A stretch of 64,000 nucleotides of DNA from the NCBI GenBank assembly GCA_947260005.1, contig CAMYOL010000068.1, positions 1 to 64,000 of the forward strand, written 5' to 3'. The notes beneath the pieces are model-generated. The model did not search any database. It worked only from the letters and a program-made list of their open reading frames with translations, and was not told the origin of the DNA. This document shows, piece by piece, positions 1-64,000 of this stretch. The translations under genes were made by a program, and so were the position numbers. The DNA comes from an uncultured Ectothiorhodospiraceae bacterium (GTDB taxonomy: Bacteria > Pseudomonadota > Gammaproteobacteria > UBA6429 > Thiohalophilaceae). Positions within the stretch are counted from its first letter, which is position 1; each line of letters starts with the position of its first letter.

Positions 1-2220
1 CTGGTCGTTATCATAATTTTAATTATGACCGTCAGTACCCTTCTATTCGACTATCAAATCCGTCGCCCAATCATTCGTATCGCGCGCGCCTTAAAAGCCG
101 TCGCCAAGGGAGATGAAAATATAATTCTACCTGATTCTAAAATAGCGGAAACCAGCGACTTGATCACTGCTTTTTCTCACATGCGCCAACAGGTTCACTC
201 ACGCCAGGAACATTTGCAGGCCGTATTAACCTACGCCGTTGACGCGATCATAACGACGAATATGAGAGGGATCGTTAAAAGTTTCAACCCAGCCGCAGAA
301 AAAATGTTTGGCCAAACGGCAGAACAAGCTATAGGTGAATCATTATCAAATTATCTGTTTGATTTAGATGAAATGGTGATGACCCATTCAGGCATTGAAT
401 TCGAATCTTACGCATGCCACTCAAGCGAGGGGACATTCCCGGTCGGATTACGCGTCAGCGCGATGCAAGTCGATGGTGAAGAATTAATGCTGGTCATGAT
501 CGCCGACATAAGGGAAAGACGCGAAATGCTCGAAGGCATTAAAGCCAGAGAACAACGCCTGCAATCAATTATGGATACCGCAGCTGAGGCCATTGTCACG
601 TTTGATGATTCTGGAAATATTGAAAACTGGAACTATGCAGCAGAAAATCTATTTGGCTGGTCCGAAAATGAAGTATTAGGGAAAAATTTCTGTGAACATA
701 TCAGCATTGAGTCCATCACCGATAAACAAGCTGAAGATCACATTAAGGAAGTTAAACATTTCATCGGCCAGGAGAGTGAAGTCGTTGGAGTACACAAGAA
801 TGGTAGCAGCATACCTTTGTCGCTTAAAGTTTCAAAAATGATACTGGATGGAGTAACAAAGTATACCGCCCTGCTTGCTAATATTTCTGAACGCAAGGCG
901 ATGATGGAGAATCTAAAACATATCGCCGAACACGATAGTTTAACTGGGTTATATAACCGTGCTTACTTTCATGATCTGCTCGAAGAGACTTGTGTGCAAG
1001 CCACAAGTGACCAAACCCATCTTGCGTTACTCTATATTGATCTTGATAATTTCAAATATATTAATGACAGTATGGGACATATTGCCGGCGATCAATTACT
1101 TATCGAAATTTCCAATATCTTAAATAGACGGGCCCGTCGTAGCGATATTATAGCGCGACTGGGAGGAGATGAATTCGTTGCGATTATTAATGATGCTAAT
1201 CCAGAAAACATAGAAAAAATAGCCGAATCCTTTAGAGCCTCACTTGGTGATTATAAATTTAAATATGAGGGCAAAGCCGTTAATGTCGGCTGTTCGATTG
1301 GGGTCACACTAATTGATGGACACTCCCCGTCTCCAAGCACCATACTCGCCCAGAGTGACATCGCCTGCCATTTAGCAAAACGTGCGGGACGCAATCGTAT
1401 TCATGTTTTTACCAGTGATGACGAGTCCAGCGTAAAAAATATGTCCCTGGATATCGGTTGGTCACAACGTATCCACGATGCACTGAACAATAACAAGTTC
1501 GTCCTGGTCACCCAGCCAATTCTTCATACAAATTCGGAAGATGTATATTCGTATGAAGTCCTGGTGCGCATGCTTGATAATGATGGCACATTAATAATGC
1601 CCGGTGGATTTTTTTCAACGGCAGAACGTTTCGGGCTGGCAGTAAAAATAGATTTATGGGTGATCACTCATGCGGTAGAAAAATTATCACAATTTCACAA
1701 AATAAATCCGAGTATTAATTTTTCCATAAACCTGTCCGGACAATCAATTACTGTGCCTGAAGTGATTGCCCATATTGCTCATCTGCTAAACGAGAAAAAC
1801 CTGGATGCCAGTAAACTAACCTTCGAGATTACTGAAACAGCAGCCATTTCAGACATGGATAAAGCGGTGTTAATGTTAAATGAATTACGCAAAATGGGTT
1901 GCCGTACAGCACTTGATGACTTCGGCAGTGGCATGTCTTCATTTGCTTACTTACAAGAGATGCCGGTTGATATTGTCAAGATAGACGGACGATTCGTCAG
2001 AAATATCGCTGACAGTAGTGTCGATCAGGCCATAGTTCGAGCCATGAATGAAATTGCCCATGCACTCGGAAAAATAACCGTCGCCGAATTTGTTGAGAAT
2101 GAACAACATCTGAAAATGTTAAAAATAATAGGCGTCGATTGTGTGCAAGGTTACCACCTTGGCAAACCATCTCCAATCGATTTACTCGCTAATATTGATC
2201 AAACCTCTCAATCTGCATAA
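1..2220 (+). CDS. HAMP-PAS-PAS-GGDEF-EAL cyclic-di-GMP signalling protein (5' end outside window)
   Basis: Membrane sensor for cyclic-di-GMP turnover. The frame is open from base 1, so the N-terminus, probably a periplasmic sensor, lies outside. Bases 1-48 encode the end of a hydrophobic helix. Counting from the first in-window Met (base 25): HAMP about 12-60, PAS about 61-165 and 180-290, GGDEF about 300-465, EAL about 480-725. The cyclase signature GGDEF is intact near residue 380 (ARLGGDEF). The phosphodiesterase signature reads EVL (YEVLVRM, near 511) instead of EAL, a common tolerated variant, and the downstream DDFGSG and KIDGRF motifs are intact. Both activities are therefore possible; which one dominates cannot be read from sequence. 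It is convergent with the lipoprotein gene at 2239. Confidence 0.93.
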   Translation: MVVIIILIMTVSTLLFDYQIRRPIIRIARALKAVAKGDENIILPDSKIAETSDLITAFSHMRQQVHSRQEHLQAVLTYAVDAIITTNMRGIVKSFNPAAEKMFGQTAEQAIGESLSNYLFDLDEMVMTHSGIEFESYACHSSEGTFPVGLRVSAMQVDGEELMLVMIADIRERREMLEGIKAREQRLQSIMDTAAEAIVTFDDSGNIENWNYAAENLFGWSENEVLGKNFCEHISIESITDKQAEDHIKEVKHFIGQESEVVGVHKNGSSIPLSLKVSKMILDGVTKYTALLANISERKAMMENLKHIAEHDSLTGLYNRAYFHDLLEETCVQATSDQTHLALLYIDLDNFKYINDSMGHIAGDQLLIEISNILNRRARRSDIIARLGGDEFVAIINDANPENIEKIAESFRASLGDYKFKYEGKAVNVGCSIGVTLIDGHSPSPSTILAQSDIACHLAKRAGRNRIHVFTSDDESSVKNMSLDIGWSQRIHDALNNNKFVLVTQPILHTNSEDVYSYEVLVRMLDNDGTLIMPGGFFSTAERFGLAVKIDLWVITHAVEKLSQFHKINPSINFSINLSGQSITVPEVIAHIAHLLNEKNLDASKLTFEITETAAISDMDKAVLMLNELRKMGCRTALDDFGSGMSSFAYLQEMPVDIVKIDGRFVRNIADSSVDQAIVRAMNEIAHALGKITVAEFVENEQHLKMLKIIGVDCVQGYHLGKPSPIDLLANIDQTSQSA

Positions 2221-2238
2221 TATAATTTATATTTGTTA

Positions 2239-2787
2239 CTATTTATTTATGTAGTTTACAAACGTTTCACTCTTAAGTAATTGCGTGATTGCAGCGATGA
2301 TCGCCCCATCTAATGCTTGCGCAGAACTTCCGGCAGTTTGATAGGTTGCGCTTATTGCCGTAGATTTTCCATTACTCATGCTTGCAGTAATATCAAGGGA
2401 AGTTGATTTGTTAAAGGGTTTATTCGTTGCGTGTACATTACTGATTTTTAATGTGATCGTTTTATAATTAGAATCGGAAATTAATACACCACGTTTACTT
2501 AACTCGGACTCCAAAATTGAAATGGTTGCATCGGTATATTGTTGCAAGTCACCTAATAATTGAGTTGATTTTGAATCATCAAAAATCGTAACTTGCTCAG
2601 ATGACTGGTAATAGTTTTTTATAGCAACCGATTTGCCAGCAACCAGCGGCAATATTTTTTCTTTTACATGATGTCGTGTATGAGAGGCATTCACATACGT
2701 TGTACCCCCACAATTGACTAACAAAGCTGAAAATAGAATTATAAAACTTATTTTTATTGCGTGTTTTTGAAGTATATTCATTTGCAT
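2239..2787 (-). CDS. small putative lipoprotein, function unknown
   Basis: A 182-residue protein with an N-terminal hydrophobic helix ending LLVNCGG. The Cys sits where a lipobox is expected, although Asn at -1 is not the preferred residue, so lipidation is likely but not certain. The rest has the alternating pattern of a small periplasmic alpha/beta domain with no catalytic motif I recognise. The start overlaps the end of the upstream acyl-adenylating enzyme gene by 10 bases. A second Met (codon at 2781) has better spacing from an AAGG motif and may be the real start. It is the last gene of the leftward set that begins with the PAP2 phosphatase, so it is probably co-transcribed. Confidence 0.7.
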   Translation of the reverse strand: MQMNILQKHAIKISFIILFSALLVNCGGTTYVNASHTRHHVKEKILPLVAGKSVAIKNYYQSSEQVTIFDDSKSTQLLGDLQQYTDATISILESELSKRGVLISDSNYKTITLKISNVHATNKPFNKSTSLDITASMSNGKSTAISATYQTAGSSAQALDGAIIAAITQLLKSETFVNYINK

Positions 2788-4358
2788 AACCTTACCAATA
2801 GTTTATTCAGTGCGGGATAGTCTATTTTTGCATTATGCCGTTTATCCACTGGTACCTGAGCGACAGTATAAATCCTGTCAATTTTAGCCCACGCTAAATT
2901 CCGTTTTACTGACGCAGTATTCAAAACTGAATTATGGTGCATCTCTACAACCAGAACCCGTTGTTCCTTAAATGCGACCAGGGCACAACGTCGTACATTT
3001 GAATCACACCGTACAACTGTTTCAACCGCAAAGGGATAAAGCTCTCCATCCGAATCAGATATTTTTGCACTGCAACGCCCCATCAACCATATACGCCCTT
3101 GATCATCAAAATAACCTGCGTCACCCGTACGATGCCATGGCCGTCCCTCTACGGAAAATTTGGTTTCCTCGTTTCCGACGCCATTTAAATAGCCTGGTAA
3201 CACATGATCACCTGCCACCACTATTTCACCGGCCTCATAATTGGCTAAACACATCTCTAGTAATTGTTCTTGCGACATTGGCTCAATGGGTATGTTGGTC
3301 ACATCCTTTATGACCTTTACGTCTATTTGTTTAACAGGCTTACCCACCAATAAACCCTGACCTTTTTGCATATTACTAAAATCGTCTTCGCTAATATCTT
3401 GCCAGTGGATATGCGCAATCGGTTCCGCTTCGGTTGAACCATATACGGCAACCACCTCGGCATTGGATGCCAGTTGTTTCAATTGTGACAATAGACCTGG
3501 AAAAACCGGTGCGCCACCGGTATCGATTCGTTCAAAATTTAATTTTTGACCCTCATTTTTAAGACAATGATCAACTAATTGCTCATAAAAGGCAGGCGAT
3601 GCTGCACAACGTGTAGCTGAAAATGTCTTAGCCTGCTGCAATACGATACTTGCATCCACTTTTCCGGGGAAACGAAGGTCGACATCACATAATAAACTGG
3701 TTATCCCAGAAGCCAGATTGGCTAAGACAAAAATTGGTAAGGTACTCACATCTACCTGGCCAGGCTGATGATCAATGTTGTCGGCTAACACCTTGTGTTG
3801 TGCTAATAAAAACCCGTGCGTCCGGACTGCTGCCTTTGGCAGACCCGTACTACCACTGGTAAAAGTTATTAATGCAGGCAAATCATCTCTGGCATTTACT
3901 ACTTCAGTTAAAGGTTTGCATTGAGTTAAATCAGAAAATGATTTAGTAAATGGTAGCCAGCGTCCCACACCGATCTTGATTGGGATTGACCTCAACGACT
4001 TTGACGCGAAACGAAGAAGCTGCGCTTTACTACTGCCAATAAACGCCTTTGGCCTCACGCGCTGACAACACCGCTCCAGGTGATTGAGTCCTACGGATGG
4101 GTCAACAAACATGGCAACCAGGCCAAGCCTAAAGATCGCAACTAAAATAATATATAGCTCAGCACTAATGGGTTGAAAAATTAATATCGTGTCACCCTGT
4201 TTCAGCCCATACGAATTTAGTAAAGTCGCAAACCGTGCTGACTGGCTGTTTATTTGTAAGAAAGTGGTATGGCGTTCATGCCCGATCACACCATCTATAA
4301 TCGCCGTCTGACTTGCACGATGTTCAGCTTGTTGTTGCAGAACCTCGGCTATATTCAT
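2778..4358 (-). CDS. OleC-like acyl-adenylating enzyme / beta-lactone synthetase family
   Basis: ANL-superfamily AMP-forming enzyme, 526 residues. Visible motifs: the phosphate loop TFTSGSTGLPK near 165-175, VYGSTEAEP near 310, the hinge region HRTGDAGYFDDQGR, and a C-terminal PVDKRHNAKID. The C-terminal motif, the N-terminal RLGLVAMFVDP segment and the KAFIGS segment resemble OleC of the olefin pathway (OleABCD) more than ordinary acyl-CoA ligases. OleC turns beta-hydroxy acids into beta-lactones using ATP. No OleA, OleB or OleD is present in the window, so if it is a beta-lactone synthetase the lactone may be the end product. Its start lies three bases after the GNAT stop, which indicates an operon. 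A plain acyl-CoA or acyl-AMP ligase role is the alternative. Confidence 0.85.
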   Translation of the reverse strand: MNIAEVLQQQAEHRASQTAIIDGVIGHERHTTFLQINSQSARFATLLNSYGLKQGDTILIFQPISAELYIILVAIFRLGLVAMFVDPSVGLNHLERCCQRVRPKAFIGSSKAQLLRFASKSLRSIPIKIGVGRWLPFTKSFSDLTQCKPLTEVVNARDDLPALITFTSGSTGLPKAAVRTHGFLLAQHKVLADNIDHQPGQVDVSTLPIFVLANLASGITSLLCDVDLRFPGKVDASIVLQQAKTFSATRCAASPAFYEQLVDHCLKNEGQKLNFERIDTGGAPVFPGLLSQLKQLASNAEVVAVYGSTEAEPIAHIHWQDISEDDFSNMQKGQGLLVGKPVKQIDVKVIKDVTNIPIEPMSQEQLLEMCLANYEAGEIVVAGDHVLPGYLNGVGNEETKFSVEGRPWHRTGDAGYFDDQGRIWLMGRCSAKISDSDGELYPFAVETVVRCDSNVRRCALVAFKEQRVLVVEMHHNSVLNTASVKRNLAWAKIDRIYTVAQVPVDKRHNAKIDYPALNKLLVRLCK

Positions 4359-4361
4359 GAT

Positions 4362-5372
4362 TTAACGAAATGACCTGGAAAATAAGGTATAAGTGCGCAT
4401 TGGTGTTGCGTAATGCCCGCTTATGTTACGAGAAACATTACCGTTAAACATTAAGGCATGGATGGCTCGCTCAAAACCCATTACACGAGCCTGCTGCTGC
4501 ACCTTATCGACCAGCAATGCACCCAAACCGGCATGACTGTTTTCGGGTAATACCGCGACGGTTTTTATTATTACAGTCTTAACCTGTTCACCGCGCTCTT
4601 TTTCATTAGCATCCGGTATTGCAAATAAATAACCAATTGGCTGTTCATCTTTTTCAGCAATCAGGGTTAGTTCAGGTATAACCAGTTGTTTAACTTTCAT
4701 ATATTGGGTGACGAAATCTTCTTCGTCCAATGGCGTGTATAAATAGTTTTTACTAAAACTCTCCACCGAAATCGAATAGATCCGTCTCAGTTCTTGCTCA
4801 AAATTGTTTATATTCAGGTGGCGAAAGTAAATTCCTTTTTGTTGCAGGCGTTGCTCTACTTTTGGAAGACGTTCATCACGCTGGGTCAGGTCCGTCGTTA
4901 ACCCCGAACTGTATTCGGCCAATGGTTCAAAACCATAATCAATCCAGTACTTCGGCCAGCTCGGCGGGTTCGTTGGTTCAAGGAAAAATGGTGGTTCGCT
5001 TCCAGCATCGGTAACAAACCGATAACTGCGCCAGGTATTTCCGTCCATCGGGCCAATCGCGCGTGTACATTTCTGCATCTTTAATAAAAAACAGGCGTTA
5101 TTTAACATGACCTCCGTCGCCTTATCCTGCTCACTTTGATTATTGTCAGTCGCATAGTGACCAATAATGCCTAGCTTTTCGTTTTCAAGTTTTGGTACAT
5201 CAGTCCACCACAATGAACAACGCGCCTGAACCTGACCAAAATCATCCACGCACGCTAAATGCAGATCGACCTGTTGTTGCACCAGAATTTCAGGAGCAAA
5301 ACTTTGATATACACCGGCATTTAGATATTGTGCTAATTCCGACGGGGATTTAATTTGAGCTATTATTGACAC
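4362..5372 (-). CDS. GNAT-family acyltransferase
   Basis: A 336-residue protein. The C-terminal half (about 190-336) has a GNAT fold pattern, with the acetyl-CoA-binding segment PENSHAGLGALLVDKV followed by an Asn/Tyr-rich end. The N-terminal half is conserved-looking, with GPMDGNTWRSYRF near 118-130 and EPPFFLEPTNP near 140, and probably forms a second GNAT-like lobe. It would transfer an acyl group to an amine or alcohol; the substrate is unknown. The position between a P450 gene (28 bases upstream) and an OleC-like gene (3 bases downstream) suggests a tailoring step on a lipid-like small molecule. Confidence 0.8.
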   Translation of the reverse strand: MSIIAQIKSPSELAQYLNAGVYQSFAPEILVQQQVDLHLACVDDFGQVQARCSLWWTDVPKLENEKLGIIGHYATDNNQSEQDKATEVMLNNACFLLKMQKCTRAIGPMDGNTWRSYRFVTDAGSEPPFFLEPTNPPSWPKYWIDYGFEPLAEYSSGLTTDLTQRDERLPKVEQRLQQKGIYFRHLNINNFEQELRRIYSISVESFSKNYLYTPLDEEDFVTQYMKVKQLVIPELTLIAEKDEQPIGYLFAIPDANEKERGEQVKTVIIKTVAVLPENSHAGLGALLVDKVQQQARVMGFERAIHALMFNGNVSRNISGHYATPMRTYTLFSRSFR

Positions 5373-5400
5373 ACGTTCACCTGATTCACTTATTCGTTAT

Positions 5401-6675
5401 TTATTCTCGCCATTCAATATTCATCATTAGCTTATTGCGAACTCTAAGCGTAATACCGGGTTCTGGCTCGACCGATTCTTTGTTAACAAGCCGTAAACGG
5501 CAGCGTTGCAGCAAATAGACTAACACAATCATCGCCTCCTGAATGGCAAAGTTTTTCCCCAGACACATCCTGTGACCTAAACCGAATGGCATATAGGCCG
5601 TGCTGGCATCACGTTTACTATCAAACCGTTCGGGGTTAAATTTATCTGGGCTCTCCCAGAAATCCGGATGTCGGTGTAAAGTATAGATGCTTATAAATAG
5701 GGTCGAATTTTTTTTAATCTTATACCCTGCTATTTCATCGACGTCACGCGCACTGCGTTCGATCGCCCAGATTGGCGGATATAAACGAATAGCTTCATAA
5801 AAAACCTGAAGGGTGTAGGTTAAGTTCGATAGTTTTTCAATATCATCTACTGGACCATTAAAATGCTCAGTAATTTCATCGTAGACTTTTTGCTCGACGT
5901 CAGGATGTTGAGCCAGCAGATACCATACCCAGGTTAACGCATTTGCAGTCGTTTCATGACCAGCCAATAATAAAGTCACCACCTCATCTCGTAACCAGAC
6001 CGAGTCAAATAGTGTCTCACTTTGTTGTGCAGCGATCATTTTATCCAGCAAATCATTAGTATCGTGATTTTTAATAGTGAGACGCCGTTGTAAGATATTG
6101 TCGACTATATGATGTAATTTTTTACGTTCATGCTTGAAGCGCTGATTACCAGAGGTCGGAATCATCAGCGGAAGAGCAACTCCAAAGATCCTTCTGTAAA
6201 GATGCAACAATGACACTTCCATCGACTTTGCAACCTGGTCAGTCGTATGAGTTAAATCCTCACTTAATAAAGATTTTCCTATCACCTGATAAGTCAGGTG
6301 CATCATCGCAGAATGTATATCAACCGGTGTATTGTCGTTACGCCACTCCTCTAATAACAAATTACTCTCTGACTCGACGACATCTTTAAATTTTTTAACC
6401 GTATCAACTCGAAAGGTGTTTTGTAGCTGGCGTCGCTTATGATACCAACTGTCGCCATTATCCGTTAATAGGCTTTGCCCCGCCAACAACCGAATTTGCT
6501 GGCTGCTACGTCCATCTTTAAGGTAATTATCTTTGTTCGAGACAAGAACATGTTTAGCAAACTCTGGATGATTAAGTGAATAGTATTGAAGATGGGCAAG
6601 ACGAAAACTGACCATGTCACCATACTGGCGATGTAAATTTTTCAGCACGGTAAGCATATTGCCCCGTATGTCCAT
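5401..6675 (-). CDS. cytochrome P450 monooxygenase
   Basis: Haem-thiolate monooxygenase, 424 residues from the first ATG. The core signatures are present: oxygen-activating I-helix AGHETT, K-helix EAIR, NPERF, and the haem loop FGLGHRMCLG with the ligand at Cys371. It resembles the fatty-acid-hydroxylating CYP4/CYP102 group and has no fused reductase, so separate electron-transfer partners outside the window are needed. The start is a problem: the usual P450 N-terminal motif (PPGPNGLPLLGN) is encoded in frame at about 6679-6714, upstream of the first ATG, in a stretch open to 6765 that has no ATG, GTG or TTG. A non-standard start (ATA at 6726 or ATC at 6723, right after the PAP2 stop and a GGGAAAAA motif) or a frameshift from the PAP2 gene would supply it. 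Confidence 0.93.
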   Translation of the reverse strand: MDIRGNMLTVLKNLHRQYGDMVSFRLAHLQYYSLNHPEFAKHVLVSNKDNYLKDGRSSQQIRLLAGQSLLTDNGDSWYHKRRQLQNTFRVDTVKKFKDVVESESNLLLEEWRNDNTPVDIHSAMMHLTYQVIGKSLLSEDLTHTTDQVAKSMEVSLLHLYRRIFGVALPLMIPTSGNQRFKHERKKLHHIVDNILQRRLTIKNHDTNDLLDKMIAAQQSETLFDSVWLRDEVVTLLLAGHETTANALTWVWYLLAQHPDVEQKVYDEITEHFNGPVDDIEKLSNLTYTLQVFYEAIRLYPPIWAIERSARDVDEIAGYKIKKNSTLFISIYTLHRHPDFWESPDKFNPERFDSKRDASTAYMPFGLGHRMCLGKNFAIQEAMIVLVYLLQRCRLRLVNKESVEPEPGITLRVRNKLMMNIEWRE

Positions 6676-6727
6676 TACATTACCGAGTAATGGTAATCCA
6701 TTAGGTCCTGGTGGGTGCTTGATTATT

Positions 6728-7396
6728 TTATTTTTCCCGTTTTTCCCAGTTTTTAGAGCTGACCGCTATCCGTCGCATATAGAATCGTTCGGCCAACATG
6801 ATACCAATAAAAGCCGTCAATAACCCGCCAAATATATCGATTAAATAATGCTGCTTGGTGGTTAATACTGTTAATACTAATAGTATAAATACTAGTCCAT
6901 ATAACCAGGCCCATTTTTTGTGTTGTTGTGCCAGATACCAAAACCCTATCCCCGGAACACAAACATGACCTGAAGGAAAACAATTTGCAGGCGTATCTAT
7001 TCCCGTCAACCATAGATAAATCGCAGTCGTGACATTAGTCACTTCTGGAGCAGGCGGCCTGGGATATACGGTTGGAAAAAATAAAAAAATAGAGTAGTTA
7101 ATGGCAACCGCGAATCCAACCGCATACAACGACTTTATAAATGTCGATGGCGTATCTAAAAAAACGGGTAAATACATGCCACCAATTAAAAGAAAATAGG
7201 GTAATACTGTCCAGGGCAAAAAGGGAATATCGTTTTCGAATTCAAAAAGCATAAGTGACTTCGGTTCGAATACCTGGAATCGATTAGTCAACTGATAACC
7301 TACATATAGGAAAGAAGTCCAGACAAGGACAACCACGAATCTTCTTAGAAAAGGATATTTTCCTGATATATAAAGGCTAATCTTTTGCTCGATCAA
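6728..7396 (-). CDS. PAP2-family membrane phosphatase/phosphotransferase
   Basis: A 222-residue multi-pass membrane protein with about six hydrophobic segments. The PAP2 active-site motifs are visible: YPRPP near residue 110, CFPSGH near 143, and TTKQHYLID near 190. The TTKQHYxID form is typical of the PAP2_3 branch, which includes AUR1-like inositol-phosphate transferases and lipid phosphate phosphatases. It would hydrolyse or transfer a lipid phosphate at the outer face of the inner membrane. It is first in the leftward set with P450, GNAT and the OleC-like enzyme, and its 3' end overlaps the open P450 frame. Confidence 0.88.
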   Translation of the reverse strand: MIEQKISLYISGKYPFLRRFVVVLVWTSFLYVGYQLTNRFQVFEPKSLMLFEFENDIPFLPWTVLPYFLLIGGMYLPVFLDTPSTFIKSLYAVGFAVAINYSIFLFFPTVYPRPPAPEVTNVTTAIYLWLTGIDTPANCFPSGHVCVPGIGFWYLAQQHKKWAWLYGLVFILLVLTVLTTKQHYLIDIFGGLLTAFIGIMLAERFYMRRIAVSSKNWEKREK

Positions 7397-7476
7397 ATCT
7401 TATCCTGTTATATCTTTCATATAAAATAGCCTTATACCCTACTTTGATTATAAGTGATTATCAATCATGGCATCAT

Positions 7477-7501
7477 AAAAAAACCGCCTGCAATGAGGCG
7501 G
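7477..7501 (-). terminator. Rho-independent terminator of the metalloprotease gene
   Basis: On the minus strand a CCGCCT stem (7496-7501) pairs with AGGCGG (7484-7489) across a six-base loop and is followed by seven T residues. It lies about 30 bases past the stop at 7532 and separates the metalloprotease gene from the PAP2 set. Confidence 0.85.
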
Positions 7502-7531
7502 CCCATAAATTAAGCATAATTTAACGTAAAT

Positions 7532-9796
7532 CTAAGCGTTTTCAGTCTTTTTGTTAGTCTTACTTTTCTTCACAGTCCCTTTAGCGGATGCATTGCTCAC
7601 GTTTGTTATCGATGAACTGGTCTGAGCAAAAACCCATTCAGGGACATTGCGAGCCATCAAGGTCTTCTTGCAGTGCTGTTGGTATTTTAGTGCCTCGCTC
7701 GGGTTATCTTTTGCAATAATTTCGCTGTACTGATCAATTTGTCGTTTGTAATTTATATGCCCTAACGTCTGCGCCGTGTAGTCGGCATCATCAATGAATA
7801 CCTGGGATAAGGATTCGTTTACCATACGATAATCAGATTTTGATTCAATAATTTTCACCTGCTTATTGGCAATTGCCGCCTGCATGGTGGCAACATCTCC
7901 AGATATATCCAATGATTTAAAGTTACGAAGTTTAGGTAAAGCTCGTGCAATTTTTGCCTGACGAGCGGCTTGTTTATTTGGTATGCGTATGATCAGCTCT
8001 TCTAAGATATCATTGGCCTTATTTAAAAACTGGCTGCCACCAAAAGTCAACACCTGCCCCACTTCCTGAGTAAAGACATCCTGCGCACAAACTTCTTCAT
8101 CGTGGGTGCGTGCGGCACTGATGCGGATTGGCAAAGCATTAGAGACAATCACTTCATCACCTAAGGTTAACATTGCCTGCACCGTGTAATTACCTGGTTC
8201 TGAAATATCCCAACCATTCTTACCGGCGGATAATAGCAACGTCTCATATAACGATTTTTCAGGATCGAGCAACATTATTTCTTTATCATGACAATAATGA
8301 GCAAAGGGTAACCACTGACGTGCAGGTAGACCGTCTTTTTTAATAATCATGGACATGTTTTCAAATTCGTTCAGTACATCTTTTTCAATCTGCTGCTGTC
8401 GGCTTGATACATTTTTTAGCTTCAATTCAAGATTAATCATCTCTAGAAACTCAAATACGGCCGAGCTTCGATTAACTCGAAGCTGCAAACTAAAATTTCT
8501 GGATTGTTCTTTTTCTATCTGTTCAAATCCATGATTATCAAACCAGTCCGCATTGCCCATTTGCACAAAATTACTCGGGGCATGGCGCATAAATAATAAC
8601 TCACTATCACTAAACCGATATTCAAAGTCCGAGAAAAAACTGGCCTGATCACCTTCGACAAAAAATGGATAATTCATAAAACTACGCGCTTCATTTTCGT
8701 TAGCCAACGGAAGCCAGGGATTGCCCAAAGATTTCTGCCAGGAATGAGCGAGGTTAAAGGCATGACCCATCTCATGCGCCGCTGTCCAGAAACGCATTCG
8801 TTTCACCCACGCATCTGGATGGGTATCACCGATAGGCGCATCTTCAATAAACGAGTCACTAAATATAGCAGTACCCTGACGATGATTTGGCCCGATTGAA
8901 TCAAACATCACGCCACCCAAGGTTGGACCCATATCATGTTGACGGGCAAACAGCGTCCACAACGACCATTGCGGCGCATTGTTAAACTTCGACCAGTAAC
9001 TTTGCATCGCATCGTGCATCTCTGCATCGCTCCAGGTATTGTTATTGCCAACGCCTTCAATCGGTACCTCACCGCTGCCACCTGAATTGGTCACATCAAA
9101 ACCTGCTCGCCTATACACAGTGTTAAGTGATAAATTCTCACAGGCAATCGTTGCAGGTCGGTTTGGATGAGCACAACTCTCAATACGGGTCACGGCCTTT
9201 TCAAAAGGTACATCTGAAACCCGGTCATACTCAAATTCAACAGGATGATAATAAGTAGATTTAAAATTAAAGATTAACGATCTTGAAGGCGCACCACCAC
9301 CATAGAAGGTTGCCTTTAATCGACGCTGATAAGGATACCAGCTACGTTTCACTGAAATACGCACACGGGTATGTCGCATCGCATTACGCGGACCATCTTT
9401 GTACCAGATACGACCCAACCAGGTATTTGCGCTACGTGTTCGCGACAAATGTGCTATCCAGTGCACACTACTTAACAAACCGGTTCGAACCGTCCCACTG
9501 GCCTGTATCTGTGGATAACGACCATCTACATCAAGACGCAAAACCTCTTTATATTTAGGTGAAGGCCGATAGGGGAAAAAACCCATCTCGTTTTCAAATT
9601 CATCAAAAGACTCATCTACCCCCGAACGTTCACTTCGTCTGCTCCCCCTTCGCCCCCGACTCTCGTATAAACCGCTGACCGACAATTGTGGCAACATCGG
9701 AATATGAAACTCATTTGTCGCATCCGCCTCCAGGGTATTATCAAAATCAACGTCCTGCATCGAAATGTCGTCATGACTTATTTCATTGTCATCCAT
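7532..9796 (-). CDS. metzincin-type zinc metalloprotease, no signal peptide
   Basis: A 754-residue protein. The zinc site HEMGHAFNLAH (His341, Glu342, His345, His351) matches HExxHxxxxxH of metzincins, with Asn at the usual Gly position. The later SFMNYP supplies the Met-turn. Residues 1-90 are acidic with an Arg-rich patch; about 90-200 is a beta-rich domain; about 255-420 is the protease; the C-terminal part holds another beta-rich domain (about 480-570) and a Lys-rich tail. I chose the ATG at 9796 because GGAGAAAA precedes it at the right distance; an in-frame ATG at 9823 has no such site. There is no signal peptide or transmembrane helix, so it is either cytoplasmic or exported by a dedicated system. 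Substrate unknown. Confidence 0.8.
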   Translation of the reverse strand: MDDNEISHDDISMQDVDFDNTLEADATNEFHIPMLPQLSVSGLYESRGRRGSRRSERSGVDESFDEFENEMGFFPYRPSPKYKEVLRLDVDGRYPQIQASGTVRTGLLSSVHWIAHLSRTRSANTWLGRIWYKDGPRNAMRHTRVRISVKRSWYPYQRRLKATFYGGGAPSRSLIFNFKSTYYHPVEFEYDRVSDVPFEKAVTRIESCAHPNRPATIACENLSLNTVYRRAGFDVTNSGGSGEVPIEGVGNNNTWSDAEMHDAMQSYWSKFNNAPQWSLWTLFARQHDMGPTLGGVMFDSIGPNHRQGTAIFSDSFIEDAPIGDTHPDAWVKRMRFWTAAHEMGHAFNLAHSWQKSLGNPWLPLANENEARSFMNYPFFVEGDQASFFSDFEYRFSDSELLFMRHAPSNFVQMGNADWFDNHGFEQIEKEQSRNFSLQLRVNRSSAVFEFLEMINLELKLKNVSSRQQQIEKDVLNEFENMSMIIKKDGLPARQWLPFAHYCHDKEIMLLDPEKSLYETLLLSAGKNGWDISEPGNYTVQAMLTLGDEVIVSNALPIRISAARTHDEEVCAQDVFTQEVGQVLTFGGSQFLNKANDILEELIIRIPNKQAARQAKIARALPKLRNFKSLDISGDVATMQAAIANKQVKIIESKSDYRMVNESLSQVFIDDADYTAQTLGHINYKRQIDQYSEIIAKDNPSEALKYQQHCKKTLMARNVPEWVFAQTSSSITNVSNASAKGTVKKSKTNKKTENA

Positions 9797-10321
9797 TAGC
9801 TTTTCTCCATTAATTATTATCAATATATTTACTTTTTATGGGGCGAAACGACTACCGGCAACTGATGACGCACTGCTGGCGATAATGTCAGAGTCTACTA
9901 ATGAATTACTTAAAAATAACAAACATTCTTCACAATTTAATTCATTATCTGGCGTTAATTATTTCAAATGATTTTTATCGATTGTTAGTTACTGGATACG
10001 ATTTTGGCGAAATGACGAAAACTTTAATATTAAAAAGTCATGTCTAAATTCCATGGTCTTCCTATACAAGTATTGGTTAGGTTTTCTGCATAGCACTCAT
10101 TGCTGAGTTATAGAGTTACTTACCATAATTTATTCCAGGTTGGGTCAGGCTTGCTATTGATTCATCTGAGTATATGTTCATTTATCACCACACTAAGCCT
10201 TTAGTCGCCTCCTGCTGGATTACTCGCCCGATGAATGCGAGTCTAGTTATATCGCACATTTAATGTCTGTTATTACCTTAGTTAGTAGGCAAAAAATTGT
10301 ATAACATGGATGGAGGTTATA
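9797..10321. other. 525-base intergenic region between divergent genes
   Basis: AT-rich stretch between the divergent metalloprotease and cytochrome-like genes. It must hold both promoters, but I see no convincing -35/-10 pair, no RNA gene and no long repeat. Short open frames here lack ribosome-binding sites. Confidence 0.5.
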
Positions 10322-11422
10322 ATGAAAAGCTTTATTTTAGTGAGTATTCTATTTTTACTTGTAGCACTAAATGCATTTGCCGATGTAAGACTATATCCAC
10401 AACAGTTACATGAAATAACTCATTTATACGACATAGAAGAGTCGCATGATGACGTTGATACAAATGATATAAGTGAAAGAACAAAGGCAGCCCGTAAAGC
10501 AGATCAGGAATTTTGGAAATTAATCCATGGTGAAAACAATTATAAAAACTTTGATAAGGTTATTCATAAACTAAACAAAGCACACATTAAAGATCCTTCG
10601 GATGTTTATACGATTGCACACATCGGCTGGGCTAACATGTGGGCTCTGTCTGAAGGAATAGGGATAGGAATTGCACAACAAGAAAATGCTCTGTTGTATA
10701 TTCAAATAGCTGAAGAAAAATTTTCACAAGCGTCCAGGCTTGCACCGGATGAACCGAGAATTTTGGGATTCTTAGGTTATTCACGTCTGGCACTAGGTGC
10801 CGCGACACAAAATATTGATTTATTAATTAAAGGTCAAGCCAATGTAAACCGATCTATCGATCTTTGGCCTGAATGGGCACATTTTGGTGCAGCCTATGGA
10901 CAGGATGCCAGTGCACCTTACAATTCACCGCAATTTATGCAGGCACTAGAACATTATTGGCAAACACTTGATGTTTGTGCCAATACACCCATCGATCGTG
11001 GAAATCCTGATTTTTTTCCTTATATACCTCAGCAAACCCTGGTAGGTCCAGATCGGGCCTGCTGGGACAGCTGGATAGCACCTTATAACTTAGAAGGATT
11101 TTTTTTAATCATGGGTGATAGTCTGGTTAAGGCAGGAAATACCAATGCCGCATTTATTATCTATAACAATGCAAAATTGTTAAATAATTATAACTCCTGG
11201 CCATTTCGTGACTTATTGGAAAATCGAATCAGCAATATACAAAATAATATAAATACATTTCGCCAACCAATATCGGTCGGCCAGGCTGTTGATCTTGAAA
11301 CCACTATGATAGTGAATACATCAATCTCCTGTGCTATATGCCACCGTGGAGATGCGGATAAATATTTTGAACGTCCTGACTGGGTTGGAGAAAATGCCAA
11401 CGAGTATTTTCGGCCTTTTTAA
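10322..11422 (+). CDS. exported helical-repeat protein with one C-terminal c-type haem site
   Basis: A 366-residue protein of unknown function. The start is the ATG at 10322, preceded by GGAGG; an ATG 12 bases earlier overlaps that site. Residues 1-20 are a signal peptide ending NAFADV. The middle (about 60-300) is helical and contains TPR-like segments. Near the C-terminus, SCAICHRGDA gives one CxxCH haem-attachment motif (Cys337, Cys340, His341). A covalently bound haem in the periplasm is therefore likely. No cytochrome biogenesis or oxidase genes are nearby. The CxxCH is so close to the end that it does not form a standard cytochrome c fold, so the assignment as a haem protein is inference. 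Confidence 0.8.
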   Translation: MKSFILVSILFLLVALNAFADVRLYPQQLHEITHLYDIEESHDDVDTNDISERTKAARKADQEFWKLIHGENNYKNFDKVIHKLNKAHIKDPSDVYTIAHIGWANMWALSEGIGIGIAQQENALLYIQIAEEKFSQASRLAPDEPRILGFLGYSRLALGAATQNIDLLIKGQANVNRSIDLWPEWAHFGAAYGQDASAPYNSPQFMQALEHYWQTLDVCANTPIDRGNPDFFPYIPQQTLVGPDRACWDSWIAPYNLEGFFLIMGDSLVKAGNTNAAFIIYNNAKLLNNYNSWPFRDLLENRISNIQNNINTFRQPISVGQAVDLETTMIVNTSISCAICHRGDADKYFERPDWVGENANEYFRPF

Positions 11423-11734
11423 TTAAATATATAACCGTTGATCTGACAGCCACTCAGTAGAACCGAGCGTCTGTAAGGTCCAATTACCAACAACAGATGG
11501 GCAGTTCGACTTATCAGAAAAATAGTAGGTGTTTAACACGATTACCCTTCAACTTTTAACAATCAGTAATTGTGACTATCCACTTCACTGGCGTATTAAC
11601 TCATTGTTTTTAATAGACTTATTAATCGCCAAGCAAAATAGTGCGAAATAACTATTGACGTATATTAATATTTGATTATATTCTAATAATCAAAGCACTT
11701 TTAGTACATTTTTTTATTTTAAGAGAGAGAAATT
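11423..11734. other. intergenic region upstream of the rhodanese gene
   Basis: Becomes AT-rich towards its right end. It holds the likely rhodanese promoter at 11655-11682; I see nothing else in the remainder. Confidence 0.4.
11655..11682 (+). promoter_or_regulatory. probable sigma-70 promoter of the rhodanese gene
   Basis: TTGACG (11655-11660), a 16-base spacer and TATATT (11677-11682), about 52 bases before the ATG at 11735. Confidence 0.5.
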
Positions 11735-12325
11735 ATGAAAAACCTAACCAATCTTTTGGCCAGCCTAATGCTGGTGATGTCTGCCTCTGCCATTGCCGGT
11801 GATGTGGACCCAACCAAACTAAAGAAAAAGAAACTGACCCCACAGGGGTTGTATCTAACTGCCCAGGAGACCTACAAGATGGTATCGGCAGAAGGTAAAA
11901 ACTTATTGTTCATCGATGTACGTACCCCTTCCGAAGTCGAATTTGTCGGAGCACCTAAAAGCATTGACGGCAACATTCCATATATGCTGAATGATTTCAC
12001 TGAGTGGGATGAAAAGAAAAAACGTTTTAAGAAAGTACCGAACAGCAATTTTACTGTTTTACTTGAAGATGCCCTAAAAGCAAAAGGCCTGGGTAAGGAA
12101 GATAAAATTGTCTTGATGTGTCGTTCTGGCAGCCGCAGCGCCAAGGCCGCCAACCTGCTGCATCAAGCAGGATACGACAATGTCTATTCTGTGATCGAAG
12201 GTTTCGAAGGTGACTCGTCTAAAGTCGCTAGTTCAAAAGGTCAGCGCACGGTAAATGGTTGGAAGAACGCCGGCCTGCCATGGACTTACAAGCATGAAGA
12301 AGACAAAATGTATCTTGAACTCTAA
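11735..12325 (+). CDS. exported rhodanese-like sulfurtransferase
   Basis: A 196-residue protein with a signal peptide (about 1-22, ending ASAIAG) and one rhodanese domain (about 45-180). The active-site loop is MCRSGSRS, with the catalytic Cys and six-residue loop intact, so it can carry a persulfide; IDVRTPSE is the conserved strand near the domain start. The periplasmic location suggests sulfur transfer or cyanide/thiosulfate handling in the envelope; the physiological donor is not evident. A GAGAGAG motif precedes the ATG. It stands alone between a promoter and a terminator. Confidence 0.9.
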   Translation: MKNLTNLLASLMLVMSASAIAGDVDPTKLKKKKLTPQGLYLTAQETYKMVSAEGKNLLFIDVRTPSEVEFVGAPKSIDGNIPYMLNDFTEWDEKKKRFKKVPNSNFTVLLEDALKAKGLGKEDKIVLMCRSGSRSAKAANLLHQAGYDNVYSVIEGFEGDSSKVASSKGQRTVNGWKNAGLPWTYKHEEDKMYLEL

Positions 12326-12354
12326 ATCTTAGTACTCGATATAATGTGTTAAAG

Positions 12355-12386
12355 ACGCCCCTTCAGAAATGGTGGGGCGTTTTTTT
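12355..12386 (+). terminator. Rho-independent terminator after the rhodanese gene
   Basis: ACGCCCC (12355-12361) pairs with GGGGCGT (12374-12380), followed by a run of T to 12386. Confidence 0.9.
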
Positions 12387-12490
12387 AAGACTACCTTCAA
12401 TATCTAAACATATAAGTTTCAAACAAAAGCTCACTTTATCGTGGTATGTTCAACATAAGTTTGAAGGGTTTGTTATCTAAAAATAAATCA

Positions 12491-12602
12491 TTATTGCGTT
12501 TCCAACCTTCGCTTAACGTACGGCGGTATATCGAACTTAATGTCAAAATCATATTCACCTGACCTATCTAGCGTATAATGAAACCAGGTCCACGACTGAG
12601 TT
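12491..12602 (-). pseudogene. possible 3' remnant of an unidentified gene
   Basis: On the minus strand 12602-12491 reads as about 36 residues rich in Asp, Phe and Tyr (for example GEYDFDIKFDIPP) and ends in a stop. A stop codon also lies directly upstream and no start codon is present. The composition looks protein-like, resembling the last strands of a small alpha/beta protein. It directly follows the kinase-like gene. It could be chance. Confidence 0.25.
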
Positions 12603-12616
12603 TAGTCTGTATCCAT

Positions 12617-13930
12617 TTATACGAATCCAGCGGCAATCAACGACACCGCAAATCCAATTCCAGCTTGACGCCAGAACCGTGCATTATTAATCGGGCAATC
12701 TTTGATATCAGGTTGTAGATAGTAAAAACTGACTACGGCAATGGCGACTAAACTCGCACCCAAGCTCGCATTGGCGATCGCCGTAAAATCAATCCCCACG
12801 ATTAACATCCAGGGTATAAAGATGATAATACCGGCCTGCACTGTGCAACGTGTCCACAATATAATTCTATTTATGTCGGGGAATTGGTGATGTAAACGCG
12901 CAAGACCGATCATCCCTAACTGCGCTGCAAAACTAACTGTGTATGGATAATACAGTTCGTTAATATTTTGATCTCGAGCGATAAACAACCAGACCATGCC
13001 CGGCACGGTGACGGAAAGAACAGCACGAGCATCATGAATGCGTTCTGTGTTTTCCTGTGTTTTCGGCGACAACACATGATAACTAATAAATACTAATATC
13101 GCTGGCAATAACCAGGTCCAGTCACCTGCGGCCCAACAGAGATACCCTGCCAGGGCGGCGGCTAAGGCGGCACTGTCATTTAAGGTCGTACGTTTTCGAT
13201 ATAGAAAGAAAAACACAAATAAAGCGACAATGACTATCAACCGAACACTTAATTCGGGCACGTTCATGTCCATATAGACTTTTAACAACAAAAATCCGCC
13301 TAATGGAATAAACAGGTTGTCGAGACCCTGCCACGACACCGCCTCGATGTACATGACTAAGGTGGCGATGATTAGCGCAATTAACAGAGTTTCAGTGCGG
13401 CCAACCTCGGTAAATAACAAAAGCGGAATCAAGGTGACTAACAGTGCCATAGTAAAAAAGGCAATTGAGCCTTCTGTGCTTTTAACGCCATCGGAGGTGG
13501 TGTATTTAATTGTGCCATAACGTACACCAATTAATGCGGCGACCGCATCGGCCAGGGTTAAGATCAGCACGGGAATGATATACAGGATCGGGGCGTCCTG
13601 ACTCAGGGTAAAAATAATAGCAATTGAAATCGGAAAATAGATCTCACCTAAGGACTGCCGAGCCACCCCGTGCACCACATTGCTGATGGATTTGGTTTTT
13701 ATAAACTTAACTGCTAACAAGGCGATGACGGCCAGTACGGCGAGTAAGATAACGGGCCAGGCCGTACTAAATATCCAGGGGAAACTTAGCGTGACCAGCC
13801 CCATGCCAATGTGTAATAACTTGCGAACTAATTCTGGATGGGGCTGTTTGTTTTTCTGGTAGTAGGCCAATGCACCGACAAGCCCCGCCAATAAAGATAA
13901 AACGATGATAATCCCAAACCATGGATTCAA
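12617..13930 (-). CDS. membrane phytol/dolichol-kinase-like protein with a second membrane domain
   Basis: A 437-residue multi-pass membrane protein. Residues about 30-215 match the phytol kinase/dolichol kinase/CTP-transferase family: HPELVRKLLHIGMG near 32, LADAVAALIGVRYG near 126-139, and KSTEGSIAFF near 150. Such enzymes phosphorylate long isoprenoid alcohols using CTP. The C-terminal half (about 230-437) is another set of membrane helices beginning with TLNDSAALAAALAGYL, which weakly resembles the DUF92 family that includes phytyl-phosphate kinase VTE6, though the family's DTxxSE motif is not visible. If the resemblance holds, the protein would carry both steps from alcohol to diphosphate. 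Its start lies two bases after the DUF3419 gene, indicating co-translation. Confidence 0.8.
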   Translation of the reverse strand: MNPWFGIIIVLSLLAGLVGALAYYQKNKQPHPELVRKLLHIGMGLVTLSFPWIFSTAWPVILLAVLAVIALLAVKFIKTKSISNVVHGVARQSLGEIYFPISIAIIFTLSQDAPILYIIPVLILTLADAVAALIGVRYGTIKYTTSDGVKSTEGSIAFFTMALLVTLIPLLLFTEVGRTETLLIALIIATLVMYIEAVSWQGLDNLFIPLGGFLLLKVYMDMNVPELSVRLIVIVALFVFFFLYRKRTTLNDSAALAAALAGYLCWAAGDWTWLLPAILVFISYHVLSPKTQENTERIHDARAVLSVTVPGMVWLFIARDQNINELYYPYTVSFAAQLGMIGLARLHHQFPDINRIILWTRCTVQAGIIIFIPWMLIVGIDFTAIANASLGASLVAIAVVSFYYLQPDIKDCPINNARFWRQAGIGFAVSLIAAGFV

Positions 13931-13932
13931 AC

Positions 13933-15030
13933 CTAGATCACCTCTTCGACGATGAACTTACTGTAAAAAAAGGCCTTGTCATCTAAATGTAATCGTTCTG
14001 ATAATTCTGTTAACGGTTTTATTCGGTCATAATAGCTTTTCGGAGATTCGCGCGGGGCTAACATGTTCCAGTAGGCGAGGCGTGCGCCAGAAGCCCCTGC
14101 TTCGATGAGCTTATCCAACAAAGTAGTAAAACTGTCTTCGGACATGTATTCAAAGATATCACTCAGATTATAACCGGCAATGGCATTGGCTCCCGCCTCT
14201 TCTAAATAGGCCTCAATCGATGACTGTCTCCACTCCAGGCGATCCAGATTATTCCTGATCTTATCAAAATTTTCTTCACGCAAAGCAAATGGCAGGGCAT
14301 AGGGATGCTCTCCGGTGAGTATCCATTGCAAATAAGGATTCTCGGATGGGTTTAATTCAGTTAAGGCATGTTTAGTACGCTCCAGTATTCTGTCCGCGAC
14401 ACTGCCTTCGACGTATTGAAAAAAACTGGGGTCCCGTCCCATGCGTCCCATCACAAAACGGGAAAAAAATATTTTAAATAAGGCCCGCCAACGCCAGTTG
14501 TTCCAGACATTATCATAAAAGGTTTTACGGTAGGTAAGATCACCACCCTGGATTAGCTGGTTAATGCGTTTACGTGAATGTATTAACGGGATGACTTTGT
14601 TTTTAAATAAAGCAAAATAACGTTCGAATTTTCCGGCCGCCCCAATCCCCTGTTCGATCGCATCGCTTTTATTATCCCAAAATGTTTGTTCTTGTTTTGT
14701 TAATAAGGATCGGCAGCGTTGATAGAGATCGGCACGTTGCTGGCTTGGTTTTGAACCGATGAGTTCTAATAATTCAGAATGCTTGAGTTCTTTATAGGCG
14801 GCAACTCTTAGCGCCAGACAATTTAATTGGGTGGTATTTAGATCCAATGCGACAACGCGTTCGGGTGACTGGCTTAAAATTGCCAATGCATTGTCACCGG
14901 CAGATGCGATTGATAAATAGACGCCCCCTTTACTTGGCACTAATGCCTCGACCAGGATATCCGCATCTTCCCAGCATTGGGCATATCGAATCAGATCAAA
15001 TTCGGCACGTGCTTCTACTTCTGATGACAT
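13933..15030 (-). CDS. BtaA-like (DUF3419) AdoMet 3-amino-3-carboxypropyl transferase
   Basis: A 365-residue protein with the opening YAQCWEDADILVEAL, the nucleotide-binding segment SIASAGDNALAIL (about 40-52) and VVALDLNTTQL, all features of the DUF3419/BtaA family. BtaA transfers the 3-amino-3-carboxypropyl group of S-adenosylmethionine to diacylglycerol, the first step of betaine-lipid synthesis. BtaB, the N-methyltransferase that completes that lipid, is not in this window. Given the isoprenoid neighbours, the acceptor could be a different lipid alcohol. It is separated from the upstream phosphotransferase gene by 260 bases and nearly abuts the downstream kinase gene. Confidence 0.85.
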   Translation of the reverse strand: MSSEVEARAEFDLIRYAQCWEDADILVEALVPSKGGVYLSIASAGDNALAILSQSPERVVALDLNTTQLNCLALRVAAYKELKHSELLELIGSKPSQQRADLYQRCRSLLTKQEQTFWDNKSDAIEQGIGAAGKFERYFALFKNKVIPLIHSRKRINQLIQGGDLTYRKTFYDNVWNNWRWRALFKIFFSRFVMGRMGRDPSFFQYVEGSVADRILERTKHALTELNPSENPYLQWILTGEHPYALPFALREENFDKIRNNLDRLEWRQSSIEAYLEEAGANAIAGYNLSDIFEYMSEDSFTTLLDKLIEAGASGARLAYWNMLAPRESPKSYYDRIKPLTELSERLHLDDKAFFYSKFIVEEVI

Positions 15031-15290
15031 CTAACGAACTCCCCACGTATTTATTATATTTTTAGTATTCCATAAATGAATTCTTGCTTCTCGAGATTCC
15101 TGTTCCCGTCGTTCCCCTGGAGAGGGGAATCTATTATATATGGATTACCGCCTCGGCCCTGGCTCCTGCTTCGCCCTACCGCCTACGTCCATGTAGGCGT
15201 CCGCGGGTAAAGTGCCCCCACGGGTATGTCTGGGGATGACAGTATATTCGGAAATGATGCCGCGAGTTCAATAATGACGGCATCAAACCT
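15031..15290. repeat. palindrome-rich intergenic stretch, possible degenerate dispersed repeat
   Basis: Holds several short perfect inverted repeats: TTCCCCT/AGGGGAA (15112-15129), CGCCTAC/GTAGGCG (15180-15199) and CCCCA/TGGGG near 15211-15235. It is richer in G+C than other gaps here. The pattern resembles the dispersed non-coding repeats common in Gammaproteobacteria. It interrupts an otherwise tightly packed operon and could affect expression of the two downstream genes. Confidence 0.4.
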
Positions 15291-18095
15291 TTAATCAATT
15301 TCTTGTTCGTATATTCCTCTTTGGGTGGGATCAAATACCTTTTCATCTTTGGGTTTAGCAACCACTTCACCCTCTACTTCATCTATATCAAGATCATCAT
15401 GCTGATTTTCATCGAGTCTATCATTGTGTTTTTGTTCGTCTAATTCGGTATTTATTTTTCTAACACTACCAAGTCGGCCATCCATCTCAACCCAATCACC
15501 ATCTTTTAACCAATCGGTTACGCCATCGAGCGAGACGACTGCCGGTATGCCCATTTCTCGTGCCACAATTGCGGAGTGTGATAACAGGCTACCGTGCTCG
15601 ACTAATAACCCCGAGGCGGCCGGGAATAACATGATCCAGCCGGGATCGGTTCGTTCTGCCACCAGGATCTCTCCCTGATGTAATTCAACTCCACGCGGAT
15701 CGCGCACGACTCGCACCTGGCCTTTTACCACACCAGGACAACAACCTATGCCCTTTAGCTCATCGCCCTCAACGGGTAATTTTTCTCGTGGTGACTGGAA
15801 ATCATGACCATGATAGATAATGCCACGCGTTTCAAATCGATCTGATGGGCTGGCGGAGTTTTCATATTCATTAAATTCTTTTTTACGTAGTGCGATCAAT
15901 GCCATTAAATCATTGGTGGTTGCCGTCCCCTCGATATAACTTACGATCTCGCCCACCTCAAGGTAAAATATATCGCGAGGCTCACTTATAAGTCCAAAGT
16001 CTCGTAAACGGAATCCGACTTCTACAAAAATATTTCGAATACGGCCAAAAACCCGGGTTCGTTCAAAACGTAGATTTTCACGATCCGATACCCGCCTCCT
16101 GGCATTTTTAAGCACCCAGGCAAAAAGCGTTTTACGAATATAACTGCCCGCAAATAATTCACGCACATGATCCTCGGCTAATATTCGTTGCTGGCGATCT
16201 TTTTGCTGTTTCTCGGGTTGCGTCTGTAATCTTCGAGCCATATGCCCAATCGAACGTAAAACCGGTAGCGGATTATCATGTAAAGTCGGGCTTTCGAGTT
16301 TTAATTCATCCAGGCAACGATCACCAAACTTCTTCAGGTAAGCATAATATTCGGCATAAAATTCCTGATAGTTTGGCAGACGTCGGTAGATATCCAATAC
16401 ACTGCCTTCGCATAATAAGTCGATCAGCTCAGGATAGAGGAAGATCATCTCGGCCATTTTTCGAATTCGTTGTGCAGGCTCAGCACTAATGATGTCGCCC
16501 TCGCCAACAAGTAAATCATTTTGCAAAGTACCATCAGTGTCATCACACCATTTTTCAGTGAGCTTTTTTAATATGCCATAGAAGATCATTGCAAAGAAAT
16601 CATTGATCAGTGGCGCATCCCAGCGTTTTAATAGCTGACACTCAAGTGCATGGTAATACTCGATTAATTCATCCGCTCTTTTATGTTGAATTGGTATCGC
16701 TGGATCCGCTAACGCTGTGTTTAAACGTTTATAGAATCGTTTTATCTTGCCGGATATTAAAAAGTGGTTTATTAGCAGGCCAAACAAGGTAGACGATAAC
16801 CGCATGCCATCTCGTAACTTAGCCCATTTTGAACCTGGCTTGTCTATCTTATTGATGACTTCCTCAGGCATGGTTTCCTTGACGCCCATCATCTGTTCCA
16901 TGAAGCTACGATTCATCTGGAAACCGGGTAATAATGCCAACACCTGATACCAGCTAATAAGATTATAATAAACCTGGCCCCGTACCAGACCCAGCATGCG
17001 CGCAAATAGCGCATCGTTTTGAGCAATGATTTTTTTCGGTACGCGCATCAAATGACAAAACTCACGATACACCGAGGTATAGGCACGACTGGCAAACGAG
17101 AAGGTCAGTGGTGTGGTCACACCGCGATAACTCTCGGCAATATTGCTGTTATCCCAAATAATCAGGTTGGCATCGGGATCCGCCATTTGTTGGATTGAGG
17201 TAATAGGACGAGATTGTAACAAGTAGATCTTGTTTTCAAATCTTGCCCACTCAATATCTTGTGGACAATTAAAATACTTTTCACTGCGTCGAACCAGACG
17301 GGCAATCTCTTTGACTTCTTCATCACTTAACACAGACTGGCTTGCCATATCACCGTCCAGATCTTTTAACTTCACACCCTCGACCGCGGTTGGATCCATT
17401 TCGTGCGCCTGGCGCTTATTAGCAATCTCGCATTTGCTAATCTCCTCAACACGATTCACATAATAGGTATCAGCATCAACATCCCCTGAAACCAGCGCGC
17501 TGCCTAAGCCATAAACTGCACCAACGACTGATACCGTACGTTGGCCCGTCACTGGATCGGCACTAAACGCCACCCCTGCTGCCTCCGCATTGATCATCTT
17601 TTGTATCAACACCGCCGGTGCAGGTGGCGGCAAGCTCAATTTATTCTCCTGACGATAGGTATAGATTCTTTCAGAAAAACCGGATCGCCAGACCTGTATT
17701 ATTCTTTGCGCCAACTGTTGTTTATCGACAAACAACACACTCTCAAGCTGTCCGGCAAAGGAATGCTCGGCCCCATCTTCATCAAGCGCAGACGAGCGTA
17801 CCGCAACCAATTCATCATCGGGACATAAACGAGACATCGCATTAGCAAGTAAATTGCTTAATTTGTGGGTGATCGTTAGTTGAGATAATGATGACTGCAA
17901 CTGATCAAAGCTCATTTGCGAGTCAGAATCTGTCCACTTTTGTGTTAAATCTTCGGGCAAACTTTCATAAAAAGCATCCGGTGTAATAACAAACCATTCA
18001 GGGATTGCAAAATTAGCTAATTCTAAATTAGCCAGAGCACGCGCTTTACCGCCAATATTTATATTGTCGTTAATTTGTTCTGAAAAATAAATCAT
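15291..18095 (-). CDS. PEP-synthase-like phosphotransferase with rifampin-phosphotransferase domain plan
   Basis: A 934-residue protein. Residues 1-about 310 are the ATP-binding domain of the PEP synthase/PPDK family (INIGGKARALANLELANF; AVRSSALDEDGAEHSFAGQ; GVAFSADPVTG; LLQSRPIT). About 315-740 is a helical middle domain. About 790-890 is the swivelling phosphohistidine domain, with SLLSHSAIVAREMG and His840. The C-terminal PEP/pyruvate-binding barrel of true PEP synthase is absent, so the order ATP domain, substrate domain, His domain matches rifampin phosphotransferase. It probably transfers the beta-phosphate of ATP to an organic acceptor, here perhaps an isoprenoid alcohol. The acidic tail (about 890-934) is unusual. 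It lies ten bases after the prenyltransferase gene. Confidence 0.88.
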   Translation of the reverse strand: MIYFSEQINDNINIGGKARALANLELANFAIPEWFVITPDAFYESLPEDLTQKWTDSDSQMSFDQLQSSLSQLTITHKLSNLLANAMSRLCPDDELVAVRSSALDEDGAEHSFAGQLESVLFVDKQQLAQRIIQVWRSGFSERIYTYRQENKLSLPPPAPAVLIQKMINAEAAGVAFSADPVTGQRTVSVVGAVYGLGSALVSGDVDADTYYVNRVEEISKCEIANKRQAHEMDPTAVEGVKLKDLDGDMASQSVLSDEEVKEIARLVRRSEKYFNCPQDIEWARFENKIYLLQSRPITSIQQMADPDANLIIWDNSNIAESYRGVTTPLTFSFASRAYTSVYREFCHLMRVPKKIIAQNDALFARMLGLVRGQVYYNLISWYQVLALLPGFQMNRSFMEQMMGVKETMPEEVINKIDKPGSKWAKLRDGMRLSSTLFGLLINHFLISGKIKRFYKRLNTALADPAIPIQHKRADELIEYYHALECQLLKRWDAPLINDFFAMIFYGILKKLTEKWCDDTDGTLQNDLLVGEGDIISAEPAQRIRKMAEMIFLYPELIDLLCEGSVLDIYRRLPNYQEFYAEYYAYLKKFGDRCLDELKLESPTLHDNPLPVLRSIGHMARRLQTQPEKQQKDRQQRILAEDHVRELFAGSYIRKTLFAWVLKNARRRVSDRENLRFERTRVFGRIRNIFVEVGFRLRDFGLISEPRDIFYLEVGEIVSYIEGTATTNDLMALIALRKKEFNEYENSASPSDRFETRGIIYHGHDFQSPREKLPVEGDELKGIGCCPGVVKGQVRVVRDPRGVELHQGEILVAERTDPGWIMLFPAASGLLVEHGSLLSHSAIVAREMGIPAVVSLDGVTDWLKDGDWVEMDGRLGSVRKINTELDEQKHNDRLDENQHDDLDIDEVEGEVVAKPKDEKVFDPTQRGIYEQEID

Positions 18096-18105
18096 ATTCT
18101 TAATT

Positions 18106-19047
18106 TCATATCATCTTAAAATAAAATAGTGTTAAGGGTACAACGCCTAAGCTCAGGTACATTAACAAGGTCCAGATCCCTGACATCTTTTCAATCCACG
18201 ACGCACGTTGACTGTTTGGCTCATGTAAAAATTTAACCGCCAAAATGCTGGCCAGCGCGATCAACACCGCCAGCATCACCAGGACCTGATAAAAGAAATC
18301 AATCAATGCCGCCGCTGCACTGGCAGAGATGGCGGTAATGATCATCGCCGACAACCATAATATGACCGCTCTTTTGCGACCCCATAAAACAGTATAGGTC
18401 TCTACACCCTCTTCTTCATCCTCGGGGGCCCGAATCTTGCGCCCGACTTCTATAACAATGCCGTTAAAAAAACTAACGATTAAAAACCAGAACAACCCAT
18501 GGGGTGGGCTGGTTAAACCGGCACTCATCCAGTCCGTTGCGGTGGCATAGAAATCAATTAACGGCATGATCAACATATGTGACCACATATAAGTAATGGG
18601 ACTTTGTTTTAACCAATCGGCAACAAAAAATTCTTTACTCATTAAAGCCAGATAGAGCCAGGTGATCAACAACGGGATGATCAGCAAATAATTCAACCAA
18701 ACCGCCAGAACTAATTGGATCAATATAATAAAGGCCCCGATCCAGCCTAATTCTTTTAATGATACCAGGCCCCGTGGTACCGGACGATAAGGGCGGTATT
18801 GGCTATCTTCTTCAAAATCCTTAAATTCGTCGGCAATGCGTAATAATAAAAAGAAAATAAAGGAGGTTATAAAGGCCACACTCAATACGGCCACACTGGG
18901 TAACTCAATGCTCGTGGAGAGACCCAGGTTATGACGTAATAAAATAGAGAAGCTGACAGCAGAAAAGCTAAAGGCAACGACCAGCAGGCCATTTGCAAAG
19001 ACCGGGAATCGTTCGCGTTGATACACCCACCAGCGGTTAAGACTCAT
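18106..19047 (-). CDS. UbiA-superfamily membrane prenyltransferase
   Basis: A 313-residue protein with about eight or nine membrane helices. The first Asp-rich motif is DEFKD (Asp73-Asp77), followed by RPYRPVPRGLVS. The second is shifted and very acidic (RAPEDEEEGVETY, about 196-210) but sits where UbiA enzymes have their second Mg-diphosphate site. It would join a prenyl diphosphate to an acceptor in the membrane. The motifs do not decide between an aromatic acceptor and a glycerol or other alcohol acceptor. It does not look like housekeeping UbiA and no ubiC is adjacent. It lies 14 bases after the HMG-CoA reductase gene and 10 bases before the phosphotransferase gene. Confidence 0.88.
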   Translation of the reverse strand: MSLNRWWVYQRERFPVFANGLLVVAFSFSAVSFSILLRHNLGLSTSIELPSVAVLSVAFITSFIFFLLLRIADEFKDFEEDSQYRPYRPVPRGLVSLKELGWIGAFIILIQLVLAVWLNYLLIIPLLITWLYLALMSKEFFVADWLKQSPITYMWSHMLIMPLIDFYATATDWMSAGLTSPPHGLFWFLIVSFFNGIVIEVGRKIRAPEDEEEGVETYTVLWGRKRAVILWLSAMIITAISASAAAALIDFFYQVLVMLAVLIALASILAVKFLHEPNSQRASWIEKMSGIWTLLMYLSLGVVPLTLFYFKMI

Positions 19048-19061
19048 CGAAGATCCATTTA

Positions 19062-20339
19062 TCAGGCCTTTTCTGCTCCGCGCGCAAGATTTTTATGAGC
19101 ACGGGTGAAATGGCCTGCAGCTAATGCACCGATAATTGATAACTCACCCGCCAGCGCAACACTCGCGGTGACCTCGGCAAAGGCCTGTGCGTGTCCGGCA
19201 CCGGCCAAGCCCATAATTTCCAGACAAGCACGCTGACTAGGCAGACCAGTGCCACCGCCTACCGTACCCACAATTAAGTTTGGCATGGTCACCGCTGCAT
19301 ACAATCCACCGTCTTTATTAACTTCAAAACGCGTTACCCCGACCGCAGACTCTGCGACACAGGCGGCATCTTGTCCACAGGCAATATATAGCGCGGCTAA
19401 TCCATTTGCATAATGCCCCTGCACACCAATGGTCCCGCTCAATACCCCTCCCATAGCCGACATACGCCAATAGTCCACCATTTTTTCGGGGGTGGTGTGT
19501 AGCATCTTTTTAATCAGTTCTTTACTTAAATGAATTTCCGTTGTGACCTTTTTGCCCCGCACGGATAAAAATGATTGCGCACTGGCTTTTTTATCACCCG
19601 ATAGGTTAGCTTCAACAAAATGGTATTCCGGGTTAACCGGGGTGTTTTCAATGATATAGGCCACCACAGAATCGGTCGCAATGGTCACCATGTTTTGACC
19701 ACCGGCATCACCGGTTGAATATTCAAAGATTAAGTAAACATGATTGCCTTCCACGGTAATCCGCATATCGACCAATTGGCCATGCGCAGTAGTTTGCTCG
19801 GCTATATCAGTAAATTTTTCCTGACTGGAAATGGCCCACATTGAAAAACGACCGGCATCGTGAACATTTTTAAATGCAAAACCGGGCGCACGACTCACAC
19901 CTTCATTCAGTAGAATCGCGGTACATCCACCGGCCTTGGTGATAAGTTGCGCACCGCGATTATAAGATGCAACCAATGCAGCTTCAGATGTGGCAAGCGG
20001 AATATTGTAATCACCTTGTGCGAATAGACCGTTAACGCGTAATGGTCCGGCTAACCCGATCGGTAATTTTATGGTGCCGATAAAGTTTTCGATATTTTTT
20101 TTATAGATCTGCATTTGTGCTTTTGTTTGCGGATCAAGTATTTGTTGTTGAGCCGTGTCATCAAGTTCAAGCACATCCCAGCGTGCTTGCACAGCTTCAT
20201 CAGTCAGTTTGTGATTGCGGGGTAGACGCTGGTAGGGTAAATCGGGTTTTGTGGCTAAGCGTTTTTCTAATTCTGATTCATCTAAACCGGCTAAATATTT
20301 TGCTAAAAAAAGACTGGCTCGATCTTTGTTTGCTGCCAT
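19062..20339 (-). CDS. hmgA: class I HMG-CoA reductase
   Basis: Reduces HMG-CoA to mevalonate with NAD(P)H. The 425-residue soluble catalytic domain shows the class I signatures ENFIGTIKLPIGLAGPL (84-100), PLATSEAALVASYNRG, GDAGGQNMV, GDKKAS, CGQDAA and VGGGTGLPSQ. The catalytic residues are all present: Glu119, the Lys250/251 pair, Asp324 and His415. There is no membrane anchor, as in archaeal and bacterial enzymes. A good ribosome-binding site (GGGAGA) precedes the ATG, and a TATAAT-like sequence lies at 20395-20400 on the minus strand. It is the first gene of the five-gene operon. No other mevalonate-pathway gene is in the window, and most Gammaproteobacteria use the MEP pathway, so acquisition by transfer is likely. 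Confidence 0.95.
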   Translation of the reverse strand: MAANKDRASLFLAKYLAGLDESELEKRLATKPDLPYQRLPRNHKLTDEAVQARWDVLELDDTAQQQILDPQTKAQMQIYKKNIENFIGTIKLPIGLAGPLRVNGLFAQGDYNIPLATSEAALVASYNRGAQLITKAGGCTAILLNEGVSRAPGFAFKNVHDAGRFSMWAISSQEKFTDIAEQTTAHGQLVDMRITVEGNHVYLIFEYSTGDAGGQNMVTIATDSVVAYIIENTPVNPEYHFVEANLSGDKKASAQSFLSVRGKKVTTEIHLSKELIKKMLHTTPEKMVDYWRMSAMGGVLSGTIGVQGHYANGLAALYIACGQDAACVAESAVGVTRFEVNKDGGLYAAVTMPNLIVGTVGGGTGLPSQRACLEIMGLAGAGHAQAFAEVTASVALAGELSIIGALAAGHFTRAHKNLARGAEKA

Positions 20340-20508
20340 GTTATCTCCCTATACACCGATGCACTGAATTAATGTCGCTTAATAAATTGCGATTATTATA
20401 TTGTAATAGGCGAGATCGATTCGATCATTTTTTATACAAACACCCAGTAAGTCACTATTTTACTGGCCAGATTGACAAAGCGTAACCAAATATTGTTTGT
20501 AGTCAATG

Positions 20509-20544
20509 AAAAGGCCAGTCCATCGAAGAGCGGAACTGGCCTTT
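20509..20544 (-). terminator. Rho-independent terminator after the LRR protein gene
   Basis: AAAGGCCAGT (20510-20519) and ACTGGCCTTT (20535-20544) form a ten-base perfect stem. On the minus strand it is followed by TTCATT, a weak T tract. It separates the LRR gene from the HMG-CoA reductase operon, so they are probably not co-transcribed. Confidence 0.8.
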
Positions 20545-20568
20545 ACGATACTGTTTAAATCTAGGGAG

Positions 20569-23500
20569 TTATTGGATATTCACTGTAAAGTCTTCCGTTT
20601 CTCCCCAGCTGTACGTACCACATGCTGAGGGGCTAGTACCCCATCGCATGGCAACCCGCATCCGCGTATGTCCAAGCTGAGCCGTAGTCGGCACAGTGAT
20701 GGTACTGGTTAAACTGGTAAAAGAACTACCGGACGAAACCTGCTCATCAGGTGTGAATTCACCATCGCGATTCGTATCTAACCAGACAGCCCAATGTTCA
20801 GTATAAGGACGATAGCGGAAGCCTGGATTCATGATAATTGGGTAACTGCCACTACGTTGAATGTTCAAAACTGTCCCGGTATTGTCATTGTAACCATTGT
20901 TATTTCCGCTCACCATTAACTGACCATTAAAATCAATGCTCTCGATCCATTCGAACCATGTATTCTGACCACTGCTAGAACAATAATTCAATGGCGCGAC
21001 AGAATTGACTGTTAAATTAATTGAATCCGTCGCTACACTACCATCAATATCCGTTATGGTAGCCGTTACTACGTGCTCGCCGAAACTTAGTGCAATCGGT
21101 AAATTCGTACCGGCTCCCAAACTACCATCAATACTGGAAGTCCATTCTACTCGCGCTGAAATATCACCCTCTTCCGGGTCCGTTGCACTCGCACTAAACA
21201 GAACTTCCATACCCTCATCAAATATTGAACCATCAATCGGATCGATTATTGATATGCTTGGCGGTAAACTTAATAAACATTGCTCAGGTCGAATGACCAC
21301 GCCATCACCGTATTGTGATTCAAGCCCATCAACCCCAAAACATAATAAATTTGTATTTCCCGTTAAGTCTATAGTTTTCGGGTTGGCAAAAGTATTAAGC
21401 TGCAATACATCGATTGGCAAACCGCTTATATTAGGTAACAAACTCTGCAACGATAAAACATGTAAATTTGTTAACTGAGTAATGCCATTAACATTTTCCA
21501 GCGGATTTTGATCGAGCTTTAATTCTATCAGACTTGAACTACCTCCTATAGATGAAAAGTCTGTAACTCCAAGATTTGCCAATCCTAGTGAACGTATATT
21601 AGGATTATTAAAAGAAATTAATCCTATATCATTATATAAGGGTGGATTTTGCGGATCTTGTGTATTAGATGATATGTCTAATTTTTCAAGAAAGTTAAGA
21701 TTGAATATCTGAGAAAGGGAATAGATATTGTTATTCGACACATCTAATGCCCGTAAATTGGTTAAAGAATCTAAACCATTCAAATCCAGAATGGAATTTT
21801 GACTAATATCCAACTGCATAATACTTATGAATTGTTGAAGCTCAAATACTGAACTGATACCGGTATTACTAATATCAAGGTTTCGAATTACAGCTGGGGA
21901 TACAGGGCTGGGACTGCCAAATGTTAGTGCGCTTATATTACCAATTTGAATCCCGGACAATCCAATGGTAGTCAATAATGGATTATTAACTAACAATGAA
22001 TTTACTTCCGAAATTGATATATTGGGATTACCTGATAGATTGAGTGAACGTAATCGCCCCTGGCTATTCATTTGGCCAATACTACTGGCACCCGTGTAAC
22101 TGATATCCACTTCACTTAAAAGCGGTAATAAACCAACCGGAACCACATCGATTAAGCGGTTATTACTGATGTTTAAGTCTCTCAGCGATATCAGGGTCGC
22201 AAGTGAGGCGATATCGGTAATACCGGTATTGCTAACATCTAACTTTGATAGTTGGTATGGCTGTCCTGTTGGACTGGTAAATATCGGTAATAGATTAATA
22301 TCGGTAATATTCAAACCCGAAACATTCAATGATCTCAGATATGGGTTTTGTGCAATTGCCGAGAATAAACCCGATAAATCGGTTAACTGACTGTTATTCG
22401 AAACGTCTAATGCTTTTAAATTATATAGCGTGTTTAGTGGCGACAAATTGGTAAGTTGGTTATTACTGGCATTTAACTCAGTTAAATCAGGAAATGCTGT
22501 TAGTGGAAATAAATCTAATAACTTATTATTGCTGACGTTTAGATTAAGCAATCCGATCAGGCCGCTAATTGCTGAAATATCAGATATTCCTGTATTAGAC
22601 AAATTCAAGCTGGTTATAGGATATGGATTACCACCAAAGTCATACAATGGCAGCGCAGATAGATTTGAAATAAATATATCAGCAAGTCCTAGCTCAGATA
22701 ACCTTGGTTTATTTAATAAAATATTAATAAGTTCTACTTGCTGTAGACGGACATTGCCCGAAACATCCAGCTTCGACAATTTTTCTTTATCGTATAATGG
22801 CGTCAGAATTTCTACGTTATTACCACTGATATCCAGAACTTCTAAATCAGAAAAAACGGATAATGCAAATATATCTCGAATTCCCGTGTTATGCAGTCGT
22901 AGCGACGTAAGCGGATAAGCTCCACCTGTTTGAGAAAAATAGATTGGCAGTGAATTTAAATCGGAGATAGGCATTCCACCTAGACCCAATTTTTTCAAAC
23001 TATTATTATTCGCGATAACATTCTGGACTTGAAATACATCGCCCAACAGATTATCTGATATATCAAACTCAACCAGGTTGGTCATCCCATCCAGTGGATA
23101 GGGATCGACTATAAGATTATCACTTAAATCAAGTTTTTGTAACGAAGGATACCCGGCAAGCATTCCGATATCGGATATACCTGTGTTAGATAAGTCTAAT
23201 TCAACAAGAGCATAAGGTTGGCCTGTTTGATTATTAAATAGAGGTAATAAATTTATATCCCCGATATGAAGATCCTCAAGGTATAAGTTGGTAATACCAA
23301 TGTTATTCCCGATCACTTCGTAAGTTTCAAAACTGTTTATTTTATAGTTACCTGACAGATTTAAATGAGTGATATTAGTGTGAGTCATTAACGGGGATAA
23401 AATTTCGATATCATTAGCTGCTAAATTAACAACTTGTAAATTAACTAAACTACTTAATTGACTAATATCATGAATACCTGTTCGTGCTAATTGCAGTTCA

Positions 23501-25272
23501 ATTAAGTTAAGTGGTTGCCCAGTGGAATTATTGATAAAAGAGAGCAAATTTAAATCATCAATTTGAATGCCTGAAAAATTTATGTGTGTCAATTCAGGGT
23601 TGGATCCGATGACCGTTTGTAACGAAGACAAATTGACCGCATTTAGGTTTTCAAATGCAATTTTTCTTAAATTTGTTAACCAATTTAATGAAGTTAAACT
23701 CTGTATTTGAGTGTTGGAGATATCAAGTTCACTCAATCCTGTAAACTGTTCAATACCAAAAAGATTCAACAGCGGTGTTCGACTTAAATCAAGTTTGACT
23801 ATGTCAAATGGGCTACCAGTATTGGGATCATAAAGTGGCAACAACCCTAAATTATCAATGGCCAGGCCAGCGACACCAAGACTCGTTAAACCTCTCAGCT
23901 CGGACAATGGGTATAATGAATACATATCAATTGGGTTATCGCCGATATTGAGTTTTTTCAAACCTGGAAAGTCCTGCAAGAAAGTAATATTGTTTATATT
24001 ATTATTACTAATATCTAGCGACTGCAAAGACGAAGGTGTTACCGGTAGTAATGAAATGAATTGAATATTATTACTGTTAACGTCCAGACTTTGTAATCGA
24101 GGCAACATCTCTATACCAGAAATATCTAAGATGCCACGCCCACTGCATTCTAATGATGTCACTTCTTCTGCAAACTGCCAGTTATTCTGTGTAACTTGTT
24201 CCATAAAACAGGTTTGCAAGGCATAGTCTGGGAAATATACTGCGCTTATCGGTGTTATCAGGTTAACTGCCGAAAAGACCTGAATGCCACTATCAAAAGA
24301 GGCATACAACTTTTCACTTTCCGCATCAACAGAGATCTCATTAGCCTCAAATGGGGGCGTAACAATGCTCCCTTGAACTATGAAATTAGCTGCATCGAAG
24401 TATTCAATGCTACCAGGTCCGCTTACTATAAAGGCCGTTAGGCCATCGGGACTATAGTCCATCTTACTGGGATCGGCGCCCACGGCAAATGAACCAACTG
24501 AGAACAGGCTATTTGTATCAAGCTTCTGAACCTCGTATTGCCCCTGAGTGTTACCTCCTGCCGCAACATAGGAAACAAACACCCCATCACCGGTCAATGC
24601 CAAATCCTGACCATCACTACCCAATGAGCCGGGAGGGTTTTGCTGGATTGGTTGAGGAAACTGGTTACTAATGTCAAAAACGGCGAGTGTTCCGGGTGAA
24701 ATACCCGTATTGGCAAAATACATTTTTGAACTAGCTACATCAATTTCTAATAACGAATTCGCTCCAATCTGCAGGCCGTAAGAATCCTGGGTCATTAGTA
24801 AATTTAAAGCCAGATCAAATAACATAATACCCAGGCCTGATGCACTCACAGGCGTTGCGTATAAATAATTATCTTTAACTGCAATAGAAAAAACAGGTTC
24901 GGGAGCGGAAATCAGATTCGACATTAAAGTAAGCGTTGATAAATCTATTTGTTCAATCACTGGGTTAATTGAACTTGCCACATACAGAATAGTGTTGTCA
25001 GCCGACATAGCCATTCCGTGTGGTCCTGGAGAAACAGCAATCTGATTCGTTATAGAATTGGTCGCTGTATCTATAATGAGCACCGTATTCTGATCAGTAA
25101 TTGATGCATAAACACGATTTCTAGCAGGATCATGTACAAAGCGGCCTGCTTTATATCCCGGATAATCTGCTATCAAATCCCCAATTTGTGCATGACTGCT
25201 ATTAATAAAAAGAAGGGTTGTGAATATGACTGAAAAAGATAAGCGAAAGAATCCCTTGATTACTGCTTCCAT
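20569..25272 (-). CDS. giant secreted beta-propeller / leucine-rich-repeat / GEVED surface protein
   Basis: A 1567-residue protein with a signal peptide (about 1-28). About 30-340 is a YVTN/NHL-type beta-propeller (VYASITDQNTVLIIDTATNS is one blade). About 370-1390 is a long leucine-rich-repeat array with consensus LxxLDISNNxI. About 1395-1480 is a PKD/cadherin-like beta domain. The C-terminal 85 residues are a GEVED domain ending GETEDFTVNIQ, common at the end of secreted marine bacterial proteins. The LRR array has a higher-order repeat: a segment like LLPLFxxxTGQPYxL followed by ELDLSNTGISDI recurs about seven times. It is probably an adhesin or surface-binding protein. No dedicated secretion genes are adjacent. 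Confidence 0.88.
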   Translation of the reverse strand: MEAVIKGFFRLSFSVIFTTLLFINSSHAQIGDLIADYPGYKAGRFVHDPARNRVYASITDQNTVLIIDTATNSITNQIAVSPGPHGMAMSADNTILYVASSINPVIEQIDLSTLTLMSNLISAPEPVFSIAVKDNYLYATPVSASGLGIMLFDLALNLLMTQDSYGLQIGANSLLEIDVASSKMYFANTGISPGTLAVFDISNQFPQPIQQNPPGSLGSDGQDLALTGDGVFVSYVAAGGNTQGQYEVQKLDTNSLFSVGSFAVGADPSKMDYSPDGLTAFIVSGPGSIEYFDAANFIVQGSIVTPPFEANEISVDAESEKLYASFDSGIQVFSAVNLITPISAVYFPDYALQTCFMEQVTQNNWQFAEEVTSLECSGRGILDISGIEMLPRLQSLDVNSNNIQFISLLPVTPSSLQSLDISNNNINNITFLQDFPGLKKLNIGDNPIDMYSLYPLSELRGLTSLGVAGLAIDNLGLLPLYDPNTGSPFDIVKLDLSRTPLLNLFGIEQFTGLSELDISNTQIQSLTSLNWLTNLRKIAFENLNAVNLSSLQTVIGSNPELTHINFSGIQIDDLNLLSFINNSTGQPLNLIELQLARTGIHDISQLSSLVNLQVVNLAANDIEILSPLMTHTNITHLNLSGNYKINSFETYEVIGNNIGITNLYLEDLHIGDINLLPLFNNQTGQPYALVELDLSNTGISDIGMLAGYPSLQKLDLSDNLIVDPYPLDGMTNLVEFDISDNLLGDVFQVQNVIANNNSLKKLGLGGMPISDLNSLPIYFSQTGGAYPLTSLRLHNTGIRDIFALSVFSDLEVLDISGNNVEILTPLYDKEKLSKLDVSGNVRLQQVELINILLNKPRLSELGLADIFISNLSALPLYDFGGNPYPITSLNLSNTGISDISAISGLIGLLNLNVSNNKLLDLFPLTAFPDLTELNASNNQLTNLSPLNTLYNLKALDVSNNSQLTDLSGLFSAIAQNPYLRSLNVSGLNITDINLLPIFTSPTGQPYQLSKLDVSNTGITDIASLATLISLRDLNISNNRLIDVVPVGLLPLLSEVDISYTGASSIGQMNSQGRLRSLNLSGNPNISISEVNSLLVNNPLLTTIGLSGIQIGNISALTFGSPSPVSPAVIRNLDISNTGISSVFELQQFISIMQLDISQNSILDLNGLDSLTNLRALDVSNNNIYSLSQIFNLNFLEKLDISSNTQDPQNPPLYNDIGLISFNNPNIRSLGLANLGVTDFSSIGGSSSLIELKLDQNPLENVNGITQLTNLHVLSLQSLLPNISGLPIDVLQLNTFANPKTIDLTGNTNLLCFGVDGLESQYGDGVVIRPEQCLLSLPPSISIIDPIDGSIFDEGMEVLFSASATDPEEGDISARVEWTSSIDGSLGAGTNLPIALSFGEHVVTATITDIDGSVATDSINLTVNSVAPLNYCSSSGQNTWFEWIESIDFNGQLMVSGNNNGYNDNTGTVLNIQRSGSYPIIMNPGFRYRPYTEHWAVWLDTNRDGEFTPDEQVSSGSSFTSLTSTITVPTTAQLGHTRMRVAMRWGTSPSACGTYSWGETEDFTVNIQ

Positions 25273-25474
25273 AACATGCCCCCGGGCGACTTTGTAAAGT
25301 TGTTAAATCAAATACGATTAAGAAATGCTTATGTAATTAATAAGCTGAGTTTACCCAACTCATGAAAGACTTAAAAAAAGAAACGTGCAAAATGTGAACT
25401 GCTAGTCTTTATTAAAGTAAGGTTTATAAGGGTGAAAAATAAATAATATAATTATGTAAAAAGAAATAAGATCT

Positions 25475-27712
25475 TTACTCAGCCCGATCCAGCTCCGCAT
25501 GGATACTGCCAAAGCTGCGAATCCAGGGGGAGGCTTTTTGCAGTTCTTTCGGTAACCTTTTTATGGCCTTGGCGGCCTGACTACGATCGGGATAAACTCC
25601 ATAAACAACTGTGTACCAGTCACGCGTATCATGGCGTGTATGGAAATAAACGGCTTTACCATTTAAATCGGTGTATTTACGTAAAAACTTTTTAATACTA
25701 TTCGATTGTCGGGCACCTAACAGTTGCAAGGTAAATTTACTTGGGTCCTGACTCCATAACCATGCCTGATCAGTAGGACTTTTAGCTGTTGAAGCTAACG
25801 TAGATGATTTTGCGGTCGTTGTTGGTTTAGGTTTTACCTTCGGCTTTGGCTTACTTGCGACTTTAAGTTTACGATTAGCGTTAATGTTTGCCTGTATATC
25901 ATCTAGTCGACGCACCCAGGGTTTAATCTTTTTCAGAGATTTTGGTAGTGCCTTCGCTGCTGACGTTGCCTGAGTTTGATCACTATACTGACCGTAGACA
26001 ACGCTATACCAATCCTGGCCTTTATTCTTGGTGTAAAAGTAGCCTGCCTTATCAGAAATTTTATGCTCATTTATAAATTCATCTGCATTTTCTTTTTTAT
26101 TGGTACCAAATAACTGTAACGTAAAACCAGTTGGATTTTGTGCTAATAACCATTTGTCTTTTCGATAACCTTCATCAATTTGAGTATCCGCGACTTTAAA
26201 ACTAAAGGCATTTGATTCGCCCGCGCCAGGATTATTAATCTTCAAACCCCAGTCATCTTCATTCATACCAACGGTAATCGCAATTTGTATCTGATTGTCA
26301 CTAACAAATTTCGTTTGCGATGAGTTAAGCTGTTTTTCTTTTTCCGTCCAGCTGATCATCACCTGACTGTCTGCACTAAATCCCTGACCAGCAATGGTTA
26401 CCGTTTGTTGTTCATGACTAATGGGAACCGGGTTTGGCGATATTGAAGTTATTTGTGGAACCACCGGAGCGGGTGATGACTCAGCAGGTATTGGTTGTTG
26501 GGTTGCTTCGCTAGTTTCGACGTTATTAGCCAAAGCCAACGTACCTTGTTCAGATACTTCTTTCCGGCTTTGTTCCGTTACACCTTCAGTCTCTTTTTTA
26601 ACAGCCGTTTTATCATCTGATAATGATATGATTTTTTCTTTTATATCGAGTTCTTTACTAATTTGTGGTTTATCTGAATCTTCGACGTTAACTACCTTTG
26701 AGTCAAAATTATTTTCAGCAGGCTCTATTACCACCTCTTCATCAACCAATGCAACAATGGGTTCAGCGTCATTCGATTCGAAGATACTGTTAATTTCATC
26801 CTGAAAGACCAGCACCATAGCAACTAAAATAACCAATGCAGTAATAAATACAAATGGTTTTGCCTGTTTTCGTTCTTCTACTTCCATAACCATCTCTTCT
26901 GGTGAATCAATTTGTGGCTCGGAGTTATCATCACCTTGCTTTAAATATTCATGGGCAAGATCATTAATCTTGGCCGGGATACCATTTGAACCCCGATATA
27001 TTTTTTTAACGATCTTTGGAGTAAAGGGCGAACCGCCATTAAAACCAGCGACCGCCAATCGATGTTTTAAATATTCTGCTGTTGCAGCCTCATCAAATGG
27101 TGGCACTTCCATGGTATGAGTAACTCTCTCACGTAATGACTTTACATCTTTACTGTTAATAATTTTTTCAATCTGTGGCTCGCAGAATAAAATAATACGT
27201 AATAAATTAACGTCGTTTACATAGGCATCGGCTAAATTAAAAATAGCTAATAACGCATCTTTTGGTAACTCATGTGCATCATCAATAATCAAGATGGGTA
27301 TTTGATCGTTGTGGTGAAACGTTGCCACTTTGGCATATAACATTTCTTGCAATTCGCTGGCATCTTGCGGAAGTTGTCGAACACCAAAACCCTGAGCGGC
27401 CTGAAATAATAATTGTTCTGCATCAATCATCGTATTGGCAGCAATTTCACAAACCTGCCAATCGTCTTCAGCGGTCTGCCTGAAGCGATGCATCAATGCT
27501 GTTTTGCCAACGCCCGTTGGCCCCTGAACGATTAACAATAGATTACTGAAGCGAACCATATGTTGTAGCATGTTAATGCGTTGCGCGCGCTCTGCATCGA
27601 GGAACATAAATTTATCTTGTAGTGCAGAAGAGAAAGGGGCCTCTAGCAGGCCGTAGTTTTTTAGATAACTCGGTTCTAGCCGTTGTAAGTCGTCGGTGCT
27701 GTAACTACTCAT
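25475..27712 (-). CDS. DamX-like AAA ATPase with TIG and two SPOR domains
   Basis: A 745-residue inner-membrane protein. Residues 1-270 are an ExeA/AAA-type ATPase, with Walker A GPTGVGKT (64-71) and Walker B ILIIDDAHE. One transmembrane helix lies near 285-305, followed by an acidic low-complexity linker, an IPT/TIG-like domain (about 430-510) and two SPOR domains (about 530-610 and 655-735; each has FTLQL and DWYxVVYGxY). SPOR domains bind denuded septal peptidoglycan. Position after aroK-aroB matches damX of E. coli, although a dGTPase gene and a WGR gene intervene and E. coli DamX lacks a TIG domain and the second SPOR. A role coupling ATP hydrolysis to division or envelope assembly is inferred. 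Its ATG overlaps the stop of the WGR gene. Confidence 0.85.
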   Translation of the reverse strand: MSSYSTDDLQRLEPSYLKNYGLLEAPFSSALQDKFMFLDAERAQRINMLQHMVRFSNLLLIVQGPTGVGKTALMHRFRQTAEDDWQVCEIAANTMIDAEQLLFQAAQGFGVRQLPQDASELQEMLYAKVATFHHNDQIPILIIDDAHELPKDALLAIFNLADAYVNDVNLLRIILFCEPQIEKIINSKDVKSLRERVTHTMEVPPFDEAATAEYLKHRLAVAGFNGGSPFTPKIVKKIYRGSNGIPAKINDLAHEYLKQGDDNSEPQIDSPEEMVMEVEERKQAKPFVFITALVILVAMVLVFQDEINSIFESNDAEPIVALVDEEVVIEPAENNFDSKVVNVEDSDKPQISKELDIKEKIISLSDDKTAVKKETEGVTEQSRKEVSEQGTLALANNVETSEATQQPIPAESSPAPVVPQITSISPNPVPISHEQQTVTIAGQGFSADSQVMISWTEKEKQLNSSQTKFVSDNQIQIAITVGMNEDDWGLKINNPGAGESNAFSFKVADTQIDEGYRKDKWLLAQNPTGFTLQLFGTNKKENADEFINEHKISDKAGYFYTKNKGQDWYSVVYGQYSDQTQATSAAKALPKSLKKIKPWVRRLDDIQANINANRKLKVASKPKPKVKPKPTTTAKSSTLASTAKSPTDQAWLWSQDPSKFTLQLLGARQSNSIKKFLRKYTDLNGKAVYFHTRHDTRDWYTVVYGVYPDRSQAAKAIKRLPKELQKASPWIRSFGSIHAELDRAE

Positions 27713-27963
27713 GTAATATCGTCACCTCGCATATAGACCACCTTAAAACCACGTTTAACCTGGGTATCACGCACTTTAAGCAAAGCCGTTACTGCATCAT
27801 CTCTAGAAGGAAAATGATCTTTTTTCACCCGACCGGCAGAGCCTTGATTGCCCCACTCACGCACCAAAGTCCAGCCATTAATTAAATCCTCCTGCAATAC
27901 CAGCTGGTAAAACCTCGGCTTTTTCTCCGCATGGTCATTGACTGTCTGCATATATACGCGCAT
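27709..27963 (-). CDS. small WGR-domain protein
   Basis: An 84-residue protein consisting almost entirely of one WGR domain (about 16-80: RFYQLVLQEDL, WTLVREWGNQGSAG). WGR domains bind nucleic acids in PARPs and some bacterial regulators; a stand-alone copy has no known enzymatic role. The stop overlaps the start of the DamX-like gene (ATGA), so the two are translationally coupled. The start is uncertain: ATG at 27963 or 27951, neither with a clear ribosome-binding site. Confidence 0.8.
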   Translation of the reverse strand: MRVYMQTVNDHAEKKPRFYQLVLQEDLINGWTLVREWGNQGSAGRVKKDHFPSRDDAVTALLKVRDTQVKRGFKVVYMRGDDIT

Positions 27964-28118
27964 AGGTTAAAATAGTTTTCTCAACAGCTATCTTAACCTA
28001 TTAATAAATAGCATATAATAAGAAAATTAGCTGCATTAATCAGATTGAATCCAGAATATAGTGCTAGCCCACAAACTTATCCCGGCAATATGCGTCAAAT
28101 TATGATCGCCAGACGTAA

Positions 28119-29270
28119 TTACGTTAGCTCATTGGGATCGAATATTCGTTTATGCTCTCGAATCGCATAGCGGTCAGTCATCCCGGCAATGTAATCGGCT
28201 ACAGCCAGTGCGCGCCCATGCATACCATCATCATGTTCGTAATCCGATGCCGTTTTTTGCTGTTCAGGCGGCAATAAATGCACGTCGCTCATAAAGCCTT
28301 TAAATAAATCACGAATGATTCGATCTGCCTTATTCGACATTCGGTGTACCCGGTAATGCCGATATAATTCTTTGCGCAGGAAACGCTTCAGCTGCAAACT
28401 CTGTTCTCTCATTTCGTCACTAAATCCGATCAACGCCAGGCCTTGCTGACGTACTTCATCGACTGACTTAGGTGCTGCTTCTTTTAAGCGGGCCTGACTG
28501 GTCTCAATCAGATCAACAACTAATACATTGATGACTCGACGGATGGTCTCATGAACCAGTCGACGTCCTTCCAGTTTTGGATATAAAGACTTAACGACAG
28601 TAAATTGTGCATTAAATAAGGCCACTTCATTTAATTGTTCAATACTAATTAACTTTGCACGTAGTCCATCATCGACATCATGATTGTTATAGGCGATCTC
28701 ATCGGCCAGATTGACAGCCTGCGCTTCCAGGTTGGGTTGCTGTTTTTCAAGAAACCGTTGCCCAACATCACCTAATTCTTTTGCCTTGATAGCAGAACAA
28801 TGCTTCAAAATGCCTTCTCGCGACTCGAAGGTCAGGTTAAGACCGGAAAAATCAGCATAACTTTGTTCTAACTCATCGACCGTGCGTAATGACTGCAAAT
28901 TATGCTCAAAACCACCGTAATCTTTCATACAGGCGTTTAACGCATCCTGACCAGCATGACCAAACGGTGTATGCCCCAGATCATGAGCCAATGCGATGGT
29001 CTCAGATAAATCTTCATTCAAATTTAAAATGCGAGCGATTGAACGCGAAATTTGTGCTACTTCAATAGAGTGTGTCAGGCGAGTGCGAAACATATCGCCC
29101 TCATGATTTACAAAGACCTGTGTTTTGTATTCTAAGCGACGAAATGCGGAAGAATGTACAATGCGATCCCGATCGCGCTGATATTCTGACCGATAGTTTG
29201 GGCCCGGTTCATCATGACGCCGACCGCGAGAGCTGGAATCCGTAGCAGCATAGGGGGCTAATTTTGACAT
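28119..29270 (-). CDS. dgt: deoxyguanosinetriphosphate triphosphohydrolase-like protein
   Basis: A 383-residue HD-superfamily enzyme that releases triphosphate from dNTPs. Metal ligands are visible in [10 protein letters not shown] and [13 protein letters not shown], and the later [10 protein letters not shown] is also typical. Its length fits the shorter type-2 dGTPase-like subfamily rather than E. coli Dgt (about 505), so substrate range may be broader than dGTP. One base separates its ATG from the aroB stop, and it sits between aroB and the WGR/DamX-like pair. Confidence 0.92.
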
Positions 29271-29271
29271 A

Positions 29272-30357
29272 TCAAGTATTGGCGTGATGGGCAGTAATGG
29301 TTTGCCTCAATAACGCTGGATCATAATCTGACGTTATGACTGACTTACCAATAGCCTTAAGTAAAACAAATCGTATCGCACCGGCCTCAACTTTTTTATC
29401 AACCGACATATATTTCATAAACACATCATAATCCATTTTGCTAGGTGATCGCGTAGGTAACTGCGCCGCATCAATAATGTTATCAATGCGATGAACGTCC
29501 GCCTCGGTTAGCATTGACATTCTACATGACAGATCGCCAGCCATTAACATACCGGTTCCGACCGCCTCCCCATGGAGCCAATTGCCATAACCAGTTGCAG
29601 CTTCTATCGCATGCCCAAAGGTATGACCAAGATTTAAGGTTGCTCGAACCCCACCTTCCTTCTCATCCTCAGCAACCACTTCAGCCTTATTCTGACACGA
29701 ACGCTCAATCGTATAGGCAAGGGCTGCTGGATCTCGAGCTAATAGTTTTTGCATATTGGTTTCAAGCCAGGTAAAAAATTCTTTATCGCGGATAAGGCCA
29801 TACTTGATCACCTCAGCAATGCCTGCACTTAATTGACGATCATCCAGAGTATCCAGTGTATCGGTATCGGCGATCACGCATTGCGGCTGGTGAAAGGCAC
29901 CAATCATATTTTTACCTAATTCATGATTTACCCCGGTCTTACCTCCAACAGAGGAATCGACTTGCGCTAATAAGGTTGTCGGGATTTGAATAAAGGCTAC
30001 ACCTCGTTGATACGTCGCCGCAGCAAAACCCGTCATGTCACCAATAACACCGCCGCCGAGAGCAACCAGTGTACATTTTCGTTCAAATCGATTCGTAAGC
30101 AGGGCGTCGAAAATCTGATTGACTACTTCCAGATTTTTATACTGTTCTCCATCAGGCAAAATACAGGTATGTACTTCATATTGACTGAATGTATTTTTAA
30201 CCTTCTCAAGATAAAGAGGCGCAATGGTTTCATTACTGACAATCATCACCTGGTGGCCAATTACATAGGGCTCGATTAATTCTGTCTGACGTAATAGATC
30301 CTTGCCGATAAATATCGGGTAGCTACGTTCTCCAAGATCGACATTCAATGTTTGCAT
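29272..30357 (-). CDS. aroB: 3-dehydroquinate synthase
   Basis: Second step of the shikimate pathway: converts DAHP to 3-dehydroquinate with NAD+ and a divalent metal. At 361 residues it has the family length. Motifs include [30 protein letters not shown], the substrate/NAD segment [12 protein letters not shown], and metal ligands in [11 protein letters not shown] and HGEAVGTGM. It follows aroK by 93 bases, as in E. coli. Confidence 0.97.
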
Positions 30358-30450
30358 TTGGATAGTGGTTATCTGTTGGGTTGCTTATGAATTGAACTAT
30401 TATAATATAAGTAAATTCTGCGTGGAAACCGGCTTATCAATTATAGTCGG

Positions 30451-30972
30451 TTAGTCCAGCTTATTAATTTGTTTAAGTAATATATTGGCCGTGGCACTGC
30501 TATTTTTACGCTGGGTATCAAATACGATATCCGCCACCTCCAAATACCAGGGTTCACGCTCAGCAATTAAAGCACCAAGAGTTCCCCTCGGGTCATCCGT
30601 CTGCAGTAATGGTCTGTTTTTATCATGTGCAGTACGGCGTAACAATTCTTCCACATCGGCCTTCAAATAAACAACAATTCCTCGATCCTGAAGAACCCGT
30701 CGATTTTCCTCTTTAACGACTGCCCCACCTCCTGTAGCCAGGACAATTTTTGATTTTTGAGTAAGGCTGTCAATCATGTTTTGTTCGCGCTGACGAAAGC
30801 CTTCCTCGCCTTCTACATCAAAAATCCAGGGTATTGAGGCACCACTTTTTGCCTCAATTTCATGATCACTATCGACAAATTCATAATTTAGTAATTTGGC
30901 AAGTTGGCGCCCAATGGTCGTTTTGCCTACCCCCATTGGGCCTACCAAAAATATGCTTTGTCCTGGATTCAT
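30451..30972 (-). CDS. aroK: shikimate kinase
   Basis: Phosphorylates shikimate with ATP in the chorismate pathway. The 173-residue protein has a P-loop ([12 protein letters not shown], about 11-22), shikimate-binding FVDSDHEIE and GEEGFRQRE, and the conserved ATGGGAV. It lies between pilQ and aroB, a classical gammaproteobacterial order, but a strong terminator separates it from pilQ, so it probably has its own promoter. Confidence 0.97.
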
Positions 30973-31011
30973 AGCTTATAGTAGCAAAGAAAGTGCGGGT
31001 TCATAAACGAC

Positions 31012-31047
31012 AAAACCTCCCTCATGACCAGGCATGAGGGAGGTTTT
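31012..31047 (-). terminator. Rho-independent terminator after pilQ
   Basis: A 15-base perfect stem, AAAACCTCCCTCATG (31012-31026) with its complement (31033-31047) around a six-base loop. It is flanked by A/T runs and could stop transcription in either direction. It lies between the pilQ stop and aroK. Confidence 0.9.
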
Positions 31048-31058
31048 ATAATATGCAA

Positions 31059-33194
31059 TTAAATTGTTATATCCTGCTTAACAATTTTCGGCGTAACAAA
31101 GATCAGTAATTCTGATTTATCATCTTCTTCAGAGGTATTTCGGAATAACCATCCTATTAATGGAATCTCACCTAATAATGGTACCCGAGTAACGAGATGT
31201 GATTTAGTTTGTTCATAAACACCACCAAGAACAATGGTCTCACCATTATCGACCAGAACACGCGTATCAACCTGATTACGGGTTATAGGAGGACCACCTG
31301 ATTGTCCCCCGATCTGCACTTCGTTAGCAAAATCAGCCGAATCTTTTTTCACCATTAGATCCAGATTGATCCGGTCATCAGGCGTAATCTGCGGCGTCAC
31401 CTCGAGTTCTAATAACACTTCTTTAAAGGTGACGGTCGTTGTCGTGACACCATTCGCAATCTGCTCAGTAATATAAGGTATCTCATTACCGGTTAAGATC
31501 TTGGCTTTGTGCTGGTTTGAGGTAATGACCTTCGGACTCGAAATCAGTTCCGTCTGGCCTTCCGCCTCGGCAGCAGACAACTCAAGATCCAACAATGTAC
31601 CAAACGGAAGCTTTGCTAACGCCAGACCAATCACACCAACAGCACCCGTAGCAGGCAAATCAACATTTAAACGAGTTGGTGAATTTCCACCTTGAGGCGC
31701 GTTACCGGTTGCGGCAGTTTGTGCATCGCCTAAACTACCAGATAAACCAATTGAATTATTACCAGAAGAGCGTTCCGTCGATACACCAAACTTAACACCC
31801 AAATCATGTGTGTAGTTGGTGGTGACCAATACAATCCTGGATTCGATCAGCACCTGACGTACGGCTACATCAAGTTCTTCGATTAATGCAACCACTGCAT
31901 CTATATTACTCGAAGTATCCTGAATAAGAATCTTATTGGTTCGTTCATCAAAAGCAACATTACCACGTTCAGACATGAGTGAATTGCCTTTCGCCTCCAG
32001 AATAGGCACTAACTCACTGGCCTTGGCATAATTGACCTGGATGGTTTCACTGATAACCGGGGCAAGCTCAATAACCTGTTTTTGTGCCTCAAGCTCTAAC
32101 TTTTCTTGTGCTGCCAGGTCGGCTGTCGGTGCAACCAACATCACATTACCTTTTTGACGTTTATCAAGACCTTTGGTCTTAAGAATAATATCCAGCGCCT
32201 GATCCCAGGGAACGTTTTTCAGTCTTAGAGTAACATTACCTGTAACCGCGTCACTAGTGACCATATTAACACCAGTAAAATCTGCAATTAACTGTAGAAC
32301 TGCTCGAACTTCGATGTTTTGGAAGTTAAGTGAAAGCCGCTCGCCGACATATTCTTTTTTCTTTTTCTTTGCGAGGGTTTCTTTGGGTTTAATGAACTTT
32401 TTAACATCTAAAGTGATTCGGTTATCTGACTGATAACCTAGATGCTCAAACACACCCGCCGCACTCATCACAACACGAACATCTTTGCCATGTTTAAAAG
32501 CGTCCACCGTACGTACTGGTGTACCAAAATCGAGCACATCAAGACGACGTTCCAGTTTTTCCGGTAAAACGACATCTTGCAAGGTAACGATTACCTGATC
32601 GCCACGACGCATCATATCCATGACGGTATTCGGATTAGAAACTGTGATAACGATACGACCTTCGCCTGCAGAACCTCGACGGAACTGCACATCTTGAACG
32701 GTATTTCCACCGCCACTCACTGGTACTAGATTTCTACTTCCAGCTGATGAAGACGAGGCAACGGATGATGAACTCGCTGTATCTCCCAGATTTACAATTA
32801 TTTTATCACCACGTTTTTCAACATTGTAAGGGGTTAGCCTTGCTAGATTGATGACAACTCTTGTACGACCACCAGCCTCAACGGTTTTAATGGTTCTCGC
32901 CAATCCGACACCCACATCCATGGTAGAATCTTTTACATTATTGGTCGTACCGGGAAGATCTAATGCAATACGTGCTGGGTTATCAATTGTAAAGCTACCT
33001 GGCTCTGGTACATCTCCTGACATATGCAGGGTCACCTCAAGCTGTTCCCCGGCAATTGTCGAAAACGTAATGTCATCAAGTGTCGATGCGGCATTAGCTA
33101 AACCTATCCCGGCAAATTGACTTACAACACATATGGCCAACACCGACATTAGCCGGTAATACGTATTCAATATGTTTTGCATACCCGTCTTCAT
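31059..33194 (-). CDS. pilQ: type IV pilus secretin PilQ
   Basis: Outer-membrane secretin forming the channel for type IV pili. The 711-residue protein has a signal peptide (about 1-35, ending GLANAAS), two AMIN domains (about 40-130 and 165-260) that bind peptidoglycan, an N0/secretin N-terminal domain beginning SLNFQNIEVRAVLQLIADF, an N1 domain, and the secretin core (about 530-705) with VPLLGEIPLIGWLFR and a beta-signal end. A Ser-rich linker separates the AMIN domains. Last gene of the pilMNOPQ operon. Confidence 0.97.
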   Translation of the reverse strand: MKTGMQNILNTYYRLMSVLAICVVSQFAGIGLANAASTLDDITFSTIAGEQLEVTLHMSGDVPEPGSFTIDNPARIALDLPGTTNNVKDSTMDVGVGLARTIKTVEAGGRTRVVINLARLTPYNVEKRGDKIIVNLGDTASSSSVASSSSAGSRNLVPVSGGGNTVQDVQFRRGSAGEGRIVITVSNPNTVMDMMRRGDQVIVTLQDVVLPEKLERRLDVLDFGTPVRTVDAFKHGKDVRVVMSAAGVFEHLGYQSDNRITLDVKKFIKPKETLAKKKKKEYVGERLSLNFQNIEVRAVLQLIADFTGVNMVTSDAVTGNVTLRLKNVPWDQALDIILKTKGLDKRQKGNVMLVAPTADLAAQEKLELEAQKQVIELAPVISETIQVNYAKASELVPILEAKGNSLMSERGNVAFDERTNKILIQDTSSNIDAVVALIEELDVAVRQVLIESRIVLVTTNYTHDLGVKFGVSTERSSGNNSIGLSGSLGDAQTAATGNAPQGGNSPTRLNVDLPATGAVGVIGLALAKLPFGTLLDLELSAAEAEGQTELISSPKVITSNQHKAKILTGNEIPYITEQIANGVTTTTVTFKEVLLELEVTPQITPDDRINLDLMVKKDSADFANEVQIGGQSGGPPITRNQVDTRVLVDNGETIVLGGVYEQTKSHLVTRVPLLGEIPLIGWLFRNTSEEDDKSELLIFVTPKIVKQDITI

Positions 33195-33210
33195 GGTAAT
33201 CTCCTGACTT

Positions 33211-33753
33211 TTACTCTGTTAACGCGAGTGATGCCTCGCGTTCTACCCAACCGCCCGAGCCGTTAGGAATAATTTCTTTTAATACAATATTTGATTCACT
33301 GATATTAAGAATCTCACCATAGTTTTTACCCAGGTGGTTCCCAACTGATACACGATGAATGGAATCATCCGGTGCCTGAACTAAGCCCCATAAATTTCCA
33401 TCACGTTCTAAATGCCCGACAAATGACAGCGAATCCAATGGAAATGCCTCCAGTGCTTCACGAGATCGATTTTGATCGGGTGTCAAGCCTGGTTCGGCTA
33501 ACTCTTCAGAAGGTTCATCTTCATAAGGCGTAAATGGATCACGCAGTTCTGATGCACCGTATACTTCTGACTCGTAGGTCTTAACCTCAGGTAAAGGCTC
33601 GATGCGGCCTTTAGTCTTCTGTTTTATATCCTCTATATAAGCATCCAGATCACTATGTTTTTGTGAGCTACATGCTGACAATACCGCAATGAATGCACCA
33701 AGCATTAACAGCTTGAAGATATATTTACTAAATTGTTGACTCTTCATCATCAT
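33211..33753 (-). CDS. pilP: type IV pilus assembly lipoprotein PilP
   Basis: Inner-membrane lipoprotein linking the PilMNO complex to the PilQ secretin. At 180 residues, the lipobox VLSAC is near residue 28. The conserved ELRDPFTPY is near 70-80 and the C-terminal beta domain (LDSLSFVGHLERDGNLWGLV) is typical of the family. Three Met codons stand at the start (MMMK), so the exact one is uncertain. It is separated by 16-20 bases from pilO and pilQ. Confidence 0.96.
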   Translation of the reverse strand: MMMKSQQFSKYIFKLLMLGAFIAVLSACSSQKHSDLDAYIEDIKQKTKGRIEPLPEVKTYESEVYGASELRDPFTPYEDEPSEELAEPGLTPDQNRSREALEAFPLDSLSFVGHLERDGNLWGLVQAPDDSIHRVSVGNHLGKNYGEILNISESNIVLKEIIPNGSGGWVEREASLALTE

Positions 33754-33773
33754 AACTAACTTTTGACAGTCGC

Positions 33774-34400
33774 TTAACGTCTACCTTTCTTTTTAGATTT
33801 TTTCTTCTGTTCTTGAATTTCCGTATCGTCTAAATAACGATAGGTTTTAGCAGTAACTTCCATGGTCAATTGCTGAGATTTTTTATCCTCGACAATGGAT
33901 ATGTCGTGTAAGGTTACAATCCTGGGTAGTGCAGCAACACCACTCACAAAATTACCAAACTCATGATATCCACCCGTCATTTTCATTTTTATCGGTAACT
34001 CAGCATAGAACTCAATAAATTGTTCACCCTGCGGCTTAAACAGCTGAAACTCTATACCGCTAGCTAAACCCGTTTGGGAAATATCAACCAATAATCCTTC
34101 AACCTCGGTCTTACTCGGCAATTGCCGTAACATCGCACCGAAGGATTCTTCTATTTCAGTTAACTGTTGCTTATATGCTTCCAGATTAACGGCTTTCGCT
34201 TGTTTACTTTCAAAATCGGCTTTGAGTGTAAGCTCAGTTTTTTCAACACGTTCAAGTTTTTCAATTTGCCCCTGAATAACAAGGAAGAAACCACCAATCG
34301 CTGCCGCTGCTGAGACAATAACAATCAGGGCTATTTTCACGGCCGTCGGCCAGGCACCAATATTACTCAAGTCAAGATTATTTAAATCAATATCTTTCAC
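33774..34400 (-). CDS. pilO: type IV pilus inner-membrane protein PilO
   Basis: A 208-residue bitopic protein with one transmembrane helix (about 20-42), a coiled coil (about 45-90) and a ferredoxin-like periplasmic domain containing GLASGIEFQLFKP and FYAELPIKMKMTGGYHE. It heterodimerises with PilN in the alignment complex. The C-terminus is an unusual Lys/Arg-rich tail. Its start overlaps the pilN stop by four bases (ATGA). Confidence 0.95.
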   Translation of the reverse strand: MKDIDLNNLDLSNIGAWPTAVKIALIVIVSAAAAIGGFFLVIQGQIEKLERVEKTELTLKADFESKQAKAVNLEAYKQQLTEIEESFGAMLRQLPSKTEVEGLLVDISQTGLASGIEFQLFKPQGEQFIEFYAELPIKMKMTGGYHEFGNFVSGVAALPRIVTLHDISIVEDKKSQQLTMEVTAKTYRYLDDTEIQEQKKKSKKKGRR

Positions 34401-34992
34401 TTCTTCCTACCTGCATTATTTTGTTTTGCTGCCGCATCCACATCATCAATGGAATCTGCTTTAGATGACTGTTTTGCATGTAAGGAAAACTTGCGCGTAC
34501 TTTCTTTTTTGCCCACTTCAATAACTTCGAGTTTCGGATCAGCCAACCAGTCAGAATCATCAATGTTACGCATAAAGGCAGACACCCGTGCATTTGACTG
34601 GGCAATACCATCCATTTTTAAATCTCGATTCGTTTGTTTAAGTTTGCTTAGATGCACTCCTTCCGGAAGAACCCTTACAAGCTCATCAAACAACCGTACC
34701 ATCTCAGGACGGTTACGCTGTAATTTTTGAATGATCTCCATACGCGCCAATAAGCGATCTTTTTTATCCGCCAATGCATCAATCTCTTTGATTTCCGCCT
34801 CAACCTTCTTTATGTGTTTCGTTAAAAAGGCATTTCTATCTTCTTGCTTACCAATCAACCGCGAATATTGCAGGTGCACGGCAAGGATCCCGACCACTAC
34901 CAGCACAAGAGACAAACCTAATATCGTTAGAAATTGACGCTGCTGCTCTTTGCGTAGCTCCGACCGCCAGGGGAGTAGATTAATCTTTGCCA

Positions 34993-34993
<1 letters not shown>
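34397..34993 (-). CDS. pilN: type IV pilus inner-membrane protein PilN
   Basis: A 198-residue protein opening MAKINLLPWRSELRKEQQ, in which the INLLPWR segment is the conserved PilM-binding tail. It has one transmembrane helix (about 22-45), a coiled coil and a ferredoxin-like periplasmic domain. It pairs with PilO. The ATG overlaps the pilM stop (TAATG), showing translational coupling. Confidence 0.95.
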
Positions 34994-36093
<1,100 letters not shown>

Positions 36094-36102
36094 TCACATA
36101 TA

Positions 36103-36131
36103 TGTATAATTACATTAACTACCGTAGTCAA
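36103..36131 (-). promoter_or_regulatory. sigma-70 promoter of the pilMNOPQ operon
   Basis: On the minus strand TTGACT (36126-36131), a 17-base spacer and TATACA (36103-36108), about 40 bases before the pilM ATG. Spacing is ideal and both boxes are near consensus. Confidence 0.65.
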
Positions 36132-36258
36132 CTATAGGTCAAATAATAAGTAAATACAAACCATTCGTGGTGTTTTGTGACTCAAAGCGGATATACTCGC
36201 TTGCTCTGATGTCCTATCGGTATATAAACAGAAAGCTACAGACTAGATTAGTAACCGC

Positions 36259-38883
36259 GTGAAACCCGTCATAAAAAAATTATTCCTTTATGGAACAAGC
36301 ACTTTCGTCGTATTAGGCCTGCTTGCCGTCCTCACCGTGTATGGTTTATTCCTCTATTTAAACCCGAAATTACCCGATATCGATACGCTCAAAGATGTCC
36401 GTTTGCAGGTGCCATTAAGAGTTTATACCCAGGATAAAGAGCTTATTAATGAATTTGGCCAGATGAAACGCTCGCCAATGAAATACGAAGAATTCCCGCA
36501 ACAGCTTATAAATGCGGTACTGGCGGCGGAAGATGATCGCTTCTTTGAACACCCTGGAGTGGACTATAAAGGTATATTACGCGCTGCACTTGAGCTGGTA
36601 ATGAGCGGGGGTGAAAAACGTTCAGGCGGCAGCACCATCACCATGCAGGTGGCACGAAACTTTTTCCTAAGTCGCGAAAAAACCTATCTGCGTAAAATGA
36701 ATGAAATCTTCCTGGCCCTGAAGATCGAAAAAGAACTCAGCAAAGAAGACATCCTGGCCCTGTATTTAAATAAAATATTTCTTGGTAATCGCGCCTATGG
36801 TTTTGCGGCGGCCTCACAAGTTTATTATGGGAAACCACTGGCTGAATTAAGTCTGGCCCAAACTGCGATGTTAGCCGGTTTACCGAAAGCCCCTTCACGT
36901 TACAACCCGGTTGCCGATCCGGAACGCGCTACCGAACGACGCAATAACTATGTTTTAAAACGTATGTTCGATCTCGAATACGTTACAGAAAACGAATACA
37001 TGCTCGCACGAGGTGAAGAAGACGAAGCTGATTTACATGGCCAGGCGATTGAAGTCGACGCAATGTACATCGCAGAGATGGTCCGCAGTGAAATGCTGGA
37101 ACGCTATGGCAAAGAAGCCTTATCGGGTGGCTTTAAAGTTTATACAACCATCCAGAAAGACAAACAGGACGCCGCCAACTCAGCACTGCAAACCGCATTG
37201 CTGGAATATGATCGCCGCCATGGCTACCGCGGTCATTTACAGCACATCGATCTTGATAAAGAAGTAGAACTGGAAGACCTGGACTACTGGCAACAGGCCT
37301 TGAGTGAGATCGACAGCATCGGAAATCTGGAAGCGGCCATTGTGTTTGCTATCGACAAAGATAAGAATGAAGAAACCGAACAGCAACAAACCGCCTACGC
37401 TTATACACAAAGCGGCCGGGTGGCCTACCTACCCTGGGATCATGTTAACTGGGCACGTCGTTATATTGATGATAACCACCTGGGTCCTGAGCTTAAAAAA
37501 ATCTCTGACATTCTTAAAGTTGGCGACGTCATTTATGTTGCCCCAGGTAAAACGGAAGCTTGCTCATGGCTGGCTCAGGTCCCGAAAGTCTCAGGCGCCT
37601 TGATCTCTATTAATCCGGTGGATGGTTCCATTGACTCATTAGTGGGTGGCTTCGATTTCAATTTAAGTAAATTTAATCGTGTGACTCAGGCCAAACGTCA
37701 ACCCGGCTCAAGTTTTAAGCCTTTTATTTATTCCGCAGCGATCGACAAAGGTTTTACCCCTGCCAGTATTATTAACGACGCACCGGTCGTGTTTGATGCC
37801 CCCGGGCTGGAAGATACCTGGCGCCCGGAAAATTACACCGGAAAAATCTACGGCGAAACCCGGCTGCGCAAAGCGCTGATCAAATCGCGTAACCTCGTTT
37901 CGATTCGATTGTTGCGTGATATCGGTATTGGTTATGCGGTAAGGTATGCACGCCAGTTCGGTTTTGAAAATGCCAAGCTACCACGCGATCTATCTCTGGC
38001 ATTAGGCAGTGGTACATTAACACCACTGGAATTAGCCACCGGTTATTCTGTCTTTGCCAATGGCGGCTACCGAGTGACGCCTTATCTAATCGATTATATT
38101 GAAGGCCCTGATGGCAAGATTATTTATTTGACGGATGTAGCCAAAGTTTGCGCCAAGTGTAGCGATGAACTCGAAGCAAAAGCCGAGGCTGAAAAAGAGA
38201 AAGCAGAAGCCGCCGCGCATTCAGAACAAAACACTAGCGAACCTGAAGCACAGGTCTTTGAAGACACGCCGGTCGTCCCAGTACAACAAGACACCTTACA
38301 GGCATTTCTGGTTGCGGGTGATGAACAATTTACGCTTGAAGATACCATTCAGCGGGAACTTGAGTTCCAGGAAGGCCCTGTTGCACTCAAACCGGCACCT
38401 AGAGTCTTAAGCCCGCAAACCTCCTTTTTTATAAACAGCATGATGCGTGACGTTATCAGACGTGGTACAGGTGTTCGGGCCAGGGTCATAGGCCGTAATG
38501 ATTTAGCCGGCAAAACCGGAACCACTAATGATCAACGCGACGCATGGTTCTCTGGCTTTAATGCGAATACGGTGACCATTGCCTGGGTAGGGTTTGATAA
38601 TCCTAAACCACTCGGCAATCGTGAAACTGGTGCAGTTGCTGCTCTCCCTATGTGGATTCATTACATGCGCAATGTCTTAAAAAACAAACCAGAGATTCCA
38701 CTTGTACAACCCCCTCATATTGTTTCTGTGCGCATTAATTCGAAATCAGGTCAACTAACTACCGCCACGGATCCTGACGCTATTTTTGAGTACTTATTAG
38801 AAGATCAAATTGCCAACGATGATCTGAATAATCCTTCAAATAATATTGACCCAAGTACTGACATCACAAGAGATATCTTCTAA
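36259..38883 (+). CDS. mrcA: class A penicillin-binding protein PBP1a
   Basis: Bifunctional murein glycosyltransferase/transpeptidase of the inner membrane, 874 residues, GTG start. A transmembrane anchor (about 10-32) precedes the GT51 domain (about 55-230) with AAEDDRFFEHPGVD and GGSTITMQVARNFFL. An OB-like domain follows, then the transpeptidase with nucleophile in RQPGSSFKPF (near 483), a SRN-like motif KSRNLVS, and KTGTT (near 753). Between the SRN and KTG motifs is an acidic, Ala/Glu-rich insert (about 635-715). A possible promoter (TTGCTC, 16 bases, TATAAA) lies at about 36202-36229. It is divergent from pilM, the standard arrangement. Confidence 0.96.
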   Translation: MKPVIKKLFLYGTSTFVVLGLLAVLTVYGLFLYLNPKLPDIDTLKDVRLQVPLRVYTQDKELINEFGQMKRSPMKYEEFPQQLINAVLAAEDDRFFEHPGVDYKGILRAALELVMSGGEKRSGGSTITMQVARNFFLSREKTYLRKMNEIFLALKIEKELSKEDILALYLNKIFLGNRAYGFAAASQVYYGKPLAELSLAQTAMLAGLPKAPSRYNPVADPERATERRNNYVLKRMFDLEYVTENEYMLARGEEDEADLHGQAIEVDAMYIAEMVRSEMLERYGKEALSGGFKVYTTIQKDKQDAANSALQTALLEYDRRHGYRGHLQHIDLDKEVELEDLDYWQQALSEIDSIGNLEAAIVFAIDKDKNEETEQQQTAYAYTQSGRVAYLPWDHVNWARRYIDDNHLGPELKKISDILKVGDVIYVAPGKTEACSWLAQVPKVSGALISINPVDGSIDSLVGGFDFNLSKFNRVTQAKRQPGSSFKPFIYSAAIDKGFTPASIINDAPVVFDAPGLEDTWRPENYTGKIYGETRLRKALIKSRNLVSIRLLRDIGIGYAVRYARQFGFENAKLPRDLSLALGSGTLTPLELATGYSVFANGGYRVTPYLIDYIEGPDGKIIYLTDVAKVCAKCSDELEAKAEAEKEKAEAAAHSEQNTSEPEAQVFEDTPVVPVQQDTLQAFLVAGDEQFTLEDTIQRELEFQEGPVALKPAPRVLSPQTSFFINSMMRDVIRRGTGVRARVIGRNDLAGKTGTTNDQRDAWFSGFNANTVTIAWVGFDNPKPLGNRETGAVAALPMWIHYMRNVLKNKPEIPLVQPPHIVSVRINSKSGQLTTATDPDAIFEYLLEDQIANDDLNNPSNNIDPSTDITRDIF

Positions 38884-38891
38884 ACAAATTC

Positions 38892-39500
38892 ATGTCACGC
38901 AACAAAAACGAACAACAAATGCGACAAAGACTTGCCCAGGAAGCGGCGCGAGTGTTGATTGAATCGGGTAGCCGCGACTTTGCCATGGCCAAACGCAAGG
39001 CAGCTGAACATTTAGATGCGCACGATACCCGCAACCTGCCGACCAATATTGAAATTGAACAAGCACTGGCAGAATATCAGCGTTTGTTTCGATCTGAAGA
39101 CCAGCCACAAACCTTAAAAAAACTTCGTGAGATTGCCTATGATGCCATGCAATTTTTTTCAAACTTTAAACCGCGTTTAGTTGGGCCGGTATTGACCGGA
39201 ACGGCTGATACCAATACCGCGGTTAACTTGCATGTTTACAGTAATACCTACGAAGAAGTCAGCCTGCTGCTGTTAAACAACAACATTCCGTTTGAAAACC
39301 AGGACAAGCGCCTGCGTATCGGCCAGGACAACTACGTCTATTACCCGTGCATTGTTTTTTTTGCCGAACAACAAAAGATCGAAGTGGTGGTATTTTCAAA
39401 TAAACAACACGGAATAAAACCGCTTAGCACAGTCGACGGTAAACCCATGCAACGCGCAGACCTGGCTGATCTTGAAATATTACTTAATGAAGAAAATTAA
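38892..39500 (+). CDS. conserved protein of unknown function downstream of PBP1a
   Basis: A 202-residue protein without signal peptide or membrane helix. Residues 1-75 are helical and basic. About 90-200 is an alpha/beta region including PRLVGPVLTGTADTNTAV and YYPCIVFFAEQQKIEVVVF, a pattern reminiscent of a nucleotidyltransferase-like fold, but I see no clear catalytic motif. It starts eight bases after the PBP1a stop and so is co-transcribed. Function not assigned. Confidence 0.8.
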   Translation: MSRNKNEQQMRQRLAQEAARVLIESGSRDFAMAKRKAAEHLDAHDTRNLPTNIEIEQALAEYQRLFRSEDQPQTLKKLREIAYDAMQFFSNFKPRLVGPVLTGTADTNTAVNLHVYSNTYEEVSLLLLNNNIPFENQDKRLRIGQDNYVYYPCIVFFAEQQKIEVVVFSNKQHGIKPLSTVDGKPMQRADLADLEILLNEEN

Positions 39501-39622
39501 TAGGGGTCAGAGACGGAAAAAAAATTAGGGTCAGAGACGTATTTTTGGCTAGTAAATTATAATAATTCAAAAATACGTCTCTGACCCTAATTTTTTTTCC
39601 GTCTCTGACCCCTATTAATTTT
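39493..39622. repeat. perfect 55-bp inverted repeat with GGGTCAGAGACG motifs (REPIN/MITE-like)
   Basis: The left arm 39493-39547 is the exact reverse complement of the right arm 39568-39622, with a 20-base loop. Each arm carries two copies of GGGTCAGAGACG separated by an A-rich segment. Motifs of the GGGTCAGA type accompany REP-associated tyrosine transposases in Gammaproteobacteria, so this looks like a non-autonomous element mobilised in trans. It lies between convergent genes; its left end covers the last codons of the upstream gene. No transposase is in the window. Confidence 0.85.
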
Positions 39623-39626
39623 AGTT

Positions 39627-40913
39627 TTAGCTAGCAATCGGCGGGTAATGTTTTGGATAGGGCGCTCGTGCCACTCCAGAATCAACAGCGGCTTTTGCCA
39701 CTGCGGTCGCCACATAATCTTTTAAACGTGGATCGAATGGAGTAGGGATGATGTATTCCGGGCCAAAATACAATGAGCCTTGTTGTTTGCGATAAGCACT
39801 AAACACCTGTTGTGGTACCGGAGCATGGGCAAGACTGGCTAAGGCATGAACGGCCGCAACTTCCATTGCCGTATTGATCGCTGAAGCCCGCACATCAAGT
39901 GCACCTCGAAAAATAAATGGAAAACCCAGTACATTATTTACCTGGTTAGGATAATCACTTCGGCCCGTTGCCATGATTAAGTCGTCTCGCAATGCAAAAG
40001 CATGATCGGGGGAAATCTCAGGATCAGGATTCGACAAAGCAAACACCACCGGCTTGTCGGCCATCGATTGTACCATTCGTGAACTAACCAGGTTGGGGCC
40101 TGATACACCGATCAAGACATCAGCACCTTCCAACGCCTCTTCCAACGTTTCTTCAGTGAAATCACCAGCGAATTCCTGTTTATGCTCGTTCAAATTATCA
40201 CGACGTGTGTGTATCACACCGGTGCGATCCACCATGCGAACCTGCTCATTAGCAAGACCAAGCCGCATCAGCAACCGCATCGAGGCCATTGCCGCCGCGC
40301 CAGCGCCCAGGCAAACAATTTTGACGTCTTCAAGTGATTTACCATGTAATTCAAGGGCGTTCATTAGTGCCGCCGCAATAATAATAGCCGTACCATGCTG
40401 ATCATCGTGGAATACTGGGATATCTAGACGCTCCTTTAGTGCCTGTTCAATATAAAAACAGTGCGGTGACGCAATATCTTCCAAGTTAATACCGCCAAAT
40501 CCACTTGCCACATTCACAACCGTATCAACAAAGGCCTCAGGTGAATCAGCAGTGACTTCGAGATCGATAACATCGATATCGGCAAAACGCTTGAATAATA
40601 CGCCTTTTCCTTCCATCACAGGTTTGCCCGCCAATGCACCAACATTGCCTAAACCAAGCACGGCAGTACCGTCAGTTATAACGGCAACTGTGTTGCCTTT
40701 TGCTGTGTAGGTATAGGCTTCCATTGGATCAGCCGCAATCGCTCGTACCGGTTCGGCTACTCCGGGTGTGTAGGCAAGGCTCAGCTCTTCCTGGGTTTCA
40801 CAGGGTTTGGTGAGCGCAGTCCCGACTTTCCCGGGAATCGGTTTGGCGTGATACTCCAACGCCGCCTGTGTAAAATCATCCGTATTATCGTTTTGGTTAT
40901 TTTTATCAGTCAT
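39627..40913 (-). CDS. malate dehydrogenase (oxaloacetate-decarboxylating), short malic enzyme
   Basis: Converts malate to pyruvate and CO2 with NAD(P)+. The 428-residue protein has LAYTPGVAEPVRAI and VITDGTAVLGLGNVG near the N-terminus, the metal-binding FHDDQHGTA near 167, and an NAD(P)-binding VCLGAGAAAMASMRLL near 200. It is equivalent to the catalytic domain of MaeB but lacks the C-terminal phosphotransacetylase-like domain. Gap of four bases to the downstream end of the nuclease gene, which is upstream on the same strand. Confidence 0.94.
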   Translation of the reverse strand: MTDKNNQNDNTDDFTQAALEYHAKPIPGKVGTALTKPCETQEELSLAYTPGVAEPVRAIAADPMEAYTYTAKGNTVAVITDGTAVLGLGNVGALAGKPVMEGKGVLFKRFADIDVIDLEVTADSPEAFVDTVVNVASGFGGINLEDIASPHCFYIEQALKERLDIPVFHDDQHGTAIIIAAALMNALELHGKSLEDVKIVCLGAGAAAMASMRLLMRLGLANEQVRMVDRTGVIHTRRDNLNEHKQEFAGDFTEETLEEALEGADVLIGVSGPNLVSSRMVQSMADKPVVFALSNPDPEISPDHAFALRDDLIMATGRSDYPNQVNNVLGFPFIFRGALDVRASAINTAMEVAAVHALASLAHAPVPQQVFSAYRKQQGSLYFGPEYIIPTPFDPRLKDYVATAVAKAAVDSGVARAPYPKHYPPIAS

Positions 40914-40917
40914 CTCG

Positions 40918-41706
40918 TTATTCCAGAATTTCCATCATGGCCGGATGCCCAACGGTCATCCGCAGCTTGCCATAATAGTAGGAGGCCCAACCTCTTACTC
41001 GTATGCGTTTTCCTATCAGTGATTCTATCGGCTGATTTTCAAAGTACTTCAAATTGTGTCGTTGCAGTTTGACTGAAAATAATGGTGCCAAATCGAGCCA
41101 CAACGATTTTTTAGCCTGACCAATCCGATCTACACCCCCTTCAACCAACTGAAAACCGGTCATTTTCCGATCCAGATCCGTAGCTTGTCTGGGTTGGTAA
41201 TGAGGCTGCGCCCAAACACCTCTTTTTTCGTTCGAGGCCTGCCTGTCTTGTTTGAAATAACAATCATACTTCCAGTCATTTGGTGGCACCAGGATCGCAA
41301 ACCCATGCCCGGCCCGAATCAATTCAGCGGCCACATTCTTTCCCTGATCCGTAAAAACATGTGCTAAATAACGATTGTATCGATCACGACGATCCTTACC
41401 GTATTTTAAATAGACTAGCTTGCTGGCTTGAAACAACTGATTGAGGGCCTGGGATGCTTCTTCCGCGAGAGGCTGCGAGGGCCGTTCTTTATAGGCCATT
41501 TCGGGCGTGTTAACGGCGATAATCCGAACCTTACGTCCATCGGTTAAGCGGATAGTATCGCCATCGTAGACCTTATCCAGGCGCGCGGTTTCATCATATG
41601 TCGTGGCCTCACAAGCCGCCAGTAACGGGTTAGATAAAAGACCTGCAAACAAAAAGGCGCCTATATAAGGCGCCTTTTTGAGAAGGTCAAAACTGATATG
41701 GAGCAA
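40918..41706 (-). CDS. exported staphylococcal-nuclease-like protein
   Basis: A 262-residue protein. An SNase-like domain (about 40-165) has VYDGDTIRL, KVRIIAVNTPE and KYGKDRRDRYNRYLA, which together supply the Ca-binding and catalytic Arg/Glu positions. A further beta domain (about 195-262) contains IGKRIRVRGWASYYYGKLR. The N-terminus is a signal peptide; LLAAC (Cys near 32) could also be a lipobox. The best start is the TTG at 41706, directly after the rpmE stop. The rpmE terminator hairpin lies inside the signal-peptide codons, so expression depends on read-through or an internal start such as the TTG near 41659. Confidence 0.85.
   Translation of the reverse strand: MLHISFDLLKKAPYIGAFLFAGLLSNPLLAACEATTYDETARLDKVYDGDTIRLTDGRKVRIIAVNTPEMAYKERPSQPLAEEASQALNQLFQASKLVYLKYGKDRRDRYNRYLAHVFTDQGKNVAAELIRAGHGFAILVPPNDWKYDCYFKQDRQASNEKRGVWAQPHYQPRQATDLDRKMTGFQLVEGGVDRIGQAKKSLWLDLAPLFSVKLQRHNLKYFENQPIESLIGKRIRVRGWASYYYGKLRMTVGHPAMMEILE
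41651..41683 (-). terminator. hairpin terminator after rpmE, inside the nuclease reading frame
   Basis: AAAAAGGCGCC and GGCGCCTTTTT form an 11-base perfect stem around a seven-base loop; on the minus strand it ends in five T. It is about 25 bases past the rpmE stop and within codons 7-18 of the nuclease gene. Confidence 0.85.
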
Positions 41707-41910
41707 TTACTTCATACCGTATTTCTGACGGAATTTATCAACTCGGCCAGCAGTATCTACGATCTTCTGCTTACCAGTGAAAAATGGATGACACTGTGAA
41801 CATACTTCAATGCTCAATGCCTTGCCCGCGGTAGAACGGGTCTCAAAACTGTTGCCACAACTACACGTCACGGTGACGGCGTCATAGTTTGGGTGAATAT
41901 CTGCTTTCAT
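41707..41910 (-). CDS. rpmE: 50S ribosomal protein L31, zinc-binding form
   Basis: A 67-residue protein starting [19 protein letters not shown]. The zinc ligands CSCG and CSQC are present, so this is the C+ form rather than the zinc-independent paralogue. I chose the ATG at 41910, preceded by GAGGAAAAA; the frame is open further upstream but that part is not ribosomal-protein-like. A hairpin terminator follows closely. Confidence 0.97.
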
Positions 41911-42128
41911 GGTTTTTCCTCGCTGCCTTTGCACCGCCACCCGAACACTATTGTCTGGCACGGCACTGCCTATAAAGGCGGCAGAGTCTACTGAATAAAG
42001 GGACTGGATCGCAAGCCAAATCGGCACTTTTTACGATATATGGGCGTTAAATGTTCCCTTATAGGGGATTGTCGCATTTATACGACTATCTCAATGGAGT
42101 CTGACCCCATCGAGAGCCTTTTAGGGTA

Positions 42129-42491
42129 TTAAGCCTCAACCAGCTGTGGACGAAATGCTATGACCTGAGCAGACTCAAGCGGGGCGTGGGTTCGTCTTGG
42201 TGTGCTGTCTTTAGCGTAAAGCTCCTCGTAATGATCTTTAAGGTTATAAAATGCATCCCACATCATTTTTGATATGGCAATCGTCGCGGCCATCGGCGAA
42301 GCTGCTCGTTCACGCGCCATATCAATGCGCCACTGAAGACGACGTAGTTGCATCTGCCGTTCGGCTGGAGCCGATTCAATCACTTCATCAATGGCTTCCA
42401 TACGCATTGACTCGAATTGCCTCGGGTCATCTTTCGCCATGTTCATCCAAATATCAAAATCCATCGGGTCCTGATCGGTTACCTGAGTCAT
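42129..42491 (-). CDS. DUF3135-like small cytoplasmic protein
   Basis: A 120-residue hydrophilic helical protein (FDIWMNMAKDDPRQFESMR near the start, then LRRLQWRIDMARERA). It matches my memory of the DUF3135 family of Gammaproteobacteria, function unknown. The ATG at 42491 is chosen for the strong GGGGAGAGG site before it; the frame continues upstream without one. Isolated between rpmE and rho. Confidence 0.75.
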   Translation of the reverse strand: MTQVTDQDPMDFDIWMNMAKDDPRQFESMRMEAIDEVIESAPAERQMQLRRLQWRIDMARERAASPMAATIAISKMMWDAFYNLKDHYEELYAKDSTPRRTHAPLESAQVIAFRPQLVEA

Positions 42492-42933
42492 ATACCTCTC
42501 CCCATTAAACATTATACTGGCCTGCAAATCTGACCGCTCCTGTAACGAAGCTTTTGGCCACTTTTGCCGACTACAACATAGCGCCAATATTTGGTTAGGT
42601 CATGACGCTATGGTTAGATCTTCGCCTTTTTGTGGGGGATTGTCAAAAAACGTACAATTAGAGAGGTTTATGAAGTCTGTGCTAACTAACGGACGTAACA
42701 TATTAAAATAATTAACTATTTGTTAATAACCTAAATCGTTAACAAAAGTTAACAAATCAATAAAATACGAAATCGTTCACATTTCAGTTATTTTTAAGGA
42801 TTAGCTTGTACCCAGAATAGCTATTTTGGCTGCCGGCTATCTGGCATAAAATCAAAAGGCTGAAGACATCACGGTCATTCAGCCACTGGTTTAGATCAGA
42901 TAGATTTTATTATCTAGCGTTTCTTACCGCTGC
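42492..42933. other. 442-base intergenic region with the rho terminator
   Basis: AT-rich, no gene seen. It contains the rho terminator near its right end and presumably the promoter of the DUF3135 gene near its left. Confidence 0.5.
42854..42884 (-). terminator. probable terminator after rho
   Basis: On the minus strand GGCTGAA (from 42884) pairs with TTCAGCC (to 42858), followed by TTTTGATTTT. About 50 bases past the rho stop. Confidence 0.65.
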
Positions 42934-44190
42934 CTATCGTTTCATAGAGTCAAAGAATTCATTATTTGTCTTAGATACTTTCATCTTATCGATCAAAAAT
43001 TCCATCGCGGCCAGCTCGTCCATATCATGCACGACCTTGCGAATAATCCACATCTTTTGCAGCTCATCCGATTTAGTCAGCAGCTCCTCACGACGCGTAC
43101 CAGAACGATTGATGTTAATCGCAGGATAGATACGTTTTTCGGCGATACGGCGATCCAGGTGGATTTCAAGGTTACCGGTGCCTTTGAATTCCTCGTAGAT
43201 CACGTCATCCATTCTTGAACCCGTATCAATCAGTGCCGTGGCCAGGATCGTCAATGAGCCGCCTTCTTCAATGTTTCGTGCCGCCCCAAAGAATCGCTTC
43301 GGACGATGCAGGGCATTCGCATCAACACCACCGGTGAGTACCTTACCGGACGATGGAATCACGGTGTTATAAGCACGCGCTAAACGGGTAATCGAATCCA
43401 GCAAGATAACGACATCCTTCTTATGCTCAACCAGGCGCTTGGCCTTTTCAATGACCATTTCGGCAACCTGCACATGGCGACTAGCCGGTTCATCAAAGGT
43501 TGAGGAAATGACTTCGCCTCGCACTGAGCGTTCCATTTCTGTGACTTCCTCTGGACGTTCATCGATGAGCAGGACCATCATATGAACCTCTGGATTACGG
43601 TTAGCAATCGAGGTCGCAATATTTTGCAGCATCATGGTCTTACCTGCTTTTGGCGGAGAGACAATCAAACCACGTGAACCTTTACCAACCGGGGCCGACA
43701 AATCAATGACCCGTGCGGTCATATCTTCCGTACTGCCATTACCCATCTCAAGTGGCAGGCGCTCATTCGGATGCAGTGGGGTTAAATTTTCAAATAAGAT
43801 TTTACCCTTGGCATTCTCAGGTGGCTCAAAGTTAATCTCACCAACTTTTAACAGCGCAAAATATCGTTCACCATCTTTGGGTGGGCGTATCTTGCCTGAG
43901 ACCGTGTCGCCAGTACGCAGATTAAAACGGCGAATTTGTGAGGGCGACACATAGATGTCATCCGGGCCAGCAAGATATGAGCTATTTGCCGATCGCAGAA
44001 AGCCAAAGCCATCTTGCAAGATCTCGAGCACCCCATCGCCGTAAATATCTTCACCACTCTTGGCGTGCGCCTTGAGTATGGAAAAGATGATGTCCTGTTT
44101 GCGGGCCCGCGACATATTGTCAATGCCCATTGAATTTGCGATGTCATTTAGTTTAGTTACTGGCGTAACTTTTAGTTCTGAGAGGTTCAT
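42934..44190 (-). CDS. rho: transcription termination factor Rho
   Basis: A 418-residue hexameric RNA helicase. An N-terminal Rho_N helical region opens [14 protein letters not shown], followed by the RNA-binding cold-shock-like domain ([15 protein letters not shown], about 54-120) and the RecA-type ATPase with Walker [12 protein letters not shown] (about 177-187), Walker [16 protein letters not shown], and the Q/R-loop regions. Downstream of trxA with 304 bases between, as in E. coli. Confidence 0.98.
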
Positions 44191-44494
44191 AGGTTTTTTT
44201 TTACTGTTAGGTTGTAGAAGTGATTTATGGATTGTGAATACAGCTCGACATACTGACGGCTATACGATTAATAAATTAACTTTAAGATTTACGATCTCTG
44301 AATGCTGATATAAATTCTGGGCTTTTGGTTTACAGTTCTGCCGGTAGGTAGTTTGTCACTTATCGGAAAACGAATGATTTAACTTTAATATTCTTTTAAG
44401 GAGGTGGAACGAATCGTGTCCACTTAAAATAAATCTAACACCAAATTTTGCCCACGTCCAGCCCTGGTTAGGGGCTTTTGTGAACATGGTCGGA
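44191..44494. other. rho leader region
   Basis: 304 bases between trxA and rho. Rho genes are commonly autoregulated through a long leader; I see T-rich stretches on the minus strand but no clear start site. A short AGCCC/GGGCT hairpin with T residues on the plus strand lies at about 44459-44478. Confidence 0.3.
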
Positions 44495-44821
44495 TTATAA
44501 GTTACTGTCAATAAAGGCCGTTAATTGCGATTTGGATACCGCGCCGACTTTGGTCGCCTCAACACCACCCGCCTTGAAAATCATCAAGGTTGGAATACCG
44601 CGTATACCAAATTTAGGCGGCGTTGCTGGATTCTCATCAATATTTAATTTAGCGACTTTTAGTTTACCGTCATACTCACCGGCAATCTCATCCAGGATGG
44701 GGGCAATCATTTTACAGGGCCCACACCAGTCAGCCCAATAATCCACGAGTACTGGACTATCCGATTGCAATACTTCTGCATCAAAACTGTCGTCTGTTAC
44801 GTAAACGATTTTCTCGCTCAA
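44495..44821 (-). CDS. trxA: thioredoxin 1
   Basis: Cytoplasmic disulfide reductase, 108 residues. Active site WCGPC (32-36), plus the cis-Pro segment [11 protein letters not shown]. Divergent from rhlB and upstream of rho, the conserved gammaproteobacterial arrangement. Confidence 0.98.
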
Positions 44822-45032
44822 GTTGATTCTCCCATCATGTAATAATAAATACGCCCGCTCTAAAGTAGTCAGGCCTATCCCCGAGCACTATTCCATAGCG
44901 CCGTTCAATGTCTCAAGAATAGTCGATATGGTGGCTTTTTGTAAAAACCAAGCCCCGATATGTGTATTTGAGCCTAACATGAGATGCATTTCAAGCCCAC
45001 AGACAACGCGGTATTCTGTTATGCTGTCGCCC

Positions 45033-46337
45033 ATGCAAGAAGACCACCTATCTGAAGTACAGTTCAAGCAACTCAATCTTCCCGAAAAACTGCTGCAAGG
45101 TATTGAAGCATCAGGCTTTTCTGCCTGCACGCCGATCCAGGCGGAGACCTTACCCCTGACCCTGCAGCAAAAGGATGTCGCCGGTCAGGCACAAACGGGA
45201 ACGGGCAAAACCGCTGCTTTTTTAATCGCTTGTTTCGCCAAACTGATTAATGAACCGGCTAATGAACGACGTAAACCCAACCAGCCCAGGGCCTTCATAT
45301 TGGCACCAACGAGAGAGCTAGCTGTACAAATCCATAAAGATGCGGTTGCCTTAAATAAAACCATCGGTTTTGGCATCGCAGTGGCTTATGGTGGCGCCGG
45401 TTATGAACAACAACGCAACGATATTCAACAGGGCGTCGACATCCTGATCGGCACACCTGGCCGTTTAATCGATTATTTCAAACAACATGTATTTGACCTA
45501 CGAGCCTTGCAGGTGCTGGTTCTGGATGAGGCAGATCGGATGTTTGACCTTGGTTTTATTAAGGATATACGTTATCTACTCAGACGTATGCCAAAACCAG
45601 AGGACCGTCTCAGTATGCTGTTTTCAGCCACCCTGTCTCACCGGGTGCAGGAACTTGCCTATGAGCACATGAACAACCCTAAACACGTCTCTATCGAGCC
45701 TGAACAGATCACCGCAGAAAAGGTCGAGGAACTGGTCTTTTACCCAGCAAAAGAAGAAAAAATCCCACTGTTACTTGGATTGTTAAAAAATCATGATCCA
45801 CATCGGGTGGTCATTTTTGTGAATACCAAACGCATGGCTGAAAAAATCATGGCGTATCTGAAGGGCAATGATCTGAGTGCCGCCGTCCTATCCGGTGATG
45901 TTCCCCAGAAGAAACGCCTTAGCCTGCTCAACGCCTTTACCTCGGGTGAAATCGACATCATGGTGGCGACTGATGTTGCCGCACGAGGCCTGCACATACC
46001 AGATGTCAGCCACGTCATTAATTTCGACCTGCCAAATGATGCCGAAGATTACGTCCATCGTATTGGCCGTACCGCCCGTGCTGGCTCCACTGGTGATGCC
46101 ATCAGCTTCGCCTGTGATGAGTACGTATTTTCTTTACCCGAGATCGAAGAATACATTGGCCATAAGATACCGGTACAAAGCATTACCCAGGAAGATCTGA
46201 TCACCCCCAAAGCCCCTATTTTTGAAGAGCGTAAAAAACGCCCTCACCATAACAAGCGCAAATCGGGTGGCGGTAACCGTTCAAATAACCGTAATAAAAG
46301 CCACAGCCACCACAACCGTTCTAATTCACCCAAATAG
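45033..46337 (+). CDS. rhlB: DEAD-box RNA helicase RhlB
   Basis: A 434-residue ATP-dependent RNA helicase, partner of the RNA degradosome in E. coli. Motifs in order: Q motif (GFSACTPIQ), Walker [42 protein letters not shown] and [10 protein letters not shown]. The C-terminal tail (about 395-434) is His/Asn/Arg-rich. I place the start at ATG 45033 because the following HLSEVQF matches the start of E. coli RhlB; ATG 45021 is an alternative, and the frame is open to 44823 without family similarity. Divergent from trxA. Confidence 0.93.
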
Positions 46338-46477
46338 TTAAACCTTCTGCCCGATTGGTCGACTCTAGTATTGGCTAGATATTCAATAAAACAATTTTGT
46401 CTTTTAATAATCAAACTTAACATCTGAATCATATCTTCGCGGTTGATATGAATTGCCATGACATAGAGGTCAAGCAC

Positions 46478-47158
46478 ATGAAGTTTATTCAGTATAAAAA
46501 ATACTTTCTTTTATTCGGTCTGGTTTGCTTCTCGCTTGTGGGTTGCGCGACCGATGAATTTGGCAATGAGCGTCCGTTCACGGATGCTGAAAAGGGCGTG
46601 ATGATCGGTGCCGCAGTAGGTGTGCTGGCCGGTTTAACAACAAAGAATAAAAAGAATAAAGCCATCTTATATGGTGCTGTGGGTGGTATCGCGGGTGGTG
46701 CCATCGGTAGCTATATGGATAGCCAGAAAAAAGATTTCGAAAAACAATTACAGGATCAGATTCGTAGTGGCGACATCACCGTCGACAAACTCCCCAATGA
46801 TGTCCTGGTGGTGACCATGACAGCACAAACCGCCTTTGATATTGACTCAACAAAGATCAAAGCCGGTTTCCATGACTCGATGAACAAGATTGCCAAAATT
46901 GTCAAAAAATACGGTAAAACTCATTTGAGTTTAGTGGGCCACACCGACAGCACAGGTTCTAAATCTTATAACCAGAAATTATCCGTTAAGCGCGCCAAAA
47001 GCGTTCATACTTACTTAAGTCATCAAGGTATTATCGAACAACGCCTGGCCTATTATGGGATGGGTGAAGAAAAACCTCGCGCCGACAATTCAACAAAACG
47101 TGGTAGAACTTTAAACCGTCGGGTTGAAGTTGTAATCGAGCCAATTAGAGAACAGTAA
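46478..47158 (+). CDS. OmpA-family outer-membrane lipoprotein (YiaD/Pal-like)
   Basis: A 226-residue protein. The lipobox SLVGC places the lipidated Cys near residue 23. A glycine-zipper segment (about 48-90: GVMIGAAVGVLAG, GAVGGIAGGAIGSYMD) is followed by an OmpA peptidoglycan-binding domain (about 110-220) with SLVGHTDSTGSKSYNQ and RRVEVVIEP. It anchors the outer membrane to peptidoglycan. The start at ATG 46478 is chosen because GAGG precedes it and it begins the signal sequence; an ATG 30 bases earlier is unlikely. Confidence 0.93.
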   Translation: MKFIQYKKYFLLFGLVCFSLVGCATDEFGNERPFTDAEKGVMIGAAVGVLAGLTTKNKKNKAILYGAVGGIAGGAIGSYMDSQKKDFEKQLQDQIRSGDITVDKLPNDVLVVTMTAQTAFDIDSTKIKAGFHDSMNKIAKIVKKYGKTHLSLVGHTDSTGSKSYNQKLSVKRAKSVHTYLSHQGIIEQRLAYYGMGEEKPRADNSTKRGRTLNRRVEVVIEPIREQ

Positions 47159-47185
47159 ATACAACCGAGTTTTAGTTAGCGAAGA

Positions 47186-48660
<1,475 letters not shown>

Positions 48661-48768
48661 ACAGATCGGAGGCTGGCCCCATTAAAATATCAACAAATGG
48701 TTGACCCATAATGTAAACGCCTTTTCTGAAGGTTAAAAAAGAGGAGAGTTTATAGCAAAACTGGCTTT

Positions 48769-49923
48769 CTAAACCAGTAGCGTAAAGAATAAATTGTATT
48801 TATTAATCTGCAATAGTTCAGGTTTTTCACTGATTAAACGGAAATTATCAAAATTATCTGCATTAATCTTTTCTACGGTATAGGTAATCTTTTTCAGCAT
48901 ATCCTCATCAACAACCAGGTTGGCATGATGATAGGCGGTAATGACATGATGACACAGGATCAGTCCGAACATGCAGTCCAGAAACGTCGCCACATGGTTA
49001 CTCTGGATCGGATTCCATGGAAAACCATGGTTTAAAAATTTCACATATATGTATTTTTCAAAAAAAGGCTCGTATCGCTCGATTTCAGTCTGTTCACGCC
49101 ACTTGATAAAATTAGTTAAGCTAATATTGGGAATACTAATCTTGAACCGCTCTTCTAAAGCTTGCTTGTATTTTGCCATCAACCCGGTATCCAGGGTTTG
49201 CAGGAAATTCTTAATTTCTGCTTTATCGCGTTCAAATTCTTTATTGTGAGATTCATCTCGCCACTGTTGCCATTTCTTATGTAATTGTTCAGGTGATAAT
49301 TGATAGCGACTATTAAGTAATTCAGTGGTCAAGGTATCTTCTGTGGCCAACTGCATAATCTCACCGATCACCGTAGAAAGTGCATAGAGCTTTAAACCTA
49401 AATAGATATCGTCAAGTTTAAAAATACTTTCCATATAGTGATGAATCGAATTGGAAAGTTGACTAATAATGTCGAGCCCCTGTGATCCGTACAAAGCACT
49501 TTCGTTTTCAATTAACGTCTTTGCATCTGCACGAGCCAACAATTCAATGATACCTGGACAAGACAGATGTGCAGTCTCAAAACGTAAAGTATTTTTATTG
49601 ATAATATCACGAGGAAACATTTGACATGATTGTGGTAAATAAGCGTGGGTAAAGGATTTCTGGATATCACACAAACCATCTTCATCAAGATGAATGCAAT
49701 TACCATTTTCTTTGCGAATTAAGACCAGTTCGTTTGGATTTTGATGGGATTCTTCAATGGTACCGATTAATGCCTGACGTTTAGCAGGATCATTAATGGT
49801 CTGCCACTTACCAAGCGTTTCTTTATCGACATGAGCATTCCATTGATGACAGCAATCATCCGGACAGGCATCTGCCAGGCAGGTAAAAGAATCAAGTAAA
49901 CTGAGTCTGGCATCATTTGACAT
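48769..49923 (-). CDS. FliB-like (flagellin lysine-N-methylase family) cysteine-rich protein
   Basis: A 384-residue protein whose N-terminus carries the FliB/YkgJ-type Cys cluster: CLADACPDDCC, then CIHLDEDGLC, SCQMFPRD and LSCPG. FliB methylates flagellin lysines in enteric bacteria; the Cys residues probably bind an Fe-S cluster or zinc. The remaining 250 residues are helical. No flagellin or other flagellar gene is present here, so the substrate may differ. It is isolated between tsaC and topA. Confidence 0.75.
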   Translation of the reverse strand: MSNDARLSLLDSFTCLADACPDDCCHQWNAHVDKETLGKWQTINDPAKRQALIGTIEESHQNPNELVLIRKENGNCIHLDEDGLCDIQKSFTHAYLPQSCQMFPRDIINKNTLRFETAHLSCPGIIELLARADAKTLIENESALYGSQGLDIISQLSNSIHHYMESIFKLDDIYLGLKLYALSTVIGEIMQLATEDTLTTELLNSRYQLSPEQLHKKWQQWRDESHNKEFERDKAEIKNFLQTLDTGLMAKYKQALEERFKISIPNISLTNFIKWREQTEIERYEPFFEKYIYVKFLNHGFPWNPIQSNHVATFLDCMFGLILCHHVITAYHHANLVVDEDMLKKITYTVEKINADNFDNFRLISEKPELLQINKYNLFFTLLV

Positions 49924-49943
49924 AGTTAGATTATATCAAATGC

Positions 49944-52247
49944 TTAACTTTCTGCCTCTTCTTTGTCTTCATCTTCGACGGCTTCCACGAAATTGCAATT
50001 ATCTTGCGGGCAAACATATTCGGTACCGCGACGTTTCGTGACTTTTTTGGTCAACATGGGCCATGAACATTCCGGACAGGTCTTATCGATCGGTTCATTC
50101 CAGACTGCATATTTGCACGTAGGGTAATGTTCACAGGAAAAGAAGATTTTACCACGACGAGATTTGCGTTTGAGCATGTTGCCTTTTTTACATTCGGGAC
50201 ACTTCACGCCCATGTCTTCAGGTTTTTCCAGCGGCTCAATAAATTTACAATCCGGGTAACCACTACAGCCAATAAATTTCCCGTACTTACCATGTCGAAT
50301 TAATAAATCAGATTTACATTCAGGGCACTTACGTCCTTCAATCGCGGCTTGATCTTCACTGTCATCGTCACCATTCACATTTCGCGTATATGAACACTCA
50401 GGATAATTGTTGCAACCGATAAAACGACCACGGCGTCCCAGGCGGATAGCCAGATCACCCCCACATTCAGGGCACTTTTCATCTATGGCTTCATGGGTGA
50501 CATCTTTTCGATCGACATTTTTTTCTTTGTCATCTACCAGATCTTTGAACGGTTCCCAGAAATTTTTCATGATCGGGACCCAGTCTTTTTCACCACGTGA
50601 GATCGCATCCAGCTCATCTTCCATACGCGCCGTAAAATCATAGTCAACGTAATTGGTGAAGTGCTCTGTTAAAAATTTATTAACAATTCTGCCTACATCG
50701 GTTGGAATAAATCGCTTCTTATCCATCTCAACGTATTCTCGATGCTGCAAGGTCGAAATAATTGATGCATAAGTTGAAGGGCGACCAATACCATGCTCTT
50801 CAAGTGACTTAACTAATGAGGCTTCGGAGTAGCGCGGTGGAGGTTCGGTAAAATGCTGTTCGGGTTTAATCTTGATTAACTTGACCGTTTTACCTTCTTC
50901 CAATGGTGGCAACATCTTTTCGTCGTCTTCACTGGCCTTCACATCATCGGCACCTTCCTGATAAACCGCCATAAAACCGGGATCCACCAAAGTAGAACCG
51001 TTGGCCCTGAATACAATCTCTTCATTTGCAGCAAGATCAACTGATACCGTATCCAGTGTGGCATGAATCATTTGACAAGCCACGGTACGTTTCCAGATCA
51101 ATCCGTATAAACGATACTGATCTTTAGACAAAGACTTTTTAATCTTGGTGGGTTCATGTAATACAGAAGTAGGGCGGATAGCCTCATGCGCCTCCTGTGC
51201 ATTTTTCGATTTCGTCTTATAAGTTCTAGGCTCTGCGGGTACATTTTTTTTACCATAACGCTCGCCAATGTAGTCGCGGATTTCAGTCAAGGCATCTTCA
51301 GAAAGATTCACCGAGTCAGTACGCATGTAGGTAATTAAACCCACGGTCTCACCTTCCAGCTCAATACCTTCATACAGCTGTTGCGCAACACTCATGGTCT
51401 TTCTGGCGGTAAATCCAAGTTTACGTGCCGCTTCCTGTTGCATGGTTGAAGTCGTGAAGGGTGCAGTAGGATTACGCTTACGTTTTTTCTTATCAACCTT
51501 GGCGATTTTCAACTCGCCTTTAGCGGCATCATCAATTGCTTTTTCAGCGGCCTTGGCTTTTTTCTCATTGTTAATCGCAAACTGGGTTAACTTTTTACCT
51601 TCATAGGTAAAGAGTTTTGAAGTAAACGGAGTGCCTTCCGTTTCAACCTCAGCCTGTACAGTCCAGTATTCTTTTGGATCAAATTTTTCGATTTCGAGTT
51701 CACGCTCAACAATCAAACGTAAAGCAGGACTTTGTACTCGGCCCGCCGATAAACCACGACGAATTTTTTTCCATAATAACGGGGAGAGATTAAAGCCAAC
51801 TAAATAGTCCAATGCGCGACGAGCAAGTTGTGCATTAATTAAATCTTTGGATAATTCTTCAGGATGTTCAACGGCTTCTTTGACCGCATTTTTAGTAACT
51901 TCGTTAAATGATACACGACCTACAGTTTTATCGTCTAACAAACCCCGTTCCTGCAGGATCTCGTACAAGTGCCATGAAATGGCTTCACCTTCTCTATCCG
52001 GGTCAGTTGCGAGGTATAAATGGTCAGCTTTCTTTAATGCCTTAACGATGGCATCAACATGCTTCTCATTTTTTTCAATAAGCTGGTATTTCATGGCGAA
52101 GTCATTGGCGGGATCGACGGCGCCTTCTTTAGGTAATAAATCGCGTACGTGACCATACGAGGCCAGTACCTCAAAGCCTCTACCCAAATATTTTTTAATA
52201 GTCTTTGCTTTGGCTGGTGACTCCACGATAACGAGACTTTTAGCCAT
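49944..52247 (-). CDS. topA: DNA topoisomerase I
   Basis: Type IA topoisomerase relaxing negative supercoils, 767 residues. Toprim domain opens with SLVIVESPAKAKTIKKYLG and includes LATDPDREGEAISWHL. The active-site Tyr is in VGLITYMRTDSV, near 305. The C-terminus carries four zinc-ribbon repeats (CPECGGD...CNNYPEC; CPECKSD...CSGYPDC; CPECKKG...CEHYPTC; CPECSWP...CPQDNC) and an acidic tail. Upstream is smg, across a hairpin. Confidence 0.98.
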   Translation of the reverse strand: MAKSLVIVESPAKAKTIKKYLGRGFEVLASYGHVRDLLPKEGAVDPANDFAMKYQLIEKNEKHVDAIVKALKKADHLYLATDPDREGEAISWHLYEILQERGLLDDKTVGRVSFNEVTKNAVKEAVEHPEELSKDLINAQLARRALDYLVGFNLSPLLWKKIRRGLSAGRVQSPALRLIVERELEIEKFDPKEYWTVQAEVETEGTPFTSKLFTYEGKKLTQFAINNEKKAKAAEKAIDDAAKGELKIAKVDKKKRKRNPTAPFTTSTMQQEAARKLGFTARKTMSVAQQLYEGIELEGETVGLITYMRTDSVNLSEDALTEIRDYIGERYGKKNVPAEPRTYKTKSKNAQEAHEAIRPTSVLHEPTKIKKSLSKDQYRLYGLIWKRTVACQMIHATLDTVSVDLAANEEIVFRANGSTLVDPGFMAVYQEGADDVKASEDDEKMLPPLEEGKTVKLIKIKPEQHFTEPPPRYSEASLVKSLEEHGIGRPSTYASIISTLQHREYVEMDKKRFIPTDVGRIVNKFLTEHFTNYVDYDFTARMEDELDAISRGEKDWVPIMKNFWEPFKDLVDDKEKNVDRKDVTHEAIDEKCPECGGDLAIRLGRRGRFIGCNNYPECSYTRNVNGDDDSEDQAAIEGRKCPECKSDLLIRHGKYGKFIGCSGYPDCKFIEPLEKPEDMGVKCPECKKGNMLKRKSRRGKIFFSCEHYPTCKYAVWNEPIDKTCPECSWPMLTKKVTKRRGTEYVCPQDNCNFVEAVEDEDKEEAES

Positions 52248-52301
52248 GATCCTTCCTTAACTTACTGTGTTAATCCTGCCAGGTGATATTGAATAGCGAA
52301 A

Positions 52302-52320
52302 TGCCCGCAATAGCGGGCAT
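52302..52320 (-). terminator. hairpin between smg and topA, probable terminator
   Basis: ATGCCCGC and GCGGGCAT form an eight-base perfect stem with a three-base loop, 26 bases after the smg stop; the T tract is weak. Confidence 0.6.
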
Positions 52321-52346
52321 CCTGCTTTAAGACGTTAACAAATTGC

Positions 52347-52823
52347 TTAATGTAAGATACCTGCATTTTCATCAAACACCAAATCTTCCATCCAGGCATA
52401 GGCCTCTTCACGGCCGGGTTGATTAAATAACACCATCAGTACAACCCATTTTAAGTGTTCCATATCGACATCATCTTCATTGAGCGCCATGATTCGATCG
52501 ACCACGAGTTCTCGCGCAGAGTGATCGAGTACGCCTACATTTTCTAAAAACTGCAAAAAGCCACGCGCCTCGGTATCGAGCCTTTCCGTCTCCTGTTCAG
52601 TATAGACACGAATCGATACATTATGCTGGGCAGGTATTAATGCTTCGTCTTGCAGGTTAGTTAAGCCTTCCAACCAGTCAAACGCTTTACTTATTTGGCG
52701 ATGATGAAATCCGGCTTGTTGTAACTCACTGCGTAAAGCCTCTTCGTCTTTGTCGGCTTCTATCTCATCATTCATGTAATTTTCAAACAAGTACATTAAT
52801 ACATCGAGAATATTTTCTTTCAT
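52347..52823 (-). CDS. smg: Smg family protein (DUF494)
   Basis: A 158-residue acidic helical protein opening MKENILDVLMYLFENYM, with GFLQFLENVGVLDHSARELVVDR characteristic of Smg. Function poorly known; it is located beside dprA across Gammaproteobacteria, as here (29 bases downstream of dprA). Confidence 0.95.
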   Translation of the reverse strand: MKENILDVLMYLFENYMNDEIEADKDEEALRSELQQAGFHHRQISKAFDWLEGLTNLQDEALIPAQHNVSIRVYTEQETERLDTEARGFLQFLENVGVLDHSARELVVDRIMALNEDDVDMEHLKWVVLMVLFNQPGREEAYAWMEDLVFDENAGILH

Positions 52824-52852
52824 ACTATACTCCCCATAAGCTGATTATCCGC

Positions 52853-54019
52853 TTACCCATAACTTATTCCACTCAGTCTTTCTTTAATACAATCCCGGCT
52901 CGACCGGGTCCGGCAGTATTGCCCCGCACTGGTTATATGGACAAAATTCTGCAATTCCAATACCAACAGCATGGAGCAAACGACGTCTGCCGTCAATCCA
53001 CAGCGATCAATGACCTGATCGACGTTGGTGGGATCAAAATCCACGGCTTCAAGCACCTTACGGTAACCCACATCCAGGTTATCAAGCCCTATCGTTGGGC
53101 TTTCTTCACCATAGTCGAATTCGGTTTGGGTCAGCCTTAGATCAAACTCTTCCAGGATATCTCCAATGTTTTCAACAAGTTTCGCGCCCTGACGTAACAA
53201 CCAGTGACAACCGCGACTGGTTGGATTATGAATTGAACCCGGAATCGCAAACACATCGCGCCCCTGTTCCAGCGCCTGTTTGGCGGTTATCAGTGAGCCA
53301 CTTTTGAGCGCGGCTTCCACCACAATGACCCCACGCGACAGGCCACTAATAATACGGTTGCGTAATGGAAAATTGCGCCCCAGAGGTTTGGTTCCTAAAG
53401 GGAATTCAGAAATGATCAGTCCTTTGGATTCAATTTCATTTTCCAATCCCTTGTTTTTGCTTGGATAAATGACATCCAGGCCGGTACCGGCTACCGCGAT
53501 GGTTGCACCTGACACCGATAAGGCACCGTGGTGGGCCGCTGCATCGATGCCCAGCGCCATACCACTGGTGATGGTAAAGCCAAGCTTTGCCGCTCCAGCG
53601 GCAAGATCGTAGGCCGTCTCATAACCACTACGAGTTGGATTACGGCTTCCAACCACCGCCAGTTGTTGGCGTTCGAAAAAAGATGAATCGCCTTTGTAAT
53701 ATAGTAAAAATGGCGAATCGGTTATTTCAGCTAAAGACAACGGATAGTCTGGGTCATCTCGACATATCAGACCATGATGACTGACCTCTAACCACAGTAA
53801 CGTAGCATCGACTGCCGGCCAATCGGGTTTTGCTAATGCGTTACAGGCAAGTTCGCTTAGCCCCAGTGCCTGCCAGGCAAGGCTACCGGCCTCAAACAGA
53901 TCTTGCGGGTTGGTAAAGTGCTGTAAAAGTTGATTGGCGCGACGTGCACCGAGAATAGGATTAATTATATTCAGCGCTATCCAAAAGCGCAGTTCTTCCT
54001 GCTCCATCCCTGGTTTCAT
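52853..54019 (-). CDS. dprA: DNA-processing protein DprA
   Basis: Loads RecA on single-stranded DNA during natural transformation. The 388-residue protein has an N-terminal SAM-like region, the Rossmann-like core with AVVGSRNPTRSGYE, ITSGMALGIDAAAHHGAL and FPLGTKPLGRNFPLRNRIISGLS, and a C-terminal winged-helix domain (about 310-375). With the complete pilMNOPQ set elsewhere in the window this is consistent with competence, but dprA is also kept in non-competent species. Confidence 0.96.
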   Translation of the reverse strand: MKPGMEQEELRFWIALNIINPILGARRANQLLQHFTNPQDLFEAGSLAWQALGLSELACNALAKPDWPAVDATLLWLEVSHHGLICRDDPDYPLSLAEITDSPFLLYYKGDSSFFERQQLAVVGSRNPTRSGYETAYDLAAGAAKLGFTITSGMALGIDAAAHHGALSVSGATIAVAGTGLDVIYPSKNKGLENEIESKGLIISEFPLGTKPLGRNFPLRNRIISGLSRGVIVVEAALKSGSLITAKQALEQGRDVFAIPGSIHNPTSRGCHWLLRQGAKLVENIGDILEEFDLRLTQTEFDYGEESPTIGLDNLDVGYRKVLEAVDFDPTNVDQVIDRCGLTADVVCSMLLVLELQNFVHITSAGQYCRTRSSRDCIKERLSGISYG

Positions 54020-54069
54020 TTCAGTCTCCTTATTTTTTGGGTTAACTCTATCCTTGAGTACCCTAATAA

Positions 54070-54101
54070 TGACAAGCCCCGATTACGGATGCAATCAGGG
54101 C
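54070..54101 (-). terminator. probable terminator after the LysM lipoprotein gene
   Basis: On the minus strand GCCCTGATT and AATCGGGGC form a stem with one mismatch, followed by TTGTCATTATT. It lies about 60 bases after the stop at 54158. Confidence 0.45.
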
Positions 54102-54157
54102 CTGGGTCTATCTTTGTAGGATTTTTCTGAAATTAATTCAATAACTCCAGAGTTTTG

Positions 54158-55372
54158 TTAAGGGGTATAAACATAATCATGAACTCTTAAATCAGTAAAC
54201 GCTTCCATAATCAGTCCATAACTCACTTTTTCATCCGGCTTGAAGATCATCAATAAACCTGCGCGCTCTTCCGGTAATCGAATCTTATGTCGACCACGGG
54301 GAGATTTGACGATTTCACCTTGCTGGTGAACTTCGAGAACATGGCCTGGTTGAAGACCTTCTGATACACCCTTATTTATAACCACAACATCATATTGGCC
54401 AATTCGATCAACCCCTTCAGTAACCGAGATTATCCGACCTGCGATTTCACGATCCGGTGCTCGTGGGAAGAAGTTTAAATCCAGCTCTTCTGATTGAATG
54501 GGTACCAGCACATCCCCTTTGAGGATCTCTTTATAGGCTGTTTTCACGACTAATGTAGCAGGATCACCCAGTTTGAGTAGTCGTGCAGAACCGAGATTAA
54601 TCGCTTCATAACCTAATAGTTTGTTGGTATCCGGGTCGATGTATTTTCGACCTTTACGGACAATATTAAAGTTGATAGTACTGGAATCCAGAATCGGGCG
54701 GACGTAAATTCGTGCGCCGCGACCACTAATAATATTGTCGCCATAGCTAGAGACTATATACGGTGATTTATCTAAAACAGATGGCTCCAATATGAATGGG
54801 CGACGTAAGAATGCCGAAATCGCACTTTTTGGTATGGTATCTATCGCACGAGACAATTTCTCTTCACGCGCTGAGGGCGATAATTTCACTGTCGTCAGGT
54901 TTGTCGTTGGGAGAGGAGTCGGATCAACTTCAGCCCCGACAATCGAAATACTGGGTTTACCATCACGCCAGGTTAACGCAATCACATCGCCTGGATAGAT
55001 TAAATGCGGATTCCGAATCTTGGGATTAACATGCCAAACTTCAGGCCATAACCAGGGATCCTTCAAAAAGTAACTCGAGATTCCCCATAGGGTATCGCCC
55101 TTTTTAACCGTGTAACGATCGGGTATGCCTTCATTGATGGGTGAGGCCGCAGGCACATCCGGCTCCGGAGCAGCCGGCATCGGCTCTGAATTCTCAATCT
55201 CAATCGGCTCATTACGGACCACTTCCTCTGGCGGCGGCGAGCTCACCTCAGGTGCCTTATCTTTATCATTAACAGGTTTACTGCTACAAGCGGCCAGCAG
55301 CAGCAGACTACCCATCAGAATTGGGGCCAAAATAGTGGATAGATGTATTCTTGAACGCTTATTCGGTATCAT
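54158..55372 (-). CDS. LysM-domain lipoprotein
   Basis: A 404-residue protein with lipobox LLAAC (Cys near 29), a Pro/Glu-rich linker (about 35-80) and one LysM domain (about 84-135: YTVKKGDTLWGISSYFL, NPHLIYPGDVI) that binds peptidoglycan. About 150-400 is a conserved beta-rich domain of unknown role. Such genes are standardly adjacent to dprA and divergent from def, as here. Confidence 0.94.
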   Translation of the reverse strand: MIPNKRSRIHLSTILAPILMGSLLLLAACSSKPVNDKDKAPEVSSPPPEEVVRNEPIEIENSEPMPAAPEPDVPAASPINEGIPDRYTVKKGDTLWGISSYFLKDPWLWPEVWHVNPKIRNPHLIYPGDVIALTWRDGKPSISIVGAEVDPTPLPTTNLTTVKLSPSAREEKLSRAIDTIPKSAISAFLRRPFILEPSVLDKSPYIVSSYGDNIISGRGARIYVRPILDSSTINFNIVRKGRKYIDPDTNKLLGYEAINLGSARLLKLGDPATLVVKTAYKEILKGDVLVPIQSEELDLNFFPRAPDREIAGRIISVTEGVDRIGQYDVVVINKGVSEGLQPGHVLEVHQQGEIVKSPRGRHKIRLPEERAGLLMIFKPDEKVSYGLIMEAFTDLRVHDYVYTP

Positions 55373-55505
55373 AAGTCACCCTCAACTGGGCAGAATTTAA
55401 ACTATATTTAATAAGGATCAACACGCTAGCAGACATGATATCCTGTTGTATCATAATGTTAGCAGCTTTTTCTACTAATGTACTATAAATAACACACGAA
55501 ATCCT

Positions 55506-56021
55506 ATGTCATTACTCAATATATTGCATTTTCCTGACGAACGTCTCAGAACCATCGCACAACCTGTTGAACAGGTAAATGACGAGATCCGAACTCTGGT
55601 CACTAACATGTTCGAAACCATGTATGCCGCTCCAGGCATCGGTTTAGCCGCGACACAGGTCAATGTTCACCAACGAATCATTGTTATCGACACTTCAGAG
55701 GAAAAAGACCAGCCTTTATGCCTGATTAACCCTGAAATCACCGAACGAGATGGGATCCAGAGTTATGAAGAAGGCTGCCTGTCAATCCCGGGCTTTTACG
55801 AAAATGTCGAACGAGCCAGCACCATCACGGTCAAAGCACTTGATAGAGAGGGTAAGGAATTTCAATTAAGTACAGATGGTCTACTCGCCGTCTGCATCCA
55901 GCACGAGATGGATCACCTGCAAGGCAAACTGTTTGTCGATTATATCTCTGAAATGAAGCGCTCTCGGATCAAGAAAAAACTGTTGAAACAGCAGAAAAAT
56001 CAGGAACCGGTTTCACTATAG
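55506..56021 (+). CDS. def: peptide deformylase
   Basis: Removes the N-formyl group from nascent proteins using a metal ion. All three motifs are intact in 171 residues: GIGLAATQ (about 45-52), EEGCLSIPG (metal Cys) and QHEMDHLQG (two metal His and catalytic Glu). A Lys-rich tail follows. First of the rightward gene series, divergent from the LysM gene. Confidence 0.98.
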
Positions 56022-56091
56022 GGCCAATTACTTTTACCCAACATGGGCTCTATTAGCCTTTATCCATTATCAACTATTTTGGTTTTAAGAA

Positions 56092-57060
56092 ATGCGTATC
56101 ATATTTGCCGGTACCCCAGACTTTGCTGCCACCGCATTAGCCGACTTACTGTCCGCTGGACATACTGTTGTTGCTGTTTATACCCAGCCTGATCGACCTG
56201 CGGGTCGGGGCCGGAAACTCAAACCTGGCCCGGTAAAAGCATTAGCCCTGGAACATCACCTCTCCATAGAGCAGCCCATTAATTTTAAAGAAATCGATTC
56301 AATCGAAACTCTAAAAAACTATAACGCTGATTTAATGATTGTCGCAGCATATGGTTTATTGTTACCAAAAGCCGTATTGGAAACTCCCACACTGGGTTGC
56401 TTAAACATTCATGCATCCCTTTTGCCGCGCTGGCGTGGCGCAGCACCGATTCAACGTGCCATTTTGGCCGGCGATACTGAAACCGGTATTACCATTATGC
56501 AAATGAACGAAGGTCTGGACACCGGTGACATGTTGTTAAAACTTTCAACGCCCATTGAAGAACATGACACTGGCGGCAGTCTACATGATCGCCTTGCCGA
56601 GCTCGGTGGAGAAGCCATATTAATGGCGCTAAATAAATTAACGGAGCAACAACTTCAGCCTGAAAAACAAGACGATAAATCAGCGAACTACGCAAAAAAA
56701 TTAAATAAGGCTGAAGCCTGGATCGACTGGTCCCAATCCGCAATAGAGATCGACCGGCACATCCGTGCCTTCAATCCGTGGCCGACCTGTCAATCAAAGC
56801 TGGCTGACAAGATCATACGTATACACGAGGCACAAATTCTCGAACCAACCAACACGGTCAATTCAACGAATCAGGATAATAAATGCGGCAAAATCCTTGC
56901 CTACTCGAAACAGGGTATTGATGTGCAATGCGGCCATGGCCAACTACGCTTAACAAAATGCCAATTACCCGGTAGTCGTGCGATGCCTGTTATCGATATA
57001 CACAATGGTCATCCTGATCTATTTAATTGCGGACAAAATTTTATCGGCAACGATACCTAA
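56092..57060 (+). CDS. fmt: methionyl-tRNA formyltransferase
   Basis: Formylates initiator Met-tRNA with 10-formyl-THF. The 322-residue protein opens MRIIFAGTPDFAATAL. HASLLPRWRGAAPIQRAI carries the catalytic His/Asn region, and the C-terminal OB-like domain (about 205-310) binds tRNA. Pairs functionally with def just upstream; the rsmB start follows after six bases. Confidence 0.98.
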   Translation: MRIIFAGTPDFAATALADLLSAGHTVVAVYTQPDRPAGRGRKLKPGPVKALALEHHLSIEQPINFKEIDSIETLKNYNADLMIVAAYGLLLPKAVLETPTLGCLNIHASLLPRWRGAAPIQRAILAGDTETGITIMQMNEGLDTGDMLLKLSTPIEEHDTGGSLHDRLAELGGEAILMALNKLTEQQLQPEKQDDKSANYAKKLNKAEAWIDWSQSAIEIDRHIRAFNPWPTCQSKLADKIIRIHEAQILEPTNTVNSTNQDNKCGKILAYSKQGIDVQCGHGQLRLTKCQLPGSRAMPVIDIHNGHPDLFNCGQNFIGNDT

Positions 57061-57066
57061 AACAAA

Positions 57067-58383
57067 ATGGCAAAAACATTAAATCCGCGCGCTACAGCTG
57101 CACTCATCATTTATTCAGTTGCACATGAAGGTATAAACCTTGACGATGCCTTAGCCAAACATCTCGACCATTCAGAACCAGGTACGCATGCTTTTATTAA
57201 AGCCATGTGTTTTGGTAGCTTACGTTTTTATCCGCGCCTGCTTTTTTTCCTCAGTCATTTAATTGACAAACCGGTTAAAACTAAAGAGAAGCTAATAGAA
57301 TGCCTGTTGCTGGCAGGTATTTATGAAACCTACTACATGCAAACACCTTCGCATGCCTGTGTATCTGAGACGGTCGATGCAGCGCTGGATTTAAAAAAGA
57401 AATGGGCAAAGGGTTTAACTAATGCAGTATTGCGTGGTGCATTGCGAGAACAGGAACAACTCACTTTAGCATCAGAACAAAGTGAGGGTGCTCACACCGC
57501 GCATCCAAAATGGCTACTTAAATTAATCAAAAAACATTGGCCAGATGAATCCGAACAAATTATCCAGGCCAACAATCAACCTGGGCCACTCACATTACGC
57601 GTTAACTTAACTAAGAATTCCCGTCCTGAATATTTACAACAACTAGCTGACAAAAATATTAAAGCCGCCATTTGTGAATTTTCGGAAGCAGGAATTCAAT
57701 GCGAACAGGCCGTCGATGTCACCGAACTACCTGGATTTACAAACGGTCATGTCAGTGTACAGGATCAAGCCGCACAACTGGCAGCCATATTGCTGGCACC
57801 AGAAACAGGTGAGCGTGTACTAGATGCCTGTGCCGCACCGGGCGGCAAAACATCGCATCTATTAGAATATAATTCGCAAATTAAAATGACTGCATTAGAT
57901 AAAATTGAATCACGCGTCGCCCGAATTCGCGAAAATCTAAATCGCCTTGGCTTACGAGCTCAAACTATTACGGGCGATGCCTTGAAAGGTGACAAAAAGA
58001 CCGATACATGGTGGGACGGTAAACCCTTTGATCGCATATTATTAGATGCTCCCTGTAGTGCAACGGGTGTGATACGACGTCACCCAGACATCAAGTTATT
58101 ACGAAAACCCGATGACATTAGTCAGCTTGTCGAAACACAGGCACAAATGTTGTCTTCCCTCTGGCCCTTACTGAAAACCGGAGGTATGCTGTTATATTCC
58201 ACCTGTTCTATATTGGCGGAGGAAAATGATCAGCAAATTCAACAGTTTGTACATAATACAGCTACTGCAGAATCCCAGCCGATTGAGGCTAACTGGGGGC
58301 AAAGGGGTAAATTTGGGCGCCAGATCCTACCGGGCGAATCTGACATGGACGGCTTTTATTACGCGATTATTCGAAAAATATAA
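57067..58383 (+). CDS. rsmB: 16S rRNA m5C967 methyltransferase RsmB
   Basis: A 438-residue methyltransferase with an N-terminal NusB-like RNA-binding domain (about 5-140) and a Rossmann domain with DACAAPGGKTSHLLE (AdoMet) and the two catalytic cysteines in LLDAPCSATGVIRRHPD and LLYSTCS. Standard position after fmt. Confidence 0.97.
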   Translation: MAKTLNPRATAALIIYSVAHEGINLDDALAKHLDHSEPGTHAFIKAMCFGSLRFYPRLLFFLSHLIDKPVKTKEKLIECLLLAGIYETYYMQTPSHACVSETVDAALDLKKKWAKGLTNAVLRGALREQEQLTLASEQSEGAHTAHPKWLLKLIKKHWPDESEQIIQANNQPGPLTLRVNLTKNSRPEYLQQLADKNIKAAICEFSEAGIQCEQAVDVTELPGFTNGHVSVQDQAAQLAAILLAPETGERVLDACAAPGGKTSHLLEYNSQIKMTALDKIESRVARIRENLNRLGLRAQTITGDALKGDKKTDTWWDGKPFDRILLDAPCSATGVIRRHPDIKLLRKPDDISQLVETQAQMLSSLWPLLKTGGMLLYSTCSILAEENDQQIQQFVHNTATAESQPIEANWGQRGKFGRQILPGESDMDGFYYAIIRKI

Positions 58384-58432
58384 GCGAGTTTCCACACTAA
58401 AATGGCCAGGCTTTTTAAGTGCAGCCCCCATT

Positions 58433-58978
58433 TTGAAGCGGCTATTTTTATTTCTGCTCATTGTCAGTCCTTGTCATAACGTACTGGCCTCGGGTTTCAC
58501 CGTCCGCTCAGTTGAAACCAGTCTCACCGATAAAGTCTATACCCTTAGCGCCCAAATTGAATATCAATTCACGGACGTCGCGGTTGAGGCACTGCAAAAT
58601 GGGGTGCCGTTATTAATTTTAATAGACATTGAAGTCGATCGAGAACGCAACTGGTGGTTAGACAAGAACATCGCTGAACTACAACAAGGTTATTTGTTGC
58701 TTTATCATGCCCTCACTGAAAAATATATCGTTAATAATTTAAACAGTGGTGCACAGGAAAACTATGATTCACTCAGTGCCGCCGTGTCAGCATTGGGCAA
58801 AGTAGAAAATTTACCTATATTGGATGCGAACCTGGTTAATGATGACAAAGGTTTTATAGTTCGCTTACACACCTATCTGGATCTTGAAGCATTACCGGCT
58901 CCAATGCGTCCGCTGGCCTATATCTCATCGCAGTGGCGATTAGAAAGTGATTGGTACGAATGGCCATTACAGCCTTAA
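58433..58978 (+). CDS. DUF4390-family exported protein
   Basis: A 181-residue protein if started at TTG 58433, which immediately precedes a signal peptide (KRLFLFLLIVSP, cleavage near LASG). The rest is a beta-rich domain (FTVRSVETSLTDKVYTLSA, ISSQWRLESDWYEWPL) as in DUF4390 proteins, always found between rsmB and ntrY. Function unknown, possibly envelope sensing for NtrY. The frame is open upstream into rsmB, and an ATG at 58226 there has a very good GGAGG site; that start would add 69 residues before the signal peptide, which I consider unlikely. The 3' end overlaps ntrY by 19 bases. Confidence 0.8.
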   Translation: MKRLFLFLLIVSPCHNVLASGFTVRSVETSLTDKVYTLSAQIEYQFTDVAVEALQNGVPLLILIDIEVDRERNWWLDKNIAELQQGYLLLYHALTEKYIVNNLNSGAQENYDSLSAAVSALGKVENLPILDANLVNDDKGFIVRLHTYLDLEALPAPMRPLAYISSQWRLESDWYEWPLQP

Positions 58979-61203
58979 AAAAACTCTTTTCTGGCGCCAA
59001 GCCAATAATTATCGTCGTGATTCTTCTCTTGACTTCACTCGGTATGCTTAGCGATGCTATCCATCAATCACCCGACCTGGATCGATTATTCACAACCTTA
59101 CTGGTCGTAAACGTACTGGCCATCATCATACTGGTCGGTCTTATTATAAAAAACATTGCCTCATTGATTAGTGCTTTGAGAAAAAAAGTAACCGGCGCAA
59201 AACTTACAGCTAGACTTGTTATTTTATTTGTTATCATGTCATTCATCCCGGTTAGTATTGTTTATTACTTTTCATTAGATTTTTTAAAACAGGGAATTGA
59301 AAGCTGGTTCCATGTGAGAGTGGAAAGTGCCCTCAACGATTCACTTGAACTTAGCCAGGCCGCATTAGCTATTCGTAAACGTGAATTGCTACGTCAGACA
59401 AAACAGGCTTCGATCGAATTTGCCTCGATTCCTGATGACTTAACCGCCTTATCAATTAATGATATTCGAATTAATTTAGATGCCTCCGAGCTTACATTAT
59501 TTAATTCCCGGGGTAATATCATTTCCTCAAGTAGTAATGAATCCAGTAAATTACTGCCATCACGTCTTGAAGAATCAATTCAAACTTATTTGTCATTAGA
59601 ACAAAATGCTGAATTTGTCGATGTCCAACCGATGCAGGATGGTAATTTATTCGCAATACGGGTCGCTATTTTAATACCCAGCGCTGAAGCGGTCGGTGAT
59701 CCACGCATATTATATGGCACATTTGGAATTGCCGAACACATTAATACTCTCGCTAATAATGTACAGGAATCGTTTAAGGTCTACCGCGAACGTGTTTATC
59801 TACGTGAGTATCTAAAGATATCATTTGTCTTTACTTTATCACTCGTTCTGTTGCTTTCTATATTAATGGCAACCTGGGTCGCCTTTTTTATCGCCCGACG
59901 TCTGGTGCAGCCTATTAGCGATCTAGTTGAAGGGACTCAAGCCGTTGCAGATGGTAATTACCAAACAATACTACCGATGCCCGGTAAAGATGAACTTGGC
60001 TTCTTAGTTAAATCGTTTAACCAAATGACACAAAAGATTGCCATGGTGACTGACGAGGCCAATCGTTCTCAACAACAACTCCTGGAACAACATGCCTACC
60101 TTGAAGTTGTATTAACTAATTTATCATCCGGTGTAATAACCCTGGATCATGATCGGCATATACATACCTGTAATGCTGCCGCTGGAAATATTTTAGGAAT
60201 TCAACTGTCTCCCTATGAAGGTTTTTCTCTAAACAAATTATCACATGAAAAACCTCAAACGCTTCTTTTCATCGATATGATTTTATCTCACCTTGATGAC
60301 GGTGACAAAAGTTGGCAGGAAGAAATGACCTTTTTCAATGCAACCGGTCGCCAGGTTCTGCTATGTCGAGGAAGCTCATTGCCGAACACTGAGACTGAGA
60401 CTGAAAATGGTGGTTATATTGTCGTGTTTGATGACATTACCAATCTAGTACAGGCACAACGCAATGCAGCCTGGGGTGAAGTAGCTCGACGCCTGGCTCA
60501 CGAGATTAAAAATCCATTAACACCGATTCAATTATCTGCCGAGCGTCTGCGCCATAAATACCTGAAAACTATGTCTGCAGAAGATGCTGACTTATTAAAC
60601 CGATCTACCCACACGATTGTGCAACAGGTCGAAACCTTAAAAGAAATGGTAAAAGCCTTCTCTGATTATGCTCGTATGCCAAACATTGAATTACAGCCAA
60701 CAAATTTAAATAAGGTAATCAATGAAGTCGCCGATCTGTATCGAAACAATGACAGTGGTGCCAAGATCAAGCTCGAGCTCGACAGCAGCACGCCTGAGAT
60801 AGATGCAGATGACGGACGCTTACGACAGTTGCTACATAACCTGATCAAAAATGCGATTGAGGCCATGAAGGAGCAAACCAATCCAAAACTGATCATACGT
60901 ACGGCCTGCATGGAAAAAGAGGCCTGTAAATTTGTTGAAATTCGTGTTCTCGACTCTGGTGGCGGTATACCTGATGACTTAATGGGTGAGTTGTTTGAAC
61001 CTTACGTAACTACCAAGCCCAAGGGTAGCGGCCTGGGCCTCGCAATTGTTAAAAAGATTATTGAAGAACACGGCGGCATGATCTGGGCCGAAAATAATGA
61101 GCAGAACGGGGCAACGGTTGTGATACGCTTACCAGTAAACAAAGATCAACAACAAGATATTAATTTAATCATGACCAAGGGAAATTCTGGTGCCGCCGCC
61201 TAA
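58960..61203 (+). CDS. ntrY: NtrY-like membrane sensor histidine kinase
   Basis: A 747-residue protein with three N-terminal membrane helices, a periplasmic/extracytoplasmic region (about 105-285), a further helix, HAMP (about 310-370), PAS (about 380-490), HisKA with phospho-acceptor His514 in RRLAHEIKNPLTPIQLSAER, and an HATPase domain with GSGLGLAIVKKIIEEHGG. It phosphorylates NtrX, encoded next with a 14-base overlap. I start at ATG 58960; TTG 58951 is an alternative. Confidence 0.95.
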   Translation: MAITALKKLFSGAKPIIIVVILLLTSLGMLSDAIHQSPDLDRLFTTLLVVNVLAIIILVGLIIKNIASLISALRKKVTGAKLTARLVILFVIMSFIPVSIVYYFSLDFLKQGIESWFHVRVESALNDSLELSQAALAIRKRELLRQTKQASIEFASIPDDLTALSINDIRINLDASELTLFNSRGNIISSSSNESSKLLPSRLEESIQTYLSLEQNAEFVDVQPMQDGNLFAIRVAILIPSAEAVGDPRILYGTFGIAEHINTLANNVQESFKVYRERVYLREYLKISFVFTLSLVLLLSILMATWVAFFIARRLVQPISDLVEGTQAVADGNYQTILPMPGKDELGFLVKSFNQMTQKIAMVTDEANRSQQQLLEQHAYLEVVLTNLSSGVITLDHDRHIHTCNAAAGNILGIQLSPYEGFSLNKLSHEKPQTLLFIDMILSHLDDGDKSWQEEMTFFNATGRQVLLCRGSSLPNTETETENGGYIVVFDDITNLVQAQRNAAWGEVARRLAHEIKNPLTPIQLSAERLRHKYLKTMSAEDADLLNRSTHTIVQQVETLKEMVKAFSDYARMPNIELQPTNLNKVINEVADLYRNNDSGAKIKLELDSSTPEIDADDGRLRQLLHNLIKNAIEAMKEQTNPKLIIRTACMEKEACKFVEIRVLDSGGGIPDDLMGELFEPYVTTKPKGSGLGLAIVKKIIEEHGGMIWAENNEQNGATVVIRLPVNKDQQQDINLIMTKGNSGAAA

Positions 61204-62620
61204 CCAAGAAGCCATTATCGACGAACGATCGGATAATCGCGGTCCGCGACCCAATCCCTATATATTAGTGGTTGATGACGAACCTGATATTCGTCATCTA
61301 CTGCAGGAAATTCTCGAAGATGAGGGGTATGAAGTCAGCATTGCCGATAATGGCGAAGCCGCCCGCATCTCACACCGGGAAAGGCGCCCGGATTTAGTCT
61401 TGCTCGATATCTGGATGCCAGATGTCGATGGTATCACCTTGCTCAAAGAATGGTCGGAGGAAGGCGGAAGCCTGCCAATGCCGGTCATCATGATGTCCGG
61501 GCACGGCACCGTTGAAACTGCGGTGGAAGCCACCCGGCTTGGCGCATATGATTTTATTGAAAAACCGCTCTCTCTGGCGAAGTTATTACTCACTATTGAA
61601 CATGCCCTTGAGGCTGAAAAACTACAACGTGAAAACCAGGGGCTAAAGAAACAATCCCATATCCCTCAGGAGCCAATCGGACGAAGCGCCGTCATGCAGA
61701 GCCTTCGTGAACAGGTTAAACGACTCGCACAACATGAAACCTGGATTTTAATGACGGGTGAATCCGGCAGTGGCCTGAATGTGATTGCTCATTATCTCCA
61801 CAGCAGCAGCCCATTCAAAGATCGTTCGTTCGTCGAAGTCAGCGTCGCCTCCTTAGATCAGGAAAATGCTCTCCAGGAATTATTTGGCTATGAAGAAAAT
61901 GGTAAAATTCACTATGGCTTATTGGAACAGGCGAATGGGGGAACCGTTTTCCTCGGCGACATTGCTGATCTGGATCTTGCCACCCAGGCAAAACTAAGCT
62001 CGGCACTTGAAAACCGATCATTTCTACGTGCAGGAAGTGACCAGCCTGTACAATTATTTGTCCGGGTTATCGCCGCGACTCATTTTGATCTGGATGTGCT
62101 CATTGAGCAGGGTAAATTCCGTAAAGATTTATACTATCAGTTAAACGTCGTACCCTTACGTGTACCGCCCTTAAGAGAACATCGTGAAGATGTCCCTGAG
62201 CTATTAAACTATTTTGTCAATCTTTATGTTGAACAGGAAAAGTTACCCTATCGCCAATTTTCACTTGCCGCCCAAAATCGCCTGCGCAACTACCACTGGC
62301 CTGGTAACATTCGCGAGTTGAGTAATTTAGTACAACGCCTGTTGATTATTGGCGCAGGAACAGAGATCGAACTTAATGAAATAGAACAAACTCTCGGCGC
62401 GCAACAACAAAGTGTAAGTAGCGGTATCCCGTTGGGCTATGATCGTCCCCTACGTGAGGCACGTGAGCAATTTGAGAAAGCCTACCTGGAGTATCAACTA
62501 CGCCAGCAGGGTGGTAGCGTCGGTAAAGTTGCCAAGATTGTTGGCCTGGAACGAACACATTTATATCGAAAACTTCGTTCTCTTGATATCGATCCAAAGC
62601 AACTGAATGATAAAAACTGA
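61190..62620 (+). CDS. ntrX: NtrX-like response regulator with degenerate AAA+ domain
   Basis: A 476-residue regulator (GTG start). The receiver domain (about 24-140) is complete, with phospho-acceptor Asp73 in LLDIWMPD. The sigma-54-type AAA+ domain (about 160-400) has lost key residues: Walker A reads GESGSGLN (Leu196 for Lys), Walker B reads TVFLGDI (GD for DE, 256-257), and the GAFTGA sigma-54 contact loop is replaced near 233-243 by GYEENGKIHYG. The Fis-type helix-turn-helix (about 430-472: VGKVAKIVGLERTHLYRKLR) is intact. It can receive phosphate and bind DNA but probably does not hydrolyse ATP or open sigma-54 promoters; it may act as a repressor or a sigma-70 regulator. Confidence 0.92.
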   Translation: MPPPNQEAIIDERSDNRGPRPNPYILVVDDEPDIRHLLQEILEDEGYEVSIADNGEAARISHRERRPDLVLLDIWMPDVDGITLLKEWSEEGGSLPMPVIMMSGHGTVETAVEATRLGAYDFIEKPLSLAKLLLTIEHALEAEKLQRENQGLKKQSHIPQEPIGRSAVMQSLREQVKRLAQHETWILMTGESGSGLNVIAHYLHSSSPFKDRSFVEVSVASLDQENALQELFGYEENGKIHYGLLEQANGGTVFLGDIADLDLATQAKLSSALENRSFLRAGSDQPVQLFVRVIAATHFDLDVLIEQGKFRKDLYYQLNVVPLRVPPLREHREDVPELLNYFVNLYVEQEKLPYRQFSLAAQNRLRNYHWPGNIRELSNLVQRLLIIGAGTEIELNEIEQTLGAQQQSVSSGIPLGYDRPLREAREQFEKAYLEYQLRQQGGSVGKVAKIVGLERTHLYRKLRSLDIDPKQLNDKN

Positions 62621-62724
62621 TTCGTTTAAGCTTAAAATACACTATAATTCTGGTAACGAATCGTCGTTAAGGAAGTTTTTGTCAACTCTACCGACTTAGA
62701 CACAAACATAATAATAAGCAACTC

Positions 62725-64000
62725 ATGAAAATCATCATACTTGGCGCCGGGACCGTCGGCAGTTCACTGGCTGAGCATCTAACCTCAGAGGCCAATGACA
62801 TTACTCTGGTCGATCAAAACGATGAATTGTTACGTGGGCTACAAGATCATGTCGATATTCGTACCGTTCACGGCAATGCCTCCTACCCTGACGTTTTACA
62901 ACGAGCCGGCGCTGAAGATGCGGATATGCTTGTCGCCGTTACCGATGCTGATGAAACCAATATGATCGCTTGCCAGGTGGCCTATACGATTTTTCATACC
63001 CCTACAAAGATTGCGCGGGTGCGGGCATTAGAATACTTGTCACAAGAAAAGTTGTTCGCTCAAGAAGCGTTACCGATTGATGTTCTGATTAGCCCTGAGC
63101 AATTGATCACGGATAGCATTAAACGACTTATTGAATATCCTGGTGCACTCCAGGTGCTGGATTTTGCCGATGGCCAGGTCCAGCTTGTAGGTGTGCGTGC
63201 CTATTATGGTGGACCGATGGTCGGTCACGAGTTGCGTCGAATCCGTGAGCACATGCCTAATATTGATACCCGGGTAGCGGCCATCTATCGTCGCAACCGT
63301 GCCATCATCCCCGAAGGACATACCGTCATTGAAGCCGATGATGAGGTATTTTTCATTGCTGCCAAAAAAGACATCCGTGCCGTGATGTCCGAGTTACGAC
63401 GGGTTGATACACCGTATAAGCGCATCATCGTTGCTGGCGGCGGTAATATCGGCCGTCGTGTCGCTAAAATTCTTGAAAACGACTACCAGGTAAAATTAAT
63501 CGACCATAACGCTGCCCGTACCCAACAACTTTCATGCGAGCTGGAAAAAACGATCGTATTAAAAGGGGATGTCGCCGATCAGGATTTATTATTAGAAGAA
63601 AATATTGAAAATACAGACATCTATTGTGCATTAACCAATGATGATGAAGCTAATATTTTGTCTTCCATGCTGGCAAAACGGCTTGGTGCACGAAAAGTCA
63701 TGACCCTGATAAATCGTGCGGCCTATGTCGACCTCGTCGAAAGTGGTGATATTGATATCGCAATTTCACCTCAACAGGTGACCATCGGCGGCCTGCTCGC
63801 CCATGTTCGCCGAGGTGATGTGGTCAAAGTCCACTCCTTGCGACGTGGTGCTGCAGAAGCCATCGAAGCCATTGCCCATGGTGATGAAAGCTCATCTAAA
63901 GTGGTCGGACGCAGTATCGGAGAACTCAAGTTGCCACCCGGCACGACGATTGGTGCTATCGTTCGTAATGATCAAGTGATCATTGCTCACCACGACACCA
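62725..64000 (+). CDS. trkA: Trk potassium uptake regulator TrkA (3' end outside window)
   Basis: Cytoplasmic NAD-binding peripheral subunit of the Trk K+ uptake system. The open frame runs from ATG 62725 off the window end (425 residues; the family has about 458). Two RCK repeats are visible: an N-terminal Rossmann [16 protein letters not shown] with its TrkA-C, and a second beginning [17 protein letters not shown] near 235. Follows ntrX, the usual order, with a 104-base gap. Confidence 0.97.

What the first reader, a model, noticed from the sequence alone, without database searches (positions are those of the whole stretch)
2239..7396. OleC-like / P450 / GNAT / PAP2 gene set, possible beta-lactone or modified-lipid pathway
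OleC-like enzymes close beta-hydroxy acids into beta-lactones. Here one sits with a fatty-acid-type P450, a GNAT acyltransferase, a PAP2 phosphatase and a lipoprotein, without the OleA/B/D genes of olefin synthesis. A P450 could make the hydroxy acid and a GNAT could acylate the product. No standard secondary-metabolite core is present, so it may escape routine detection.
Basis: partly seen in the sequence, partly recalled or inferred. Interest (0 to 1): 0.65.

Follow-up and report, generated by a model that had tools for sequence, protein, structure and literature searches.

The report
Widespread fatty-alcohol lipid gene cluster

Summary
The five genes at 2239-7396 are real, but the interesting unit is larger and different. 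The AMP-ligase and GNAT are the 3' end of a seven-gene set: HMG-CoA-reductase homolog (19062-20339), UbiA (18106-19047), PPDK/rifampin-phosphotransferase-like enzyme (15291-18095), DUF3419/BtaA-like (13933-15030), CdsA-fold membrane protein (12617-13930), GNAT, AMP-ligase. About 5 kb of other genes split the set in the window; elsewhere it is usually contiguous. All seven occur together in 40 of 80 homologous GTDB loci, and in 25 of the 33 loci of at least 20 kb; the 80 loci span 16 named phyla. P450 and PAP2 are optional; the lipoprotein was found nowhere else. The ligase is a sister of OleC, not an OleC. The "HMG-CoA reductase" carries the signature of FcrA, an HMGR homolog that turns fatty acyl-CoA into fatty alcohol (PMC11948995), and 36 of 38 cluster genomes tested lack HMG-CoA synthase. 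Best reading: an undescribed lipid pathway built on a fatty alcohol, with phosphorylation, chain transfer, an aminocarboxypropyl group and N-acylation. The beta-lactone idea is not supported. The gene association is strong; substrates, step order and product are inferred.

The parts
19062..20339 (-). HMG-CoA-reductase homolog of FcrA type (predicted fatty acyl-CoA reductase)
   Evidence: PF00368 386 bits; below the HMGR equivalog cut-off, 339 against 441.8 bits; catalytic E84, K250, D324, H415 and signature E243, F411 in 42 of 42 cluster homologs
18106..19047 (-). UbiA-family membrane transferase with replaced second Asp motif
   Evidence: PF01040 56 bits; only PDB match DGGGP synthase 6m31, 2e-8; D73, D77, D81 and R203, K204 in 55 of 55
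15291..18095 (-). PPDK_N plus PEP-utilizer mobile domain protein, rifampin-phosphotransferase-like dikinase
   Evidence: catalytic His840 in 54 of 54
13933..15030 (-). DUF3419/BtaA-like protein, predicted 3-amino-3-carboxypropyl transferase
   Evidence: PF11899 224 bits, cut-off 28.2
12617..13930 (-). Multi-pass membrane protein (called KIN here); N-terminal half has a CdsA-like fold, predicted CTP-using lipid phospho- or cytidylyltransferase
   Evidence: no Pfam family over cut-off; model pLDDT 94; best match CdsA 4q2g, Z 9.0, rmsd 4.8, 163 residues
4362..5372 (-). Tandem-GNAT acyltransferase
   Evidence: PF00583; model pLDDT 92, MAB_4324 Z 22.8, mycothiol synthase Z 20.5
2778..4358 (-). AMP-forming ligase, sister clade of OleC
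   Evidence: PF00501; NF006754 404 bits, cut-off 478; tree
5401..6675 (-). Cytochrome P450, accessory; true N-terminus lies upstream to about 6720
   Evidence: PF00067; P450 in 10 of 80 loci; upstream frame
6728..7396 (-). PAP2-family phosphatase, accessory
   Evidence: PF14378 33 bits; absent before the P450 in G002 and G003; 43% identical homolog in one frame with a P450 in L056
2239..2787 (-). Small predicted lipoprotein, probably local and not part of the pathway
   Evidence: no family; found in 1 of 83 stretches, the window itself

Best explanation
Part of a conserved, undescribed bacterial lipid-biosynthesis cluster built on a fatty alcohol. Proposed order: (1) the AMP-ligase activates a fatty acid, for the GNAT and perhaps also for the reductase; (2) the FcrA-type HMGR homolog reduces fatty acyl-CoA to a fatty alcohol with NADPH; (3) the rifampin-phosphotransferase-like enzyme, and possibly the CdsA-fold membrane protein, phosphorylate it; (4) UbiA joins the activated chain and a hydroxyl acceptor, giving an ether-type lipid; (5) the BtaA-like enzyme adds 3-amino-3-carboxypropyl from S-adenosylmethionine; (6) the GNAT acylates the amino group. 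P450 and PAP2 are optional tailoring. Shown here: gene association, family assignments, conserved catalytic residues, FcrA signature. Inferred: all substrates, the order and the product.
For: Association: GNAT and KIN hit exactly the same 5 of 144 relatives (strong hits); all seven genes in 25 of 33 loci of at least 20 kb. FcrA signature in 42 of 42 as published. No HMG-CoA synthase in 36 of 38 and IspG of the MEP pathway in 35 of 38 cluster genomes. In L050, without an HMGR homolog, an AMP-ligase and an ACP-fatty-acyl-reductase-kinase protein stand beside GNAT, ligase and UbiA. Sibling sets in G008 and G072 carry CDP-alcohol transferase and CarS-like domains. In G108 the HMGR homolog lies near an acyltransferase-AGPS fusion. 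MMPL-type transporters lie in 4 loci.
Against: No enzyme was assayed. UbiA's second Asp motif is replaced, so ordinary prenyl transfer is uncertain, and a saturated alkyl donor would be new for the family. 8 of 33 long loci lack the HMGR homolog, and of 16 genomes behind HMGR-less loci only 3 carry it elsewhere. G002 and G003 show no HMGR or UbiA hit, though they are broken assemblies. KIN's function rests on a weak fold match. G040 has PPDK and BtaA without the rest on that contig, and G200 a ligase alone. The 80 loci were picked by GNAT motifs, which favours complete sets.
Confidence: 0.55

Rival explanations
1. Beta-lactone natural product: the OleC-like ligase closes a beta-hydroxy acid, made with the P450, to a beta-lactone and the GNAT acylates it.
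For: The ligase clade is the sister of OleC. A sibling ligase in G008 is fused to an alpha/beta-hydrolase domain, which recalls OleBC fusions (recalled).
Against: Outside the OleC clade and far below the OleC cut-offs; P450 in only 10 of 80 loci; the partners are a reductase, kinases, UbiA and BtaA, not OleA or OleD types.
Confidence: 0.07
2. Isoprenoid pathway: the HMGR homolog makes mevalonate (for instance from HMG-CoA of leucine breakdown) and UbiA, kinases and PAP2 handle prenyl phosphates to make a prenylated compound.
For: Closest solved relative is a methanogen HMGR; UbiA's only PDB match is DGGGP synthase; the PAP2, PPDK and KIN types fit phosphate chemistry.
Against: FcrA signature instead of HMG-binding residues; no HMG-CoA synthase in 36 of 38 and MEP pathway present in 35 of 38; a fatty-acyl-reductase protein in place of the HMGR homolog in L050.
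Confidence: 0.12
3. Same lipid theme, different chemistry: the ligase activates the carboxyl of the aminocarboxypropyl group and the HMGR homolog reduces it to an amino alcohol, which the GNAT acylates to a ceramide-like lipid.
For: Uses all seven enzymes in one chain; GNAT and ligase are neighbours in 75 cases.
Against: Sibling sets keep HMGR homolog, ligase, UbiA and PPDK without BtaA; known FcrA prefers chains of at least 14 carbons.
Confidence: 0.12
4. The PPDK-like protein is a ligase of the prodigiosin PigC type and the cluster makes a soluble secondary metabolite.
For: PigC model 343 bits, far below its 1300 cut-off; a gene next to the G072 sibling set matches PigE and acyl-ACP reductase models.
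Against: PRK06241-type models score higher (782 bits) and the best solved matches are 5fbs/5hv1; the other enzymes are lipid and membrane types.
Confidence: 0.08

Closest known systems
FcrA, HMGR-related fatty acyl-CoA reductase (Grossi et al. 2025, PMC11948995; abstract, sections 18-20 and passages read)
   Same: Catalytic residues kept, Ser684 replaced by Glu, Leu862 by a bulky residue; host genomes without the mevalonate pathway.
   Different: Found here inside a seven-gene set with UbiA, PPDK, BtaA, GNAT and KIN; the paper's text has no mention of UbiA, prenyltransferase or gene cluster.
OleC beta-lactone synthetase
   Same: The cluster ligases are its sister clade.
   Different: Far below OleC cut-offs, different partners.
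BtaA of betaine-lipid (DGTS) synthesis
   Same: Full-length PF11899 match, 224 bits.
   Different: No methyltransferase family recurs in 3 or more of the surveyed flanks; GNAT, UbiA and reductase partners instead.
Archaeal ether-lipid synthesis (DGGGP synthase, CarS)
   Same: UbiA resembles DGGGP synthase; sibling sets carry CarS-like and archaetidylserine-synthase-like domains.
   Different: Second UbiA motif altered; GGGP synthase and G1P dehydrogenase were not searched for.
Ether-lipid synthesis of myxobacteria (ElbD) and AGPS route (as described in PMC11948995 section 20)
   Same: Fatty alcohol made by an acyl-CoA reductase; L106 carries a ligase-ACP-reductase protein, G108 an AGPS fusion.
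   Different: No AGPS or ElbD in the main cluster; UbiA would have to form the ether.

Membership tests
FcrA fatty acyl-CoA reductase | HMGR catalytic Glu, Lys, Asp, His kept | tested here: met
   E84, K250, D324, H415 in 42 of 42
FcrA fatty acyl-CoA reductase | Ser684 replaced by Glu | tested here: met
   E243 in 42 of 42; Ser in the solved HMGRs aligned
FcrA fatty acyl-CoA reductase | Leu862 replaced by a bulky residue | tested here: met
   F411, four before catalytic H415, in 42 of 42
FcrA fatty acyl-CoA reductase | Substrate-binding Lys (printed as Lys795 in the paper) replaced by small residues | tested here: inconclusive
   The Lys that I recall as K735 falls in a gap of the alignment; the paper's number could not be matched
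FcrA fatty acyl-CoA reductase | Reduces long-chain acyl-CoA, not HMG-CoA | not testable with these tools
   Needs an assay
HMG-CoA reductase of the mevalonate pathway | HMG-CoA synthase in the genome | tested here: not met
   PF08540 absent from G000 and 36 of 38 genomes
OleC beta-lactone synthetase | Score over the curated OleC cut-off | tested here: not met
   247 and 237 bits against 900 and 850
OleC beta-lactone synthetase | Falls inside the OleC clade | tested here: not met
   Sister to a four-member OleC clade with SH-aLRT 99 (quick tree)
BtaA betaine-lipid synthase | DUF3419 domain over cut-off | tested here: met
   224 bits, cut-off 28.2
BtaA betaine-lipid synthase | BtaB methyltransferase partner | tested here: inconclusive
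   No methyltransferase family recurs in 3 or more flanks; genomes were not searched for BtaB
Rifampin phosphotransferase-type dikinase | ATP-binding domain, phospho-His domain, catalytic His, no PEP barrel | tested here: met
   PPDK_N 14-305 and PEP-utilizers 806-876 only; His840 in 54 of 54
UbiA prenyltransferase | UbiA fold over cut-off | tested here: met
   PF01040 56 bits, cut-off 34.2
UbiA prenyltransferase | Two Asp-rich motifs | tested here: not met
   First kept in 55 of 55, second replaced by R203, K204 (55 of 55) and R206 (52 of 55)

The most novel reading that the evidence does not exclude
The cluster makes an unknown class of bacterial membrane lipid: a fatty-alcohol-derived chain joined by a non-canonical UbiA transferase and carrying an N-acylated 3-amino-3-carboxypropyl group. 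It would be a counterpart of betaine or sphingolipids, spread over many phyla and overlooked because its key enzyme is annotated as HMG-CoA reductase.
Probability: 0.3. Interest if true: 0.85.

Novelty: new variant of a known kind. Interest (0 to 1): 0.62.

Why it matters
A seven-enzyme set kept together from Gammaproteobacteria to Verrucomicrobiota, Planctomycetota and Gemmatimonadota, with partial sets in Cyanobacteriota and others, very probably makes something useful, yet my searches found no description of it. If it is a lipid pathway, it would explain what many bacterial class I "HMG-CoA reductases" do in genomes without the mevalonate pathway, which the FcrA paper leaves open where wax-ester synthase is missing. 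It gives lipidomics a defined target in cultured strains.

Tried and rejected
Beta-lactone or OleC assignment: rejected by model scores and tree. PAP2 and lipoprotein as core: rejected, found in 2 and 1 of 83 stretches. Mevalonate role of the HMGR homolog: rejected as the default. My idea that E243 marks an amine-bearing substrate was demoted after reading the FcrA paper. KIN as a proven phytol or dolichol kinase: dropped; that name came from recalled motifs, no family passed its cut-off, and Foldseek gave no PDB match at E 0.001 or better.

Test for replacement of the HMGR homolog by a fatty-acyl reductase: PF07993 is too broad (50 of 50 genomes). At 140 bits, a threshold chosen after seeing the list, it is 8 of 13 HMGR-less against 7 of 37 HMGR genomes, Fisher p 0.011, confounded by phylum; only suggestive. 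Literature searches that brought nothing on the cluster: (one search gave the FcrA paper). Rows set aside: one search kept the best 80 of 153 relatives; the tree used 38 of the cluster ligases, 32 of them a random sample; alignments left out short or low-scoring copies (42 HMGR, 55 UbiA, 54 PPDK, 62 BtaA, 53 KIN, 82 GNAT, 70 ligase kept).

Full report
What is there. The window is C68:1-64000 of a 3.71 Mb genome, 99.5% complete; the nearest named relatives are MAGs called Ectothiorhodospiraceae and Gammaproteobacteria (L039, L040). The P450's conserved N-terminus lies upstream of its first standard start codon.

The real unit is larger. In 144 relatives the GNAT gave strong hits (E 1e-38 or better) in five genomes, G000, G002, G003, G104 and G123 (15 more had weak hits), and the membrane protein at 12617-13930 (KIN) hit exactly the same five. 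In G123 and G104 the GNAT-ligase pair directly follows HMGR homolog, UbiA, PPDK-like, DUF3419 and KIN. The same five genes lie in the window at 12617-20339, in the same order and strand. About 5 kb of other genes (7532-12325) split the set here; the gene at 7532-9823 also precedes the P450 in G002 and G003, so the split is probably shared by these three genomes. PAP2 is absent from that place in G002 and G003.

Spread. A scan of GTDB contigs with a GNAT alignment found 153 relatives; the best 80 were kept. In the 80 loci: GNAT 80, ligase 72, BtaA 63, KIN 58, PPDK 57, UbiA 53, HMGR 42, P450 10, PAP2 1; all seven core genes in 40. In the 33 loci of at least 20 kb: ligase 33, UbiA 32, PPDK 32, BtaA 32, KIN 30, HMGR 25; all seven in 25. 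The 80 loci fall in 16 named phyla plus two without one; complete sets are in 9 named phyla. Organism names of MAGs are as deposited. Two orders dominate: the window's (31 of 83 stretches) and one with GNAT-ligase at the front (8 of 83). GNAT and ligase are neighbours in 75 cases, median gap 16 bases between matched stretches, which suggests that the ligase feeds the GNAT. PPDK and BtaA share one frame in G104, PAP2 and P450 one frame in L056. The loci were picked by GNAT motifs, so they lean towards complete sets.

The ligase. In a 60-row tree the cluster ligases and the four OleC sequences share a branch with SH-aLRT 100 against 15 ordinary acyl-CoA ligases, but OleC forms its own clade (SH-aLRT 99, a quick tree with several long branches). 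The window ligase scores 247 and 237 bits on OleC models whose cut-offs are 900 and 850. It is a sister of OleC, not a member.

The HMGR homolog. Its closest solved relative is a methanogen HMGR (303 bits), but it misses the NCBIfam cut-off (339 against 441.8 bits). HMG-CoA synthase (PF08540) is absent from G000 and from 36 of 38 cluster genomes, of which 37 carry the homolog and one (L090) does not. IspG of the MEP pathway is found in 35 of 38. Grossi et al. 2025 (PMC11948995; abstract, sections 18-20 and passages read) characterised FcrA, an HMGR homolog that makes fatty alcohol from fatty acyl-CoA and does not use HMG-CoA; catalytic residues are kept, Ser684 is Glu and Leu862 a bulky residue. 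In 42 aligned cluster homologs the catalytic residues are kept and the two positions are Glu (E243) and Phe (F411) in 42 of 42. I therefore read it as FcrA-type. The paper proposes ether-lipid roles for some FcrA; its text has no mention of UbiA, prenyltransferase or gene cluster.

Support from substitutions and siblings. L050 has GNAT, ligase and UbiA but no HMGR homolog in its 13.9 kb, nor in its genome; it carries instead an AMP-ligase and an ACP-fatty-acyl-reductase-APH-kinase protein. L106 carries a ligase-ACP-reductase protein on the other strand. In G008, of the window's own family, a sibling set holds an HMGR homolog fused to an APH kinase, a CDP-alcohol-transferase/CarS-like fusion, a formyltransferase-like protein, a hydrolase-ligase fusion, UbiA and PPDK; its kinase part matches the L050 protein at 3e-71. 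In G072, two PPDKs, CDP-alcohol transferase, CarS-like and UbiA stand together. In G108 the HMGR homolog lies near an acyltransferase-AGPS fusion (AGPS 4bby, 3e-142). These contexts point to lipids. E243 is also Glu in the G008, G108 and G056 homologs but Ser in G064.

Other enzymes. UbiA keeps the first Asp motif (55 of 55) but has Arg/Lys in place of the second, so its donor may not be an ordinary prenyl diphosphate. The PPDK-like protein has the two end domains and the catalytic His (54 of 54) and no PEP barrel; its best solved matches 5fbs and 5hv1 are rifampin phosphotransferases by recall. The GNAT model (pLDDT 92) is a tandem GNAT, MAB_4324 Z 22.8 and mycothiol synthase Z 20.5. KIN's best fold match is CdsA (Z 9.0, 163 residues, rmsd 4.8), weak for a helical protein.

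Against the reading: 8 of 33 long loci lack the HMGR homolog; of 16 genomes behind HMGR-less loci 3 carry it elsewhere. G002 and G003 have no HMGR or UbiA hit, though they are broken assemblies. G040 has PPDK and BtaA without the rest on that contig and G200 a ligase alone.

Mechanism: see Best explanation. Shown: association, families, conserved residues. Inferred: substrates, order, product. Novelty: nine searches of open-licence PubMed Central papers brought up no description of the cluster; papers not held there could describe it. I read PMC11948995 in part and passages of PMC12419801; all other papers I saw only in listings.

Noticed in passing
window 6676-6768, minus strand: The P450's conserved N-terminus is in an open stretch without ATG, GTG or TTG, overlapping the end of PAP2 in another frame; in L056 PAP2 and P450 are one frame, in G002 and G003 the P450 has its own ATG.
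   Followed up: partly
L171 (G008:C34:70000-89999): Sibling set with HMGR homolog fused to an APH kinase, CDP-alcohol transferase fused to CarS-like, and alpha/beta-hydrolase fused to an OleC-like ligase.
   Followed up: partly
L175 (G108:C128:1-14000): HMGR homolog near an acyltransferase-AGPS fusion, a DegT-type aminotransferase and a CDP-alcohol transferase: a possible separate ether-lipid set.
   Followed up: partly
L118, L115, L113, L090: MMPL/Patched-type transporter genes beside the cluster.
   Followed up: no
L082, L083, L091: Class III aminotransferase, a second PPDK-like and a SnoaL-like gene inserted in the cluster in place of KIN.
   Followed up: no
L042, L045, L100: Sulfotransferase-like gene beside the P450 near the cluster.
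   Followed up: no
window 7532-12325: Unrelated genes split the cluster: a 763-residue protein with a weak metallopeptidase match, a 370-residue protein with a CAICH heme-type motif, and a rhodanese.
   Followed up: no
window 20569-25272: A 1567-residue protein that looks like many leucine-rich repeats lies just upstream of the cluster on the same strand; no family search was run on it.
   Followed up: no

Follow-up and report, generated by a model that had tools for sequence, protein, structure and literature searches.

The window analysed here, a 64,000-nucleotide stretch of a contig from an uncultured Ectothiorhodospiraceae bacterium, carries a co-inherited set of enzyme genes that is lipid-directed in appearance and apparently undescribed. 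We propose, with a probability of about 0.45, that these genes form a single, horizontally mobile pathway whose product is a ceramide-like (phospho)lipid that is prenylated and N-acylated and has a C4 unit from SAM as its base. More tentatively, the set may be a conserved bacterial pathway to a new ceramide-like lipid class, with an amino backbone drawn from SAM and not from serine, an isoprenyl chain, and a subfamily of HMG-CoA reductase (HMGR) that reduces a different thioester.

The gene set recurs across bacterial phyla

An earlier note on this DNA had described five minus-strand ORFs separated by gaps of 14, 10, 260 and 2 bases, and these coordinates were reproduced exactly (Table 1). Four of its five family names were confirmed by Pfam matches; the fifth, the membrane kinase, had none over cut-off. 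The set of five was real and incomplete, as an N-acylation pair (a GNAT protein and an AMP ligase, 2778-5372) had been overlooked. Both of these further members, and a P450 with them, are likewise encoded on the minus strand, at 2778-6675, and fall outside the 12617-20339 span.

Table 1 Features of the locus in the window
Feature	Coordinates	Strand	Evidence
HMGR-like reductase (class I fold), changed acyl pocket	19062..20339	-	PF00368 386 bits; residue alignment
UbiA-superfamily prenyltransferase	18106..19047	-	PF01040 56 bits; PDB 6m31 E 2e-8; motifs
PEP-synthase (PPS)/rifampin-phosphotransferase-like ATP phosphotransferase	15291..18095	-	PF01326 218 bits; PF00391 82 bits; PDB 5fbs
DUF3419 (BtaA-type) SAM-dependent 3-amino-3-carboxypropyl transferase-like protein	13933..15030	-	PF11899 224 bits; SIASAGDN motif
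Membrane CTP-dependent lipid/prenol kinase-like protein	12617..13930	-	conserved motif set in alignment
Tandem-GNAT N-acyltransferase, YghO/bacterial ceramide synthase type	4362..5372	-	co-conservation; hhalign to YghO
AMP-forming acyl ligase, PRK09274/OleC-like	2778..4358	-	PF00501 166 bits; NF006754 404 bits
Cytochrome P450, optional tailoring enzyme	5401..6675	-	PF00067 270 bits
PAP2-family membrane phosphatase/phosphotransferase, adjoining P450; pathway membership putative	6728..7396	-	PF14378 33 bits
Dispersed GC-rich palindromic repeat, most of the 260-base gap	15090..15260	-	matches elsewhere in genome

Loci were collected through the UbiA protein (n = 59 genome loci). All five families named by the earlier note were found together in 32 of the 59 loci, colinear on one strand in 30, and all seven families in 31 (colinear in 28). 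Every one of the 21 family pairs was co-inherited (r 0.50-0.85; 0 of 2000 permutations as high). Joint occurrence of the five families at this frequency, mostly colinear, combined with co-inheritance of all pairs, excludes chance. The set was present in unchanged order in more than 12 bacterial phyla, with a patchy distribution and one plasmid-borne copy; its hosts, some of them cultured, belong to Verrucomicrobiota, Planctomycetota, Acidobacteriota, Bacteroidota, Cyanobacteriota, Bacillota, Pseudomonadota and others. The view that the set was undescribed appears correct: family-combination searches of the open-access literature gave nothing relevant, and no description of the gene set was found there.

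Variant clusters bear on the nature of the product. CDP-alcohol transferase genes accompany CdsA in the Sphingobacterium cluster and a weak CarS-like match in locus L065, and a 400-aa protein in L109 reads by eye as a CDP-alcohol transferase/cytidylyltransferase fusion. P450 homologues lie beside the cluster in L046, L050, L056 and L068, bringing to five the clusters with a P450; the L068 cluster also has sulfotransferase, SnoaL-like and MFS genes. No homologue of the PAP2-family protein was found in the other loci. The P450, sulfotransferase and MFS genes of some clusters would suit a secreted metabolite as well as the proposed lipid. These accessory genes, the patchy distribution and the plasmid-borne copy would fit a product that is secreted as a specialised metabolite, carrying prenyl, acyl and oxidative modifications and sometimes a sulfate, in place of a membrane lipid. 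We consider this unlikely because other clusters encode CDP-alcohol transferases and cytidylyltransferases and because the acyltransferase is of the ceramide-synthase type.

An HMGR-like reductase with a changed acyl pocket

The nearest solved relative of the HMGR-like protein was an archaeal class I enzyme (6hr7). Alignment of 44 cluster HMGRs showed catalytic E559 in 43, with a gap in the remaining one, and K691, D767 and H866 in all. R590 and K692 were also retained. S684 was replaced by Glu, and K735 by a non-basic residue, in all 44 proteins; we take the corresponding Ser684 and Lys735 of the human enzyme to be ligands of the HMG carboxylate. The protein is no housekeeping orthologue, and the alignment supports its class as a four-electron acyl-thioester reductase with a changed acyl pocket and a putative substrate other than that of HMGR proper. 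HMGR was missing from about ten cluster genomes. The UbiA tree accounts for ten HMGR-less clusters only with four or more independent changes, so the reduction step is optional. Fusions of HMGR to an APH kinase in L065 and L109 suggest that reduction is tied to phosphorylation.

The retained catalytic residues, R590 and K692 are also compatible with an enzyme that forms mevalonate out of HMG-CoA released when leucine is degraded, as a building block or head group and not as an IPP precursor, a route for which HMG-CoA synthase is not required. This is distinctly improbable, as both carboxylate ligands are lost in every member and the reductase is dispensed with in the HMGR-less clusters.

A putative N-acylation pair

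The GNAT gene was co-conserved in 35 loci, where it immediately follows the kinase gene. Its product was modelled by AF2 as a tandem GNAT and showed full-length homology to E. coli YghO (hhalign probability 98.9, E 1e-17, 286 columns). A study of bacterial sphingolipids (PMC9386255) lists YghO as equivalent to CC_1154, the Caulobacter acyl-CoA N-acyltransferase. In E. coli, the neighbours of YghO are spt, a fatty acyl-AMP ligase, an ACP and a gene of the epimerase/dehydratase family, so the pairing of GNAT and ligase recurs. In the clusters, no serine palmitoyltransferase was found among recurrent neighbours and no ACP was seen. L065 and L066 keep GNAT and ligase in genomes that lack DUF3419, and the amine there need not derive from SAM.

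The AMP ligase was co-conserved in 43 loci. Its best NCBIfam model was one for fatty acid-CoA ligases, whose cut-off of 478 the L065 protein reaches, and it resembled OleC-type ligases more closely than it did the fatty acyl-AMP ligase encoded at the E. coli spt locus. An OleC-like ligase might form a beta-lactone, giving a beta-lactone or alkene lipid: the second-best NCBIfam matches were olefin beta-lactone synthetases (about 200-250 bits), and an alpha/beta-hydrolase fused to the ligase in L109 recalls OleBC. We regard this as very unlikely, since the ligase fell far short of the OleC-type equivalog cut-offs (248/900 and 237/850 bits) and neither OleA nor OleD was seen in the clusters.

Predicted prenyl transfer and phosphorylation, and isoprenoid supply

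The UbiA assignment of the earlier note was borne out by the Pfam match and by both Asp-rich motifs, DExKDxxxD and DExxGVxTY, which were kept in 61 members, the first motif starting with DE and not ND. With DGGGP synthase (6m31) as its nearest solved relative, sequence supports a predicted prenyltransferase of the DGGGP-synthase side. The PPS-like protein, as had been claimed, lacks a C-terminal domain that binds PEP. Rifampin phosphotransferase is its best solved match and shares its layout of ATP-grasp, middle substrate and phospho-His domains, and a GSxLSH histidine motif was kept in 57 members. The BtaA-like assignment also held, with a conserved SIASAGDN SAM motif; the PDB yielded no relative of the DUF3419 protein. 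Known BtaA chemistry would let DUF3419 supply an amine from SAM. Plasmid-borne DUF3419 proteins outside the cluster were only 20-27% identical.

In most other loci the PPS and DUF3419 genes share a few bases, and in L007 they form a single ORF. Because of this overlap, and because the 260-base gap in the window holds a dispersed repeat that is matched at 45 other places in this genome, we regard the gap as derived. A small gene or RNA in the gap was considered and dropped, given the repeat and an only mildly stable fold (z -1.94).

The phytol/dolichol-kinase likeness claimed for the membrane protein stood at the level of motifs: RKxxH, D..AL.G, GS and E..G.DN..P are invariant in the N-terminal part and the C-terminal half is variable, a pattern that presumably resembles the family of CTP-dependent lipid-alcohol kinases. 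It did not extend to fold. The AF2 model was confident (pLDDT 93.7) and matched nothing in the PDB; identity as a phytol kinase by fold was therefore rejected, and the kinase role is put forward as putative. Besides the motifs, the assignment draws on a 244-aa homologue of putative function in a cyanobacterium.

The genome of this bacterium has IspG of the MEP route, and neither HMG-CoA synthase nor mevalonate diphosphate decarboxylase was found in it. HMG-CoA synthase occurred in only 2 of the 46 genomes with the cluster, and of 15 genomes tested for the decarboxylase, 14, this one included, gave no match above the cut-off. The exception, G065, is alone among the cluster genomes in having a genuine mevalonate operon, in which a separate class II-like HMGR lies beside the decarboxylase. 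In the earlier note's model, mevalonate comes from HMGR, and the set makes or salvages an isoprenyl diphosphate that goes into a prenyl lipid, possibly with a homoserine head. The intact catalytic residues, the UbiA and the prenol-kinase-like protein speak for this model. It is the least probable reading: mevalonate supply was rejected in view of the absent synthase and decarboxylase and the altered pocket, IspG is present, and HMGR itself is dispensable.

Proposed pathway

The enzyme classes are supported; we infer every substrate, the step order and the product. For the ceramide-like lipid that we favour, UbiA, acting as DGGGP synthase does, would first transfer the isoprenyl group of a prenyl diphosphate made by the MEP route to a hydroxyl group on some small, polar acceptor, and the Rph-like phosphotransferase would phosphorylate either the acceptor or the UbiA product. 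DUF3419, in the manner of BtaA, would next transfer the 3-amino-3-carboxypropyl group of SAM, adding an amine and a carboxylate, after which the ligase would activate an acyl group and the GNAT enzyme N-acylate the amine. Where present, the HMGR-like enzyme would reduce a thioester, for which the C4 carboxylate thioester is our best guess, and so yield a primary alcohol. This alcohol would be phosphorylated by the membrane kinase or, in some lineages, by the APH-type kinase fused to the reductase. In some lineages, CdsA/CarS-like and CDP-alcohol transferase enzymes may go on to attach a head group.

If true, a lipid or metabolite pathway common to many bacterial phyla has gone unrecognised, genes labelled "HMG-CoA reductase" in bacteria that lack the mevalonate pathway can code for a subfamily acting on a different substrate, and that common annotation would be corrected. 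Cultured hosts such as Luteolibacter, Sphingobacterium and Brevibacillus are open to genetic testing.

Comparison with known systems

The cluster reductase shares the fold, the catalytic Glu/Lys/Asp/His and the NADP(H) region of class I HMGRs of the mevalonate pathway, but differs in its replaced S684 and K735 and in a setting in which 44 of 46 cluster genomes are without HMG-CoA synthase. The PPS-like protein has the domains of rifampin phosphotransferase Rph and prodigiosin ligase PigC in the same order, with a large middle domain, yet scores far under their equivalog cut-offs (313/999 and 343/1300 bits). Synthesis of the betaine lipid DGTS by BtaA/BtaB likewise employs a DUF3419 enzyme with a SAM-binding motif, whereas no BtaB-like methyltransferase gene was found among recurrent cluster neighbours or annotated window genes near the cluster.

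Bacterial ceramide synthesis, with its set of spt, acpR, aasR, epi/CerR and the YghO/CC_1154 acyltransferase (PMC9386255), similarly combines an AMP-forming acyl ligase with a YghO-type tandem GNAT and N-acylates an amine on a carbon skeleton. In the cluster, by contrast, SAM would be the source of the amine, by way of DUF3419, and ceramide synthesis has nothing that corresponds to the UbiA, PPS-like and HMGR-like enzymes. Archaeal ether-lipid synthesis resembles the cluster in its UbiA of the DGGGP-synthase side and, for some variant clusters, in CdsA/CarS-like and CDP-alcohol transferase enzymes. Unlike that pathway, the clusters showed no GGGP synthase, and they add DUF3419, GNAT, ligase, PPS-like and HMGR-like enzymes.

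The operon and its neighbours in the window

The earlier note had placed five ORFs in one operon, and all five were borne out on a single strand, separated by gaps of 14, 10, 260 and 2 bases. Four gave Pfam matches (HMG-CoA reductase; UbiA; PPDK_N with the PEP-utilizers mobile domain; DUF3419), and the fifth, a membrane protein, matched no Pfam model over its cut-off. A repeat matching 45 other places in the same genome fills the 260-base gap; in most loci the distance between the PPS-like stop and the DUF3419 start is at most about 25 bases, and the two genes usually overlap. In genome G065 (locus L007) these two genes form one ORF and stops break the kinase-like gene, in a sequence with ambiguous bases. 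Clustering of flanking ORFs across loci added two families missed at first, a GNAT and an AMP-ligase, both directly downstream of the kinase-like gene. Homologues of the window P450 flank the cluster in four loci (L046, L050, L056, L068), and the PAP2 protein had no counterpart in the other loci.

Features of the cluster region in the window
Feature	Position	Strand	Remark
PAS-GGDEF-EAL signalling protein	25-2220		adjoins second part of cluster
AMP-ligase	2778-4358	minus, as operon	missed member; adjoins GNAT gene
GNAT	4362-5372	minus, as operon	missed member; directly downstream of kinase gene in relatives
P450	5401-6675		beside GNAT/AMP-ligase pair
PAP2 protein	6728-7396		
Five-ORF operon	12617-20339	minus	
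Repeat	15090-15260		dispersed, GC-rich, palindromic; inserted within operon
LRR protein, 1567 aa	20569-25272		GEVED domain; directly upstream of operon

Conservation and spread

A survey with the UbiA protein as query, at one genome per species, yielded 59 loci. The five families first noted do co-occur: all are present in 32 loci, with colinear genes on a single strand in 30 of these, and, counting only the families that each locus contains, 51 of the 59 show colinearity. UbiA served to choose the loci, which guarantees its presence in each, and many contigs are truncated; the numbers for the other families are therefore minima (PPS-like 57, DUF3419 48, AMP-ligase 42, HMGR 41, GNAT 41, kinase-like 39). 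Distance matrices correlated for all 21 family pairs (r 0.50-0.85), with none of 2000 permutations as high. The UbiA tree covers 13 named phyla besides unnamed rows, and its 19 phylum changes, against a minimum of 12, allow some transfer; Roseinatronobacter sp. S2 carries a complete seven-gene copy on a 137-kb plasmid, its HMGR gene spanning the record start. The seven-gene set is real and widespread. It is rare in Gammaproteobacteria, where UbiA matched in 4 of 185 genomes at 1e-10, one of these being a weak match that lacked the other families.

The HMGR-like enzyme

We aligned 44 cluster HMGRs with the human, yeast and one archaeal enzyme. E559, R590, K691, K692, D767 and H866 (human numbering) are retained, the exceptions being a single alignment gap and a single ambiguous residue. 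In all 44, S684 is replaced by Glu, K735 by a non-basic residue, M657 by Gln and Q770 by Cys; S684 and K735 are the HMG carboxylate ligands of the human enzyme. HMG-CoA synthase was found in 2 of 46 cluster genomes. Neither it nor mevalonate diphosphate decarboxylase was found in the window's own genome, which has IspG instead. The mevalonate role first proposed was therefore not borne out. G065 does carry a decarboxylase, near an HMGR of a different type, class II by our reading of its motifs. About ten cluster genomes are without any HMGR, a pattern that takes no fewer than four independent changes on the UbiA tree. Because the pocket is changed, these partners are mostly missing and the gene is sometimes absent, we read the cluster HMGR as a probable reductase for another thioester, catalysing an optional step. 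Gammaproteobacterial loci (L070, L071, L074-L103) have other HMGR-like types, and the type of L076-L081 and L083 retains S684 and has lost K735.

The kinase-like protein and the N-acylation pair

The kinase-like family has an N-terminal domain with invariant RKxxH, D..AL.G, GS and E..G.DN..P motifs, presumably reminiscent of phytol and dolichol kinases, and a variable C-terminal half; an Oscillatoria genome encodes a 244-aa homologue of the N-terminal domain elsewhere. The GNAT family aligned with E. coli YghO over 286 columns (hhalign 98.9%, E 1e-17; hmmsearch 68 bits), and among ORFs of the loci collected at that stage only cluster or cluster-like proteins scored. A bacterial sphingolipid study (PMC9386255) grouped yghO with Caulobacter CC_1154 as the gene for the acyl-CoA N-acyltransferase that acts in dihydroceramide synthesis. 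In E. coli, yghO neighbours spt, an ACP and a fatty acyl-AMP ligase; the cluster ligase is not orthologous to the latter, since its type is PRK09274, and the OleC beta-lactone synthetases come second.

Variant clusters and the product

Clusters of Sphingobacterium also carry a CDP-alcohol transferase together with a CdsA-type enzyme. L065 and L066 hold UbiA, PPS, GNAT, ligase and an HMGR ORF some 915 aa long, and DUF3419 was not found in their genomes; in L065 the extra part of the HMGR ORF is an APH-type kinase, and after this ORF come a CDP-alcohol transferase gene and a gene with a weak match to CarS. L109 belongs to the window's own family; it encodes an HMGR::APH fusion, a formyltransferase-like protein, an alpha/beta-hydrolase-ligase fusion, UbiA, PPS and a 400-aa protein that we read as CDP-alcohol transferase plus CarS-like. 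These head-group enzymes favour a lipid product. A secreted metabolite is possible given the tailoring genes of some clusters, but the head-group enzymes tell against it; L068 (Planctomycetaceae) has additional SnoaL-like, sulfotransferase, P450 and MFS genes. Separately, 900-aa proteins adjoining PPS-like genes in L046 (775-3474) and L008 (14034-16928) join a class III aminotransferase to a region that weakly matches semialdehyde dehydrogenases.

For six of the seven genes the enzyme class has good support. The best reading is a ceramide-like model, an N-acylated, prenylated lipid on a SAM-derived C4 unit, in which we infer all substrates and the product.

Comparison with known pathways

The set had been thought undescribed, and the open-access literature searched held no description of it. 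It lacks tested features of both the mevalonate and the ceramide pathways, and no partner enzymes of the betaine-lipid or archaeal ether-lipid pathways are visible in it; the pathway would be new as a set, built from enzyme superfamilies that are themselves already known.
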